Shown one piece after another: positions 1 through 43,522 of a DNA stretch of 43,522 nt (positions are counted from its first letter, which is position 1; every line of letters starts with the position of its first letter). The DNA comes from Burkholderiaceae bacterium (GTDB taxonomy: Bacteria > Pseudomonadota > Gammaproteobacteria > Burkholderiales > Burkholderiaceae_C), in assembly GCA_030654805.1 (NCBI GenBank), contig JAURWR010000071.1, positions 1-43,522 of the forward strand, in the 5' to 3' direction. The notes beneath the pieces were generated by a model, which saw only the letters and a program-made list of their open reading frames with translations, was not told the origin of the DNA and did no database searches. The position numbers and the translations under genes were made by a program.

Positions 1-1403
1 AGGTGGTCACCTGCATAGTTGGACGTGCCGGTGAGGTTGTCGTCGTCATCGCGACCAAATGCAATGCGCTGCGTAGGCAAGGTGGTGAAATCGTCGAGCG
101 GTTGATAGACGTGTCCGCTGGCCAGCAGCGAGTGATCGGGATGGGCGGCATCGCCCCAGTGGAAGTCGAGGTTGCGGTCAGTCGGTAACGTGACGCTGTC
201 CGGCGCTCCGGACCGATTGAGGGTTGCCAGTGCATCCAGCAAGAATGCGCGGTCATCGATCCACTGGTTGGTGATCTCGCCCACGCCGGTGACGGGATCG
301 ACCAGGCTGAACTGCTGAGCCACGGCATTGCTGACCTGCACGCTGACAACGCTCAAAGCCGCGAGGGCAGCACGCACATTGACATCGGTCTTGGCGAGTG
401 ACGCGAGGCCTGGCGCATCGGTGGGCAAGAGCTTGACCTGCAGGCTTTGCAACTCGGCCGGTGTGAGCGAGAAAAATGTGCGTGCATTGGCCGAGAAATT
501 GGCATCGGTCGTCGTGCCGATCAGCGACTTGCCTTGCACGGCGCCCATGACCATGTCGAGGAATCGGTTGAGGCCCGAGTCCGCAATCAGCTGAAAGGCA
601 GCACCAGCGGCACCGCTTCCAGCGCCAAGGCGCAACACAGACAGCAGGTTGCTATTGCTCCCCAAGCTGTTGCAATACTCGGCGAATGTAGGGCCAAGAA
701 TCTGTGTGTCTGTTCCTACTTGCTTCGACGCCGCCACATCGCCGCCCGCGGCTGCAAGCACATTGGCGAGAAAGTTCGTTCGCGCTGAAACCATGCCTTT
801 GGCATAAGCCGAGAACGCATAGAGCACGTCGCGCAGGTCGTTCAGGGTATCGAATTCGTTGGCGGTGCCTGTGCTTGTCAGGCGGGCCGTCTGGTCGCTG
901 CGCAGCAGGCTGAACAGCAGGGTGCCGGACCAGGCGGAGTTTTGCGTGAATGCGGTGTCCGTTTCGCTGTGACCGAGCTTGGAGCCGAACAGCTCCAATC
1001 CAACTGCTGTCGCATCTGCGAATGCGATGCGTGTGATGTCGGGGACGTCACCAATGTGCCATTGGGCAGCAGTTCTTCCCAGCAAGTCATCCAACAAGTT
1101 CTGGGCTACCGCATTGGATGCCGACTGCATCTGTACTGCGCTGGGCACGGTTCCATATCGCAACTGGTATTGCGATTCGGTGTACGCGCGGATCAACGCA
1201 GACATTGATCCGCGACCGGCATTTGCCTCGGTCGCCCCACGCAGCCACAGTACGGTCGAGTCGGTGGCCGATACGCCGTATTGGGTCGTCAGCAAATCAG
1301 CGATCCATTTGTAGATCTCCCAGTAGCAAATTTGGCCGGATTTGGCCTGTGTTTCTTTGGCTTGCAGCGTTTGAAGTTCGGCCGTGTTCAGGGTGACTGT
1401 CAT
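1..1403 (-). CDS. Putative RTX-type T1SS substrate, N-terminal part (3' end outside window)
   Basis: An uninterrupted minus-strand frame starts at ATG 1403 and is still open at base 1, giving about 467 residues. Most of the visible part is an alpha-helical, Ala/Leu/Ser/Thr-rich region that I do not recognise as a known catalytic domain; it has no obvious signal peptide. The last residues before the edge read GRDDDDNLTGTSNYAGDH, which resembles the entry into a glycine/aspartate-rich calcium-binding (RTX) repeat block. The gene follows HlyD-, glycosyltransferase- and lipoprotein-coding genes, with only 3 bp after the lipoprotein stop. Absence of an N-terminal signal plus the T1SS genes upstream fit a protein exported through HlyB/HlyD by a C-terminal signal that would lie outside the window. 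That it is a toxin, adhesin or enzyme is not shown; the RTX assignment rests on a short edge sequence. Confidence 0.7.
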   Translation of the reverse strand, partial: MTVTLNTAELQTLQAKETQAKSGQICYWEIYKWIADLLTTQYGVSATDSTVLWLRGATEANAGRGSMSALIRAYTESQYQLRYGTVPSAVQMQSASNAVAQNLLDDLLGRTAAQWHIGDVPDITRIAFADATAVGLELFGSKLGHSETDTAFTQNSAWSGTLLFSLLRSDQTARLTSTGTANEFDTLNDLRDVLYAFSAYAKGMVSARTNFLANVLAAAGGDVAASKQVGTDTQILGPTFAEYCNSLGSNSNLLSVLRLGAGSGAAGAAFQLIADSGLNRFLDMVMGAVQGKSLIGTTTDANFSANARTFFSLTPAELQSLQVKLLPTDAPGLASLAKTDVNVRAALAALSVVSVQVSNAVAQQFSLVDPVTGVGEITNQWIDDRAFLLDALATLNRSGAPDSVTLPTDRNLDFHWGDAAHPDHSLLASGHVYQPLDDFTTLPTQRIAFGRDDDDNLTGTSNYAGDH

Positions 1404-1406
1404 GAT

Positions 1407-2168
1407 TCAAGCCTTCTTGATGAGTTGGAGTACGCGGATGGTTTCTTGATAAATCTCGGGCCAGTCGGCAGCGTGTTTTGCGCGAAATCGCATATCGGCA
1501 GCGATCCCAGGCTTCCACTCGAATGCCGTTACACAACGGTCGAACTTGGGATCGTGACTTCGACAAGAGAGAACAGCGCCATTCGGGTCGGTTGCGATGT
1601 ATTGCGTGGCGACATACCAAAGACCGGGTCCCCGTCCATCGGTCTCGCGTGTGTGCCAGACCTCCAACTCGGGGCGGGGAACCTCTTTACTGATAAGGCG
1701 GCCTTCAGCCTCAGCTTGCCGTAGGTGGTCGTACCGGCTGGGGCCGCTCATTGCCCCATCGTGGTGGCTAAGAAATACCTCGATCCCGACATCGTAGAAA
1801 TCCTGTCCACGTTCCGGATAAGACTGCCCATCGGCTCGTCCGGTGGCGGGTGTCTTGCTGGGCCAGTAAAAGGACAGGCCAGCAAATCCCATGGCATACC
1901 GTCTGGGTGCGATAAACCATTGCCCATTGAGCTTCATCACTGATTCGTCGAGTGCGACCTTGGGCGGTACGTCGCCGTCGCAAACCTTGTCCAGGCATTC
2001 GATGCGCTTCTCTTCGGCCCACTGCGCCTTCTGTTTATCCGACGGACCGCAGGCTGCGAGAAGCGTCGCAGCGAGGAGCCCTGCGCCCACCATGCCGACG
2101 ATGCCATGGGCGCTGACTGCCTCTTCCGATTTCATCGACACCATTTCTCTCGTCCATTTCTGGCTCAT
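1407..2168 (-). CDS. Putative lipoprotein of the T1SS locus (candidate immunity protein)
   Basis: A 253-residue protein. Residues about 21-40 form a hydrophobic signal segment ending in a lipobox, LLAAC, with the lipidated Cys at position 40; an internal Met at residue 12 would give a more usual signal length. The mature part is mixed alpha/beta with two later Cys residues and many aromatic residues, and I recognise no family with certainty. The chosen ATG overlaps the stop of the upstream glycosyltransferase (ATGA) and is preceded by a GGGAGG ribosome site. It ends 3 bp before the RTX-like gene, so the two are surely co-transcribed. A small envelope lipoprotein directly preceding a secreted effector gene is the usual arrangement for an immunity or surface-tethering partner, but that role is inference from position only. 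Confidence 0.7.
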   Translation of the reverse strand: MSQKWTREMVSMKSEEAVSAHGIVGMVGAGLLAATLLAACGPSDKQKAQWAEEKRIECLDKVCDGDVPPKVALDESVMKLNGQWFIAPRRYAMGFAGLSFYWPSKTPATGRADGQSYPERGQDFYDVGIEVFLSHHDGAMSGPSRYDHLRQAEAEGRLISKEVPRPELEVWHTRETDGRGPGLWYVATQYIATDPNGAVLSCRSHDPKFDRCVTAFEWKPGIAADMRFRAKHAADWPEIYQETIRVLQLIKKA

Positions 2169-3469
2169 CGAACCACCTCCCCCATCAACAATTTGTTTCG
2201 AACCGACGCCCAGTTCGCCGATTCGTGGTTCAGCCCGAGCAGGTCGTCGTATCCACTCAACCCCGCACCCAACCCATACCGCTGCACATCGTCCATCGCC
2301 TGCATCCTCAGCTTCACATTCGCGTTGTCGCTGCGCATCGTCGATACAGCCGCCTCGGCCATCGCATCGACATCGAAGAAGTCGACCAGCCTGCCGTTGA
2401 TCCCGTCCCGCATCACCTCTTTGACTGGCGCGGTGTTGCTTGCCACGATCGGCGCTCCGCAGGCCATGGCTTCCAGCAACGACCAGCTCAGCACGAACGG
2501 ATAGGTCAGGTACACATGCGCGTCCGACACCTGCAAAGTCCGCAGGTACTGGTCGCGCGGCAGGTGCCCCATGAAGTGCGTGCGTGTCGGATCGAGCTTC
2601 ACTTGCTGCAGCATGTGTTCGCGCCAGTTGCGTGCGGTACCCGAGTCGCCCTTGGCGCGTGACGGTCGCTGGCCATAGCTGACGTCGTCGCCACCGACGA
2701 TCAACGCATGGCATCTCGGCTCCATCTGCTGGATGCGCTCCAGCGCCCGCATGAAGATATGAAAGCCGCGATACGGCTCCAGGTTGCGTGCCACGTAGGT
2801 GATGACTGGTCGATCGACGTCGCCGGCACGCAGCACGATGCCGCTGGGGGTGGTGACGCTGGCCTCTTCATTCGGCCCCAACTCGTGCGTGGCAATGCCC
2901 TCGTGCTGCACGCTGATCTTCGACTGAAAGATTTCCGGATGCCGGCTCTTCTGCCAGTGCGTGGGTGCCACGGCGGCATCGCAGTTGGTCAGGTTCAGCG
3001 TGTGCAGCGCATTCCAGGTGCGGATGCGGGCGCGGGCGTCGAAGCTCACCGGAAACTCCGGATCGAACCCCATGTCGGCCCCCTGGGCGGTGTAGTACCA
3101 CTCGCACAGGTGCACCAGCCGGGCGTTCGGGAACACGTCTTTCGCATACAGCGTTTCGCCCCAACCCGGGTGCGCCACGATCACATCGGGGCTGTAGCCG
3201 CTTTTGCGCAAGACCATCATCGCCCGCGCGGTGGCCTGGCCGTGCAGGGTGGCGGCTTCCATCTGCCGCAGGTACGGGTGTTGATCGGCCCGACCGGCAC
3301 GCGCCGGCGTGTAACGCAGCAGCTTGTCGAAACCCGGCAGGCCGGGTGCCGTGTCGCGACCCAGTGCGCGCACGTCCCACCCGGGTCGCTGTGCCCAGGT
3401 GCGGACGAGATGCCCGAACTGGCCGGGGAAGTTCTGGTGCACGACCAGCACCCGCGTGTGTATGGACAT
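2165..3469 (-). CDS. GT4-family glycosyltransferase in T1SS operon
   Basis: A 434-residue protein beginning MSIHTRVLVVHQNFPGQFG, typical of the N-terminal Rossmann domain of GT-B glycosyltransferases. The C-terminal half has the retaining GT4 (glycogen-synthase-like) signature: ITYVARNLEPYRGFHIF and then SLLEAMACGAPIVASN followed by a second Glu (the E-x7-E nucleotide-sugar motif). It would transfer a sugar from an NDP-sugar in the cytoplasm; the acceptor cannot be read from the sequence. The start overlaps the hlyD stop by one base (TGATG) and its stop overlaps the lipoprotein start, so it is embedded in the secretion operon. This placement hints that the exported protein or the cell surface it attaches to is glycosylated, an inference only. 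Confidence 0.85.
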   Translation of the reverse strand: MSIHTRVLVVHQNFPGQFGHLVRTWAQRPGWDVRALGRDTAPGLPGFDKLLRYTPARAGRADQHPYLRQMEAATLHGQATARAMMVLRKSGYSPDVIVAHPGWGETLYAKDVFPNARLVHLCEWYYTAQGADMGFDPEFPVSFDARARIRTWNALHTLNLTNCDAAVAPTHWQKSRHPEIFQSKISVQHEGIATHELGPNEEASVTTPSGIVLRAGDVDRPVITYVARNLEPYRGFHIFMRALERIQQMEPRCHALIVGGDDVSYGQRPSRAKGDSGTARNWREHMLQQVKLDPTRTHFMGHLPRDQYLRTLQVSDAHVYLTYPFVLSWSLLEAMACGAPIVASNTAPVKEVMRDGINGRLVDFFDVDAMAEAAVSTMRSDNANVKLRMQAMDDVQRYGLGAGLSGYDDLLGLNHESANWASVRNKLLMGEVVR

Positions 3470-4890
3470 CAACGCTCCCTCATGCTTTCGGTGGTCGCCC
3501 GCTGCACCGGGCTCAACAGGTAGTCGATCACCCGCCGCTGGCCGGTCTTGATTTCGGCGGTGAGGTTCATCCCCGGGCTCAGCGCGATGCGCTTGCCGTC
3601 GACGTCGATGTGGATCTGCTTCAGCGTCAGCGTCGCCGGAAAAATCGCCCCCTTCTTCTCGTCGTTCACCGCATCGGCCGTCACGCTTTTGACGCGGGCC
3701 TCGACGGTGCCGTAGCGCGTGTACGGAAACGTCTCCAGCTTGATCGTCACGTCCTGACCGGCGTTGACGAAACCGATGTCCTTGTTGTCGATGACCACCT
3801 CGGCGGTCACCTGCGCATCCTTTGGAACGATGACCATCAGCACCTGTGCTTCGGTCGCCACGCCGCCTTCGGTGTGCACCGCCACCTGCTGCACCGTGCC
3901 GGCCACCGGGGCGGTCAGCTGGGTCAGCCGGGATCGCTGCTCGGTCTTGCTGAGTTCCTGGGTGGTTTGCTGGCGCTTCAGCATGGCCTGGGCCTGGCGC
4001 TCGCTCAGTGCGCGCTGGGTTTCGGCCAGGTAGGCGGCGCGCGACTGCATGGTCTCGGTGGAGGCGGCCTGGGCTTCGAGCAGGCGGGCTCGCTGGGTGG
4101 CCAGATCGCGCTCTTGTTCGATGCGCTCGCGGGTGCGGTCCTGGCCGGCATGTCCCGACATGAAACCCTGGTCGGCCAGGCTCTTGAAATCCGCCTCGCG
4201 CTGCCTGGCGATCGGCAGCGTCGCCTCCAGCTTGGCGATGGTTTCGTTCACCGTGGCGGCTTCTGCGTGGCGGCGTGCCTGTTCGGCAGCCAGCTTGGCC
4301 AGCCGGGCCGAGATGTCCTGCCATTCCGCCTGCAACTGGGCCTGGCTGTGCGCGCTGCTGCCGCTGGCCATGCGGGGCGGGTGGTTCGACTGCAAGGCCT
4401 CGATCAACGCGGTGGTGCGGGCTTCCTCGGATTGGGCGGACGCCAGTTGTTCATGTGCGCTGGCCCCGTCGGCGCTGGCGTTGGTGGCGTCCAACTCGAC
4501 CAGCACCTGACCGGCCTGCACGACGTCACCGTCTTTCACCAGCACCTTGCGCACGACGCTGGTCTCCAGCGGCTGCAGGGTCTTCGTGCGTTCGCTGACC
4601 ACGATGCGCCCGGGTGCCACCGCCACGATGTCGATCTGGCCGAGACAGGCCCACACGAGCGCGATGACGAACAGCGTGCAGATCGCCAGGGCAAAGCGCC
4701 GCGGTGCGGGATGCACCGGTGTTTCCTGCAGGCTCAGCGCGGCGGGCAGGAAGGCGGCTTCATCGGTGTGGCGCTTCGGCCCGGACAGTTCGTGCCTCAC
4801 CGCCCAGACGGCGCCGAAGATGGCGCGGTAGCGGGCCAGCAGGTCGATGGCGGGGTGACGCGGGGTCAACGTTTCAGAAGTGGGTGGCAT
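3469..4890 (-). CDS. HlyD-family type I secretion membrane fusion protein
   Basis: A 473-residue periplasmic adaptor that links an inner-membrane ABC exporter to an outer-membrane TolC-like channel. A cytoplasmic N-terminus of about 65 residues is followed by one membrane helix (about 66-84), a lipoyl/biotinyl half (GRIVVSERTKTLQPLE... VLVKDGDVVQAGQVLVELDA), a long coiled coil (about 130-320), the second lipoyl half (LTAPVAGTVQQ) and a beta-barrel ending near LSPGMNLTAEI, all in the family order. I chose ATG 4890 (MPPTSETL) because the family normally begins a short distance before the conserved RYRAIFGAVW segment; an upstream in-frame Met would overlap the hicA start. No TolC partner lies in the window. 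The gene is separated from its hlyB partner by the opposite-strand hicAB pair, with only 27 bp to hicA. Confidence 0.92.
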   Translation of the reverse strand: MPPTSETLTPRHPAIDLLARYRAIFGAVWAVRHELSGPKRHTDEAAFLPAALSLQETPVHPAPRRFALAICTLFVIALVWACLGQIDIVAVAPGRIVVSERTKTLQPLETSVVRKVLVKDGDVVQAGQVLVELDATNASADGASAHEQLASAQSEEARTTALIEALQSNHPPRMASGSSAHSQAQLQAEWQDISARLAKLAAEQARRHAEAATVNETIAKLEATLPIARQREADFKSLADQGFMSGHAGQDRTRERIEQERDLATQRARLLEAQAASTETMQSRAAYLAETQRALSERQAQAMLKRQQTTQELSKTEQRSRLTQLTAPVAGTVQQVAVHTEGGVATEAQVLMVIVPKDAQVTAEVVIDNKDIGFVNAGQDVTIKLETFPYTRYGTVEARVKSVTADAVNDEKKGAIFPATLTLKQIHIDVDGKRIALSPGMNLTAEIKTGQRRVIDYLLSPVQRATTESMRER

Positions 4891-4902
4891 GGCAGCATGT
4901 TT

Positions 4903-4910
4903 TGATATCA
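4903..4910. promoter_or_regulatory. 8-bp palindrome between hlyD and hicA starts
   Basis: TGATATCA lies 7 bp before the hicA ATG, in the AT-rich 27-bp gap between the divergent hlyD and hicA genes. It could be part of a -10 element or a half of a HicB operator, since RHH-type HicB proteins bind short palindromes at their own promoter. Eight bases is too short to be convincing alone. Confidence 0.25.
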
Positions 4911-4917
4911 TTTGGAC

Positions 4918-5172
4918 ATGAACAACACGCACCGAAAAACCTTGGCTGCTGTGTTTGGCGAACCGTTGAACGGTGCGTTGGAATGGCGGCGCATTGAAGC
5001 GTTGTTGCTTGCCGTGGGATGCACGCTGACTGAAGGCTCTGGCTCGTCGGTCACGTTTGAGAAAGACGCGCAAAAAGCGTATTTCCATCGACCGCACCCG
5101 AGCAAAGAAGCGTTGCGGTATCGCGTGCGTGACGCCCGTACTTTTTTGATTTCGATAGGAATCACCCCATGA
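4918..5172 (+). CDS. hicA: HicA-family mRNA interferase toxin
   Basis: An 84-residue protein with the double-stranded RNA-binding-like HicA fold layout: an N-terminal helix (NNTHRKTLAAVF), a second helix ending in VGC, then the strand pair GSGSSVTFEKDA ... AYFHRPHP and a C-terminal helix VRDARTFLISIGI. HicA toxins cleave mRNA and rRNA-associated transcripts when free of HicB. The classical catalytic His in the G-S-H motif is Ser here (GSS), while the FHRPHP His residues are kept; this is typical of a longer HicA branch, so loss of activity should not be assumed. The start is ATG 4918; a TTG two codons earlier is less likely. The stop overlaps the hicB start (ATGA). The gene is oriented against the flanking secretion genes. 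Confidence 0.85.
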   Translation: MNNTHRKTLAAVFGEPLNGALEWRRIEALLLAVGCTLTEGSGSSVTFEKDAQKAYFHRPHPSKEALRYRVRDARTFLISIGITP

Positions 5173-5504
5173 ACACCATGACGTATGGCGGTTACAGCGC
5201 CCGAGTTGAGTTCGACGCTGAAGACCGCATCTTTGTCGGCCACATCGCGGGCATACGCGACATCGTGGGCTTTCACGGCACATCGGTCGATGAGCTGGAG
5301 ACGGCGTTCCATGAAGCGGTGGACGACTACCTGGCCGCGTGCAAGAAGCTCAAGCAGACCCCGGACAAGCCGTACTCGGGCCGCATCATGTTGCGGTTGC
5401 CACCGGAGCTGCACGCACGGGCCAGCGCGGCGGCGCAGGTTACCGGGATGAGCTTCAACCAGTGGGCGGCGCGTGCGCTGGAGCAGGCGGTGCGGGTGGA
5501 ATAG
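5169..5504 (+). CDS. hicB: HicB-family antitoxin with RHH DNA-binding C-terminus
   Basis: A 111-residue antitoxin. The N-terminal half has the degraded-RNase-H HicB fold (YGGYSARVEFDAEDRIFVGHI followed by GFHGTSVDELETAFHEAVDDYL) that masks HicA. The C-terminal half (SGRIMLRLPPELHARASAAA, SFNQWAARALEQAV) is a ribbon-helix-helix domain of the Arc/CopG type, which would autoregulate the operon. Its start overlaps hicA by four bases, consistent with translational coupling. Its stop lies only 14 bp from the stop of the convergent hlyB gene, so transcripts reading out of hlyB would be antisense to hicBA. Confidence 0.9.
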   Translation: MNTMTYGGYSARVEFDAEDRIFVGHIAGIRDIVGFHGTSVDELETAFHEAVDDYLAACKKLKQTPDKPYSGRIMLRLPPELHARASAAAQVTGMSFNQWAARALEQAVRVE

Positions 5505-5518
5505 CTGCCCGGGGGTCT

Positions 5519-7813
5519 TCATGGCGATGGTTGGGGGGTGCTTTTTGAGAGCCCGCCCTCACTCCCCGAAGGTGCGGGAGAAACACCCTCCTGCATCGAC
5601 CACAGATGCGCATACAGCCCCTGCGGCCGCGCCAGTAACTCGGCGTGCGAACCCATCTCGACCATGCGCCCCTTGTCCATCACGACGATGCGGTGGGCGT
5701 GGCGCACGGCGCTCAGGCGGTGGGCAATGATCAGCACCGTGCGGCTATGGCAGATGTGCGCCATGTTGCGCTGGATGATGGCTTCGCTCTCGTAGTCGAG
5801 CGCGCTGGTGGCTTCGTCGAAGATCAGGATGCGTGGCTGGTTGAACAGCGCGCGGGCGATCGCGATGCGCTGGCGCTGTCCGCCCGACAGGCTGGCGCCT
5901 TGCTCGCCGACCAGGGTGTCGTAGCCCTCGGGCAGCTCGCTGATGAAGTCGTGCGCGCCGGCCAGTTGTGCGGCACGCACCACCTGGTCGATCGGGGCGG
6001 CCGGGTCGACGATGGCGATGTTCTCGCGAACGCTGCGGTGGAACAGCAGGTTCTCCTGCAGCACCACGCCGACCTGGCGCCGCAGTTGCGCGGCATCGAC
6101 CAGCCCGATGTCGATGCCGTCGATCAGGAGGCGACCCTGCTCTGGCGCGTACAGCCGCTGTACCAGCTTGGTCAGCGTGCTCTTGCCCGAGCCGGATCGC
6201 CCGACGATGCCAATGACCTCGCCGGCGCGGATGGCCAGGCTCAGGCCTTGCAGCGCGGGTGCGGCTTCGGGCCGATACCGAAATGTCACCTGATCGAGCG
6301 TGATCTGGCCCTTGATCGGTGGCAACTGAGCGGCGTTGCTCGGCGGCACCTCGGTGCGTGCGTTCAGCACATCGCCGAGGCGTGCCATCGAGATGCCGGT
6401 CTGCTGGAAGTCGGTCCACATCTGTGCCATGCGCATGATGGGCTGGCTGACGCGTCCGGCGAACATGTTGAACGCGACGAACATGCCGACCGTGAGCTGC
6501 CCGTCCATCACCAGGTGCGCGCCGTACCAGAGCGTGGCGGCATTGACCAGCTTGCCGATCAGGCTGACGCCTTCGTGCGCGAAGCCGGCGAGCGTCTGCG
6601 TGCGGAAGCTGGCCGACACATAAGCCGCGAGCTGGCTGTCCCAGCGGCGCGCCATCGCTGGTTCGAGCGCGGTGGCCTTGACGGTCTGGATGCCGGTGAT
6701 GGTCTCGACCAGCAGCGACTGGTTCTCGGCGCCACGCGCGAACTTCTCGTTCAGGCGGACGCGCAGGACGGGCACCACCGCGAGGCTCAGGCCCAGGTAC
6801 AGCGGCAGTGAGATCAGCACGATCAAGGTCAGCGGCACGCTGTAGGCGAACATCACCGCGATGAAGACGACCGAGAACAGCACGTCGAGCACCAGCGTGA
6901 GCGCGTTGCCGGTCAGGAAGCTGCGGATGTTCTCCAGCTCGCGCACGCGGGCGACCGAATCGCCGACGCGGCGCGCCTGGAAGTAGGCCAGCGGCAGGTT
7001 CACCAGGTGGCGGAACAGCCGCGCGCCCAGCTCGACATCGATGCGGCTGGTGGTGTGGCTGAACACATAGCTGCGCAGCGCAGTGAGTGCGCTCTCGAAG
7101 ACGACCACGACGACCAGGCCGATGACCAGCACGTCGAGCGTCGTCAGGCCACGGTGCACCAGCACCTTGTCCATCACGACCTGGAAGAACAGCGGGCTGA
7201 CCAGCGCGAACAGCTGCAAAAACAGGCTGATCAGCATCACCTCACCGAACAGGCGGCGGTACTTGACCAGGCTGGGGATGAACCAGCTGAAGTCGAACTT
7301 CGCCAGCTCGCCGGCCAGCGAGGCGCGGCTGGCGATCAGGATCAGCTCGCCGGTCCATTGGGTGGCGAACACGTCCAGCGGTTCGATGGTCGGGCGGGCG
7401 CCATTCGTTTGCGCCGGGCCCGAGCCGGCCGGATCCTGGAACAGCACGCGCTGGCCGTCGCATTGAGCGAGTACGACGATGCGCGGCGGGCGGCTCGAAC
7501 CTTCAGCGTGCAGCACCGCCAAGGCGGGCAGTGCGGCGAGGTTCAGGCGGTCGAGGCGGGTGCGGCTGCGTTTGGCTTTGAGGCCGATGTGCTTTGCCGC
7601 GAGCAGGAGATCATTGATATCGGGGCGGTGGCTCGCCGGCCAACCGAGCTGGTGGGCCAGCGTGGCGGCATCGGCTGCGACGTGATGCAGCCGGGCGATC
7701 AGGCACAGCGCCTGCAAGTTCGAATCTGGCGCGGGGGCCGGCACCGGATCGACCTCGGAACTTGAAACGCGCCCACCCTCATTGGCCGATCGAGCGGCTT
7801 CTTGCAACCCCAT
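5519..7813 (-). CDS. HlyB-like type I secretion ABC transporter/ATPase
   Basis: A 764-residue peptide/protein exporter. Residues about 20-140 form a C39-like domain lacking the peptidase Cys motif ([14 protein letters not shown] replaces the DCGxxCL of active peptidases), which in HlyB-type proteins binds unfolded substrate rather than cutting a leader. Six predicted membrane helices follow (about 165-450), then the nucleotide-binding domain with Walker [10 protein letters not shown] near 537, signature LSGGQRQR near 640 and Walker [13 protein letters not shown] near 661. I chose ATG 7813 because GGGGGAGAAGGA precedes it at good spacing; the longer frame adds nine residues without a ribosome site. 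It is the first gene of the secretion locus, and its hlyD partner lies beyond the inverted hicAB pair. Substrate is most likely the RTX-like protein at the left edge. Confidence 0.93.
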
Positions 7814-7901
7814 TCCTTCTCCCCCGGTGGCGTTTGACAACGTCTTGTTACGAAGTCTCGGGAGGCCGACAGGGAGGCGTAACCCCCTGGGCAGGGGTGG
7901 G

Positions 7902-7915
7902 TGTAAGGTCTTACA
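7902..7915. promoter_or_regulatory. Inverted repeat in divergent hlyB / 101-aa gene promoter region
   Basis: TGTAAG-GT-CTTACA is a perfect 6-bp-arm inverted repeat in the 130-bp gap between divergently transcribed hlyB (start 7813) and the small gene starting at 7944. A dimeric repressor or activator could bind here. The regulator is unknown and the repeat could be chance. Confidence 0.3.
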
Positions 7916-7943
7916 GGTACCCCCTTTGGAGCGATGACGGCGG

Positions 7944-8249
7944 ATGCAAATTCATTACGACGAACATTTCGACCGCGAGATGGGTTGCACCGAGGCCGAG
8001 TGGTTGCGCTGGTTGCCGCTGGCGACCGGATCGCATGTGGCGCTTGTGGATGCGGCAGCGCGCCGTGCTGCGGTCGACATCGGTGCAGGCAGCTGCGCAA
8101 TCTCGTGGAGTTCGCTGCCCGATCGGCAGATCGCGCTGATGCGCATTCCCCGGCTGGCGGTTTCGTTCCGGTTCGCGGGCGTGGATGCGGCTCAGCGCGC
8201 GCAGTTCATGCGGTACTTCGATCTGCACACGCAACGCGGGGGAGGGTGA
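7944..8249 (+). CDS. Hypothetical protein (101 aa)
   Basis: A 101-residue soluble protein starting MQIHYDEHFDREMGCTEAEW, without signal peptide or membrane segment. It looks real because its codon use matches its neighbours, it has an acidic/aromatic N-terminus of the type kept under selection, and it fills the gap between hlyB and the cobW-like gene on its own strand. There is a Cys near position 15 and several His residues in the first 35 positions. I do not recognise a domain or function. It is divergent from hlyB and convergent with the cobW-like gene (42 bp between stops). A weak ribosome site lies upstream, so the start is probable rather than certain. Confidence 0.6.
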   Translation: MQIHYDEHFDREMGCTEAEWLRWLPLATGSHVALVDAAARRAAVDIGAGSCAISWSSLPDRQIALMRIPRLAVSFRFAGVDAAQRAQFMRYFDLHTQRGGG

Positions 8250-8251
8250 GC

Positions 8252-8271
8252 ACCACGGGTTGATGCGTGGT
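8252..8271. terminator. Possible weak bidirectional terminator
   Basis: ACCACG and CGTGGT arms (6 bp) with an 8-nt loop lie between two convergent stops at 8249 and 8292. There is no T-tract, so intrinsic termination would be poor. Confidence 0.3.
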
Positions 8272-8291
8272 CGCCTCGCCGATCTGGCCGG

Positions 8292-9404
8292 TCAATCGGG
8301 TCCGGAAGGGCCCTGTGGCGACGCTTCTACGCCTCCCTGTGGCAAGCACAGGTCCTCGAAAAGGCGCTCGATCCCAGCGACATCCAGGTCCCGGCCGATG
8401 AAGACGATGCGCGTGCTGCGGTCATCGTCGGTCCATGCCTGCAGCCATTGCAACGGATAGAACTTCTCGCGCACGGCGTGCACCACCAGCGGCCCCTGCG
8501 CCAGCACGTGCCGCGGCCGCGATGCGACATTGACGATGCCCTTGATGCGCAGAATGCGATCGCTCATGGCGTTGGTCACGCGGTTCAGGAACACGCCCAG
8601 GCCGACCAGGTCCACCGGGATGTCCGTGCGGATCACGTGCGTCGTGGGGCGTGGCCCGTGGTGCACGCCCGTGGCGGTGTCGGTGTCGGACGTGGCGCGC
8701 CTCATCGGCCGGCCGGCCATCAGCCACCCGCTCGCATCACCCGTTTTCGTCAGCGACCGGCCTGCCTCGAACAGCCCTCGGAGAAAGATCGTCGAGGCAT
8801 CCGCATCGCCCAGCGTGACTTGAATCTGCCGCGCATGGGGGTTGGCCTCGGACACGAGCGCTTCGGTACGCTGACGTTGTTCGGCCGTGGCCAGGTCGCC
8901 CTTGGTCAGGATCACCACATCCGCTATCTGGACCTGGCTCAGCGCCACGGCATCGTCGTGCAGTGTTCGCTCGAAATTCACCTGATCGACACAGGTCACC
9001 ACGGCATCCGGCGCGTAATGCTTGTGCATCATCGGGTTGGCCATCATCGTGTGCAGGATGGGCACCGGGTCGGCCAGTCCCGAGGTCTCGATGATCACGT
9101 GATCGAAGGCGGGGATTTCGCCCAGCTGCCGCTTCTCGTGAAGCTCGCGCAGCGTCATCGCCAGGTCCACACGCACTGCACAGCAGATGCAGCCCCCGCG
9201 CAACTGGACGATGTTCTCTGCCAATTGGGCCACCATCAGGTGGTCGATGCTGACCTCGCCGAACTCGTTGATGATCAGCGCGGTGTGCTGCAGCAACGGA
9301 TGCTCCAGCGCATGCTGAAGCAAGGTCGTCTTGCCGCTGCCCAGATGCCCGGTGAGCACGGTGACCGGGATCGGCAGCCGGCGGGTGGGCGGGGCGTCGG
9401 TCAC
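8292..9404 (-). CDS. COG0523/CobW-family GTP-dependent metallochaperone
   Basis: A 370-residue G3E GTPase. Walker A GHLGSGKTTL is at about 19-28, the family metal-binding motif GGCICC at 70-75, a Walker B-like region follows (VIIETSGLADP), the base-recognition motif is TKGD, and a C-terminal CobW_C domain begins near THVIRTD. These proteins use GTP to load Zn, Fe, Co or Ni into client enzymes. Translation starts at GTG 9404, overlapping the stop of the preceding gene (GTGA), so it belongs to the carboxylase operon. The small operon protein encoded at 14740-15093 has a four-Cys zinc-ribbon-like motif, and related acetophenone carboxylases contain zinc, so zinc delivery to this complex is the most economical role. 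This is inference; metal specificity cannot be read here. Confidence 0.88.
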   Translation of the reverse strand: MTDAPPTRRLPIPVTVLTGHLGSGKTTLLQHALEHPLLQHTALIINEFGEVSIDHLMVAQLAENIVQLRGGCICCAVRVDLAMTLRELHEKRQLGEIPAFDHVIIETSGLADPVPILHTMMANPMMHKHYAPDAVVTCVDQVNFERTLHDDAVALSQVQIADVVILTKGDLATAEQRQRTEALVSEANPHARQIQVTLGDADASTIFLRGLFEAGRSLTKTGDASGWLMAGRPMRRATSDTDTATGVHHGPRPTTHVIRTDIPVDLVGLGVFLNRVTNAMSDRILRIKGIVNVASRPRHVLAQGPLVVHAVREKFYPLQWLQAWTDDDRSTRIVFIGRDLDVAGIERLFEDLCLPQGGVEASPQGPSGPD

Positions 9405-10246
9405 CGAGGGGATCCGTGCAGGGCAGTCAGGTGCTCGGCGACCCGCTCGGGGATGGCGTCTCGCGGGATCTCGCCGTAGCGCATGCCCTGCCGCTGTGGT
9501 TGCAGGGCGGCCTGACTCCAGAAGTGGGCGCCGAGTCCCCCGGCGGCGTTCTCGATACCGCTCGCCTCCAGCGCCGATTCGGACCAGTTGCCGAGCAGCA
9601 CGGCATCGAATCCGCGGGTGTCGTTGAGTGGGCTGCCTTGCGGCGCAGCGTCGAGTTGCAGGGCCGTGCCCCAGCCGTAATACCGGGCCGACTTGAGCAG
9701 CGGCTCGCAGGCTTCCCGTTCGTCGTCCGACAGGCCCTCGGCTTCATCGCAGCGCAGCACCACCGCCGCAAACTTTCGCTCGCAGTGACTGCGCAGCACG
9801 GCAGTCAGCGCCGAGCCCACGTCATCGAGGTCATCGAAGCTGAACGGCGGTGTGCGCCCCACACGCCGCAGCACCTGCGACGGCGAGGGCAGGGCCATGA
9901 CCAGCATCGCCTGCGTGCCGACGCGGTGAAACAGCGCATCCATCACCTCGACCACGAAGCGCCGCTGTGCCCCCTGTTCGCTCCAGCGCGCCACGGCCTC
10001 GGCGAGGGACTCGCCAGCGAGCGACCGCCACGAAGCCTCTTCGAGCCAGCCGTCGAGGACCGGGATTGCCACGACGTCGCTGCGGACCAGCCGCTGGGCC
10101 TGGCCCAGGGTGTCCGCATAGCGGTGCGCGTTGGTGGTCCAGTCGGTCGGCTGACCGGCGAACACGGCGGCGGCATAGCGCTCGAAGTCCAGCCACAAGA
10201 GCGGGCGGTTCAAGCGGCTGGCATCGTCGAGAAACACAGAACTCAC
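9401..10246 (-). CDS. Acetophenone-carboxylase-type fifth subunit (Apc5-like)
   Basis: A 281-residue cytoplasmic protein (about 31 kDa) that I would not recognise by motif alone. The call rests on position and size: it is fifth in a run whose order and sizes match apc1-apc5 of Aromatoleum, where the 34-kDa epsilon subunit is needed for carboxylation but is loosely attached to the core. It starts with GTG 10246 after a GAGGTG ribosome site and its stop overlaps the cobW-like start. Unlike the other subunit genes it is separated from the upstream gene, by 75 bp containing a strong hairpin. The conserved-looking stretch SARYYGWGTALQLD and a C-terminal RYGEIPRDAIPERVAEHL may help family searches. 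Confidence 0.6.
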   Translation of the reverse strand: MSSVFLDDASRLNRPLLWLDFERYAAAVFAGQPTDWTTNAHRYADTLGQAQRLVRSDVVAIPVLDGWLEEASWRSLAGESLAEAVARWSEQGAQRRFVVEVMDALFHRVGTQAMLVMALPSPSQVLRRVGRTPPFSFDDLDDVGSALTAVLRSHCERKFAAVVLRCDEAEGLSDDEREACEPLLKSARYYGWGTALQLDAAPQGSPLNDTRGFDAVLLGNWSESALEASGIENAAGGLGAHFWSQAALQPQRQGMRYGEIPRDAIPERVAEHLTALHGSPR

Positions 10247-10289
10247 GGCACACCTCGAAGTCGGGAACGAGCAATCGGACCAGGGACAG

Positions 10290-10316
10290 GCGCTCCCGCG
10301 CGGTGGGCGGGAGCGC
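10290..10316 (-). promoter_or_regulatory. Intercistronic hairpin between HyuB-like and Apc5-like genes
   Basis: A perfect 10-bp stem (GCGCTCCCGC / GCGGGAGCGC) with a 7-nt loop lies in the only long gap of the carboxylase operon, starting 6 bp after the HyuB-like stop. There is no T-tract. It could stabilise the 3' end of the upstream message, act as a processing site, or partly terminate transcription, lowering expression of the last two genes relative to the core subunits. Confidence 0.55.
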
Positions 10317-10321
10317 TCGCA

Positions 10322-12553
10322 TCAACGCCTGATTGCAGCCAGTTGTGCCTCGAGCTGCGCGATGCGCACGTCCTTGGGGTCCGGCATCATCACACCGACG
10401 ATCGCGTCGGACGGGCAGGTGTCGGTGGGCGTGCCGCGATGGATGACGTGAGGATCCTTCCACGAGCCGTAGAAGGGCAGGTGCGCGGGAGGATGTTCGG
10501 TCTCCCAGCCCTTGACGAACTCAGCGTAGGGCTTGCCCAGCCTCTTGCGCTTGGCGCGCTCGGCTGCACGCGACGCTTTCGTGGCCTCGAGGTCGGCCGC
10601 CTTGGTGGTTTCGTCGATCACCACGTGGTAGATGTGCTCCACCGTGCGTTGGCTGATCAGGCCGTCCCGGTAGTCGTCCGCCACCATGGCGGGGTCGCGG
10701 TCCAGCACGTCACCGTAGCCGCCACCGGTGCCTTGCGTCAGCATGTAGAGCTCGCCGGTTTTTGCCCATTCCAGCTGCATGCCCATGTGGTGCGTGGTGT
10801 ACGTGGCGTTCTTGAACGGCTGCTCGTTCATGATCTCCTCCACCGAAAAGCGCAGCAGTTCGCGACGGTCCTTCATCTCGTCGAAGATGTTCACGCCCTT
10901 GACCTTGCACAGCGGGTAGGTGCCGGCGCCATAGCCGCCGAAGATGCCGTGGGTGCTCGGAAACTTCGAACCGATCGAGCAGGTCATGAAGCCCCAGGTG
11001 GCCGTGTCCTTGACGGTGGCGATCTGCTGGTAGCCGTGGCCTCCTCGGAACTTGCCGAATCCCTGGTTGTCGCGCATCACCCGGTTGGGCACGATCTTCA
11101 TGATCGGCACTTCTTCCTCGATCAACTCCTGTTCGCCGATGTCGGCCATGGGCGCGAAGATCGGTGCGATGGAGTGCTCGCCATCCCGCGTGGCGCGTGC
11201 GCCGCCGCCCATGCCGTTCAGGTCGGCGCACAGGTTGCCCACCAGCTCCTGGTGCTGCGTGACGCCACCGTAGATGAAGGTGACGATCATGTTGTACCAA
11301 CCCGAGACCACGTCGGTGGCCTTGAAGGTGGACGAATACAGCAGCTTCGGGACAGCCAGCTGCGTCACGGTGAAGCTGGGGAAGAAGGTCATCATGCTCT
11401 GCGCATTCGGTGCATTCACCGAGCAGTTCAGCGCCGAGTTCTCGTCGGTGAGCACCGTCATCGCTTCGAAGACCGCCTGGTTGCGCGGCAGGTCCGGCCA
11501 CACGAAAGTCAGGAACTCCTGCGCCAGCATGCCCTTGCAGGACGCCAGGATGGTGTTGTTGGCGCGGTTGGTGAATTCCGGTGCGGATCCGCGGAAGTCC
11601 AGGATCAGCTCGGCGTCCCGCTTGGTCATCTCCAGCCGCAGGCGCAGCAGGACGTTCTCGCGCAGGGTGCCGTCCGGGAAGACGTTCTGCCGGATGGTGC
11701 CGTCCGGCCAGTCGCGCAGTCGGCGGCGCACCTCGTCGGCGGTGCTGGTCAGCGTGCGGCGCAGCGTGGCCAGCACGGCGTCGATGCCGTATTCGGCGAT
11801 CGCCTCCTTGATGCGCGACTCCATGCGCATGGCGGCGTAGAGCTTCGACTTCATGCCTTCCAGTTGCAGCTTGGGCTCGCGCACCGAGTTCTGCAGGAAG
11901 GTCATGATGTCCTTGCGGAACGTGTAGTTCTCGCCGACCTTGAAGGGCGGCATCTTCAGCCCTTCGTCGTACGGCGACTCGGCCTTCGACGGCATGCCGC
12001 CCGGCTCGGTGGCGCCGTTCTCGCCCTCGTGCACCATCGCGCCGGTGAAGCAGACCAGCTTGCCCTCGTGGAAGACCGGCAGGATCAGGCTCTGGTCGGT
12101 GTTGTGGATGTTGCCGTAGCGCGCGTCGTTGTGCAGGAAGATGTCTCCCGGGCGCACGCCGACGGTGGGCTCCTTCACCCAGTACTTCAGGATGAATTTC
12201 ACCGGGTGCTGGGTCAGCACCGAAAACAGCAGCACGCCGCCGGCACTCGACAGTGCCAGGTCGCCGGATGCCGTCCACACGCCCGAGATCAGGTCGCCCC
12301 ACTTGGCACCCGGCGCCGCCCCCATCTGCTCGACCATGTCGAACGATTCGTTGCAGGCCGTTTGCAGTTTGTGGCGCACCAGGTTCATCTGGTCCGCGTC
12401 GTTGAATGCCGCCAGCGCCTTCGTCTCTTCGGGCGTCTCCGGTGCCAGCTTGTGGTTGCTCATGATCTCGGGATCGGGCCCGAGGAAAAGCACGTTCTCG
12501 TCCAGGAATTTCTGCAGGACGGACTTCTCTTGGTCATTCATCTTTTGTGTCAT
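10322..12553 (-). CDS. HyuB-like carboxylase subunit (Apc4-like)
   Basis: A 743-residue protein of the hydantoinase B / acetone carboxylase alpha family. Recognisable family segments include GDIFLHNDARYGNIHNTD, VCFTGAMVHEGENGATEPGG, LDFRGSAPEF and GGGARATRDGEHSIAP. In acetone and acetophenone carboxylases this subunit takes part in handling the phosphorylated carbonyl substrate and CO2 at the carboxylation site. I chose ATG 12553 because GAGGAG lies 6 bp before it; the longer frame runs back into the upstream gene. It begins 10 bp after the HyuA-like stop. In a two-gene hydantoinase it would hydrolyse a ring amide, but the accompanying small zinc subunit and second HyuA-like gene favour a carboxylase. 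The C-terminal 130 residues are Lys/Arg-rich and end in a short coiled coil (RIAQLEAQLAAI). Confidence 0.85.
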   Translation of the reverse strand: MTQKMNDQEKSVLQKFLDENVLFLGPDPEIMSNHKLAPETPEETKALAAFNDADQMNLVRHKLQTACNESFDMVEQMGAAPGAKWGDLISGVWTASGDLALSSAGGVLLFSVLTQHPVKFILKYWVKEPTVGVRPGDIFLHNDARYGNIHNTDQSLILPVFHEGKLVCFTGAMVHEGENGATEPGGMPSKAESPYDEGLKMPPFKVGENYTFRKDIMTFLQNSVREPKLQLEGMKSKLYAAMRMESRIKEAIAEYGIDAVLATLRRTLTSTADEVRRRLRDWPDGTIRQNVFPDGTLRENVLLRLRLEMTKRDAELILDFRGSAPEFTNRANNTILASCKGMLAQEFLTFVWPDLPRNQAVFEAMTVLTDENSALNCSVNAPNAQSMMTFFPSFTVTQLAVPKLLYSSTFKATDVVSGWYNMIVTFIYGGVTQHQELVGNLCADLNGMGGGARATRDGEHSIAPIFAPMADIGEQELIEEEVPIMKIVPNRVMRDNQGFGKFRGGHGYQQIATVKDTATWGFMTCSIGSKFPSTHGIFGGYGAGTYPLCKVKGVNIFDEMKDRRELLRFSVEEIMNEQPFKNATYTTHHMGMQLEWAKTGELYMLTQGTGGGYGDVLDRDPAMVADDYRDGLISQRTVEHIYHVVIDETTKAADLEATKASRAAERAKRKRLGKPYAEFVKGWETEHPPAHLPFYGSWKDPHVIHRGTPTDTCPSDAIVGVMMPDPKDVRIAQLEAQLAAIRR

Positions 12554-12563
12554 TTGCTGCTCC

Positions 12564-14738
12564 TCATGCAACCAGGGCATCGGTGATGGGCCGGGCGGAT
12601 CCGCCGGCAAGGGCTGCCGTGTGCTCCAGCCATGCGGCGCCGGAGGTGCCCATGGTGAGCTGCCAGCCCGGTTCGACCAGGAAGCTGGTGCGGGGCGACT
12701 CGACCAGTGCCGGTCCGTCCAGGGTGGTTCCTTCCGCCAGGGTGTGTGCGTCGTAGATGCGGGTCATGACCCCACCTTCCGTGCCCTGGAAATGGCACTC
12801 GCGTTCGCCGCGCGGCGTCGGTGGCGGCACCCCTTTCCTGGTGCTGGGCTTGAGCTCCAGGCGGTCGTGCTGCACGAACGAGACGACACGGATCACGTTG
12901 ATGCGCACGCCGGCCTCCGGCGCCTGACTGCCTTCGCCGAAACGCTGCGCGTAGTTGTGGCTGAACAGGTCGAGCAGCTCGATCACCTGCGTGGGTTTCT
13001 CCAGCCGTCGGAACGGGCTGACGACGGCGGTCTGCGCCAGCTGGTTGCCGTACCGCAGGTCCAGCTCGACCCGCACCTGGATGTCGGTCTCCTGGACGCC
13101 CTGGCGCTTCAGGTCTTCGCGCCCGCGCGCCTCGAGCGTGGCCACGGTGCTGTTGAACGACTCGAAATCGTCCAGGATCTGGCGCTTGTTGGCATCGAAA
13201 AGCATCTGGTAAACCGAGCTCTCGTGGATGTGCAGCTGGTCCATGTTGCCCGCGCCCAGCGCCGAGAACACGCAGCTGAACGGCGGGATCAGCACGCGGT
13301 TAATGCCGATCGCGCTGGAGAAGCCGCAGGCATGCATCGGGCCGCCGCCGCCGTAGGCCAGCAGCACGAAGTGCTTCGGGTTGTAGCCTTTGACGGCGAC
13401 CTCCTTGAAGATCGCCGCCGCCATGTTCGCGTCGACCTTGCGCTTGATGGCCTTGGCGGCATCGATCAGGCTCAGGCCCGACGGCTTGCAGATGTGCTCC
13501 TCGATCGCCCGCTCGGCCCGACGGCGGCTGAGTTCGATGGAACCGCCGGCGTAGTTCTTCTCGTCCAGGTAGCCCAGCACGAGGTTGGCGTCGGTGGTCG
13601 TCGGTAGCTTGCCGCCGCGGCCGTAACAGGCCGGTCCGGGGTCGGACCCCGCGCTTTGCGGGCCCACCTCGATGGCGTTCCACATCCGGTCGAAGCGTGC
13701 GATGGAGCCACCGCCCGCACCCAGCGTGTGCAGGTAGGTCATCGGCGTGCTGACCAGCCAGCGCTCGATGATCGGGTTGAAGTCGTAGAACTTCACGCCG
13801 TCGGCGGTGACCAGACCGATGTCGAAGCTGGTGCCGCCCATGTCGGTGGCAATCAGGTTGGGCTGCTTGAACTCTCTCGACAGGTAGTTGGTGGCTTCCA
13901 GACCCGCCACCGGTCCCGAGTGGATCGTCTGCAACGACGACGTCGAATTCATCTGCGCCATGCCCGAGGTGTTGTGCACCAGCAGCATGGGCTTCTTGTA
14001 GCCGGCCCGGCGCAACGCGATCTCCAGCGTCGACATGCCGTGGTACATCTGGTCGTGCAGAAAGGCGTCGATGATCGACGACATCGTTCTCGCGTACTCG
14101 CCCTTGCGGCCAGCCACGCGGTGCGACAGCACGATGGGCATCGAGCCCAGCTGGTGCGTGGGGTACTCCGACAGGATGATGCGCTCGACGGCCTTCTCGT
14201 TGGCCGGGTTGATCACCGAGTTCACCAGGCACACCACGAAGGCCTGCGCGCCTGCATCGACCAGTTTGCGGACCTGCTTGCGCACGTTGTCGTCGTCGAT
14301 CGTGAGCAGGATGTCGCCCTTGTAGTCCACCCGCTCGTCGATGCCGACGATGCGCGACACCGGCACCAGCATCGGCGGACGAGCGGCACCCGGCAGGTCG
14401 GCCTGCTGCGCCTCGGACAAGCCGTCGCCGTAGCCGCGTGCCCGCATCAGCACGGCGGTGGACTCGAATCCCGTGGTGGTCAGCAGGGCGACCTTCGGGC
14501 CCTTGCGCTGGATCAGCGCATTGGTGCCGAGCGTGGTGGCATAGCGCACCGCATCCACGCTGGCCAGCACCTCGCCGATGTCCTTGCCGATGTCGCGGCA
14601 AGCACCTTCCAATGCCTCCATGAAACCGGTGGCCAGGTTGTTGTGGGTCGTCAGGGCTTTCGACTCGACGTAGCGGCCGTCGTAGGCCAGGAAGCAGTCG
14701 GTGAACGTGCCCCCGATGTCAACACTCACGCGCCTCAT
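12564..14738 (-). CDS. HyuA-like ATP-dependent carboxylase subunit (Apc3-like)
   Basis: A 724-residue ASKHA-fold protein of the hydantoinase A / acetone carboxylase beta family. The phosphate-1 motif SVDIGGTFTDCF opens the protein; a second phosphate loop, IATDMGGTSFDIG, and an adenosine-type motif, HSGPVAGLEATNYL, follow; SAGSDPGPACYGRGG and LLAYGGGGPMHACG are further family hallmarks. Such subunits use ATP to activate the carbonyl substrate and/or bicarbonate by phosphorylation. ATG 14738 is chosen because AAGGAGGG precedes it at about 8 bp and it starts immediately at the family N-terminus; a longer frame adds seven residues. Only one base separates it from the stop of the small zinc-protein gene upstream. 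Substrate cannot be read from the sequence. Confidence 0.87.
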   Translation of the reverse strand: MRRVSVDIGGTFTDCFLAYDGRYVESKALTTHNNLATGFMEALEGACRDIGKDIGEVLASVDAVRYATTLGTNALIQRKGPKVALLTTTGFESTAVLMRARGYGDGLSEAQQADLPGAARPPMLVPVSRIVGIDERVDYKGDILLTIDDDNVRKQVRKLVDAGAQAFVVCLVNSVINPANEKAVERIILSEYPTHQLGSMPIVLSHRVAGRKGEYARTMSSIIDAFLHDQMYHGMSTLEIALRRAGYKKPMLLVHNTSGMAQMNSTSSLQTIHSGPVAGLEATNYLSREFKQPNLIATDMGGTSFDIGLVTADGVKFYDFNPIIERWLVSTPMTYLHTLGAGGGSIARFDRMWNAIEVGPQSAGSDPGPACYGRGGKLPTTTDANLVLGYLDEKNYAGGSIELSRRRAERAIEEHICKPSGLSLIDAAKAIKRKVDANMAAAIFKEVAVKGYNPKHFVLLAYGGGGPMHACGFSSAIGINRVLIPPFSCVFSALGAGNMDQLHIHESSVYQMLFDANKRQILDDFESFNSTVATLEARGREDLKRQGVQETDIQVRVELDLRYGNQLAQTAVVSPFRRLEKPTQVIELLDLFSHNYAQRFGEGSQAPEAGVRINVIRVVSFVQHDRLELKPSTRKGVPPPTPRGERECHFQGTEGGVMTRIYDAHTLAEGTTLDGPALVESPRTSFLVEPGWQLTMGTSGAAWLEHTAALAGGSARPITDALVA

Positions 14739-14739
14739 G

Positions 14740-15093
14740 TCACTGGCCCTCCTTGGCAAGGTGTCGTCTCTTCAGGCTGTCGATGTCGAGTTCGATGTCG
14801 TGCGTCAGCGGGTGGCCCGGCGGCAGGTACTCGTTCTCGATCTGCGTGCAGCAGGTGGGGCAATAGAACTCGACGATGCGGCACCACGTCGGATCGGGTG
14901 CGTAGGTGAACTCGTACTTCTTCTCGTCGAGGATGGGCGCGTGGATCTCGCGCGGATCGCGGTCATAGACCAGCAGGCCGGTCTTGTAGTTCTCGCGCGC
15001 CGAGGCGATGTCGTGCCCGCAGCAGCGGCAATGCCAGCGTTCGGAGGTCAGATCGATTTCCAGGTACTCGGTGATGGCGACTCGTGCGGTCAT
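14740..15093 (-). CDS. Small zinc-ribbon carboxylase subunit (Apc2-like, gamma)
   Basis: A 117-residue protein with two cysteine pairs: WHCRCCGHD near the N-terminus and YCPTCC about 60 residues later, a zinc-ribbon-like arrangement. Small zinc-containing gamma subunits of about 15-20 kDa are diagnostic of acetone and acetophenone carboxylases and absent from plain hydantoinases, so this gene is the main reason for calling the operon a ketone carboxylase. A size of about 13.5 kDa fits Apc2 (15 kDa) better than AcxC (about 19 kDa). The start is ATG 15093, with GAGG 7 bp upstream; a TTG five codons earlier lies inside the preceding gene. One base separates it from the genes on either side. Confidence 0.8.
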   Translation of the reverse strand: MTARVAITEYLEIDLTSERWHCRCCGHDIASARENYKTGLLVYDRDPREIHAPILDEKKYEFTYAPDPTWCRIVEFYCPTCCTQIENEYLPPGHPLTHDIELDIDSLKRRHLAKEGQ

Positions 15094-15094
15094 G

Positions 15095-17026
15095 TCAGGC
15101 CTCTTCAATGATCAGGTCGTGGTTGTCGGACACGCGCAGCGACCAGCCGCGGTCCACCAGGCAGGTGAGGTAGCTGCTGCGCAGCAGGGCGGGGCCGGTC
15201 GCGTGTTGGCCGGGTTCGAGGGAGTCGGCGTCGATCACCGGTATGCGATCGCCATCGCTCCCGCCGTACAGCACCTGGGCCGATCCCGAGACCACGGCCG
15301 GCGTGTGTCGCGCGGCACGGTCTTCGATCAACTTGAACGACGGCAACGCGTACGACGCGGTCAACACCAGCCGGGCATCCGGGCTGGGCTGCAAGGCTTG
15401 CAGCGCCGGCTCGTCCAGGGCCGTCTGCTGGACGCCCGCGTCGGTGTCCTTCCACAACGCGAAGTCGTAACGGCACTTCGCGGGGTCCACGCCTTCGCCG
15501 GACATGTCGTTCTGCGCTCTGGAGTGCATGCGCTCGCGCGCTGCGGCGATGTCGGCGACCGACGCGCCTGCCAGCGACGTCTGGTACTGGTGCGCCAGCT
15601 CGGAGAAGCCGATGCCGTAGGCGCTGAACACCGCCGCCATCTGCGGGACGATGATGCGGCGCACGCCGGCTTCCCGCGCGATGCCCGGGGCGATCATGGG
15701 CCCGCCTCCACCAAAGGCCAGCAGGATGGCCTGGTCGGCGCTCTGTCCGGCAGCCGACAACGTCTTGACCAGCACAGCAGCGACTTCGGCCTCGAACGCG
15801 CGGATGGCGCGCTCGGTGGCGTCGGCCAGCGCGATATTCAGCGGGCCGGCGATGTTCGCCTGGATCGCTGTGGCTGCACGGTCGCGGTCCAGCTTCAGTT
15901 CGCCGCCGAGGTATTTCTCGCCATCGAGGACACCGGCCAGCAGCAGCGCGTCGGTCAACGTGGCATGGGTGCCGCCACGGCCGAAGCACGCCGGGCCGGG
16001 TACCGAGCCCACGCTCTCCGGTCCGATCGTGATCTGGCCGTCGCGGACACCCATGACCGAGCTGCCGCCCAGTCCGAAGCTCTGCAGTTCGGGCATGGCG
16101 AACGAGGTGCTGCCGGCCTCGACGTGCCCGTAGGCGTTGAGTCTCACCTGGCCGTCGACCACCACCGCGACGTCGGTGGTGGTGCCTCCGATGTCCATCG
16201 CGATCAGTGTGGACGCACCGTAGAGGCGCGCATAGGCCAGCGCCCCTTCCAGCCCGCCGCGCGGACCCGATCCCCAGGTCTTGATGGCCGTGGTCTTGGC
16301 CACGCGCGCCGAGTTGCCGTCGTTGCGATAGATCAGCAGCGGACTGGCCAGGTGATGCTGCTTGCAGACGTTCTCTGCGCCGTAAAGGAAGTGCTCCATG
16401 CCCGGGTGCAGGTAGGAGTTGAGCAGTGCCGAGAACACGCGGCGGGCATGGTCGTCGTCGCTGACGAGCTCGTGCGACAGCAGGAACGGAACCGCGCCCA
16501 GCAGGTGGCGGGGATAGCGGTCGAGCAGTTCTTCCTTCACGCGCGCTTCTGCTTCCGCGCTGCGCAGCGCCACCACCAGGCGCCGCGCGCCCTTGGCCAG
16601 CAGATCGTTGACTGCGGCGGTGAGCTCGCTCGAGTCGATCGCCTCGCCCGGCCGCACCGTGATGCCGACAGGCGCAATGGGCACCATCGAGGCCCACAGA
16701 CTGTCGCCCCGCATGGCCTCGGCCAGCCCGTAGACCGAATCCTCTTCGCCCTTCTCGACCAGCAGCGAGACCGGGGTGCCCTTGCGCTCGACCACCGCAT
16801 TGGTGCCCGACGTGGTGGAGTAGCGGATGTAGTCGATGTCCCTTACCAGGCGTGACAGATCCTCGCCACCGTAGAGCTCGCGGGATACGCGGGTGAGGGC
16901 GCCGACGAAGCACTGCGTCAGATCGTGCGGCGTGGTGGGGGACTTCGCATGCACCACCTGCGAGTCGGAATGGACGCACACGTCGGTGAACGTGCCGCCG
17001 TTGTCGATATTCACGAGTAAACCCAT
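15095..17026 (-). CDS. Second HyuA-like carboxylase subunit (Apc1-like)
   Basis: A 643-residue (about 68 kDa) ASKHA-fold protein that opens the operon. Motifs are NIDNGGTFTDVCV at the N-terminus, YSTTSGTNAVVERKG, a second phosphate loop AMDIGGTTTDVAVV, TWGSGPRGGLEGA as the adenosine motif, and LLAFGGGGPMIAPG. It is a paralogue of the HyuA-like protein two genes downstream but about 80 residues shorter, as Apc1 is relative to Apc3. In acetophenone carboxylase the two HyuA-like subunits are thought to account for the two ATP consumed per carboxylation. ATG 17026 is preceded by AAAGGA at 8 bp; an upstream in-frame start at 17113 has no family sequence. It is the first gene, so the operon promoter should lie in 17027-17300. 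Confidence 0.85.
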   Translation of the reverse strand: MGLLVNIDNGGTFTDVCVHSDSQVVHAKSPTTPHDLTQCFVGALTRVSRELYGGEDLSRLVRDIDYIRYSTTSGTNAVVERKGTPVSLLVEKGEEDSVYGLAEAMRGDSLWASMVPIAPVGITVRPGEAIDSSELTAAVNDLLAKGARRLVVALRSAEAEARVKEELLDRYPRHLLGAVPFLLSHELVSDDDHARRVFSALLNSYLHPGMEHFLYGAENVCKQHHLASPLLIYRNDGNSARVAKTTAIKTWGSGPRGGLEGALAYARLYGASTLIAMDIGGTTTDVAVVVDGQVRLNAYGHVEAGSTSFAMPELQSFGLGGSSVMGVRDGQITIGPESVGSVPGPACFGRGGTHATLTDALLLAGVLDGEKYLGGELKLDRDRAATAIQANIAGPLNIALADATERAIRAFEAEVAAVLVKTLSAAGQSADQAILLAFGGGGPMIAPGIAREAGVRRIIVPQMAAVFSAYGIGFSELAHQYQTSLAGASVADIAAARERMHSRAQNDMSGEGVDPAKCRYDFALWKDTDAGVQQTALDEPALQALQPSPDARLVLTASYALPSFKLIEDRAARHTPAVVSGSAQVLYGGSDGDRIPVIDADSLEPGQHATGPALLRSSYLTCLVDRGWSLRVSDNHDLIIEEA

Positions 17027-17147
17027 GGCTTGATTCCTTTGTGCGGGAACTGCAAGCGTAGGGATGCGCGCTCGCGCAATCACCTCCCTTGCGGGTAGCG
17101 TGCGGTGCAGCAAAAAGGGTGAAGTGGCGGGTAGATGGGAAAACCCG

Positions 17148-17163
17148 CGCTGGTTTACCAGCG
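17148..17163. promoter_or_regulatory. 16-bp inverted repeat upstream of the carboxylase operon
   Basis: CGCTGGT-TT-ACCAGCG, with perfect 7-bp arms, lies 122 bp before the start codon of the first carboxylase gene. It has the size and symmetry of an operator for a dimeric regulator such as a LuxR-type protein. Two LuxR-type regulators are encoded 5-10 kb away (21491-22096 and 24923-27781). No convincing sigma-54 -24/-12 pair was found next to it. Confidence 0.45.
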
Positions 17164-17252
17164 GAAGAAGCGCTCGAAGGCCCTCTCGAATTCCCCGGTC
17201 GGCATGCCGGGTCCGTCGTCCCGCAGGTCGATCCAGGGCCGTGCCGCGAGGG

Positions 17253-17280
17253 CAGCAGGCCAGGCAAGCCTGGCCTGCTG
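17253..17280. terminator. Strong hairpin downstream of secreted-protein gene
   Basis: A perfect 13-bp inverted repeat (CAGCAGGCCAGGC, AA, then GCCTGGCCTGCTG) lies 21 bp past the stop of the minus-strand gene at 17301-17816. On the plus side it is followed by TGTTTAAA, on the minus side by no T-run. It most likely ends the transcript of that gene and insulates the carboxylase operon promoter. Confidence 0.6.
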
Positions 17281-17300
17281 TGTTTAAAGCCCGACAGGGA

Positions 17301-17816
17301 TCAGGGCACGTTGACGAAATAGCCCGAAATCATGACCAGGGCACCGCCCGAAGCCGTGTCGCCTCCCAGCGCCTGCATCGTGGCCCGGGGCGATTCACCC
17401 ACGCCGAAATAGGCCAGCACCTCGTTGTTGATGAAGTAGCGCGTGCCCAGATTGCCGTTCGGCCCGCGCACGCCGGTGAAGGGAACGGTCGCGTAAGCCG
17501 ACCCGCCAAAGCTGGACGAGAGGAAGCCATTCGGGGGCGTGCCGGCGGCCGTGTCGATGTAGCCGCTGATGTGCGTGACCACCAGGCGCTTGCCGGCAGG
17601 CACCGTGGCAAAGTTGACGCTGCACACCGTGGTCCCGCGGCAGGCAAGGTCGCTCAGCGTCTCCTGGTACGGATTGCGTCCCGGCTCGTCGACCGACTGC
17701 ACCAGCGCGGCACGGGTTTGCGCGGCCGCCGGCAGCGCGCTCAGGGCACCGACCGCCGCGACCGCCAGCGCCACTGCGGCCGGCACGGTTTGATACGCCA
17801 TCGACTTCGTCTTCAT
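17301..17816 (-). CDS. Putative secreted protein (171 aa)
   Basis: A 171-residue protein with a Sec signal peptide: MKTKSMAYQ, a hydrophobic Ala/Val core, and a likely cut after ALPAAAQ near residue 33. The mature part is Gly/Ala/Thr/Asn-rich with two Cys residues close together (LACRGTTVCSV) that may form a disulphide, and several predicted beta strands ending in MISGYFVNVP. I do not recognise the family. ATG 17816 is preferred because GGAG lies 7 bp upstream; an ATG two codons earlier sits too close to that site. It is monocistronic, with a strong hairpin after it. Confidence 0.65.
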   Translation of the reverse strand: MKTKSMAYQTVPAAVALAVAAVGALSALPAAAQTRAALVQSVDEPGRNPYQETLSDLACRGTTVCSVNFATVPAGKRLVVTHISGYIDTAAGTPPNGFLSSSFGGSAYATVPFTGVRGPNGNLGTRYFINNEVLAYFGVGESPRATMQALGGDTASGGALVMISGYFVNVP

Positions 17817-18050
17817 TGTCATTCTCCGTTGGGGGTGGGGTTGGGCCTGGGGATCGGTGCACGATCGCCGCATGGGTGACATGCGAAGCAGCCCGTGTGC
17901 GTGCCCGTCTGATTCTCTGGACGCCCGGGTAGAGCGTCAACGGCGGCCCCTCCTCATTTGAGGGGGTCGCTTCGAAGATCGACAGCAGAAAAACAGCGGC
18001 TGCCGGACCGGAACCATCCACCGCAGCCCGGGTCCGCATCGATCGGCTCA

Positions 18051-18070
18051 TGTGGTTTTGGGCGACCACA
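18051..18070. promoter_or_regulatory. Inverted repeat upstream of uspA-like gene
   Basis: TGTGGT-N8-ACCACA has perfect 6-bp arms and a centre-to-centre spacing suited to a dimeric regulator. It ends 28 bp before the preferred start of the universal stress gene. No regulator can be named. Confidence 0.35.
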
Positions 18071-18098
18071 TTCGATGAATCAACCCTCCGGAAACCCC

Positions 18099-18521
18099 AT
18101 GAACATCCTGCTCGCCGCCGATGGCAGCCCTTACGCCAAGCGCATGCTCGCCTACGTCGCCGCGCACGACGAATGGCTGGGCTCGCTGCATCGCTACGTG
18201 GTCGTGACGGCGGTGCCCGCGATCCCGCCGCGGGCTGCCGCAGTGCTCGACCGCGAACTGGTCAAGGGCTACTACCGCGACGAGGCCGAGAAGGTCTTCA
18301 AGCCCATCCGCGCGTTCTTCAAGCAACGCGGCATCGAGGCGGCGTTCGTCTCGAAGGTCGGCGTGGCCGCCGATGTGATCGTCAAGCAGGCGACCAGCGG
18401 CCCGTTCGATCTGCTGATGATGGGTTCGCACGGCCACGGCAGCCTGGCCAGCGTCGTCATGGGCTCGGTCGCGACCAAGGTGCTGGCCAATTGCAAGGTG
18501 CCGGTGCTGCTGGTGCGCTGA
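18099..18521 (+). CDS. Universal stress protein, UspA family
   Basis: A 140-residue UspA-fold protein beginning MNILLAADGSPYAKRML, the normal family N-terminus. The C-terminal nucleotide-binding signature is present: DLLMMGSHGHGSLASVVMGS, followed by VLANCKVPVLLVR, matching G-2X-G-9X-G(S/T), so it should bind ATP. Such proteins help survival under stress and stasis, though their exact biochemical role varies. ATG 18099 matches the domain boundary; an in-frame ATG at 18075 would add eight residues and cannot be excluded because neither has a strong ribosome site. It is a single-gene unit flanked by about 280-bp non-coding gaps on both sides. Confidence 0.9.
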   Translation: MNILLAADGSPYAKRMLAYVAAHDEWLGSLHRYVVVTAVPAIPPRAAAVLDRELVKGYYRDEAEKVFKPIRAFFKQRGIEAAFVSKVGVAADVIVKQATSGPFDLLMMGSHGHGSLASVVMGSVATKVLANCKVPVLLVR

Positions 18522-18799
18522 ACAACGGTTTGATCAAGCGCGGCCCGGATGCCGCAGCGGGTACGCACCGAGCGTGACGATGCACAGGAACAAGCCCCGT
18601 GCGGTGGCTCTGCCGGGGCGCCGAGATGACCTGTCGAGCTTGCGCGACTGGGAGATCGCCGCTCTCCAGTGGACGCGGGCATCCCGGTCTTCGGGGTGTA
18701 GGCAGCTCTCGTTCGCACGCTTCTAGATCGGACCGGGGGGCGCCCCTGATCGGGACTGGCCTTGCTCAAGTCGTGCGCTTCAGTGCCGATACCCCAGAG

Positions 18800-19687
18800 A
18801 TGGACAGTCCTCGCCTGCCTCTCGCCCCCAAGGCCCCGTTGCGCCGACGCGCCCACCCGAGCGCTCGCAGCCGATGGGCGGGCTGCGCGATCGCACTGAT
18901 GGCCGTCCTGGGGCACGCCCATGCCGGCGTGCTGACGATCCCTGGCGCCGGCCCGCCGGAGCCAGGCTTGCGTGCGCTGGCAGTCGAGTTCGCCAAGACG
19001 CATACCGGCATGGCCGTCGAGGTGCCGCCCAGCATCGGCATCGCCGGCGGCTTGCGCGTGATCCAAGCCAAGGAAGCACCGATCGTGCGGCTGGCGCGTC
19101 GCCTGAGCGAAGAGGAACTGAGTCGCTTCGGGCTGAAGCAACTCGTCTACGGCGCCGACGCGGTGGTGTTCGCCACGGGCCGCGATGTGTCAATCAGCGA
19201 CGTCACCGAGGGGCAACTGCTGTCGCTTTTCAGCGGCAGCAAGACGGATTGGTCCGAGCTGGGCGCCACGCGGGGGCCGGTGCTGGTGTTCTACCGCGAG
19301 CCCAGCGAGGTGGCGCACCAGGCCATCAAGCAGCACCTCCCGCAGTTCGCCGGCCTGACCTTCGCCGCCTCGGCCAAGCTGGCCAACTCGGACACCGCCA
19401 TGCGTGACGGCCTGGCCAAGTACCGCACGTCCATCGGCTGGACCACGTTGTCGGCAGTCAGCGCCGGGAGCGAACGCCTGAAGAGCCTCTCCGTCAACGG
19501 GGTGCAGGCCAGCGCCGCAGCGGTCGCCAGCGGCCTGTATCGCATGCGGGTCGAGCATGTGCTCGTCTACCGCGAGAGCGCCCTGACAGAGGAGGGCCGC
19601 CGATTCCTGGGCTTCGTCGGCTCCGCGCGCGGCTCGCGCGCACTTCGGCAGCTCGACGTGGTGCCGCTGCTGGCGGCCAGTCGCTGA
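18800..19687 (+). CDS. PstS-like periplasmic substrate-binding protein
   Basis: A 295-residue exported protein. The N-terminus is basic (RRRAHPSARSR) followed by a hydrophobic stretch and a likely cleavage after LGHAHA near residue 42. The mature part has the type-2 periplasmic-binding fold of PstS-like proteins: LTIPGAGPPEPGLRALAVEF, then PPSIGIAGGLRVIQAKEAPI, YGADAVVFAT, and an EEL/LFSG motif where phosphate-binding relatives have ITxxQLxxIFSG. No ABC permease or ATPase genes are adjacent; instead a membrane diguanylate cyclase starts 10 bp downstream. It may therefore act as a ligand sensor for that cyclase rather than in transport. The start is uncertain because no good ribosome site is seen. 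Confidence 0.75.
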   Translation: MDSPRLPLAPKAPLRRRAHPSARSRWAGCAIALMAVLGHAHAGVLTIPGAGPPEPGLRALAVEFAKTHTGMAVEVPPSIGIAGGLRVIQAKEAPIVRLARRLSEEELSRFGLKQLVYGADAVVFATGRDVSISDVTEGQLLSLFSGSKTDWSELGATRGPVLVFYREPSEVAHQAIKQHLPQFAGLTFAASAKLANSDTAMRDGLAKYRTSIGWTTLSAVSAGSERLKSLSVNGVQASAAAVASGLYRMRVEHVLVYRESALTEEGRRFLGFVGSARGSRALRQLDVVPLLAASR

Positions 19688-19697
19688 GGATCGTCCT

Positions 19698-21413
19698 GTG
19701 CTGACGTCCGAGCAGGACCCACCGACCCGTCACGACGCGATCGAGCCTTCAGCGACGACGGCGCGAACCTGGTGGCGGCGTCCGTTCGACCACCTGTCGA
19801 TCGGCGTGCAGGTGTTCGTCTTCGTCGGCGTGCTGGCCGCTGGGGTCAGCGCATTGAGCTACGAGTCCTACGTCCGCTCGGCGCAGCATTTGATCCGCAG
19901 CGCGCAGAGCGATCGCTTGGCCGGCTCGGCCCAGGTTGCGTTGGCCCGCATCGATGCCGAGTCGCGCGTTCTGATGCACACCGCACGCTCGTTGGCCCGG
20001 CATCCTCGCTTGCAGGAATTCCTGGGCGGCCAGACGCCGGTCTCCGGGGCGGCCGTCCGCGTCGAGATGGAGCGCATGTTCGACAGCGCTGGTGTTTCGG
20101 CGCTCGAGCTGATCGATGCGCAGCGCGAACCGGTGGTTCATCTCGATGCGCCGGGAGATGTCTCCGCTGCGACTCCTGCCTGGGGAATCGAGGAGGCCTT
20201 GGCCGGTACGGCCTTGACGCAGACCAGCAAGGAGACCGGCGGCGGGCTGATGCTGCGCGCCCTGGTGCCCGTGCGCGCCCAGCGCGACGACTCGGTGCTG
20301 GGTGTCGTGGCGGCGGCGACCCGTTTCGACGATGCCTTCGCGCGCCGAATCGGCCAGGAAGGCGCGCTTGAGCTGGCGATCGCGACCCCCTTGGGGCTGG
20401 TCGCCCGCTCGTCGCCGCGCCTGTCGGTCGATCCCGCGGTGCACCGCGCATTCGTCGAGCGATGCCTGTTCGAGCGCGTCCCGGTGCTGGCATTCGATCT
20501 GGCTGCAGGGGATCTGCGCCAGTACGTGCCGCTCGAACTCGGCGACGAGGTGTTCGTGCTCATCATGCAAGGCGACGCCGCAGCGGCGCAGGCCCAGGTT
20601 CTCGACGCGGCGCGCGAAGCCCTTCGCTCGTCGGTCTTGATGCTGGGCGCTGCCATGGCCCTCGCCTGCTTCTTCGCGATGCATCTGGGGCGCCGACTGA
20701 AGCATGTCCGCGCGCAGGCGGAAGCCCTGGCCCGCGATGTCACCGGGTCCGAGCACGCGCTCGACCATCTGGCAGACGGCTTGGACACACAACCCGTGCG
20801 CAGCGAACTGGTGGTGCTGGAGAAGGTCTTCACGGCGACGTCGAAGGCGGTGTCGCGTCACCACGACGCGATTCGCCAAGCCAAGGAAATGGCCGAACAC
20901 GCCGCCAACTACGACGCCCTGACCGGGCTGCCCAACCGCGCCTTCCTGATGAAGGAGATCGCGCGTCACCTGCACAGCCATCCCGACGAGGAGTGGGCGC
21001 TGCTCTTCCTGGATCTCGATGGCTTCAAGCGGGTGAACGACAAGCTTGGCCACGACGTGGGAGATGCCTTGCTGAGCCAGGCGGCTGTTCGTCTGATGAA
21101 GATCATGGGCAGCCGCGAGTCGGTGGCGCGCCTCGGTGGCGACGAGTTCGTGCTGATCGCGCGCCAAACCGGTCAGCTGTCCGCGCCCGTCTTGCTGGCG
21201 CAACAGTTGATCGACTCGCTCGAGCAGCCCTTCCTGGTCGATGCCCGTCATCTGATCAACGTTTCCGCGTCGGTTGGAATCGCCTGGTTCCCGCACCACG
21301 GATGTGACGCGAGCACGTTGCTCAAGAGCGCCGACTTGGCCATGTACGAGGCGAAGGGCGCCGGCAGGCGATCGGTTCGCACCTACCAGCCAACGGCCAC
21401 ATCGGCCTCCTGA
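19698..21413 (+). CDS. Membrane sensor diguanylate cyclase (GGDEF)
   Basis: A 571-residue protein starting at GTG 19698. It has one membrane helix at about 34-54, a periplasmic Cache-like sensor region (about 55-310), a second helix at about 312-332, a HAMP-like linker with a coiled coil, and a C-terminal GGDEF domain. LTGLPNRAFL begins the cyclase domain and the active-site loop GGDEF is at 480-484 with DLDGFKRVND upstream, so it should make c-di-GMP from two GTP. The usual inhibitory RxxD site is broken: the sequence reads RESVARLGGDEF, two residues shorter than the common form, implying loss of product inhibition at that site. No EAL domain follows. It is co-transcribed with the binding protein upstream (10-bp gap). 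Confidence 0.92.
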   Translation: MLTSEQDPPTRHDAIEPSATTARTWWRRPFDHLSIGVQVFVFVGVLAAGVSALSYESYVRSAQHLIRSAQSDRLAGSAQVALARIDAESRVLMHTARSLARHPRLQEFLGGQTPVSGAAVRVEMERMFDSAGVSALELIDAQREPVVHLDAPGDVSAATPAWGIEEALAGTALTQTSKETGGGLMLRALVPVRAQRDDSVLGVVAAATRFDDAFARRIGQEGALELAIATPLGLVARSSPRLSVDPAVHRAFVERCLFERVPVLAFDLAAGDLRQYVPLELGDEVFVLIMQGDAAAAQAQVLDAAREALRSSVLMLGAAMALACFFAMHLGRRLKHVRAQAEALARDVTGSEHALDHLADGLDTQPVRSELVVLEKVFTATSKAVSRHHDAIRQAKEMAEHAANYDALTGLPNRAFLMKEIARHLHSHPDEEWALLFLDLDGFKRVNDKLGHDVGDALLSQAAVRLMKIMGSRESVARLGGDEFVLIARQTGQLSAPVLLAQQLIDSLEQPFLVDARHLINVSASVGIAWFPHHGCDASTLLKSADLAMYEAKGAGRRSVRTYQPTATSAS

Positions 21414-21490
21414 TCGGCCGAGCCCCGGGTCCGACGCGGCAGGGCGGTTGACTGCCGGCCTGTGCCTTCGGTGGATCGAAACGCGCCCGA

Positions 21491-22096
21491 TCAATCCGGC
21501 AGGCCCGTGATCCGGCTCATCAGCGAGGTCGCGTTGTGCACGCCGTATCGCTGGCGCAGGTGGGCGCGCAGCTTCTCCACGGTGCGCGGGCTCAGGCCCA
21601 ACTCGCTGGCGCTTTGCTTGGCGCTCAGGCCGCGCTTCATGTCGGCCAGCACGTCGCGCTCGCGCGGGGTCAGCTTGGCCACGTCGGCACCGGTGGGCAG
21701 CGCCTCGAACACCCAGCTCGCCAGGCGAAACGGATCGGTCGGGTCGAGCGAGCGGCCGTGGACGCGAAACCAGCGCAGGCTGCCGTCGCGCAGGCGCATC
21801 AGGCGCTCGTCGTCGTAGGTGCCCCGCTCGGTCAGGCCGTGCAGGCCGCGGCCGCCGATGCGCTCGAAATCGACCGGGCTGGGGTACAGCGGCTCGAGGC
21901 TGCAGCCGGTCAACTCCTCGACCGTGTAGCCGAACAAGGCCGCGAACTCGGCGTTGCACCAGCGCACGTGCCGGTGTGCCGACAGCAGCAGCCCCAGCGG
22001 GCACAGCGACAACGCCAGATCGCCGGGCGGCGAGGCCTCGACCAGCGGACTCCGGGAAATCCCGGGTGTAGTTTTGCGACTGTCGGGCGCGCTCAT
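21491..22096 (-). CDS. PAS-LuxR transcriptional regulator
   Basis: A 201-residue regulator. Residues about 30-130 form a PAS domain (VRWCNAEFAALFGYTVEELTG, then RDGSLRWFRVHGRSLD) and about 138-198 a LuxR/GerE helix-turn-helix: LTPRERDVLADMKRGLSAKQ, SPRTVEKLRAHLRQRYG. No receiver domain is present, so it probably senses a small ligand through PAS. ATG 22096 starts the protein shortly before the PAS domain; longer frames run through the divergent thiolase. It is divergent from the thiolase-ligase-regulator operon with only 73 bp between start codons, so it likely controls that promoter. Convergent with the diguanylate cyclase gene. Confidence 0.85.
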   Translation of the reverse strand: MSAPDSRKTTPGISRSPLVEASPPGDLALSLCPLGLLLSAHRHVRWCNAEFAALFGYTVEELTGCSLEPLYPSPVDFERIGGRGLHGLTERGTYDDERLMRLRDGSLRWFRVHGRSLDPTDPFRLASWVFEALPTGADVAKLTPRERDVLADMKRGLSAKQSASELGLSPRTVEKLRAHLRQRYGVHNATSLMSRITGLPD

Positions 22097-22169
22097 GCGT
22101 GGGTACTCTAAGTGCCCGGTTCGGCCCTCGGCATCGGACCCTTCCCCAACAGCCTTGAGCACCGCGACC

Positions 22170-23336
22170 ATGGTCGATCTGATCGGTTTTGCACACACCC
22201 CCTTCACGCGCGCACCGGGCGCCGACATCGAGACACTCATGGCCCGCGTGGCCACCGAGTCGATTGCTGACGCCGGTCTCGAAGCGAGTGACATCGATGC
22301 CGTCGTGATCGGGCATTTCGGCCACGGCCTCGTGACGCAGGGCTTCGTCGCCGGCCTGAGTTCGGGTCTGGCCCCGGGCCTGCGCGGCAAGCCCTCGCTG
22401 CGTGTCGAGAGCGCGTGTGCCTCGGGCAGCGCTGCGGTGCATCAGGCCGCGATGCGCATTGCTGCCGGCTACGCCAAGCGCGTGCTGGTGATCGGCGTGG
22501 AGGTGATGTCGGCTCTGCCCACGCGCGATGTGGGCCAGGCCTTGCTCAAGGCCTCTTACGTCCAGGACGAGGCTCAGCTCGAAGGTGGCTTTGCCGGCAT
22601 GTTCGCCCTCATCGCCGAGCAATACGCGCAACGCTTTGGCAACCCGCACGATGCCATGGCACGCATTGCCGTGAAGGCGCACGCCAACGGCGTCCACAAC
22701 CCGTATGCGCAATACCGGCAGCCGGTGGACCTCGCCACCTGCAGCACCGCCAGCGACAAGAACCCGCGCGTGGCCGGCATGCTGCTTCGCAGCGACTGCT
22801 CGCCGATCTCCGATGGTGCCGCCGCCCTGGTGGTGAGCGCGTCGTCCGCCGTACCGGCCGGTGCACCGCGCGTGCGGCTGCGGGCCATGGCGCAGGTCAA
22901 CGACGTGATGCCGATCGCCGGGCGCGACATGAGCGAGCTCTCCGGCGCGCGCCTGGTGTGGCAGCAGATGCTGGCAGCGGGCGGCGTCACGCTGGATCAT
23001 TTGGCCGGCGCCGAGGTGCACGACTGCTTCACCGTCGCCGAGCTGATGCTCTATGAAGCCATGGGACTGACGCCCCCCGGCCGCGGACACGTTGCCCTGG
23101 ACGAGGGCTGGGTCGAGGCCGGTGGACGGCTCCCCGTCAACCTCTCGGGGGGCCTCAAGTCCAAGGGCCACCCCGTGGGTGCCACCGGCGTGTCCATGCA
23201 TGTGCTGGCCGCCTGGCTGCTGCTCGGCCGCTACCGCCCGGGCGCGCTGCGCCCGGGTGCTGACATGGTCGGCGTGCTCAACCTGGGCGGCGCGGCCGTC
23301 ACGAATTTCGCATCCTTGCTCGAACGCGTGCATTGA
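22170..23336 (+). CDS. Thiolase family protein (SCP2-type acetyl-CoA acyltransferase)
   Basis: A 388-residue thiolase. The acyl-accepting Cys is in VESACASGS (Cys83), and the later catalytic motifs are EVHDCF (His284) and SKGHPVGATG (His334); all three regions fit the SCP2-like branch, which often lacks the C-terminal Cys motif of FadA. It would cleave a 3-oxoacyl-CoA with CoA, or run the reverse Claisen reaction. ATG 22170 starts directly at the family N-terminus (MVDLIGFAHTPF). It is the first of three co-oriented genes, 16 bp before an acyl-CoA ligase. With a ketone carboxylase encoded 5 kb away, a 3-oxoacyl-CoA substrate made by carboxylation plus CoA ligation is plausible, but not proven. 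Confidence 0.9.
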   Translation: MVDLIGFAHTPFTRAPGADIETLMARVATESIADAGLEASDIDAVVIGHFGHGLVTQGFVAGLSSGLAPGLRGKPSLRVESACASGSAAVHQAAMRIAAGYAKRVLVIGVEVMSALPTRDVGQALLKASYVQDEAQLEGGFAGMFALIAEQYAQRFGNPHDAMARIAVKAHANGVHNPYAQYRQPVDLATCSTASDKNPRVAGMLLRSDCSPISDGAAALVVSASSAVPAGAPRVRLRAMAQVNDVMPIAGRDMSELSGARLVWQQMLAAGGVTLDHLAGAEVHDCFTVAELMLYEAMGLTPPGRGHVALDEGWVEAGGRLPVNLSGGLKSKGHPVGATGVSMHVLAAWLLLGRYRPGALRPGADMVGVLNLGGAAVTNFASLLERVH

Positions 23337-23352
23337 GGCCCCCGGAGTCACC

Positions 23353-24891
23353 ATGAACATTGCCCATTGCCTGCAGCGCGCTGCGCAGCGCTGCGGTCCG
23401 TTGACCGCCATCGGATACGGAACCGAGGTCTGGTGCAACTACAGCCAGTTCGCCGCGATGGCGGCACGCGGCGCAACCTGGTTGAGGCAGCAGGGGGTGC
23501 AGCCGGGCGAGCGCGTCGCGCTCTTCATGCACAACCGGCCGGACTACCTGCCCTTGCTGTGGGCGGTCTGGTGGGCGGGCGCCGTGGCGGTTCCGATCAA
23601 TGCGAAGCTGCACCCGAAAGAGGCGGCGTGGATCGCGGCCCACAGCGGCAGCCGGGTGATCTTCGCCGACGATGAGGACGGCGAGTCCCTGCAAAGCGCG
23701 CTGCGCGAGGAAGCCCACGACGCGACGGTCGAGGCGCGGATCGAGCACGTGTTCGACGAAGCGCTTCCAGAGGCGGCGGTGGCCGAGCGGGCAGAGAGCG
23801 ACGCGGCGTGGCTTTTCTACACCAGCGGAACCACCGGCCGTCCGAAGGGCGTCGAGCTGGGCGCAAGACAACTGCGCTGGCAGAGCATGGGGCTGTTCAC
23901 CGCCGTGCAAGCCGTCGAGCCCGGCGAGGTGGCGCTGCACCCGGCACCGCTGTCGCATGGCAGCGGGATGCTCCATCTGCCCTATGTCATGTACGGCGGC
24001 GTCAACGTCGTGCCGCAGTCTCATGGCTTCGATGCCGAGGAATGCCTGGCGTTGGCCGCACACTGGCGCCGCGCTTCCTTTTTCGCCGCGCCGACCATGG
24101 TCAAGCGGCTGGTTCAAGCGGTGAAATCCGCGGGCCAGCGGCCCCGGGGCCTGGCCACCATCTGCTATGGCGGCGGGCCCATGTACCTGGCCGATCTCGA
24201 AGAAGCTCTCGACGTCATCGGACCGCATTTCGCGCAGATCTACGGCCAGGGCGAATGCCCGATGATGATCACGGCACTGCCCCGTCAGATGATCAACCAC
24301 CTCTACGAAGCGCGACCCGAAGGCTGGCGCGAGCATCTCGCGTCGGTGGGTGTCGCGCAGGCCATGGTGGAAGTCAGCGTGCGTGATTCCCGGGGCAGGC
24401 CGTTGGCGGTCGGCGAGATGGGCGAGGTCTGCGTGCGAGGCGACGTGCTGATGAATGGCTACTGGCGCCAGCCGAAGGCCACTGCGGCCGCCATCGTCGA
24501 CGGCTGGCTGAACACGGGAGATGTGGGCCGCCTGGATGCATTCGGTTTTCTCACGCTGCTGGACCGCAGCAAGGATCTGATCATCAGCGGCGGCACCAAC
24601 ATCTACCCGCGTGAAGTCGAGGAGGCATTGCTCACGCACGAGGACGTGGCTGAAGCGGCCGTCATCGGGCGACCAGACGCCGAATGGGGCGAGCAGGTGG
24701 TGGCCTATGTCGTCGTTCGGCGCGACGTGACCGAAACGTCGCTCGATGCGCACTGCCTGGGTTGCATCGCACGCTTCAAGCGCCCCAAGCATTACCGCTT
24801 TGTCGCCGAGTTGCCCAAGAACAACTACGGCAAGGTGCTGAAGACGACACTGCGCGAATGGGACTCCCGGATCACCACCTGCATCACCTGA
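23353..24891 (+). CDS. Acyl-CoA synthetase (AMP-forming, ANL superfamily)
   Basis: A 512-residue adenylate-forming CoA ligase. The phosphate-binding A3 loop YTSGTTGRPKG is at about 156-166, the A5 region IYGQGECPM lies mid-protein, the A7/A8 segment WLNTGDVGRLDAFGFL ... LLDRSKDLIISGGTNIYP precedes the C-terminal domain, and the catalytic Lys region is PKNNYGKVLKTTL. Length is normal. The A5 motif has GQGE where most ligases have GxTE, which may mark an unusual acid substrate. It lies 16 bp after the thiolase and 31 bp before the MalT-like regulator. Acting on a 3-oxoacid from the carboxylase would make it the functional counterpart of benzoylacetate-CoA ligase; other carboxylic acids are equally possible on sequence alone. 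Confidence 0.9.
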   Translation: MNIAHCLQRAAQRCGPLTAIGYGTEVWCNYSQFAAMAARGATWLRQQGVQPGERVALFMHNRPDYLPLLWAVWWAGAVAVPINAKLHPKEAAWIAAHSGSRVIFADDEDGESLQSALREEAHDATVEARIEHVFDEALPEAAVAERAESDAAWLFYTSGTTGRPKGVELGARQLRWQSMGLFTAVQAVEPGEVALHPAPLSHGSGMLHLPYVMYGGVNVVPQSHGFDAEECLALAAHWRRASFFAAPTMVKRLVQAVKSAGQRPRGLATICYGGGPMYLADLEEALDVIGPHFAQIYGQGECPMMITALPRQMINHLYEARPEGWREHLASVGVAQAMVEVSVRDSRGRPLAVGEMGEVCVRGDVLMNGYWRQPKATAAAIVDGWLNTGDVGRLDAFGFLTLLDRSKDLIISGGTNIYPREVEEALLTHEDVAEAAVIGRPDAEWGEQVVAYVVVRRDVTETSLDAHCLGCIARFKRPKHYRFVAELPKNNYGKVLKTTLREWDSRITTCIT

Positions 24892-24922
24892 GCAACCCGC
24901 CTGTCGCCACAGAGTCGAGAAC

Positions 24923-27781
24923 ATGCGCAACCCCATCCGAACGGACCGGCCGCGGCTGATTGCCACCAAGTTCCGCGCGCCTTCAGGCAACAGCGTCCTG
25001 GTGGCGCGCGAACGCCTGCTCGTGCGGCTCGAGTCGGAGCGCGATCGCCGACTGACGCTGATTCATGGGCCGGCTGGCTTTGGCAAGACCACGCTGTCGG
25101 TGCAGTGGCGAGAACGTCTGCAGCGGGCCGACGCCACCGTGGCCTGGCTGAGCATGTCCCGCGAAGACAACTCGATCGACCGGTTCCTGACCTATCTGGT
25201 CGAAGCGGTCCGCGTCGCCGATCCCAGCTTGAACCTGGACGTCGCGGATCAGCTCGAAGCGCAACCCGAGCAGGCGGCATCCATCGTGGTGACGGAACTG
25301 ATCAACACCTTCGAGCGCGCCGAGCGCGACTTCTACATCGTCGTCGACGACTGGCACCTGATCGATGACCGGAAGGTCCGTGACACCATGGTGTCGCTGC
25401 TGGAGCATGCACCGCGACGCTTTCACGTGGTCATCACCAGTCGCGAGCGACCCACCCTGCCGCTGGCGAGGCTGCGGGTGGCCGGCGAGCTGTGCGAGGT
25501 GACCGCCGCCGATCTGCGATTCACCGTGGCGGAGTCGCAGGCGTTCCTGTGCGACGTGAACGCGCTGCGTCTCGATCCGGCCGCCGTGCAGTCCCTCTGG
25601 ACCAGCACCGAAGGCTGGGTGGCGGCCTTGCAACTGGCCTCGCTGTCGCTGCGCAACGCCGCCGATGCCCAGGGCTCGGCGGCACTTCTTTCGGATGGTC
25701 TGCTCGGCAACGTGGCGGCCGCATTCGGCGCCAACCACCGCGCGCTGGGCGAATATCTGGCCGAGAACGTTCTGGACAGCCTCTCACCTGACGTCCTCGA
25801 TTTCCTGCTGGCCACGTCGATCCTCGATCGCTTGTGCGCAGGCCTTTGCGCGGCCGTGAGCGGCTTGAGCAACAGCCAGTCCATGCTGGAACGACTGGAC
25901 GAGCAGGACCTGTTCATTCAGCCGCTGGACGAGCATCGCGAGTGGTATCGCTATCACCATCTCTTCGCCGCCCATCTGCAGCGCCGGATCGAGCGCCAAT
26001 CCCCGGAACGCAAGGCCGAACTGCATCGGGCAGCGTCCGCCTGGTTCAGCGCCAATGCGCACGTGGACGAGGCGGTGACCCATGCACTCGCCGCCGGTGA
26101 CACCGAGCGAGCCATCGAACTGGTAGAGCGTGCCGCCATGTGGCTGGTGCAGCACAGCGCCATGAGCACCTTGCGGGTGCTTGTGCTTCGGTTGCCGCCC
26201 GATCGGCTGCGCAACCGGACCGCACTGCAATTGGCCATCGCCTGGGCGCATTGCCTGACGCACCGGCCGGAACAGGCGCGCGAAGCCATGGCATGGCCGT
26301 TGGCCGAACTGACGCAGCGCAGAGCCGACACGGGAGCGTCGGCTGCGGAGGTCGGTGCCGATGACGAAGCGGCCGAGGCGCTGGCCGAGGCCCGTGTCGT
26401 CGAAGCCTGCGTGCGGATCTACCAGGACGACATCGAGGGTGTCGAAGAACTCGTCAAACCCTGTCTTGCGCCGTGTTCCCGCTACCGCCCGTGGGTGGTG
26501 GCCGTCGCTTCCAATGTGTTCACCTACGTGCTCCTGCAACGGCACGCCTACGACGAGGCCATCACGCTGCAGGCCTTGACGCTTCCGTTTCATGAGCGAA
26601 CCCAGGGACCGTTCAGCGGTGTGTACGGGCGTTGCTTCGGCGGCATGGCCGCGCGCGAACTGGGACGCCTGGACGAAGCGGCTTCGTACTTCCGCAGCGC
26701 GCATGAACTGGCGGTGACCTGCGTGGGCCTGCATTCGCACGCTGCGCGGCTGGCGGAAGCGTTGCTGGGTGAGTTGCTGGTCGAGATGAACCAGCTCGAC
26801 GAGGCGGGTCGCCTGCTGGACGACAGCCGTGCGCTGGGCATGGAAGGCGGGGTGGCCGACTTCTTCATCGCCCGCTATGTCGGGTCGAGCCGACTCCTGG
26901 CGCACCGGCGCGATCCGGACGCTGCAAGAGACGTGCTGGATGAGGGCGAGCAGACATTCAAGCATCTGGGGTTCGTGCGCCTGGGTGCGGCCGTGTTCGG
27001 CGAGCGCATTCGGCACGCCTTGCTGAGCGGCGACCTGGAGGCAGCCCATCGGTGGCTCGCGCAATCACACGACCTCTTCGCGCTCGATGGCGGCACGACT
27101 TCGGATGTGTCACCGCACGCGCGGCGGGGCCATGAATTTCTGGCGCTCGCACAAAGCCGCGTCCTGCTGGCGACGGGCCGATCGGCCCAGGCCGCAGCGG
27201 TGTTGCAGCCGCTGCTGAACGCCGCCATCGAGGGGCGACGCCTGCTGATCGAGGTCAGGGTACGCATCCTGATGTCTCTGGCGCTCGACGGTGTCGGCAA
27301 GCTCGATCAGGCCGTGGAGATGGCAGCGATGACCCTGCGTGTCGGGCTCGATGTCGGGATGCGGCGCAGCTTCCTGGACGAAGGTGCCCGATTCATCGAG
27401 ATCACACGGCTGGTTCAGGAGCGGGTCCTTTGCAACCAGCTGCCGCGCGCGCAGTGGGGCGTTGCGGCGCTGGCCGGTCTGAACGAAGTGACCCTGCTGG
27501 GTCGTCCCATCGACGCGCCCGTTGTCGCCGCAGCAACGACCGGGCGGACGGCAGCCTTGGCGCCATTCGCCATCGCAGGCGCGTCGGCTGTTCTCAAGCA
27601 CCGTGAGTCGGAGATCCTTCAACTGCTGGAGCGAGGCCTGTCCAACAAGGAAATCGCGCGCAGCCTGGACATCGGCGTCGACACGGTCAAGTGGTACCTG
27701 AAGTCGATCTACGGCAAGCTGGGTGTCACCAATCGGTCTCAGGCCGTGTTTGCGGCACGAGGGGATGGAGAACCGCACTGA
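24923..27781 (+). CDS. MalT/AlkS-type LuxR-family ATP-dependent transcriptional regulator
   Basis: A 952-residue large ATP-binding LuxR regulator. The NTPase (STAND) domain has Walker A GPAGFGKTTL at 49-58 and Walker B FYIVVDDWHLID near 136-147; a winged-helix region, then a long helical TPR-like sensor domain (about 380-850), precede a C-terminal GerE HTH (LKHRESEILQLLERGLSNKE, then VDTVKWYLKSIYGKL). Proteins of this type multimerise on binding an inducer and ATP, then activate catabolic promoters; AlkS, AcoK and MalT are examples. It is last in the thiolase-ligase operon, 31 bp after the ligase, so it may be autoregulated. It is a candidate activator for the ketone carboxylase operon as well. 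Confidence 0.9.
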   Translation: MRNPIRTDRPRLIATKFRAPSGNSVLVARERLLVRLESERDRRLTLIHGPAGFGKTTLSVQWRERLQRADATVAWLSMSREDNSIDRFLTYLVEAVRVADPSLNLDVADQLEAQPEQAASIVVTELINTFERAERDFYIVVDDWHLIDDRKVRDTMVSLLEHAPRRFHVVITSRERPTLPLARLRVAGELCEVTAADLRFTVAESQAFLCDVNALRLDPAAVQSLWTSTEGWVAALQLASLSLRNAADAQGSAALLSDGLLGNVAAAFGANHRALGEYLAENVLDSLSPDVLDFLLATSILDRLCAGLCAAVSGLSNSQSMLERLDEQDLFIQPLDEHREWYRYHHLFAAHLQRRIERQSPERKAELHRAASAWFSANAHVDEAVTHALAAGDTERAIELVERAAMWLVQHSAMSTLRVLVLRLPPDRLRNRTALQLAIAWAHCLTHRPEQAREAMAWPLAELTQRRADTGASAAEVGADDEAAEALAEARVVEACVRIYQDDIEGVEELVKPCLAPCSRYRPWVVAVASNVFTYVLLQRHAYDEAITLQALTLPFHERTQGPFSGVYGRCFGGMAARELGRLDEAASYFRSAHELAVTCVGLHSHAARLAEALLGELLVEMNQLDEAGRLLDDSRALGMEGGVADFFIARYVGSSRLLAHRRDPDAARDVLDEGEQTFKHLGFVRLGAAVFGERIRHALLSGDLEAAHRWLAQSHDLFALDGGTTSDVSPHARRGHEFLALAQSRVLLATGRSAQAAAVLQPLLNAAIEGRRLLIEVRVRILMSLALDGVGKLDQAVEMAAMTLRVGLDVGMRRSFLDEGARFIEITRLVQERVLCNQLPRAQWGVAALAGLNEVTLLGRPIDAPVVAAATTGRTAALAPFAIAGASAVLKHRESEILQLLERGLSNKEIARSLDIGVDTVKWYLKSIYGKLGVTNRSQAVFAARGDGEPH

Positions 27782-27987
27782 CAAAGGCCATGAGCGCGCC
27801 GGGCCGCCCCCAGTGCTCATGCTCCCGCCTGGCGGGACCGGCCAGAGGCCGCAGGGTGCCCCAGTGAGCGCGCCACCCATGCCGTGGCTCCTGCTTTCGG
27901 GCCCCTGTCGAACCGATGTCGGTATCGTGGTTGAATTCGCGTCAGGCACAGCCGCATCGGCGGCTCCTCTCCATCGAAAGGAATGCA

Positions 27988-28386
27988 GTGAACAAGCTCT
28001 GGATCGGGTTGATGGGGGCGGCGCTGAGCGCCAGTGCGGCGGCGGAATGGACCGAGATCGGCGGTAATGACGTGATCACGTTCTATGCCGATGTGGCGAC
28101 GCTCGACTCCTCGGGTGGTACCAAGAAGATGTGGACGCTGGTGGGCTCGAAGGCCGAGCGAAAGTACGGCGAGATCAAGTTCTCGTCGATCAAGACGCAG
28201 TTCGAGTTCGATTGCCCGGGAAACAAGGTGCGCCAGCTGGAGACGGCCTTCTATGCGGGGCCGCTGGCCGATGGTGACCGCGTGGCCGGCTACGCCGAGG
28301 CAGGCGAGTGGGAGGCCATCGTCGAAGGCACGGTGAAGGACGGGCTGGCGAAGATCGCCTGCGAGACCGCCGTCCCGGCGTCCTGA
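27988..28386 (+). CDS. Surface-adhesin protein E-like exported protein
   Basis: A 132-residue protein starting at GTG 27988, preceded by AAAGGA at good spacing. A short signal peptide (NKLWIGLMGAALSASAAA, cut near residue 19) is followed by WTEIGGNDVITFYADVATLD and KKMWTLVGSKAER, the layout of the surface-adhesin protein E family, a small six-stranded fold. Two Cys residues, in FDCPGNKVRQ and KIACETA, match the family's disulphide. Many bacterial members have no known adhesin function, so the family name should not be read as a role. It is monocistronic and its 3' end runs into a decayed glycosyltransferase on the other strand. Confidence 0.8.
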   Translation: MNKLWIGLMGAALSASAAAEWTEIGGNDVITFYADVATLDSSGGTKKMWTLVGSKAERKYGEIKFSSIKTQFEFDCPGNKVRQLETAFYAGPLADGDRVAGYAEAGEWEAIVEGTVKDGLAKIACETAVPAS

Positions 28387-28419
28387 AATTTCCCCGCGCT
28401 CGTCGCACGGGCAGGGGCT

Positions 28420-28686
28420 GTGGTTTCAGCCCTTCGATCAGATCGGCAATGTGATCCGGCGCATCGCGTCCTTCGCTCATCAGCGCGGCGTGCCGCGCGC
28501 ACGCCAAGGCGATCGCCGGTTCGTTCAGCAGCCGATCGAGTGATCGCGCCCAATGACGCACCGACCCACGTGCCGACAGCCGCAAACCGACCCCGCGTTT
28601 GACCAGCGTCGCGCCAGTGCCAGGCCGATCGCGATGAAGGGATGCACGTCGCCCGCACTGCCGATACAGGAGATCAGGATGTGCAT
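28420..28686 (-). pseudogene. Glycosyltransferase (GT1-like) remnant with internal deletion
   Basis: Minus-strand translation from ATG 28686 gives MHILISCIGSAGDVHPFIAI followed by GLALARR, the classic N-terminus of GT1/GT28-type glycosyltransferases. After about 28 codons, near 28600-28612, the frame changes and the sequence continues as KRGVGLRLSARGSVRHWARS and LDRLLNEPAIALACARHAAL, which resembles the C-terminal end of the same family. Roughly 300 central residues are missing. The remnant explains most of the 440-bp gene-free stretch between the adhesin-E-like gene and mntA. The reading of both halves is from family memory, not a search. Confidence 0.65.
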
Positions 28687-28784
28687 CGTGCATTGTGTGC
28701 AGCGGCTCGCGCGTGGTAAGGCGGTCGAACTGGGCGCCGAACGCTGTCGCGCGAGGGCGATGATTCAAAATCCCGTCAATTCGC

Positions 28785-28799
28785 ATGCCTCTTTGGCAT
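28785..28799. promoter_or_regulatory. Small inverted repeat before mntA
   Basis: ATGCC-TCTTT-GGCAT lies 32 bp upstream of the mntA start in an AT-richer stretch. Toxin-antitoxin operons are often autoregulated at such sites, but 5-bp arms are short and this could be chance. Confidence 0.25.
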
Positions 28800-28830
28800 C
28801 ATTCGCCACGCCCACCCACGGACCACTTCA

Positions 28831-29124
28831 ATGGACCGCTCCACGATCGTCACGCTGCTGCACGAACACCGCGACATGCTCACCGAACGATTCGGCGCAC
28901 GGCATCTGTCGCTTTTCGGCTCGGCCGCCCGCGACGAAATGCGTCCGGACAGCGATATCGATGTGCTGGTGGAGTTCGACGGTCCCGCCACCTATGACGG
29001 CTATTTCAGCCTCAAGGATTGCCTTGAACAACTGCTGAGCCGCCCTGTCGACTTGGTGACCACCAAAGGGTTGAAGCCGCGGGCACGGCAACACGTCGAG
29101 CAGGATCTGATCCGTGTCACGTGA
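28831..29124 (+). CDS. mntA: MntA-type nucleotidyltransferase antitoxin
   Basis: A 97-residue minimal nucleotidyltransferase. The catalytic signature is complete: LFGSAARDEMRPDSDIDVLV, i.e. Gly30-Ser31, then Asp42 and Asp44 (GSx10DxD), with a third acidic residue in the PVDLVT strand. In characterised MntA-HepT pairs the antitoxin inactivates the HEPN toxin by adding AMP groups to a Tyr near its active site. It starts at ATG 28831 with GGA 8 bp upstream and overlaps the HepT gene by 11 bp. It opens an unusually long overlapped gene string that runs on to bluB. Confidence 0.9.
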   Translation: MDRSTIVTLLHEHRDMLTERFGARHLSLFGSAARDEMRPDSDIDVLVEFDGPATYDGYFSLKDCLEQLLSRPVDLVTTKGLKPRARQHVEQDLIRVT

Positions 29125-29482
29125 TTGGCTGCTCTACCTCGACGACCTGATCGCCAGCGCGGAGAAGATCGGACGCATGACGACCGGTCGTACCTTCGAA
29201 AATTTTGTGACCGAAGAAGCCGTCTTCGATGCGGTGCTGTTCAACTTGCAAGTCATCGGCGAGGCGATCAAAAAGTTTCCGGACGACGCTCGGGCCTCGC
29301 TGCCGGAGATCCACCGGTCCGCGCCAGCGCGACTGCTAGACCTGATCGCCCACCACTATTTCGCGCTTGATCCCGACATCGTCTGGGAAGTTGCTCAGCG
29401 GCACGTCCCGGCGCTGCTCGACGAGGCGAATGCATTGCGCTTGCGCATGGACGGGCCGCCCTCAACGTTGGATGGCAAATGA
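29114..29482 (+). CDS. hepT: HepT-like HEPN-domain ribonuclease toxin
   Basis: A 122-residue all-helical HEPN protein (DUF86). The catalytic motif is RLLDLIAHHYF: Arg73, six residues, His80, then Tyr82, fitting Rx4-6HxY; Tyr82 is the expected AMPylation target of MntA. FDAVLFNLQVIGEAIKKFP is the conserved helix before it. Most HepT proteins have RN/RD followed by x3-4H, so the six-residue spacing is at the long end. It begins at GTG 29114 inside mntA. Its last four bases overlap the start of an RlmN-like methyltransferase gene (ATGA), so the toxin-antitoxin pair is translationally coupled to a housekeeping-type gene. Confidence 0.88.
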   Translation: MSRDWLLYLDDLIASAEKIGRMTTGRTFENFVTEEAVFDAVLFNLQVIGEAIKKFPDDARASLPEIHRSAPARLLDLIAHHYFALDPDIVWEVAQRHVPALLDEANALRLRMDGPPSTLDGK

Positions 29483-30633
29483 ACGCCATGGGTGGAGCCC
29501 CGGTCGTTCCTGAGCCGCAGGGCGGTCCACCCCTGCGCATCGATCACATCCGACAGCGACTGCGTACCCACGGCGCGCTGCCTTGCCACGAGCACCGCGT
29601 GCTGCGACTGTGGTCCAACGCGCTGGCGCAGGACAGCGGCCGGCGCAAGCCGCAGGACTTCCTGCCGCTCGGCGTGCGCGCCGAACTGCCTGCGCTGGAG
29701 GCCGCGCTGCAAGGCCTCGCGCGTCTGGTGTCCGAGCATCCGGCCGACGATGGTTCGGCACGTCTTCTGGTCGGACTCCACGACGGCCAGACGGTCGAAG
29801 CGGTGCTGCTGCCGCGTGACGGACTGTGCGTGTCGACGCAGGTCGGCTGCGCGGTCGGTTGCGTGTTCTGCATGACCGGCCAGGGCGGACTGTTGCGTCA
29901 ACTGGGCAGCGCCGAGATCGTCGCGCAGGTCGCGCTGGCGCGCAGCCTGCGCCCCGTGAAGAAGGTCGTTTTCATGGGCATGGGCGAGCCGGCGCACAAC
30001 CTCGACAACGTGATGGACGCGATCGAGCTGCTGGGCACCGAAGGCGGCATCGGCCACAAGAACCTGGTGTTCTCGACGGTCGGTGATCGGCGGGCGTTCG
30101 AGCGCCTGGCGCAAGGTCCGGTGAAGCCGGCGCTGGCGCTGTCGCTGCACACCACGAAGGCCGCGCTGCGCGCGCAGCTGCTGCCGCGCGCGCCGGCCAT
30201 CGACCCGGAAGAACTGGTGGCGCTGGGTGAACACTACGCGCGTGCCACCGGCTATCCGGTGCAGGTGCAGTGGACCTTGCTGGCCGGCATCAACGACGGC
30301 GACGACGAGCTCGACGGCCTCGTGCGGCTGCTGGCCGGCAAACGGGCCATCCTGAACATGATTCCGTACAACGATGTCGATGGCCTCGACTTCCAGCGCC
30401 CGCTGGCCGAGCGCGCGCGCGAGATCGCCGCCACGCTGCACCGGCGCGGCGTGCTGACCAAGCTGCGCCAGTCGGCCGGGCAGGACATCGACGGCGGGTG
30501 CGGCCAGTTGCGGGCGCGGCAGGTGACATCGCTGCAGAGCCCGCAGCCGGTGATTTGGCGAACTGCCACGCCAGACCCGCACGCCCGGGCCGTTTCCGGC
30601 CGACCGCATGCGGCAGGGACGGGAGCCGCCTGA
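29479..30633 (+). CDS. RlmN-like radical-SAM RNA methyltransferase
   Basis: A 384-residue member of the RlmN/Cfr family, which methylates C2 or C8 of adenosine (A2503 of 23S rRNA and, for RlmN, A37 of some tRNAs). The 4Fe-4S cluster motif CX3CX2C is Cys124-Cys128-Cys131 in VGCAVGCVFC. Both methyl-transfer cysteines are kept: Cys117 in LCVSTQVGC and Cys341 in GQDIDGGCGQL. SAM-binding GMGEP follows. Tail residues 350-384 are extra. It may be a second paralogue beside the usual rlmN, which is normally next to ndk/ispG-type genes rather than here. It starts inside hepT; a second ATG three codons later is also possible. Its stop overlaps the next gene (TGATG). Confidence 0.87.
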   Translation: MNAMGGAPVVPEPQGGPPLRIDHIRQRLRTHGALPCHEHRVLRLWSNALAQDSGRRKPQDFLPLGVRAELPALEAALQGLARLVSEHPADDGSARLLVGLHDGQTVEAVLLPRDGLCVSTQVGCAVGCVFCMTGQGGLLRQLGSAEIVAQVALARSLRPVKKVVFMGMGEPAHNLDNVMDAIELLGTEGGIGHKNLVFSTVGDRRAFERLAQGPVKPALALSLHTTKAALRAQLLPRAPAIDPEELVALGEHYARATGYPVQVQWTLLAGINDGDDELDGLVRLLAGKRAILNMIPYNDVDGLDFQRPLAERAREIAATLHRRGVLTKLRQSAGQDIDGGCGQLRARQVTSLQSPQPVIWRTATPDPHARAVSGRPHAAGTGAA

Positions 30634-30971
30634 TGTTCAGCGCCACCTTCATCTTCGACAAGAAGCAGCTCGACGCCGAGTTCCATGCGCTCGACGCCGT
30701 GATCGCCGCTGCCGCTCGCAGCACCCCTGGCTTCCTGGGCGAAGAGGCCTGGGAGGACCCGAGCACCGGGCGCTTGTGCAACGTGTACTACTGGGCTGAC
30801 GAACAGGGCCTGCGACAGCTGATGAAGCACCCCTCGCACCTGCAGGCCAAGGCGGCGCAGGCGCGCTGGCTCGATGGCTACCAGGTGATCGTCTCGCAGG
30901 TGCTGCACAGCTACGGCGACGGACGCATCCCACACCCGACTCGTCGCGCCGAAGGCGGGAGCACTGAATGA
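30633..30971 (+). CDS. Antibiotic-biosynthesis-monooxygenase-fold (ABM) protein
   Basis: A 112-residue small alpha/beta protein of the dimeric ferredoxin-like ABM type: SATFIFDKKQLDAEFHALDA, PGFLGEEAWEDPSTGRLCNV, then YYWADEQGLRQLMKHPSHL and QARWLDGYQVIVSQVLHSYG. The conserved pattern is that of heme- or flavin-free mono-oxygenases and of many uncharacterised stress proteins. No catalytic residue can be assigned with confidence. It overlaps the preceding methyltransferase by one base and the following acetyltransferase by four, so it belongs to one operon with them. Confidence 0.75.
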   Translation: MFSATFIFDKKQLDAEFHALDAVIAAAARSTPGFLGEEAWEDPSTGRLCNVYYWADEQGLRQLMKHPSHLQAKAAQARWLDGYQVIVSQVLHSYGDGRIPHPTRRAEGGSTE

Positions 30972-31438
30972 GCCCTGGCACGGGGTGGCGAATCGAACGT
31001 GCCGGGCTCGACGACCTGCCGCAACTCGCGCCGCTGTTCGATGCCTACCGGCAGTTCTACGGGCAGCCCGGGGATCCGGTGCTTGTCGAACGTTTTCTGC
31101 GCGAGCGGATCGGTCGCGGCGAATCGCTGGTGTGGATTGCATGGCAAGGCGCGCAGGCCATCGGTTTCTGCCAGTGCTATCCGACGTTCTGTTCCGTCGT
31201 TGCCGCGCCGATCTTCGTGCTGTATGACCTGTATGTGCTGCCGGCCGCGCGCGGTCTGGGTGCCGCACGGGCGCTGATGCAGGCCGCTGAAGACGAAGCG
31301 CGCCAGCGAGGGTGCGTGCGGCTCGACCTTAGCACCGCGAAGACCAATCTGCGGGCCCAGGCGCTTTACGAATCGCAGGGCTGGCAACGCGACGACGTTT
31401 ACTTCGTCTACAACAAGACACCGAGCCCACCGGCATGA
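30968..31438 (+). CDS. GNAT-family N-acetyltransferase
   Basis: A 156-residue acetyltransferase. The acetyl-CoA-binding motif A is LYVLPAARGLGAARALMQAA (R-G-x-G-x-A form), motif B is NLRAQALYESQGWQRDDVYF. It would acetylate an amine using acetyl-CoA; substrate is not predictable. It overlaps both neighbours (ATGA with the ABM protein upstream and with bluB downstream), so all are translated from one message. Confidence 0.88.
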   Translation: MSPGTGWRIERAGLDDLPQLAPLFDAYRQFYGQPGDPVLVERFLRERIGRGESLVWIAWQGAQAIGFCQCYPTFCSVVAAPIFVLYDLYVLPAARGLGAARALMQAAEDEARQRGCVRLDLSTAKTNLRAQALYESQGWQRDDVYFVYNKTPSPPA

Positions 31439-32124
31439 CGAATGAAGCCGTCGATCTTGTTGCTGGCGAACATTTCACCGCCGCCGATCGCGCCAGCTTT
31501 TACCGGGTGCTCGCTGCGCGCCGCGACATGCGCCACTTCACGCCCGCTGCGTCGGTGGACGCCACCGTGCTGCACCGCGTGTTGCAGGCGGCACACGACG
31601 CGCCGTCGGTCGGCCTGATGCAGTCGTGGCGCTTCGTGCGTGTGATCGATGCGTCGCTGCGGGGGCGCATCGCCGAACTCGTCGATGCCGAACGTGTCGC
31701 CACCGCCGCCGCACTCGGCGAGCGCGGCGACGAATTCCTGCAGCTCAAGGTGGAGGGCGTGCGCGACTGCGCCGAGTTGATCGTCGCGGTGCTGGCGCCC
31801 GACGACGGCACCGTGTTCGGTCGCCGCACGATGCCGCGCGACATGGCGCTGTGCTCGCTGGCCTGCGCGGTGCAGAACCTGTGGCTGGCAGCGCGGGCCG
31901 AGAACCTGGGCCTCGGCTGGGTCTCGATGTTCGATCCCGAGGCGCTGGCGCGGCTGCTGCATCTGCCGCTTGGTGCGCAGCCGATGGCGCTGCTGTGCCT
32001 GGGGCCGGTGCCGGTGTTCTACGACGCGCCGATGCTGGAGCAGACCGGCTGGCGGCGCGGTCGGCCGCTGTCCGAGTTCGTTCACGTCGATGGGTGGAGC
32101 GACGCCGCGCCGTCGTCGTCGTGA
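31435..32124 (+). CDS. bluB: 5,6-dimethylbenzimidazole synthase (BluB)
   Basis: A 229-residue flavin-destroying nitroreductase-fold enzyme that converts FMNH2 and O2 to 5,6-dimethylbenzimidazole, the lower ligand of cobalamin. Family features seen: FYRVLAARRDMRHFTP at the FMN phosphate site, AAHDAPSVGLMQSWRF, MALCSLACAVQNLWLAARAE, and GLGWVSMFDPEAL. Length is standard. It is the last gene of the mntA-hepT-methyltransferase string, overlapping the acetyltransferase by four bases; no other cobalamin gene and no cobalamin riboswitch was seen nearby. Nitroreductases of other function share the fold, but the PSVGLMQSW motif favours BluB. Confidence 0.88.
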   Translation: MTNEAVDLVAGEHFTAADRASFYRVLAARRDMRHFTPAASVDATVLHRVLQAAHDAPSVGLMQSWRFVRVIDASLRGRIAELVDAERVATAAALGERGDEFLQLKVEGVRDCAELIVAVLAPDDGTVFGRRTMPRDMALCSLACAVQNLWLAARAENLGLGWVSMFDPEALARLLHLPLGAQPMALLCLGPVPVFYDAPMLEQTGWRRGRPLSEFVHVDGWSDAAPSSS

Positions 32125-32145
32125 GGCCTCGTGCCGCGAGGCCTC
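32123..32145. terminator. Bidirectional terminator hairpin between bluB and gspE-like gene
   Basis: GAGGCCTCG and CGAGGCCTC form a perfect 9-bp stem with a 5-nt loop, exactly between two convergent genes and overlapping the bluB stop codon. There is no T-run, but its position fits a shared 3' end. Confidence 0.55.
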
Positions 32146-32157
32146 TGGGCGCCGACG

Positions 32158-34704
32158 TCAGCCGTTGCTCATCGCCCGAACTTCCTCGATCGTCGTGACG
32201 CCGGTCAGCACCTTGTCGATGCCGTCCTGACGCAAGGTGCGCATGCCTTCGCGCTGCGCGACCACCTTCAGCGCCTCGGCGCGATCGCCGGACTGCACCA
32301 TGCGGCGCAGATCGCGCGAGATCACCATCAATTCGTGCAACCCGGCGCGGCCCTTGAAGCCGGTGTGGTCGCAGTGCTTGCAGCCGGGGCTGTGGTGCAT
32401 CACCAGGCGGCCGTTGCGGCCATGCTGCTCGGTCCACTGCGTGCGCAGCGCATCGCGGCTGGGCAGCTCGGACGGGTCCAGCGTGAACGCGTGCAGGTAG
32501 TCGTCGAGCAGTTCGTCGATCTCGGCGTCGGTCGCGTCGCGGGTCTGGCGGCAGTCTGTGCACAGACGGCGCACCAGACGCTGTGCCAGCACCGCCAGCA
32601 GCGAGTCGGCGAAGTTGAACGGGTCCATGCCCATGTCGAGCAGGCGGGTCACCGTCTCGGTCGCGCTGTTGGTGTGCAGCGTGCTCATCACGAGGTGGCC
32701 GGTCAGCGACGCCTCGATGGCCATCTGCGCGGTTTCCTCGTCACGGATTTCGCCGACCATGATCACGTCCGGGTCGGCGCGCAGGAACGCGCGCAGCGCC
32801 TTCGCGAAGGTCCAGTCGATGCGCGGGTTGACCTGCACCTGGCGCAGCCCGGGCTGGGTGATCTCGATCGGGTCTTCGGCCGTCCAGATCTTGCGCTGCG
32901 GCTGGTTGATCGCCGCCAGCGCCGAATGCAGCGTGGTCGTCTTGCCCGAGCCGGTCGGGCCCACGCACAGCACCATGCCGTAGGGCCGTTCGATCGCGGC
33001 TTTCAGCTGTGCGAGGTTGTGCGCCGACATGCCGAGCTGCTCCAGCGGGATCGGCCGCGCCGACACCAGGATGCGCATCACCACGTCTTCGAGGCTGTTG
33101 TTGGTCGGGATCGTCGCCACCCGCAACTCGATGCGGTGCTGCGACGAGAAGCGCGCGAAATTGATCTTGCCGTCCTGCGGCTTGCGGCGCTCGGAGATGT
33201 CGAGGTCGCACATGATCTTGATGCGCGCGATCAGCGACGAGCGGTAGTTGGGCGGCAGTTCGAGGTAGGTGCGCAGCACGCCGTCCTTGCGGAAGCGGAT
33301 GCGGATCTTCTCGCGGCCCGGGTAGCTCTCGATGTGGATGTCGGAGACGCCGTCCTTGTAGGCCTCGATGATCAGGTTGTTGATCAGGCGAACCAGCGAG
33401 TTGTCCGACTGCTCGATCGGCCGGTCGTCGTGGAAGACGGCGTCGTTCTCGCGCTCCAGGGTCTCGACCAGTTGGTCGGTGCCCATCGGTTCGAGCACCT
33501 GCGTCTCGTGCCCGAACTCGCCTGAGTAGCGCCCTGACGCGATCGCGCCGATCTGCTCGTAGACGGCGTCGATGCGCAGGTCGATCGAACGGCTCTGGGC
33601 GAGCACTGGCAGCACCTTCATCTGCACCGAGAACTCGGCCTCCTCGACCGCCGTGTGCAGCCGCGCCGGGTCGTCGATCGCGATCACCACACGGTTTTCG
33701 CACATCAGCAGCGGCAGCACCCGAAGCCGGGTGGCGACTGCGTAGGGCAGCTTGCGCAACGCCTCGCTGTCGACCGGAAAGGCGTCGACATCGACCAGCG
33801 GATAGCCCATCTTGCGCGCCATCGCCACTTGCAGGTCGGCTCGCGACACCACGCCGTTGCGCACCAGGATTTCGCCCAGCGGCACGCCTCGGTCGTGCTG
33901 CTGCTGCGCCAGCGCATCCTGGAGCTCTGCCTCGCTGATGAGGTTCAGGGACAACAGGGCTTCGCCGATGCGCACCATCGGCATGCGGGCCTGCTGATCG
34001 AGTGCGCGCATCAGCTGATCGGGCGTCACGATGTTGCGCGTGACGAGGATGTCGCCGACCTTCTGGCTGCGCAGCCGTGCCTGCTGCTCTGCGGCCTGCT
34101 CGATCTGCTGCGGCGTCGCGGCTCGCTGCGCAACCAGCACCTCTCCGATGCGGGCCCCCAGCTCGAAGCTGCTGAATGCGGCGGCGGGGACGAACATCCG
34201 CGTGACGGCCGGCGTTGCGTTCTTGGGGTTGCATTCGACCGGCGGGAACAGGAACAGGCCCAACTCGGTCTGGACATGGCCGAGCGTCGAGCCCAGCAGT
34301 TCGCCGCCGAGCCGCCAGGTCAGCTGGAAGGGGGTGGCGGCGCCGGGTGCGAGCGAGAGCGCACCCGCGTCGTCGTGGTCGATGTTGGGTGCAGCCAGCG
34401 GCTGCGTCAGGCACAGCGAGCGGAATTGATCGAAGCGCAGCGGCAGGTTGGTGCGTGACGGCGGCAACTGCACCAGTGCGACGCCTTGCTCGGGCAGCAA
34501 CGCGGTCAACTGACCGTGCATCAGCTTGTCGTTCACGCCGGTGATCGTGCAGGCCAGTGCGTCGGTCTGTGGCTGCGGGTGCGGGTAGGCCGCGTACGGG
34601 GGTGTCGGCCAGCAGAACGGCGCAGGTTGTCCCTCTGCGCGTGCCGTGGCGCCGTCGGATCGTTCTGCGCCGCCCCAGTGCAGCGGTGTCAGCATTTCGG
34701 CCAT
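32158..34704 (-). CDS. GspE/PilB-family type II secretion/type IV pilus ATPase with long N-terminal extension
   Basis: An 848-residue ATPase, about 280 residues longer than a standard GspE/PilB. Residues about 55-190 may form a PilZ-like or novel domain; about 195-400 hold repeated MshEN/GspE_N-type helical units (IGEVLVAQRAATPQQIEQAA, VGDILVTRNIVTPDQLM, IGEALLSLNLISEAELQDA, LGEILVRNGVVSRADLQVAM). MshEN motifs are known c-di-GMP-binding modules. The catalytic core has Walker A GPTGSGKTT near 581, Asp and His boxes, Walker B DPDVIMVGEIRDEE, and a zinc motif (CTDC ... CKHC). ATG 34704 follows GAGGA at 5 bp. No pilin, platform or secretin gene is near, so its machine is encoded elsewhere. Confidence 0.9.
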   Translation of the reverse strand: MAEMLTPLHWGGAERSDGATARAEGQPAPFCWPTPPYAAYPHPQPQTDALACTITGVNDKLMHGQLTALLPEQGVALVQLPPSRTNLPLRFDQFRSLCLTQPLAAPNIDHDDAGALSLAPGAATPFQLTWRLGGELLGSTLGHVQTELGLFLFPPVECNPKNATPAVTRMFVPAAAFSSFELGARIGEVLVAQRAATPQQIEQAAEQQARLRSQKVGDILVTRNIVTPDQLMRALDQQARMPMVRIGEALLSLNLISEAELQDALAQQQHDRGVPLGEILVRNGVVSRADLQVAMARKMGYPLVDVDAFPVDSEALRKLPYAVATRLRVLPLLMCENRVVIAIDDPARLHTAVEEAEFSVQMKVLPVLAQSRSIDLRIDAVYEQIGAIASGRYSGEFGHETQVLEPMGTDQLVETLERENDAVFHDDRPIEQSDNSLVRLINNLIIEAYKDGVSDIHIESYPGREKIRIRFRKDGVLRTYLELPPNYRSSLIARIKIMCDLDISERRKPQDGKINFARFSSQHRIELRVATIPTNNSLEDVVMRILVSARPIPLEQLGMSAHNLAQLKAAIERPYGMVLCVGPTGSGKTTTLHSALAAINQPQRKIWTAEDPIEITQPGLRQVQVNPRIDWTFAKALRAFLRADPDVIMVGEIRDEETAQMAIEASLTGHLVMSTLHTNSATETVTRLLDMGMDPFNFADSLLAVLAQRLVRRLCTDCRQTRDATDAEIDELLDDYLHAFTLDPSELPSRDALRTQWTEQHGRNGRLVMHHSPGCKHCDHTGFKGRAGLHELMVISRDLRRMVQSGDRAEALKVVAQREGMRTLRQDGIDKVLTGVTTIEEVRAMSNG

Positions 34705-34910
34705 GTTTTCCTCGGCGTGAATCAGCGCGGTTGCACGCCTGATGTTCGCGCCGACCTGGGGACATCGAGGCCGCGATATGCGGGGTCTGAGGACGCCACT
34801 TCCGGCCTTTGCGTCGACCGTGCCATCGCAGCATCGCTCGTGTTGCAGGGCGTCGGGCGATGCCCTGCATTCGCCGGTGGAAGGTGGCCGATGCGGCGCC
34901 GGGGCGATCC

Positions 34911-35201
34911 TCAGCGCTGCATCAGTTTGCGGGTGAGGCGAATCACCGACCACGCGGACAGGGCCACGCGTGCGATGCGCCAGCCGATTCGGCGCCGCCG
35001 CGCCAGCATCAGCAGCAGCGGAATACCGGCGGCGGCCGCCGGGCCGAGCCACGATCGCGAGCGGTCGACCGCAGCCGTGATGCTGGTGAGTGGTGCAGTA
35101 CAGGCCTGCCACTCGGCACCCAGCGACTGGCGTTGCAACTCGGCGCGCAGCACCAGGAGTTCACGCCGCAGTGCGAGTTCACGCGACCGGACGTCGCTCA
35201 T
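34911..35201 (-). CDS. YqjK-like small membrane-associated protein
   Basis: A 96-residue protein: an N-terminal Arg-rich coiled coil (SRELALRRELLVLRAELQRQ), then a Trp/Ala-rich segment SWLGPAAAAGIPLLLMLA that could be one membrane helix, and a basic tail. Its place as third gene after DUF883 and holin-like genes, with a 4-bp overlap (ATGA) with the latter, fits the YqjD-YqjE-YqjK arrangement. Sequence similarity to YqjK itself is not strong enough to assert from memory. A weak inverted repeat lies about 45 bp downstream (GCAGGGC / GCCCTGC, 34845-34868). Confidence 0.65.
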   Translation of the reverse strand: MSDVRSRELALRRELLVLRAELQRQSLGAEWQACTAPLTSITAAVDRSRSWLGPAAAAGIPLLLMLARRRRIGWRIARVALSAWSVIRLTRKLMQR

Positions 35202-35578
35202 CGGGGTTCCTCAGGAAGCGTGGCCGATGGGCGCAGCGCGGCGATGTCGCGCTGCAGTTCCGCGACCGTGACCGCCATGAACGGTGGCCGGCTCGCAGCG
35301 CGAGCGCGCCAACGGACGGCCGAGACCCAGGTGGCGACGACGTACGCCAACGCCAGCCCGCCAACGGTCAGCAGCCGGTGGCTGTCCCACATCAGAACGA
35401 CCAGGAACGCCGTGCACATCAGCACCGCCATGCCGAGGAGCATCAGCGTGACCACCGCCGAGATCAGCTGCCCGACCAGACGCAGCCGTTCCTCCTCGAG
35501 CTCGGTCGCGGCGAGTTCCAGCCGCGTGGCGCCGATGTCGAGCAGCAGTGCCAGCAGCGATCGCACCGAATCGAACAT
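35198..35578 (-). CDS. YqjE-like phage-holin-superfamily membrane protein
   Basis: A 126-residue protein with two membrane helices (about 37-60 and 66-88: LISAVVTLMLLGMAVLMCTA and the stretch around LLTVGGLALAYVVATWVSA), after an amphipathic N-terminal helix MFDSVRSLLALLLDIGATRL. This is the layout of the YqjE/Phage_holin_3_6 family. Its role in envelope stress or stationary phase is not known in detail. It lies between the DUF883 and YqjK-like genes, with 22 bp upstream and a 4-bp overlap downstream. Confidence 0.85.
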   Translation of the reverse strand: MFDSVRSLLALLLDIGATRLELAATELEEERLRLVGQLISAVVTLMLLGMAVLMCTAFLVVLMWDSHRLLTVGGLALAYVVATWVSAVRWRARAASRPPFMAVTVAELQRDIAALRPSATLPEEPR

Positions 35579-35600
35579 GCGCAGGATCTGCTTGGTTCGC

Positions 35601-35930
35601 TCAGCGACGGGCGATCAGCATGCCAATCAGCAGGCCGACACCCGCAGCAACGCCCATCGCGGCATACGGGTGCTCGTGCACCGCGCGGTCGGTGACACGT
35701 GCGGCGTGCTTGGCATTCACGACCGCAGTCTCCTCGATACGCTGCAACTCGTCCTTGGCACGCAGCAGTTTTTCCTGGGCGCGCTTGAGCAGGTGGGTGT
35801 ATTCGTGGCCGGCAGCGGCGCCAGCACCTTTCAGCAGGCTCTCGGCTTCACCGACGGTCTGCTTCAGTGCATCGGCAAGTTCGTCACGGGTGGCTTGCAG
35901 GCTGGCGGCAGCAGCATCGATCTGGCTCAT
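35601..35930 (-). CDS. ElaB/YqjD-type DUF883 membrane-anchored protein
   Basis: A 109-residue tail-anchored protein: an amphipathic helical body (about 1-80) and a C-terminal membrane helix AAMGVAAGVGLLIGMLIARR, diagnostic of the YqjD/ElaB family. In E. coli, YqjD binds 100S/70S ribosomes and tethers them to the inner membrane in stationary phase. It is the first gene of the three-gene cluster. An inverted repeat containing TTGACA lies about 60-80 bp upstream (35988-36009). Confidence 0.85.
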   Translation of the reverse strand: MSQIDAAAASLQATRDELADALKQTVGEAESLLKGAGAAAGHEYTHLLKRAQEKLLRAKDELQRIEETAVVNAKHAARVTDRAVHEHPYAAMGVAAGVGLLIGMLIARR

Positions 35931-35987
35931 GGCGGGTCTCCGGGTGGTTGAGGGTGTGTCCGTTCAGAGATGGGGGCATCCCTGATC

Positions 35988-36009
35988 GTGTCAAGGCGCA
36001 CTTTGACAC
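35988..36009. promoter_or_regulatory. Inverted repeat with TTGACA arms between yqjD-like gene and lipoprotein stop
   Basis: GTGTCAA-N8-TTGACAC has perfect 7-bp arms. Read on the minus strand it contains TTGACA, a consensus -35, about 60 bp before the DUF883 start, though no good -10 follows at 17 bp. It could equally be the transcript end of the lipoprotein operon, whose stop is 29 bp away. Promoter, operator and terminator remain open. Confidence 0.4.
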
Positions 36010-36037
36010 TTTCAACGGAAACAAACCTTGATCTTGA

Positions 36038-38632
36038 TCACCAGGAGTTGGGATCCTCGTGTCCGGCGTAGAGCGGCGGGTTGAGCGGTTTCCACGCCGC
36101 GTCGGTGCTGCAAGGCCCGGGCTGGCTGTTGGGGCAGGTGGTGCCGGTGCCGGTGGAGGCGGGCTTGAGGGTCGCCAGATAGTTGTACGTGCGCGTGACC
36201 GAGGCGCCCGGCGAGGTCTCCGACACGTAGGGAGACGTTCGAATCGTCAGATCGACGCTGCCCGCCTTGGTGGAGATGACCGCGTTGGTCAGGTCACCGG
36301 CATTGAACGTGGCGCCGCTGAAGTCGGCGCCGGCCAGCAGCGCCTGCTCGAACGACAACTGCGACTGGGTCGAATCGCTGGAACTGGTCGCGCCCTGGAA
36401 GGTGGATGCCACGAACTGGCTTCCGCTGAAGCTGCCGCCCTGGAACTTGCAGTTGTTGAACGAGCTTTGCATGAACAGGCTGTTCGAGAAGCTGCCGCTG
36501 ACCACGGTGCAGCCATCGAAGTGCGTCACGGTGGCACCATCGGAATACGCCTGCGCGTAGTCGAACGACGAATTGGTCCATGTTGTTTGCGAGAAATCGG
36601 CCCCCACGGCGTACACGTAATTGAAGGTCGAACCCGTGATCGTCGAGCCGTTGAACTTCGCGTTGGTGAGGTCGGCGTTGGAGACCCGGAAGGTGGTCAG
36701 CACCGAGTCCTTGAAGCTCGAATTCCTCGCCTGAGCGACCACGAGGGTCACGCCGGTGAGGGTGGAGTTGTCGAAGATGGCGCCGACGAACGAGCCACCG
36801 GTGTGGGTGTTGTTGCTCAGTGTCGAGTGACTCAGATCGGCGCCGTCGAACGTGACCGCATCGAAGCTGCTGTTGGACACCGTGGACTGGGTCCACAGTG
36901 CGCCGGTCATATCGAGGTTCTTGAAAACTGCACCGTTGATCGTTGTGCCCTTGAAGTTGCTCGGGAACGAGGCTGACGCCAGCACCGTGCGGTCGAAGGT
37001 GGTCTTGACACCGGTGCCGGGGGCTGACGAGATCTGCGCACCTTCGAACGACACCGACTGGAAGCGGGCGTTGGTGAAGTCGGAGCCTGAAATGACCGCG
37101 TTGTCGAAGCGGGCGCTCAGCACATTGGCGTTCACGAAGCTGGCATGGGCAATCGTCGAGCCCCGCAGATCGAGGGCGGCCATCGTCTTGTTGCTGAAGT
37201 CCAGCCCGGTGAGGTCGCATTTCTGGCAATTGCCGAACGAGAAGACCAGCACTTCCTGGTGATTGGGAACGAAGCCGCCGGTCACGTCGATGTCTTGCGG
37301 GTACCGGAACTCGGTCAGGTTGCTGGGGCCGACATCGAAGCGCTGATATTCACGCAGGTAGGCATTGATGGGAATGCCGTCGGTGTCGCCCTTTCCCCGG
37401 ATGTCCCGAATCTGCCTCCAGACATTGAGCGGGCCGAGATTGTGGTAGGCGAATTCGGCCACCATGGCCTCCGCCGGGGTCGAGTAGTCGAACAGCACGT
37501 TGGCGGGGGATTTGGCTATGGTCACATGCACCCAATCGAACAGCTCCCCGCCGGTCTGCAGGTTGTCCGGGTAGTTCGTGCAGGTGCCGACGCGGGTCTG
37601 GGTCGGGTAGCTTTTGTGCGTAGCCGGGTCGACGAGCAGGCCCAGCGCCCGCGGCACGCCCTTCAGCAGCGCCTGCGTCTCCGCATTCACGAGATCGAGC
37701 CGACGGTTGTCCGGGTCCCAGTGGGGGATGTACTCGCTCGCGTCTTCGATCGAGGACGCGGAGAACAACGGGTAGCCGCACTGCGACTTCAGGTACAGGC
37801 CGCTACTCATGGCCTGGAACTTGAAGTTCGATCCGCAGGCATAGACGGTCATCAGCTGGCTGTCCGATATCGTTGGTGAATAGTTGACGATGGCCAGCGC
37901 CGTGTGCGATGTCTTGCGCAACTCGAAGAGCGCCATGTTGTTCGCGGGCAGCGCCGTCGAGAAGTAGCTGTTGTAGGTGTCGGTGTCCTTGTACTGCAGC
38001 GCGATGGTCTCGATCCGCGTGCACGCCGGTGTGTAGGCATCGAGCTTTTGAACCCGACCCGCAGTGCCCCGAGCGGCTGCCGCCTGCGCCGCGTTGTTCT
38101 GGATCAGCCACTGGCCGAGTACCGACTCATTGCTGGTCGGCACGAACCCAGCGTGGGCGAAGACATGGGTGACCTCGTCGGTGGCGCCGGTGCCCGAGTG
38201 CTGCACCACCGCCTCGTACTCGCCCTTGTCGAACTGGACGGTCTGGCACGGGTTCGCCGCATTGATGACGGCCAGCGCCGGCGCGGTGCTGCCGCTGGCA
38301 TGGATCTCGACGCTGTGGCCGTGCAGGATGTTCGGGTCCATGCAGACCGTCTGACGGGTCGGGTAGTCGAAGCGGTAGGGAATGCTGCGCCGCGCTTTCT
38401 CCGGCTCACTTGAACCCGGATGCTTGAGCTCGACGTAGACGGTGTGTTGCTGGCTGGCGCGCGTGCCCTTGGCCTGAAGCTCCTCCAGCGTGTGCGCGCT
38501 CTTGCGGGCCGCTGCCGGCGTGGTCGGGTTGGCTGCCGACGAGTCGTCGCCCGACCCATCGCCACAGCCTGCGAGCACGGCGATCGTGATCAGCCCCAGC
38601 GCTGCTGCGTGACGTGCCAGTGGGTGTTTCAT
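36038..38632 (-). CDS. Large lipoprotein with pentapeptide-repeat domain
   Basis: An 864-residue predicted lipoprotein. The signal ends in the lipobox VLAGC (Cys23), then a Ser/Asp/Thr linker. Residues about 70-460 are a beta-rich region with many Cys and aromatic residues that I do not recognise. Residues about 470-780 are a long run of pentapeptide repeats of the A(D/N)LxxS/F type (LTGLDFSNKTMAALDLRGST, ISGSDFTNARFQSVSFEGAQ, ...), which fold as a right-handed quadrilateral beta-helix. ATG 38632 gives a normal signal length. It is 29 bp after a 1077-residue lipoprotein gene in the same orientation. No function is inferred; a surface or periplasmic structural role fits. Confidence 0.8.
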   Translation of the reverse strand: MKHPLARHAAALGLITIAVLAGCGDGSGDDSSAANPTTPAAARKSAHTLEELQAKGTRASQQHTVYVELKHPGSSEPEKARRSIPYRFDYPTRQTVCMDPNILHGHSVEIHASGSTAPALAVINAANPCQTVQFDKGEYEAVVQHSGTGATDEVTHVFAHAGFVPTSNESVLGQWLIQNNAAQAAAARGTAGRVQKLDAYTPACTRIETIALQYKDTDTYNSYFSTALPANNMALFELRKTSHTALAIVNYSPTISDSQLMTVYACGSNFKFQAMSSGLYLKSQCGYPLFSASSIEDASEYIPHWDPDNRRLDLVNAETQALLKGVPRALGLLVDPATHKSYPTQTRVGTCTNYPDNLQTGGELFDWVHVTIAKSPANVLFDYSTPAEAMVAEFAYHNLGPLNVWRQIRDIRGKGDTDGIPINAYLREYQRFDVGPSNLTEFRYPQDIDVTGGFVPNHQEVLVFSFGNCQKCDLTGLDFSNKTMAALDLRGSTIAHASFVNANVLSARFDNAVISGSDFTNARFQSVSFEGAQISSAPGTGVKTTFDRTVLASASFPSNFKGTTINGAVFKNLDMTGALWTQSTVSNSSFDAVTFDGADLSHSTLSNNTHTGGSFVGAIFDNSTLTGVTLVVAQARNSSFKDSVLTTFRVSNADLTNAKFNGSTITGSTFNYVYAVGADFSQTTWTNSSFDYAQAYSDGATVTHFDGCTVVSGSFSNSLFMQSSFNNCKFQGGSFSGSQFVASTFQGATSSSDSTQSQLSFEQALLAGADFSGATFNAGDLTNAVISTKAGSVDLTIRTSPYVSETSPGASVTRTYNYLATLKPASTGTGTTCPNSQPGPCSTDAAWKPLNPPLYAGHEDPNSW

Positions 38633-38661
38633 GAAGTCGTGCCTTGAAGAATTTGCGGGGT

Positions 38662-41600
38662 TCACTGCGGAGCAGGCGTGGACGGAATCCACTGGCTCAC
38701 CGAAGGCTCGGTGTCGCCCTGCGGGCCGGTCAGCGCCTCGAAGTTCAGCGAGTAGATGTTTCGCCAGGCGTCGAGGCTGAAGTTCGATGCCGCGATGCCG
38801 AGGGTCGCCGCCAGGAACTCGCCGGTGGGCTTGTAGATGTCCATCCGGTAGTCGCCCACGGCGCTTCCGGTGCCCTCGTAGCTCAGGATGAAGATGTAGC
38901 CCTTGTCCTCGATGTGCATGTCGAGGTACGTGACGGCACGTGCCGTGGTTCGCAGGCTGGTGCCCTGGGTCAGCGCTCCGGCGGCACCGAAGTAGGTGAC
39001 CGGCACCCCGTTCGAGTTGAATGCCCGCAGTTGACCTGCGCCGCCCGGGTTGGCCGGATCGATCTCGAGGATGATCACCGCGTCGTTCAGTCCGACCGCC
39101 ATCGTCACCGGTGCCAGCAGCAGACTCGGGTTGTTGACGACGCCCGCAGCAGAACTCGCGGGCCCGGACAGCAAGGTCGCCTGCGGTGCATCGGCCAGGC
39201 CGGTGGCCGTGGGGGCCAGCGTCAGCAGGAAGATCTTCTGGTGCGCCCGGCTGATGCCGATCAGCCTTTCATCGGAGAAGCGACGCACCACGTCGGGCTG
39301 GATGGGGAACACCCCCAGCACGCCGCCGCTGGTGTAGGTCGCGGCGCCGTCGAGCGGGAAATAGCCCACCGACCAGCCGCTGTCGCCCGTCGGCTGGATC
39401 AGCAGATTTGGCCCGACGCCAGCGACGCTGGTGAACAACGCGTTCTCGACCAGTGTGGGCGCAGCGGCATAGCAGCCGCCGAACTTCAGGCCGACGTTGG
39501 GGTTGCTGGTCAGCCCGATGGTCCGGTACGCGTAGCCGAGCACACCGCTGGCGCTGGCTCCGCAACTGCTGACACCGCCGCTGTGGCTTTGCCATGAATA
39601 GCTCAGACGGCCCAGTGTCTGGTTCACCGAGACGCTCGACAGGCTGGCGAGCGAGCCGGCCTGAATCTGCGACGACAGGTTCACACGGGTCTGCACCGGC
39701 GCAGCGCCGGCTTGCCACGCGTAGCTGCCTCCCGAGAACACCAGCCTTTCCTTGTGGCTGTAGACGGTGATGGACGACAGCGGAACCAGGTTCTCGGTCA
39801 GCACCAGATTGATGCTGAGCTTGCTTTGGCCCGGGTCGTTCTGGTTGCTGATGCCGACCGTCGAGGCCTGTCCGGCGATCCAGTCGTTGCTGGAATAGAA
39901 CTTCACCGAGACCGACACCGTGCCGCCGGCTGGTACGCCCTTGAAGCTCACGGTCTGCGTGTCGGACACCGTGGTGCCGGGCAGGTTGATCGTTTGCGAT
40001 GTGGTGGTCGAGTGCGAGAAGGTCAGCTTGACCACGTAGTGCGTGGCGGTCGCCGGAAACTCGAAATCGTTGGGGTCGTGACTGATGTTGACGTCGATGT
40101 CATGCGTGACGCTCACGCGACTTTCGGTGATCCAGGGGTGCCTGCTCACCTCGGCCGAGGTCTCCGCCAACTGCGCGATGGTGGACGCGATCGATATGGC
40201 ATTCATCGCCCAGCCGATGAATGGAATGGCGTCGAACATGGCCTCTTCCGATTCCTGTTCGGTGATGTACTGCAGCAGCTCCGACAACGCGGCCTTGAAA
40301 AGGATGTTGCCCAGGAACACGCCGGCCTGCGACATGATGTTGTCGGGGGAGTGATCGGAGCGACTCCAGATGCCCCCGGCGAAGGCCTTGAAGATGGCCA
40401 GCATCGCGGAAACCGTCGGGCTGAATGGCTTGATGTCGTCGTGCTGGGCTGCGGCAGCGGCCAGCAGCAGCGTGGGTATCCCGAGATTGATCGTCGTGGT
40501 CAGCGCGACACCCAGCACCTCGATGTCGCTGTTTCGGTAGCCGCCGTTGCCCAGGCCGCCCGCCGTGATTCGGGCACTGCTGGCATTGGCTGGAAAGGTG
40601 AATGCGCCGAACGTCTCGGCATCGATCAGTGGGGCACCCAGGAATGTGGGCGGGGGGGTGGCGACCACGAGAAACTTGCGGCTGTCGGTGTCCATCGCAT
40701 TGGCCACCACGATCAGGTCGTTTTCGTTGACCCAGTCCGCAGGCACCACTGGATTCCCGTCCGCATCCAGAAACTCCACGAAGATGCTCAGGTATCGAAG
40801 GTACCGGGAGCTGAAGCGCAGCGTGACCTTGTTGTCCACCACGCTGTGGATCACGGTGCTGAGACCCTGATGACTGTCGCCCAGGGCCAGCGTGTAGGTG
40901 TTGCCGTTCTCGGTTTCCGCATCCAGGCGGGTTCTGCGATTCGAGCTGGCCGCGGCCGTTGCGTCGCTGGCGGAGGTGTCTTGCACCCCGCTGGAATAGT
41001 ACAAATTCTTCAGCGCCGGGTCGTTGTTGACCGCATTCAAGGTGCTGCTCAACGGAAGTTGAGCAGCAGCCAGGATCGCGGGTTGAACGATGTACTGGTA
41101 CACCGACGTGCCGTCCGCCCGGGTGACCGGCACATCGTCGTCACCCAGCATCGGCGGCATCGTGTACCAGGTGTGCGGGGTGAATGTCTTGATGCTGGCG
41201 ATCAGATCGCTGAGGCCGGGTGCCTCCTGAATGTGAGCCATGACGATGGCCGATTGATCCGCGTTCATCGTCTGGAGATTGCCGTGATGAAAGATGATGG
41301 ACGCTGCAATGTTTGCAGGTGTGATTTCATCGTTGGTTCCGGTATCCAGCGTGACCGGGCCGGTGTCTGCCGTGGTGTCGTCCAGCGCACTCAACACTCC
41401 AGACGTTTTCTTGTTTGACTTCGAATTCAGGACGCGAGCAGAGGCCGCAACTGATTTGAGTGTCTTGGGTATGTAGATAACTGAGAGCGCAAAACCGTGA
41501 TGGACCGAATCGCCGTGCGCGGCACGCAGGTGACCGGAATGATCGGTGCGCTGAGTCACATAGATGTGGGTGGCTCGATTCGACGGAAGTTGGATGTCCG

Positions 41601-41895
41601 TTGCATAGTGAGACACGCGTGAGCTGGTTTTTCCGTGCAGTTTTCGACTCGCGTCGTCATGCAGCGACAGCGGATACGTTTTCCCCAGAACGTGAAGTTG
41701 ATAGGTTTCGTTTTCCGGGAGGAAGCCGTCGGTCGACAGCGAAAAGTGAAGCGTGCGTTGGTGCGACGAGCCGGAACCACCGCCATCGCCGCCGCATCCC
41801 GTGAGGAACGACGGCAAGCTGCAGGCCGCCACCGTGCCCCCCGCCATCTGCATGAAGTTTCGGCGGTTGACGTTCTTGCGTGCGTTCAGGACCAT
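38662..41895 (-). CDS. Very large lipoprotein with Tat-like signal
   Basis: A 1077-residue protein whose N-terminus NRRNFMQMAGG matches a twin-arginine signal (RR at 11-12) and ends in a lipobox FLTGC (Cys34), followed by a Gly/Asp-rich linker. Tat-exported lipoproteins are folded, often cofactor-bearing, before export. Residues about 40-560 and 560-760 are beta-rich (the latter resembles an Ig- or fibronectin-like segment, ATATHYVVKLTFSHSTTTSQ). The last 250 residues (about 830-1077) look like a beta-propeller or repeat region (LIGISRAHQKIFLLTLAPTA, AVTYLDMHIEDKGYIFILSY). I recognise no named family. It is the first gene of a two-gene unit, with a 29-bp gap to the next lipoprotein. No strong ribosome site is seen at the start. 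Confidence 0.75.
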   Translation of the reverse strand: MVLNARKNVNRRNFMQMAGGTVAACSLPSFLTGCGGDGGGSGSSHQRTLHFSLSTDGFLPENETYQLHVLGKTYPLSLHDDASRKLHGKTSSRVSHYATDIQLPSNRATHIYVTQRTDHSGHLRAAHGDSVHHGFALSVIYIPKTLKSVAASARVLNSKSNKKTSGVLSALDDTTADTGPVTLDTGTNDEITPANIAASIIFHHGNLQTMNADQSAIVMAHIQEAPGLSDLIASIKTFTPHTWYTMPPMLGDDDVPVTRADGTSVYQYIVQPAILAAAQLPLSSTLNAVNNDPALKNLYYSSGVQDTSASDATAAASSNRRTRLDAETENGNTYTLALGDSHQGLSTVIHSVVDNKVTLRFSSRYLRYLSIFVEFLDADGNPVVPADWVNENDLIVVANAMDTDSRKFLVVATPPPTFLGAPLIDAETFGAFTFPANASSARITAGGLGNGGYRNSDIEVLGVALTTTINLGIPTLLLAAAAAQHDDIKPFSPTVSAMLAIFKAFAGGIWSRSDHSPDNIMSQAGVFLGNILFKAALSELLQYITEQESEEAMFDAIPFIGWAMNAISIASTIAQLAETSAEVSRHPWITESRVSVTHDIDVNISHDPNDFEFPATATHYVVKLTFSHSTTTSQTINLPGTTVSDTQTVSFKGVPAGGTVSVSVKFYSSNDWIAGQASTVGISNQNDPGQSKLSINLVLTENLVPLSSITVYSHKERLVFSGGSYAWQAGAAPVQTRVNLSSQIQAGSLASLSSVSVNQTLGRLSYSWQSHSGGVSSCGASASGVLGYAYRTIGLTSNPNVGLKFGGCYAAAPTLVENALFTSVAGVGPNLLIQPTGDSGWSVGYFPLDGAATYTSGGVLGVFPIQPDVVRRFSDERLIGISRAHQKIFLLTLAPTATGLADAPQATLLSGPASSAAGVVNNPSLLLAPVTMAVGLNDAVIILEIDPANPGGAGQLRAFNSNGVPVTYFGAAGALTQGTSLRTTARAVTYLDMHIEDKGYIFILSYEGTGSAVGDYRMDIYKPTGEFLAATLGIAASNFSLDAWRNIYSLNFEALTGPQGDTEPSVSQWIPSTPAPQ

Positions 41896-42110
41896 GAGCT
41901 GATGACCGGTAGGTTGGCGACGAATTCATCGATACGTGCCGTGCCGTGCCGTGCACCTGCCTTGCGGCGCGGGCGGACGCGGCCGGTGGCATGCCTGTCG
42001 TCGGTCGACACGCCACTCGGATTTGCGTCGCATGGTCACCGCGAAGACGAAAGGGGTATCGCCGGAGTTGAGAGGGGAATCCGCGTCAATCTGCGTTGAC
42101 GCTCGTTCCT

Positions 42111-42133
42111 CCTGCGGTGGGGGACACCGCAGG
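42111..42133 (-). terminator. Hairpin downstream of tolA
   Basis: CCTGCGGTG / CACCGCAGG form a perfect 9-bp stem with a 5-nt loop, 44 bp past the tolA stop on the minus strand. No T-run follows. It could end the tolRA transcript or protect its 3' end. Confidence 0.45.
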
Positions 42134-42176
42134 CGGGCTGCCCGCTGCACTCAGCGAGGGCGTGCCTCGGGATGCT

Positions 42177-43079
42177 TCAGTCGCGCGGTTTGTACTGGAT
42201 GATCATCGGCGACGTCACGCGGCCGGTTTCGTCGCGCGGCAGCACGGCGGTCTTGTCGATCCCGCGTTTCACCGCGTCGTCCCACTCGGGCACCCCACTG
42301 GCCTTGACGATGCGGCTGGACATGATGCGGCCGTCGGGCGCCACGGTGATCTCGATCTCGACCACCGGATTGCCGGGCAGCGTGTCGGGGAACGACACGT
42401 TCGGGCGGATGCGGCCCTTGATGCGGCCGATGTAATCGGCGCTCGGACCGGCGTTCTGCGCTGCCGTGCCGGTGGCGTTGGCTGCGCCGGTGGCACCGGC
42501 GAGGCTGGCGATGCGCTGCATCTGCTTTTCGCGCGCATCGGCCAGCGCGGCCGCTTGTGCTGCCTCGCGCTTCTTGTTAGCCAACTCGGTCTTGAGTGTC
42601 TCGGCAGCCTGATCCTTGCGCTTCTGCTCGGCCAGTTTTTCGGCCTGCTCGGCCTTGCGCTGTTTGGCGAGCTTCTCGGCTTCCTTCTTCACCTCTTTTT
42701 CCTCGCGGGCCTGCTCGGCGAGTTCCTTCTTGCGCTTGTCTTCGAGGCGCTTGGCCTTCTCGATCGCGATCTGCGCGTCGGGCACGGGCTGCTCTTTCGG
42801 CGGCGGCTTGACGGGTTCTGGTGCGGGCTGCGGTTTGGTCACGCGCACCGGCGGAGGCGGCGGCTCCATCTCGACCGGTCGCGGCGCGGCGATCTGCGGC
42901 ACGGCGGCCCACAACTCGGCCTCGACGCCCTCGGGCGAACTGACGTGCCAGTTGACGCTGAAGGTCAGCGCGGCGACCAGCAGCAGGTGCGCGACGATTG
43001 CCAGCGCCAGGCCACTGCCCAGCCCGGCCGGCCGGCGTGGCATGAAGGCGTCTCGTTCGAGGGTGGCGGTCATCGTCAT
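42177..43079 (-). CDS. tolA: TolA-type energy-transducing envelope protein
   Basis: A 300-residue protein with one N-terminal membrane helix (about 22-42), a proline-rich stretch (PPPPPVRVTKPQPAPEPVKP), a long Lys/Ala/Glu coiled-coil rod (about 100-200) and a C-terminal TonB/TolA-like domain (IRPNVSFPDTLPGNPVVEIE, TVAPDGRIMSSRIVKASGVP). It transmits proton-motive force from TolQ-TolR to the outer-membrane Pal complex. It follows tolR by 16 bp, so the two are co-transcribed. Unusually for tol-pal clusters, no tolB or pal follows; the next gene is an unrelated lipoprotein on the same strand. The first ATG at 43079 is used; an ATG two codons later is also possible. Confidence 0.9.
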   Translation of the reverse strand: MTMTATLERDAFMPRRPAGLGSGLALAIVAHLLLVAALTFSVNWHVSSPEGVEAELWAAVPQIAAPRPVEMEPPPPPVRVTKPQPAPEPVKPPPKEQPVPDAQIAIEKAKRLEDKRKKELAEQAREEKEVKKEAEKLAKQRKAEQAEKLAEQKRKDQAAETLKTELANKKREAAQAAALADAREKQMQRIASLAGATGAANATGTAAQNAGPSADYIGRIKGRIRPNVSFPDTLPGNPVVEIEITVAPDGRIMSSRIVKASGVPEWDDAVKRGIDKTAVLPRDETGRVTSPMIIQYKPRD

Positions 43080-43095
43080 GCGCCGATTCGCTGCA

Positions 43096-43522
43096 TCAGC
43101 CGCCGTTCTTGACCGACAGGCCGACGCGCTGCACGCCCGATTTCTGCAATCGGTTCATCACGTCGACGACGGTCTTGTACTTGACCGACTGATCGGCCGA
43201 GATCACCACCGGCGTGTTCGCATCGCCGGCCTGCAGATCGAGCACGCGGGCGGCGATCCTGTCCAGCGCGACCGCCTGGCCCTCGTCCTTGCTGTCGACG
43301 CGTATGCGGATGCGCTCGTCCCGGCTGACGATCAACTCGACGACGTGCTCGGGCCGCTGCTTGCTCTTGCCCACCGTCGGCAGGTCGACCACGCCCGTCG
43401 TGATCAACGGCGCGCTGACCATGAAGATGATCAGCAGCACCAACATCACGTCGATGAACGGGACCATGTTGATCTCGTTGATCGTGCGGCGGCGACCGCC
43501 CCCGCGGTGGCTGACGGCCGGC
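43096..43522 (-). CDS. tolR: TolR/ExbD-family biopolymer transport protein (5' end at window edge)
   Basis: The visible 141 or so codons encode a complete TolR apart from its start. The reading frame at the right edge runs PAVSHRGGGRRRTINEINMV, so the start is most likely an ATG whose last base is 43522, two bases lying outside the window. Features are an N-terminal basic segment, one membrane helix (VPFIDVMLVLLIIFMVSAPL) carrying the essential Asp that couples proton flow, and a periplasmic domain ending LQKSGVQRVGLSVKNGG. TolR forms with TolQ the proton channel that drives TolA. The 16-bp gap to tolA supports an operon; tolQ is expected just beyond the window. Confidence 0.9.
   Translation of the reverse strand, partial: PAVSHRGGGRRRTINEINMVPFIDVMLVLLIIFMVSAPLITTGVVDLPTVGKSKQRPEHVVELIVSRDERIRIRVDSKDEGQAVALDRIAARVLDLQAGDANTPVVISADQSVKYKTVVDVMNRLQKSGVQRVGLSVKNGG

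Follow-up and report, generated by a model that had tools for sequence, protein, structure and literature searches.

A probable five-subunit ketone carboxylase operon of the acetophenone carboxylase class, with an overlapping COG0523 GTPase gene, in a Burkholderiaceae bacterium

The closest described systems to the operon studied here are the acetophenone carboxylase ApcABCDE of Aromatoleum aromaticum EbN1, represented in the PDB by 5L9W for the core and 9FOU for the epsilon subunit, and the acetone carboxylase AcxABC, represented by 5SVB and 5M45. AcxABC, ATP-dependent and biotin-free as our enzyme is predicted to be, has homologous alpha, beta and gamma subunits, but it is built of three subunits, with Glu for Asp at the metal site and a longer gamma. 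The Hpe/Xcc hydroxyphenylethanone carboxylases likewise carboxylate an aryl methyl ketone ahead of CoA ligation, although they are biotin-dependent and, in the cited portion of PMC9618137, are described as not homologous to Apc.

The window, that is, the whole stretch of 43,522 nucleotides analysed, contains at 8292-17026 six consecutive, almost gapless minus-strand genes, and all six open reading frames of the preliminary description were confirmed. They encode alpha' (ApcA-like, the second ASKHA kinase; 15095-17026, 643 aa), gamma (ApcB-like zinc ribbon; 14740-15093, 117 aa), alpha (ApcC-like ASKHA kinase; 12564-14738, 724 aa), beta (ApcD-like; 10322-12553, 743 aa), a protein in the epsilon position (9401-10246, 281 aa) and a COG0523 (CobW-type G3E) GTPase, a putative metal insertase (8292-9404, 370 aa). 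From alpha' to COG0523 the gaps are 1, 1, 10, 75 and -4 bases, the last being the overlap of the COG0523 gene with epsilon, and the genes are presumably co-transcribed. Between alpha' and a 193-aa gene upstream of it (17301-17882, minus strand), sequence inspection revealed a hairpin (17257-17285) with a terminator-like stem at 17261-17277, in a region where five terminator-like sites were found against 4.6 expected in shuffles; the operon probably starts between this hairpin and 17026. The Apc1-5-like gene order that had been claimed recurs in each of the 73 related loci, of 80 in total, where the full set of five was detected. Quite probably, judging from its sequences, the operon encodes an ATP-dependent, biotin-independent, five-subunit ketone carboxylase of the Apc class, a large enzyme which would add CO2 to a ketone for growth on that ketone.

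Several lines of evidence support the class assignment. Pfam profiles identify Hydantoinase_A twice, Acetone_carb_G (PF08882, matched by the 117-aa gamma with E 1.9e-41), Hydantoinase_B, and CobW plus CobW_C. The best NCBIfam models of the core subunits are ApcA, B, C and D, every one below its cut-off: 368 bits for alpha' against NF042960 (cut-off 1250), 166 for gamma against NF042974 (250), 539 for alpha against NF042975 (1500) and 322 for beta against NF042976 (1500). The top PDB match for all four is acetophenone carboxylase, 5L9W (alpha' to chain b, E 2.4e-99; alpha to chain B, E 8.8e-156; beta to chain A, E 5e-84), and blastp identity to the EbN1-type locus is 28-57% per core subunit. 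Because the ApcA-D equivalog cut-offs are missed widely, the operon is not filed as acetophenone carboxylase proper and its substrate may not be acetophenone, in favour of which only the class resemblance speaks; the reaction and substrate class given here are predictions from homology. The alpha and beta subunits belong to Pfam families common to hydantoinases and oxoprolinases, so that the complex might be an ATP-dependent lactamase or hydantoinase-like hydrolase, or act on another carbonyl, and be no carboxylase. We regard this as very unlikely, since hydantoinases have alpha and beta genes only (PMC5214803), a two-gene layout which the operon does not have, whereas gamma, alpha' and epsilon stand in order in all 73 full-set loci, and genes for CoA ligase, CoA transferase or thiolase lie nearby in many of the related loci.

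In a tree of 25 alpha and alpha' sequences, all ten alpha' rows fall on one side of a branch with 100/99 support, and alpha' of the window is monophyletic with EbN1-type ApcA (100/99). In the beta tree the window protein groups with Apc and not with Acx, with weak support (84/62), while Acx separates at 100/100. The operon thus appears as a deep, unnamed branch of the Apc class. That it is an acetone carboxylase variant, as the family name of PF08882 (acetone carboxylase gamma) might suggest, is highly improbable: gene order and subunit number differ, gamma is without the Acx extension, the tree branches are separate, and the same genome has its own acxABC set on contig C27. None of the three features of Acx, a three-gene acxABC, a Glu at the metal site and a long gamma, is found in the window operon.

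The kinase sites are intact in both alpha and alpha', the latter carrying the ATP motifs IDNGGTFTD, DIGGT and GSVPGP; among relatives 600 aa or more in length, every ATP motif is present in no fewer than 76 of 77 alpha proteins and no fewer than 67 of 70 alpha' proteins. At the position of the alpha fingerprint the window protein has DERVDYKG against the class pattern R/KERiDsxG, and the relaxed form xERxDxxG is found in 69/77 alpha and 0/70 alpha' relatives of this length. Gamma is the short Cys4 form (C22, C25, C78, C81), without the N-terminal extension of about 50 aa of Acx, and its four cysteines are kept in all 75 related gammas found. In beta, D87, H150, D153 and H175 align to D65, H123, D126 and H148 of the EbN1-type protein, and across the 80 loci D87 is retained in 79 (one sequence being truncated) and the other three ligands in all 80. 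The Asp at D87 is of the Apc type, whereas the two aligned Acx sequences have Glu86 there. The length of beta, 743 aa in the window compared with 684 aa for the EbN1-type beta and 774 aa for that of the genome's own Acx, does not fit the Apc rule of a beta about 50 aa shorter than that of Acx, but it was not treated as defining because the source calls this distinction approximate (PMC5214803).

The 281-aa protein is missed by ordinary search: it has no Pfam or NCBIfam match, NF042977 (ApcE) included, and it had not matched a thinner ApcE profile used earlier. Against the ApcE profile now used, a profile-profile score of 33.8 was obtained, which none of 50 decoys reached (maximum 15.9) and which also exceeds 60 column shuffles, although the hhalign probability is just 30% (E 5e-4). 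The tie to Apc5 drawn in the preliminary description is thus favoured by a remote profile-profile match and not by an ordinary one, and the protein is probably a distant relative of ApcE. In the published description of the Apc class, epsilon is missing from some clusters, and the window protein bears on the role of this little-understood subunit. Gene order, the alpha/alpha' tree, the metal-ligand signature and the decoy-controlled epsilon match support the claim that this is a five-subunit Apc-class enzyme rather than Acx or a hydantoinase.

By analogy with EbN1 Apc, alpha, the proposed ketone kinase, would phosphorylate the enol form of the ketone, and alpha', the proposed bicarbonate kinase, would phosphorylate bicarbonate. 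The core would consist of beta and gamma and contain a structural Zn ribbon as well as a site for a divalent metal at D87-H150-D153-H175; epsilon would be required for coupling the two half-reactions. The further route may be encoded on the opposite strand upstream of alpha', where a thiolase-domain protein (22170-23336, plus strand; NF005704, 502.7 bits, cut-off 412) starts 5.1 kb away and an AMP-forming acyl-CoA ligase (23353-24891, plus strand) 6.3 kb away, the latter missing the cut-off of its best NCBIfam model (NF004837, 411 bits against 476). It had been stated that a CoA ligase is lacking next to the operon, which is misleading given this ligase beside a thiolase in the same window. 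The ligase would activate the beta-keto acid and the thiolase, the proposed beta-ketothiolase, would then cleave it, giving a predicted route from ketone to beta-keto acid to acyl-CoA and acetyl-CoA. In the nearest related locus, L014, the corresponding thiolase and ligase are 91% and 83% identical, and a single small gene separates them from the operon. Nearby genes in the 80 loci, with families named from one representative each, include thiolase in 23, CoA ligase in 20 and CoA-transferase A/B in 11/10. Next to the ligase lies a MalT-like LuxR-family ATP-dependent regulator (24923-27781, plus strand; MalT-like TPR and GerE domains; NF003420, 374 bits, cut-off 537), which probably regulates the module. 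Its counterparts upstream of five related operons are 88% (L014), 71% (L066 and L080), 49% (L072) and 39% (L015) identical. The window also encodes a 201-aa protein (21491-22096, minus strand) whose 80% identical counterpart in L014 (4741-5352) likewise lies between the thiolase and the operon.

The locus thus resembles EbN1 Apc in subunit set, gene order, two kinase-type subunits, Cys4 gamma, Asp-His-Asp-His beta site, a probable remote epsilon and a CoA ligase in the module. It differs in its longer beta, in a FadD-like ligase where the gene after apcE of the EbN1-type locus is PaaK-like, in having a thiolase beside the ligase and a COG0523 partner, and in a MalT-like regulator where EbN1 has two-component systems, as given in the cited portion of PMC4729919.

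COG0523 G3E GTPases include Nha3, which serves the Fe nitrile hydratase, ZigA (Zn) and CobW (Co), and we know of no carboxylase client described before. Like these, the window protein has a GTPase domain (PF02492), a CobW_C domain (PF07683) and a CxCC motif, here GGCICC, but its gene partner is a predicted ketone carboxylase. The nearest solved structure is YjiA (1nij, E 6.6e-42); the NCBIfam cut-offs of ZigA (132/600), CobW (140/332) and PRK11537 are missed, and no Nha3 model is among the matches. A COG0523 gene is linked in 41 of the 80 related loci and in none of 20 acetone carboxylase loci within about 9 kb (Fisher p 6e-6, relatedness ignored), in a sample that may be biased because each of the four seeds used to find the loci had a linked COG0523. 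The pair is kept together in three arrangements, the GTPase gene being adjacent in 17 loci, further downstream in 10 and encoded on the opposite strand in 14. GCxCC is present in all 40 of the 41 linked relatives that are of sufficient length for this test, and the linked proteins, that of the window included, form one clade (99/99) which leaves 13 of 18 unlinked paralogues outside and five inside. The overlapping GTPase would most likely load the carboxylase metal, probably at the beta site, a role to which we give an even chance; the subunit roles, the metal and the chaperone-client relation are what we infer from these patterns. The GTPase may instead be a general zinc-homeostasis protein carried along with the same carboxylase, without a special client in the operon. 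This is a less likely but serious possibility: for 39 of the 80 loci the flanks that were fetched show no COG0523 gene (both 10-kb flanks being complete in 14), 6 of 19 genomes chosen from such loci had no match at 1e-20, the EbN1-type apc locus has none, no COG0523 lies within 10 kb in four of the five plasmid records examined out of 10, and COG0523 proteins are frequent, ten genomes having 1-6 matches each. The lack of linkage in Acx loci, the varied arrangements, the clade and the missed ZigA and CobW cut-offs argue against it. The recurrent link supports the proposed dedicated metal supply, but it is not universal. More doubtful is a wider proposal, in which a distinct COG0523 subfamily would be a dedicated GTP-driven insertase filling the beta site of a second five-subunit carboxylase branch, with epsilon as a URO-D-fold bridge of both kinase sites, perhaps hosting or channelling the CO2 step.

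COG0523 GTPases are widespread with few known clients, and a 2022 review, in its cited portion, describes many as uncharacterized and proposes that gene clusters may predict clients (PMC9164220). The recurrent carboxylase link offers such a testable partner, directly so because a large metalloenzyme recurs beside one COG0523 subfamily in named species that can be cultured, among them Azotobacter vinelandii. A further question that it touches is why enzymes of the Apc type would need help with metal, when, according to the cited portion of PMC10865871, acetone carboxylases take up Mn or Fe with no chaperone. Four annotated plasmid records label these genes as hydantoinase/oxoprolinase, acetone carboxylase gamma and hypothetical protein, so that ketone routes of this kind are probably under-annotated in Proteobacteria, Rhodococcus and haloarchaea.

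Six minus-strand open reading frames at 8292-17026, comprising five carboxylase genes and a COG0523 gene, were found as the preliminary description had set them out. In operon order (alpha', gamma, alpha, beta, epsilon and the COG0523 GTPase) they encode proteins of 643, 117, 724, 743, 281 and 370 aa, with predicted masses of 67.8, 13.7, 78.5, 82.7, 30.8 and 40.4 kDa, and are spaced by 1, 1, 10, 75 and -4 bases. Pfam matches across the operon are Hydantoinase_A (twice), Acetone_carb_G, Hydantoinase_B, and CobW with CobW_C. The best NCBIfam models for the core subunits are ApcA, ApcB, ApcC and ApcD, each below its equivalog cut-off, and the acetophenone carboxylase structure 5L9W is the top structural match for all four. 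The operon is real and apparently complete, and it appears to encode an Apc-type ketone carboxylase belonging to a second branch of that class.

For comparison, a beta-alignment scan of the genome collection yielded 107 relatives; the 80 best were retained, so that the sample is biased toward near relatives. The type is uncommon, betas at or above 47% identity being present in 6 of the 369 genomes of a class sample, with the window's own genome counted. In PMC5214803, Apc-type clusters are given as apcABCD(E), in contrast to hydAB and acxABC, along with other criteria, among them a length guide to which the window beta, longer than the EbN1-type beta, runs contrary. The reference EbN1-type apc locus was taken from genome G255, whose ApcD and ApcE exceed their cut-offs. 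In the alpha/alpha' tree (25 rows, covering 8 of the 80 loci, the window and 8 others), the window alpha' joins EbN1-type ApcA at 100/99. In the beta tree (41 rows, from 24 of the 80 loci, the window and 16 others), Acx forms a separate branch (100/100), while the window-type betas branch deeply by themselves and group weakly with the Apc betas (84/62). A hydantoinase and an acetone carboxylase were both rejected as readings in view of the gene content and the trees. The window, which is the complete contig C39 of a 3.87-Mb genome, is accompanied on contig C27 by an acxABC set, whose beta places in the Acx branch.

The gamma subunit is of the short form, with C22, C25, C78 and C81 kept in all 75 gammas found. 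In beta, D87 is kept in 79 of the 80 loci, the other being truncated, and H150, D153 and H175 in all 80; these correspond to D65, H123, D126 and H148 of Apc, and in both Acx sequences of the alignment the first metal-ligand position is occupied by Glu. D98 was ruled out as the first ligand when numbering against the EbN1-type sequence gave D87. The ATP motifs are retained in both alpha and alpha', and the alpha fingerprint is present in its relaxed form only.

The preliminary description had also held that the operon lacks an adjacent CoA ligase, which proved wrong. A tblastn search of the window with neighbour genes of related loci, followed by a check of starts and families, placed a plus-strand thiolase (22170-23336) and, also on the plus strand, an AMP-forming CoA ligase (23353-24891) divergently upstream, with 91% and 83% identity to their counterparts in L014, the nearest relative (Burkholderiales MAG PBB1). 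The ligase gene is followed by one for a MalT-like LuxR regulator (24923-27781), with 88% identity to that of L014, 71% to genes that stand upstream of the carboxylase genes in loci L066 and L080, and 39-49% to upstream genes of L015 and L072. In L014, the regulator, ligase, thiolase and a 203-aa gene lie directly before the operon with none intervening, whereas in the window the counterpart of the 203-aa gene (80% identity) is separated from the operon by four extra genes at 17301-21413: a 193-aa ORF, a gene at 18050-18521, and genes for a PBP-like protein and a GGDEF protein.

Around the related loci, neighbour families, named from one representative apiece, are a sigma-54 activator in 38 of 80, a thiolase in 23, an AMP-forming CoA ligase in 20, and the CoA-transferase subunits in 11 and 10. 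An acetoacetyl-CoA-synthetase-like protein, recognised by eye, follows epsilon on plasmid pBB1 of C. necator N-1. The ligase, transferase, thiolase and synthetase-like neighbours suggest a pathway in which a ketone would be carboxylated to a beta-keto acid, activated to a beta-ketoacyl-CoA and cleaved to acyl-CoA and acetyl-CoA. An enzyme acting only as a hydrolase is disfavoured by the CoA-ligase, CoA-transferase and thiolase genes nearby. Some loci also have an outer-membrane/transport cassette (MMPL, DUF1302, DUF1329, YCF48). A scan for sigma-54 elements upstream of alpha', covering 69 of the 80 loci, found perfect elements in 19 and a match of at least 9/10 in 35; in the window it found none. 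A plasmid of the haloarchaeon Halorientalis marina (L231) also has all five carboxylase genes in order, together with a thiolase and a pair of AMP-binding ligases. A group-I cluster in a MAG titled Klebsiella pneumoniae (L022) resembles those of uncultured Gammaproteobacteria, and the label may be wrong. In a MAG labelled Stygiobacter (Ignavibacteriota; L036), the beta and COG0523 of the cluster nest with Acidocella, reflecting either a recent transfer or a mis-binned contig.

The COG0523 partner is recurrent, yet not universal. In a search whose four seeds all had such a partner, a COG0523 gene lies within the fetched flanks of 41 of the 80 related loci: on the same strand just downstream of epsilon in 17, farther downstream in 10 and on the opposite strand in 14. 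Among the 39 loci scored as having none, which include L050, where a COG0523 gene lies some 14 kb away from beta, both flanks are complete in 14; among all loci with both flanks complete, the partner is present in 20 of 34. In the control, 20 acetone-carboxylase loci, 15 of them belonging to a single genus, were all without a COG0523 gene over about 9 kb on each side, a difference with a Fisher p of about 6e-6 when loci are counted as independent despite their kinship. The motif GCxCC is kept in all 40 linked proteins of testable length. In a 60-row tree, linked COG0523 proteins of both carboxylase groups form one clade (99/99), with 5 of 18 unlinked paralogues inside it and 13 outside; the five adjoin other genes, three of them a spoT-like gene (by eye). 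This tree leaves out the linked proteins of L063 and L078 (<300 aa) and the fragment L139, includes two linked copies added from whole genomes, and uses the neighbour's ORF in place of the G252 paralogue C31:235953. One genome (G103) carries two six-gene sets, one per group, each with its own COG0523 (L009 and L010).

The genomes of 19 five-gene loci without a nearby COG0523 have a match elsewhere in 13 cases and none at 1e-20 in the other 6. Ten plasmid records were found, and 4 of the 5 examined are without COG0523 within 10 kb. The EbN1-type apc locus has none either; a COG0523 kept for Apc in that genome was rejected, the single match lying about 24 kb from apcE and sitting on a long branch that is not part of the linked clade. 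These loci, genomes and plasmids indicate that COG0523 is not strictly required, so it would be a helper in some lineages or conditions, or be replaceable by another protein. None of the titles and abstracts found by literature searches ties COG0523/CobW to acetone carboxylase, hydantoinase, ketone carboxylase or carboxylase, and such a link may have been published elsewhere. One paper names COG0523/CobW and the carboxylase side in separate places; by word search and in passages of their main text, Haas 2009 (PMC2770081) and PMC9164220 have neither 'carboxylase' nor 'hydantoin'. In eight alphaproteobacterial loci (L035, L037, L048, L077, L071, L076, L089 and L228), COG0523 lies near genes for a sigma-54 factor (annotated in L228, otherwise recognised by eye) and a sigma-54 activator, with the carboxylase nearby, suggesting a dedicated sigma-54.

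The 281-aa epsilon has no match in Pfam or NCBIfam, and its family is present in 78 of the 80 related loci, two Rhodococcus plasmids and one haloarchaeal plasmid. Plain comparison of the window epsilon family with ApcE gave no match, comparison with a profile of two ApcE sequences was likewise negative, and pairwise shuffles gave a weak signal (mean z 1.0, 76 sequences). The comparison turned from negative with the addition of the ApcE-like protein of G360, making a three-sequence profile, and of decoy controls. The group-I epsilon profile then matched ApcE over 244 columns (score 33.8, E 5e-4, probability 30%), against a maximum of 15.9 for the same query with 50 decoy families of similarly thin profile. 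The all-epsilon profile A4 scored 26.2, against maxima of 18.3 in 60 column shuffles and 20.5 in 50 decoys, and 22 deeper decoy profiles reached at most 20.3 with the ApcE profile; the decoys are ORF families around related loci, some of which may be spurious. Single plasmid epsilons did not match the ApcE profile (scores 12-17). With profile scores above decoys and shuffles at that low match probability, epsilon is read as a putative remote homologue of ApcE.

Searching 398 genomes with the ApcE profile turned up 4 matches, weak and partial. In a PDB sequence search with epsilon, TAL-effector repeats made up 22 of 23 matches and were taken as composition artefacts, no stretch being significant alone; the remaining match was an aldolase (E 0.49). 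Besides the solved structure of ApcE, 9FOU, the only PDB match of the ApcE profile is the methyltransferase 4ay7 (E 0.0077), a protein of the URO-D fold. The ApcE-like protein of L191 clears Pfam URO-D (24.7 vs 23.9 bits), which is matched neither by ApcE itself nor by the window epsilon family.

Elsewhere in the window, genes for a radical SAM protein (29479-30633) and for a member of the nitroreductase family (31435-32124) lie close together on the plus strand (29479-32124), and an 884-aa pentapeptide-repeat protein is encoded on the minus strand (36038-38692). Downstream of the operon, on the minus strand, a peptidase-C39-type ABC transporter (5519-7840) is accompanied by an HlyD-type adaptor (3469-5283), a pair like a type I secretion system.
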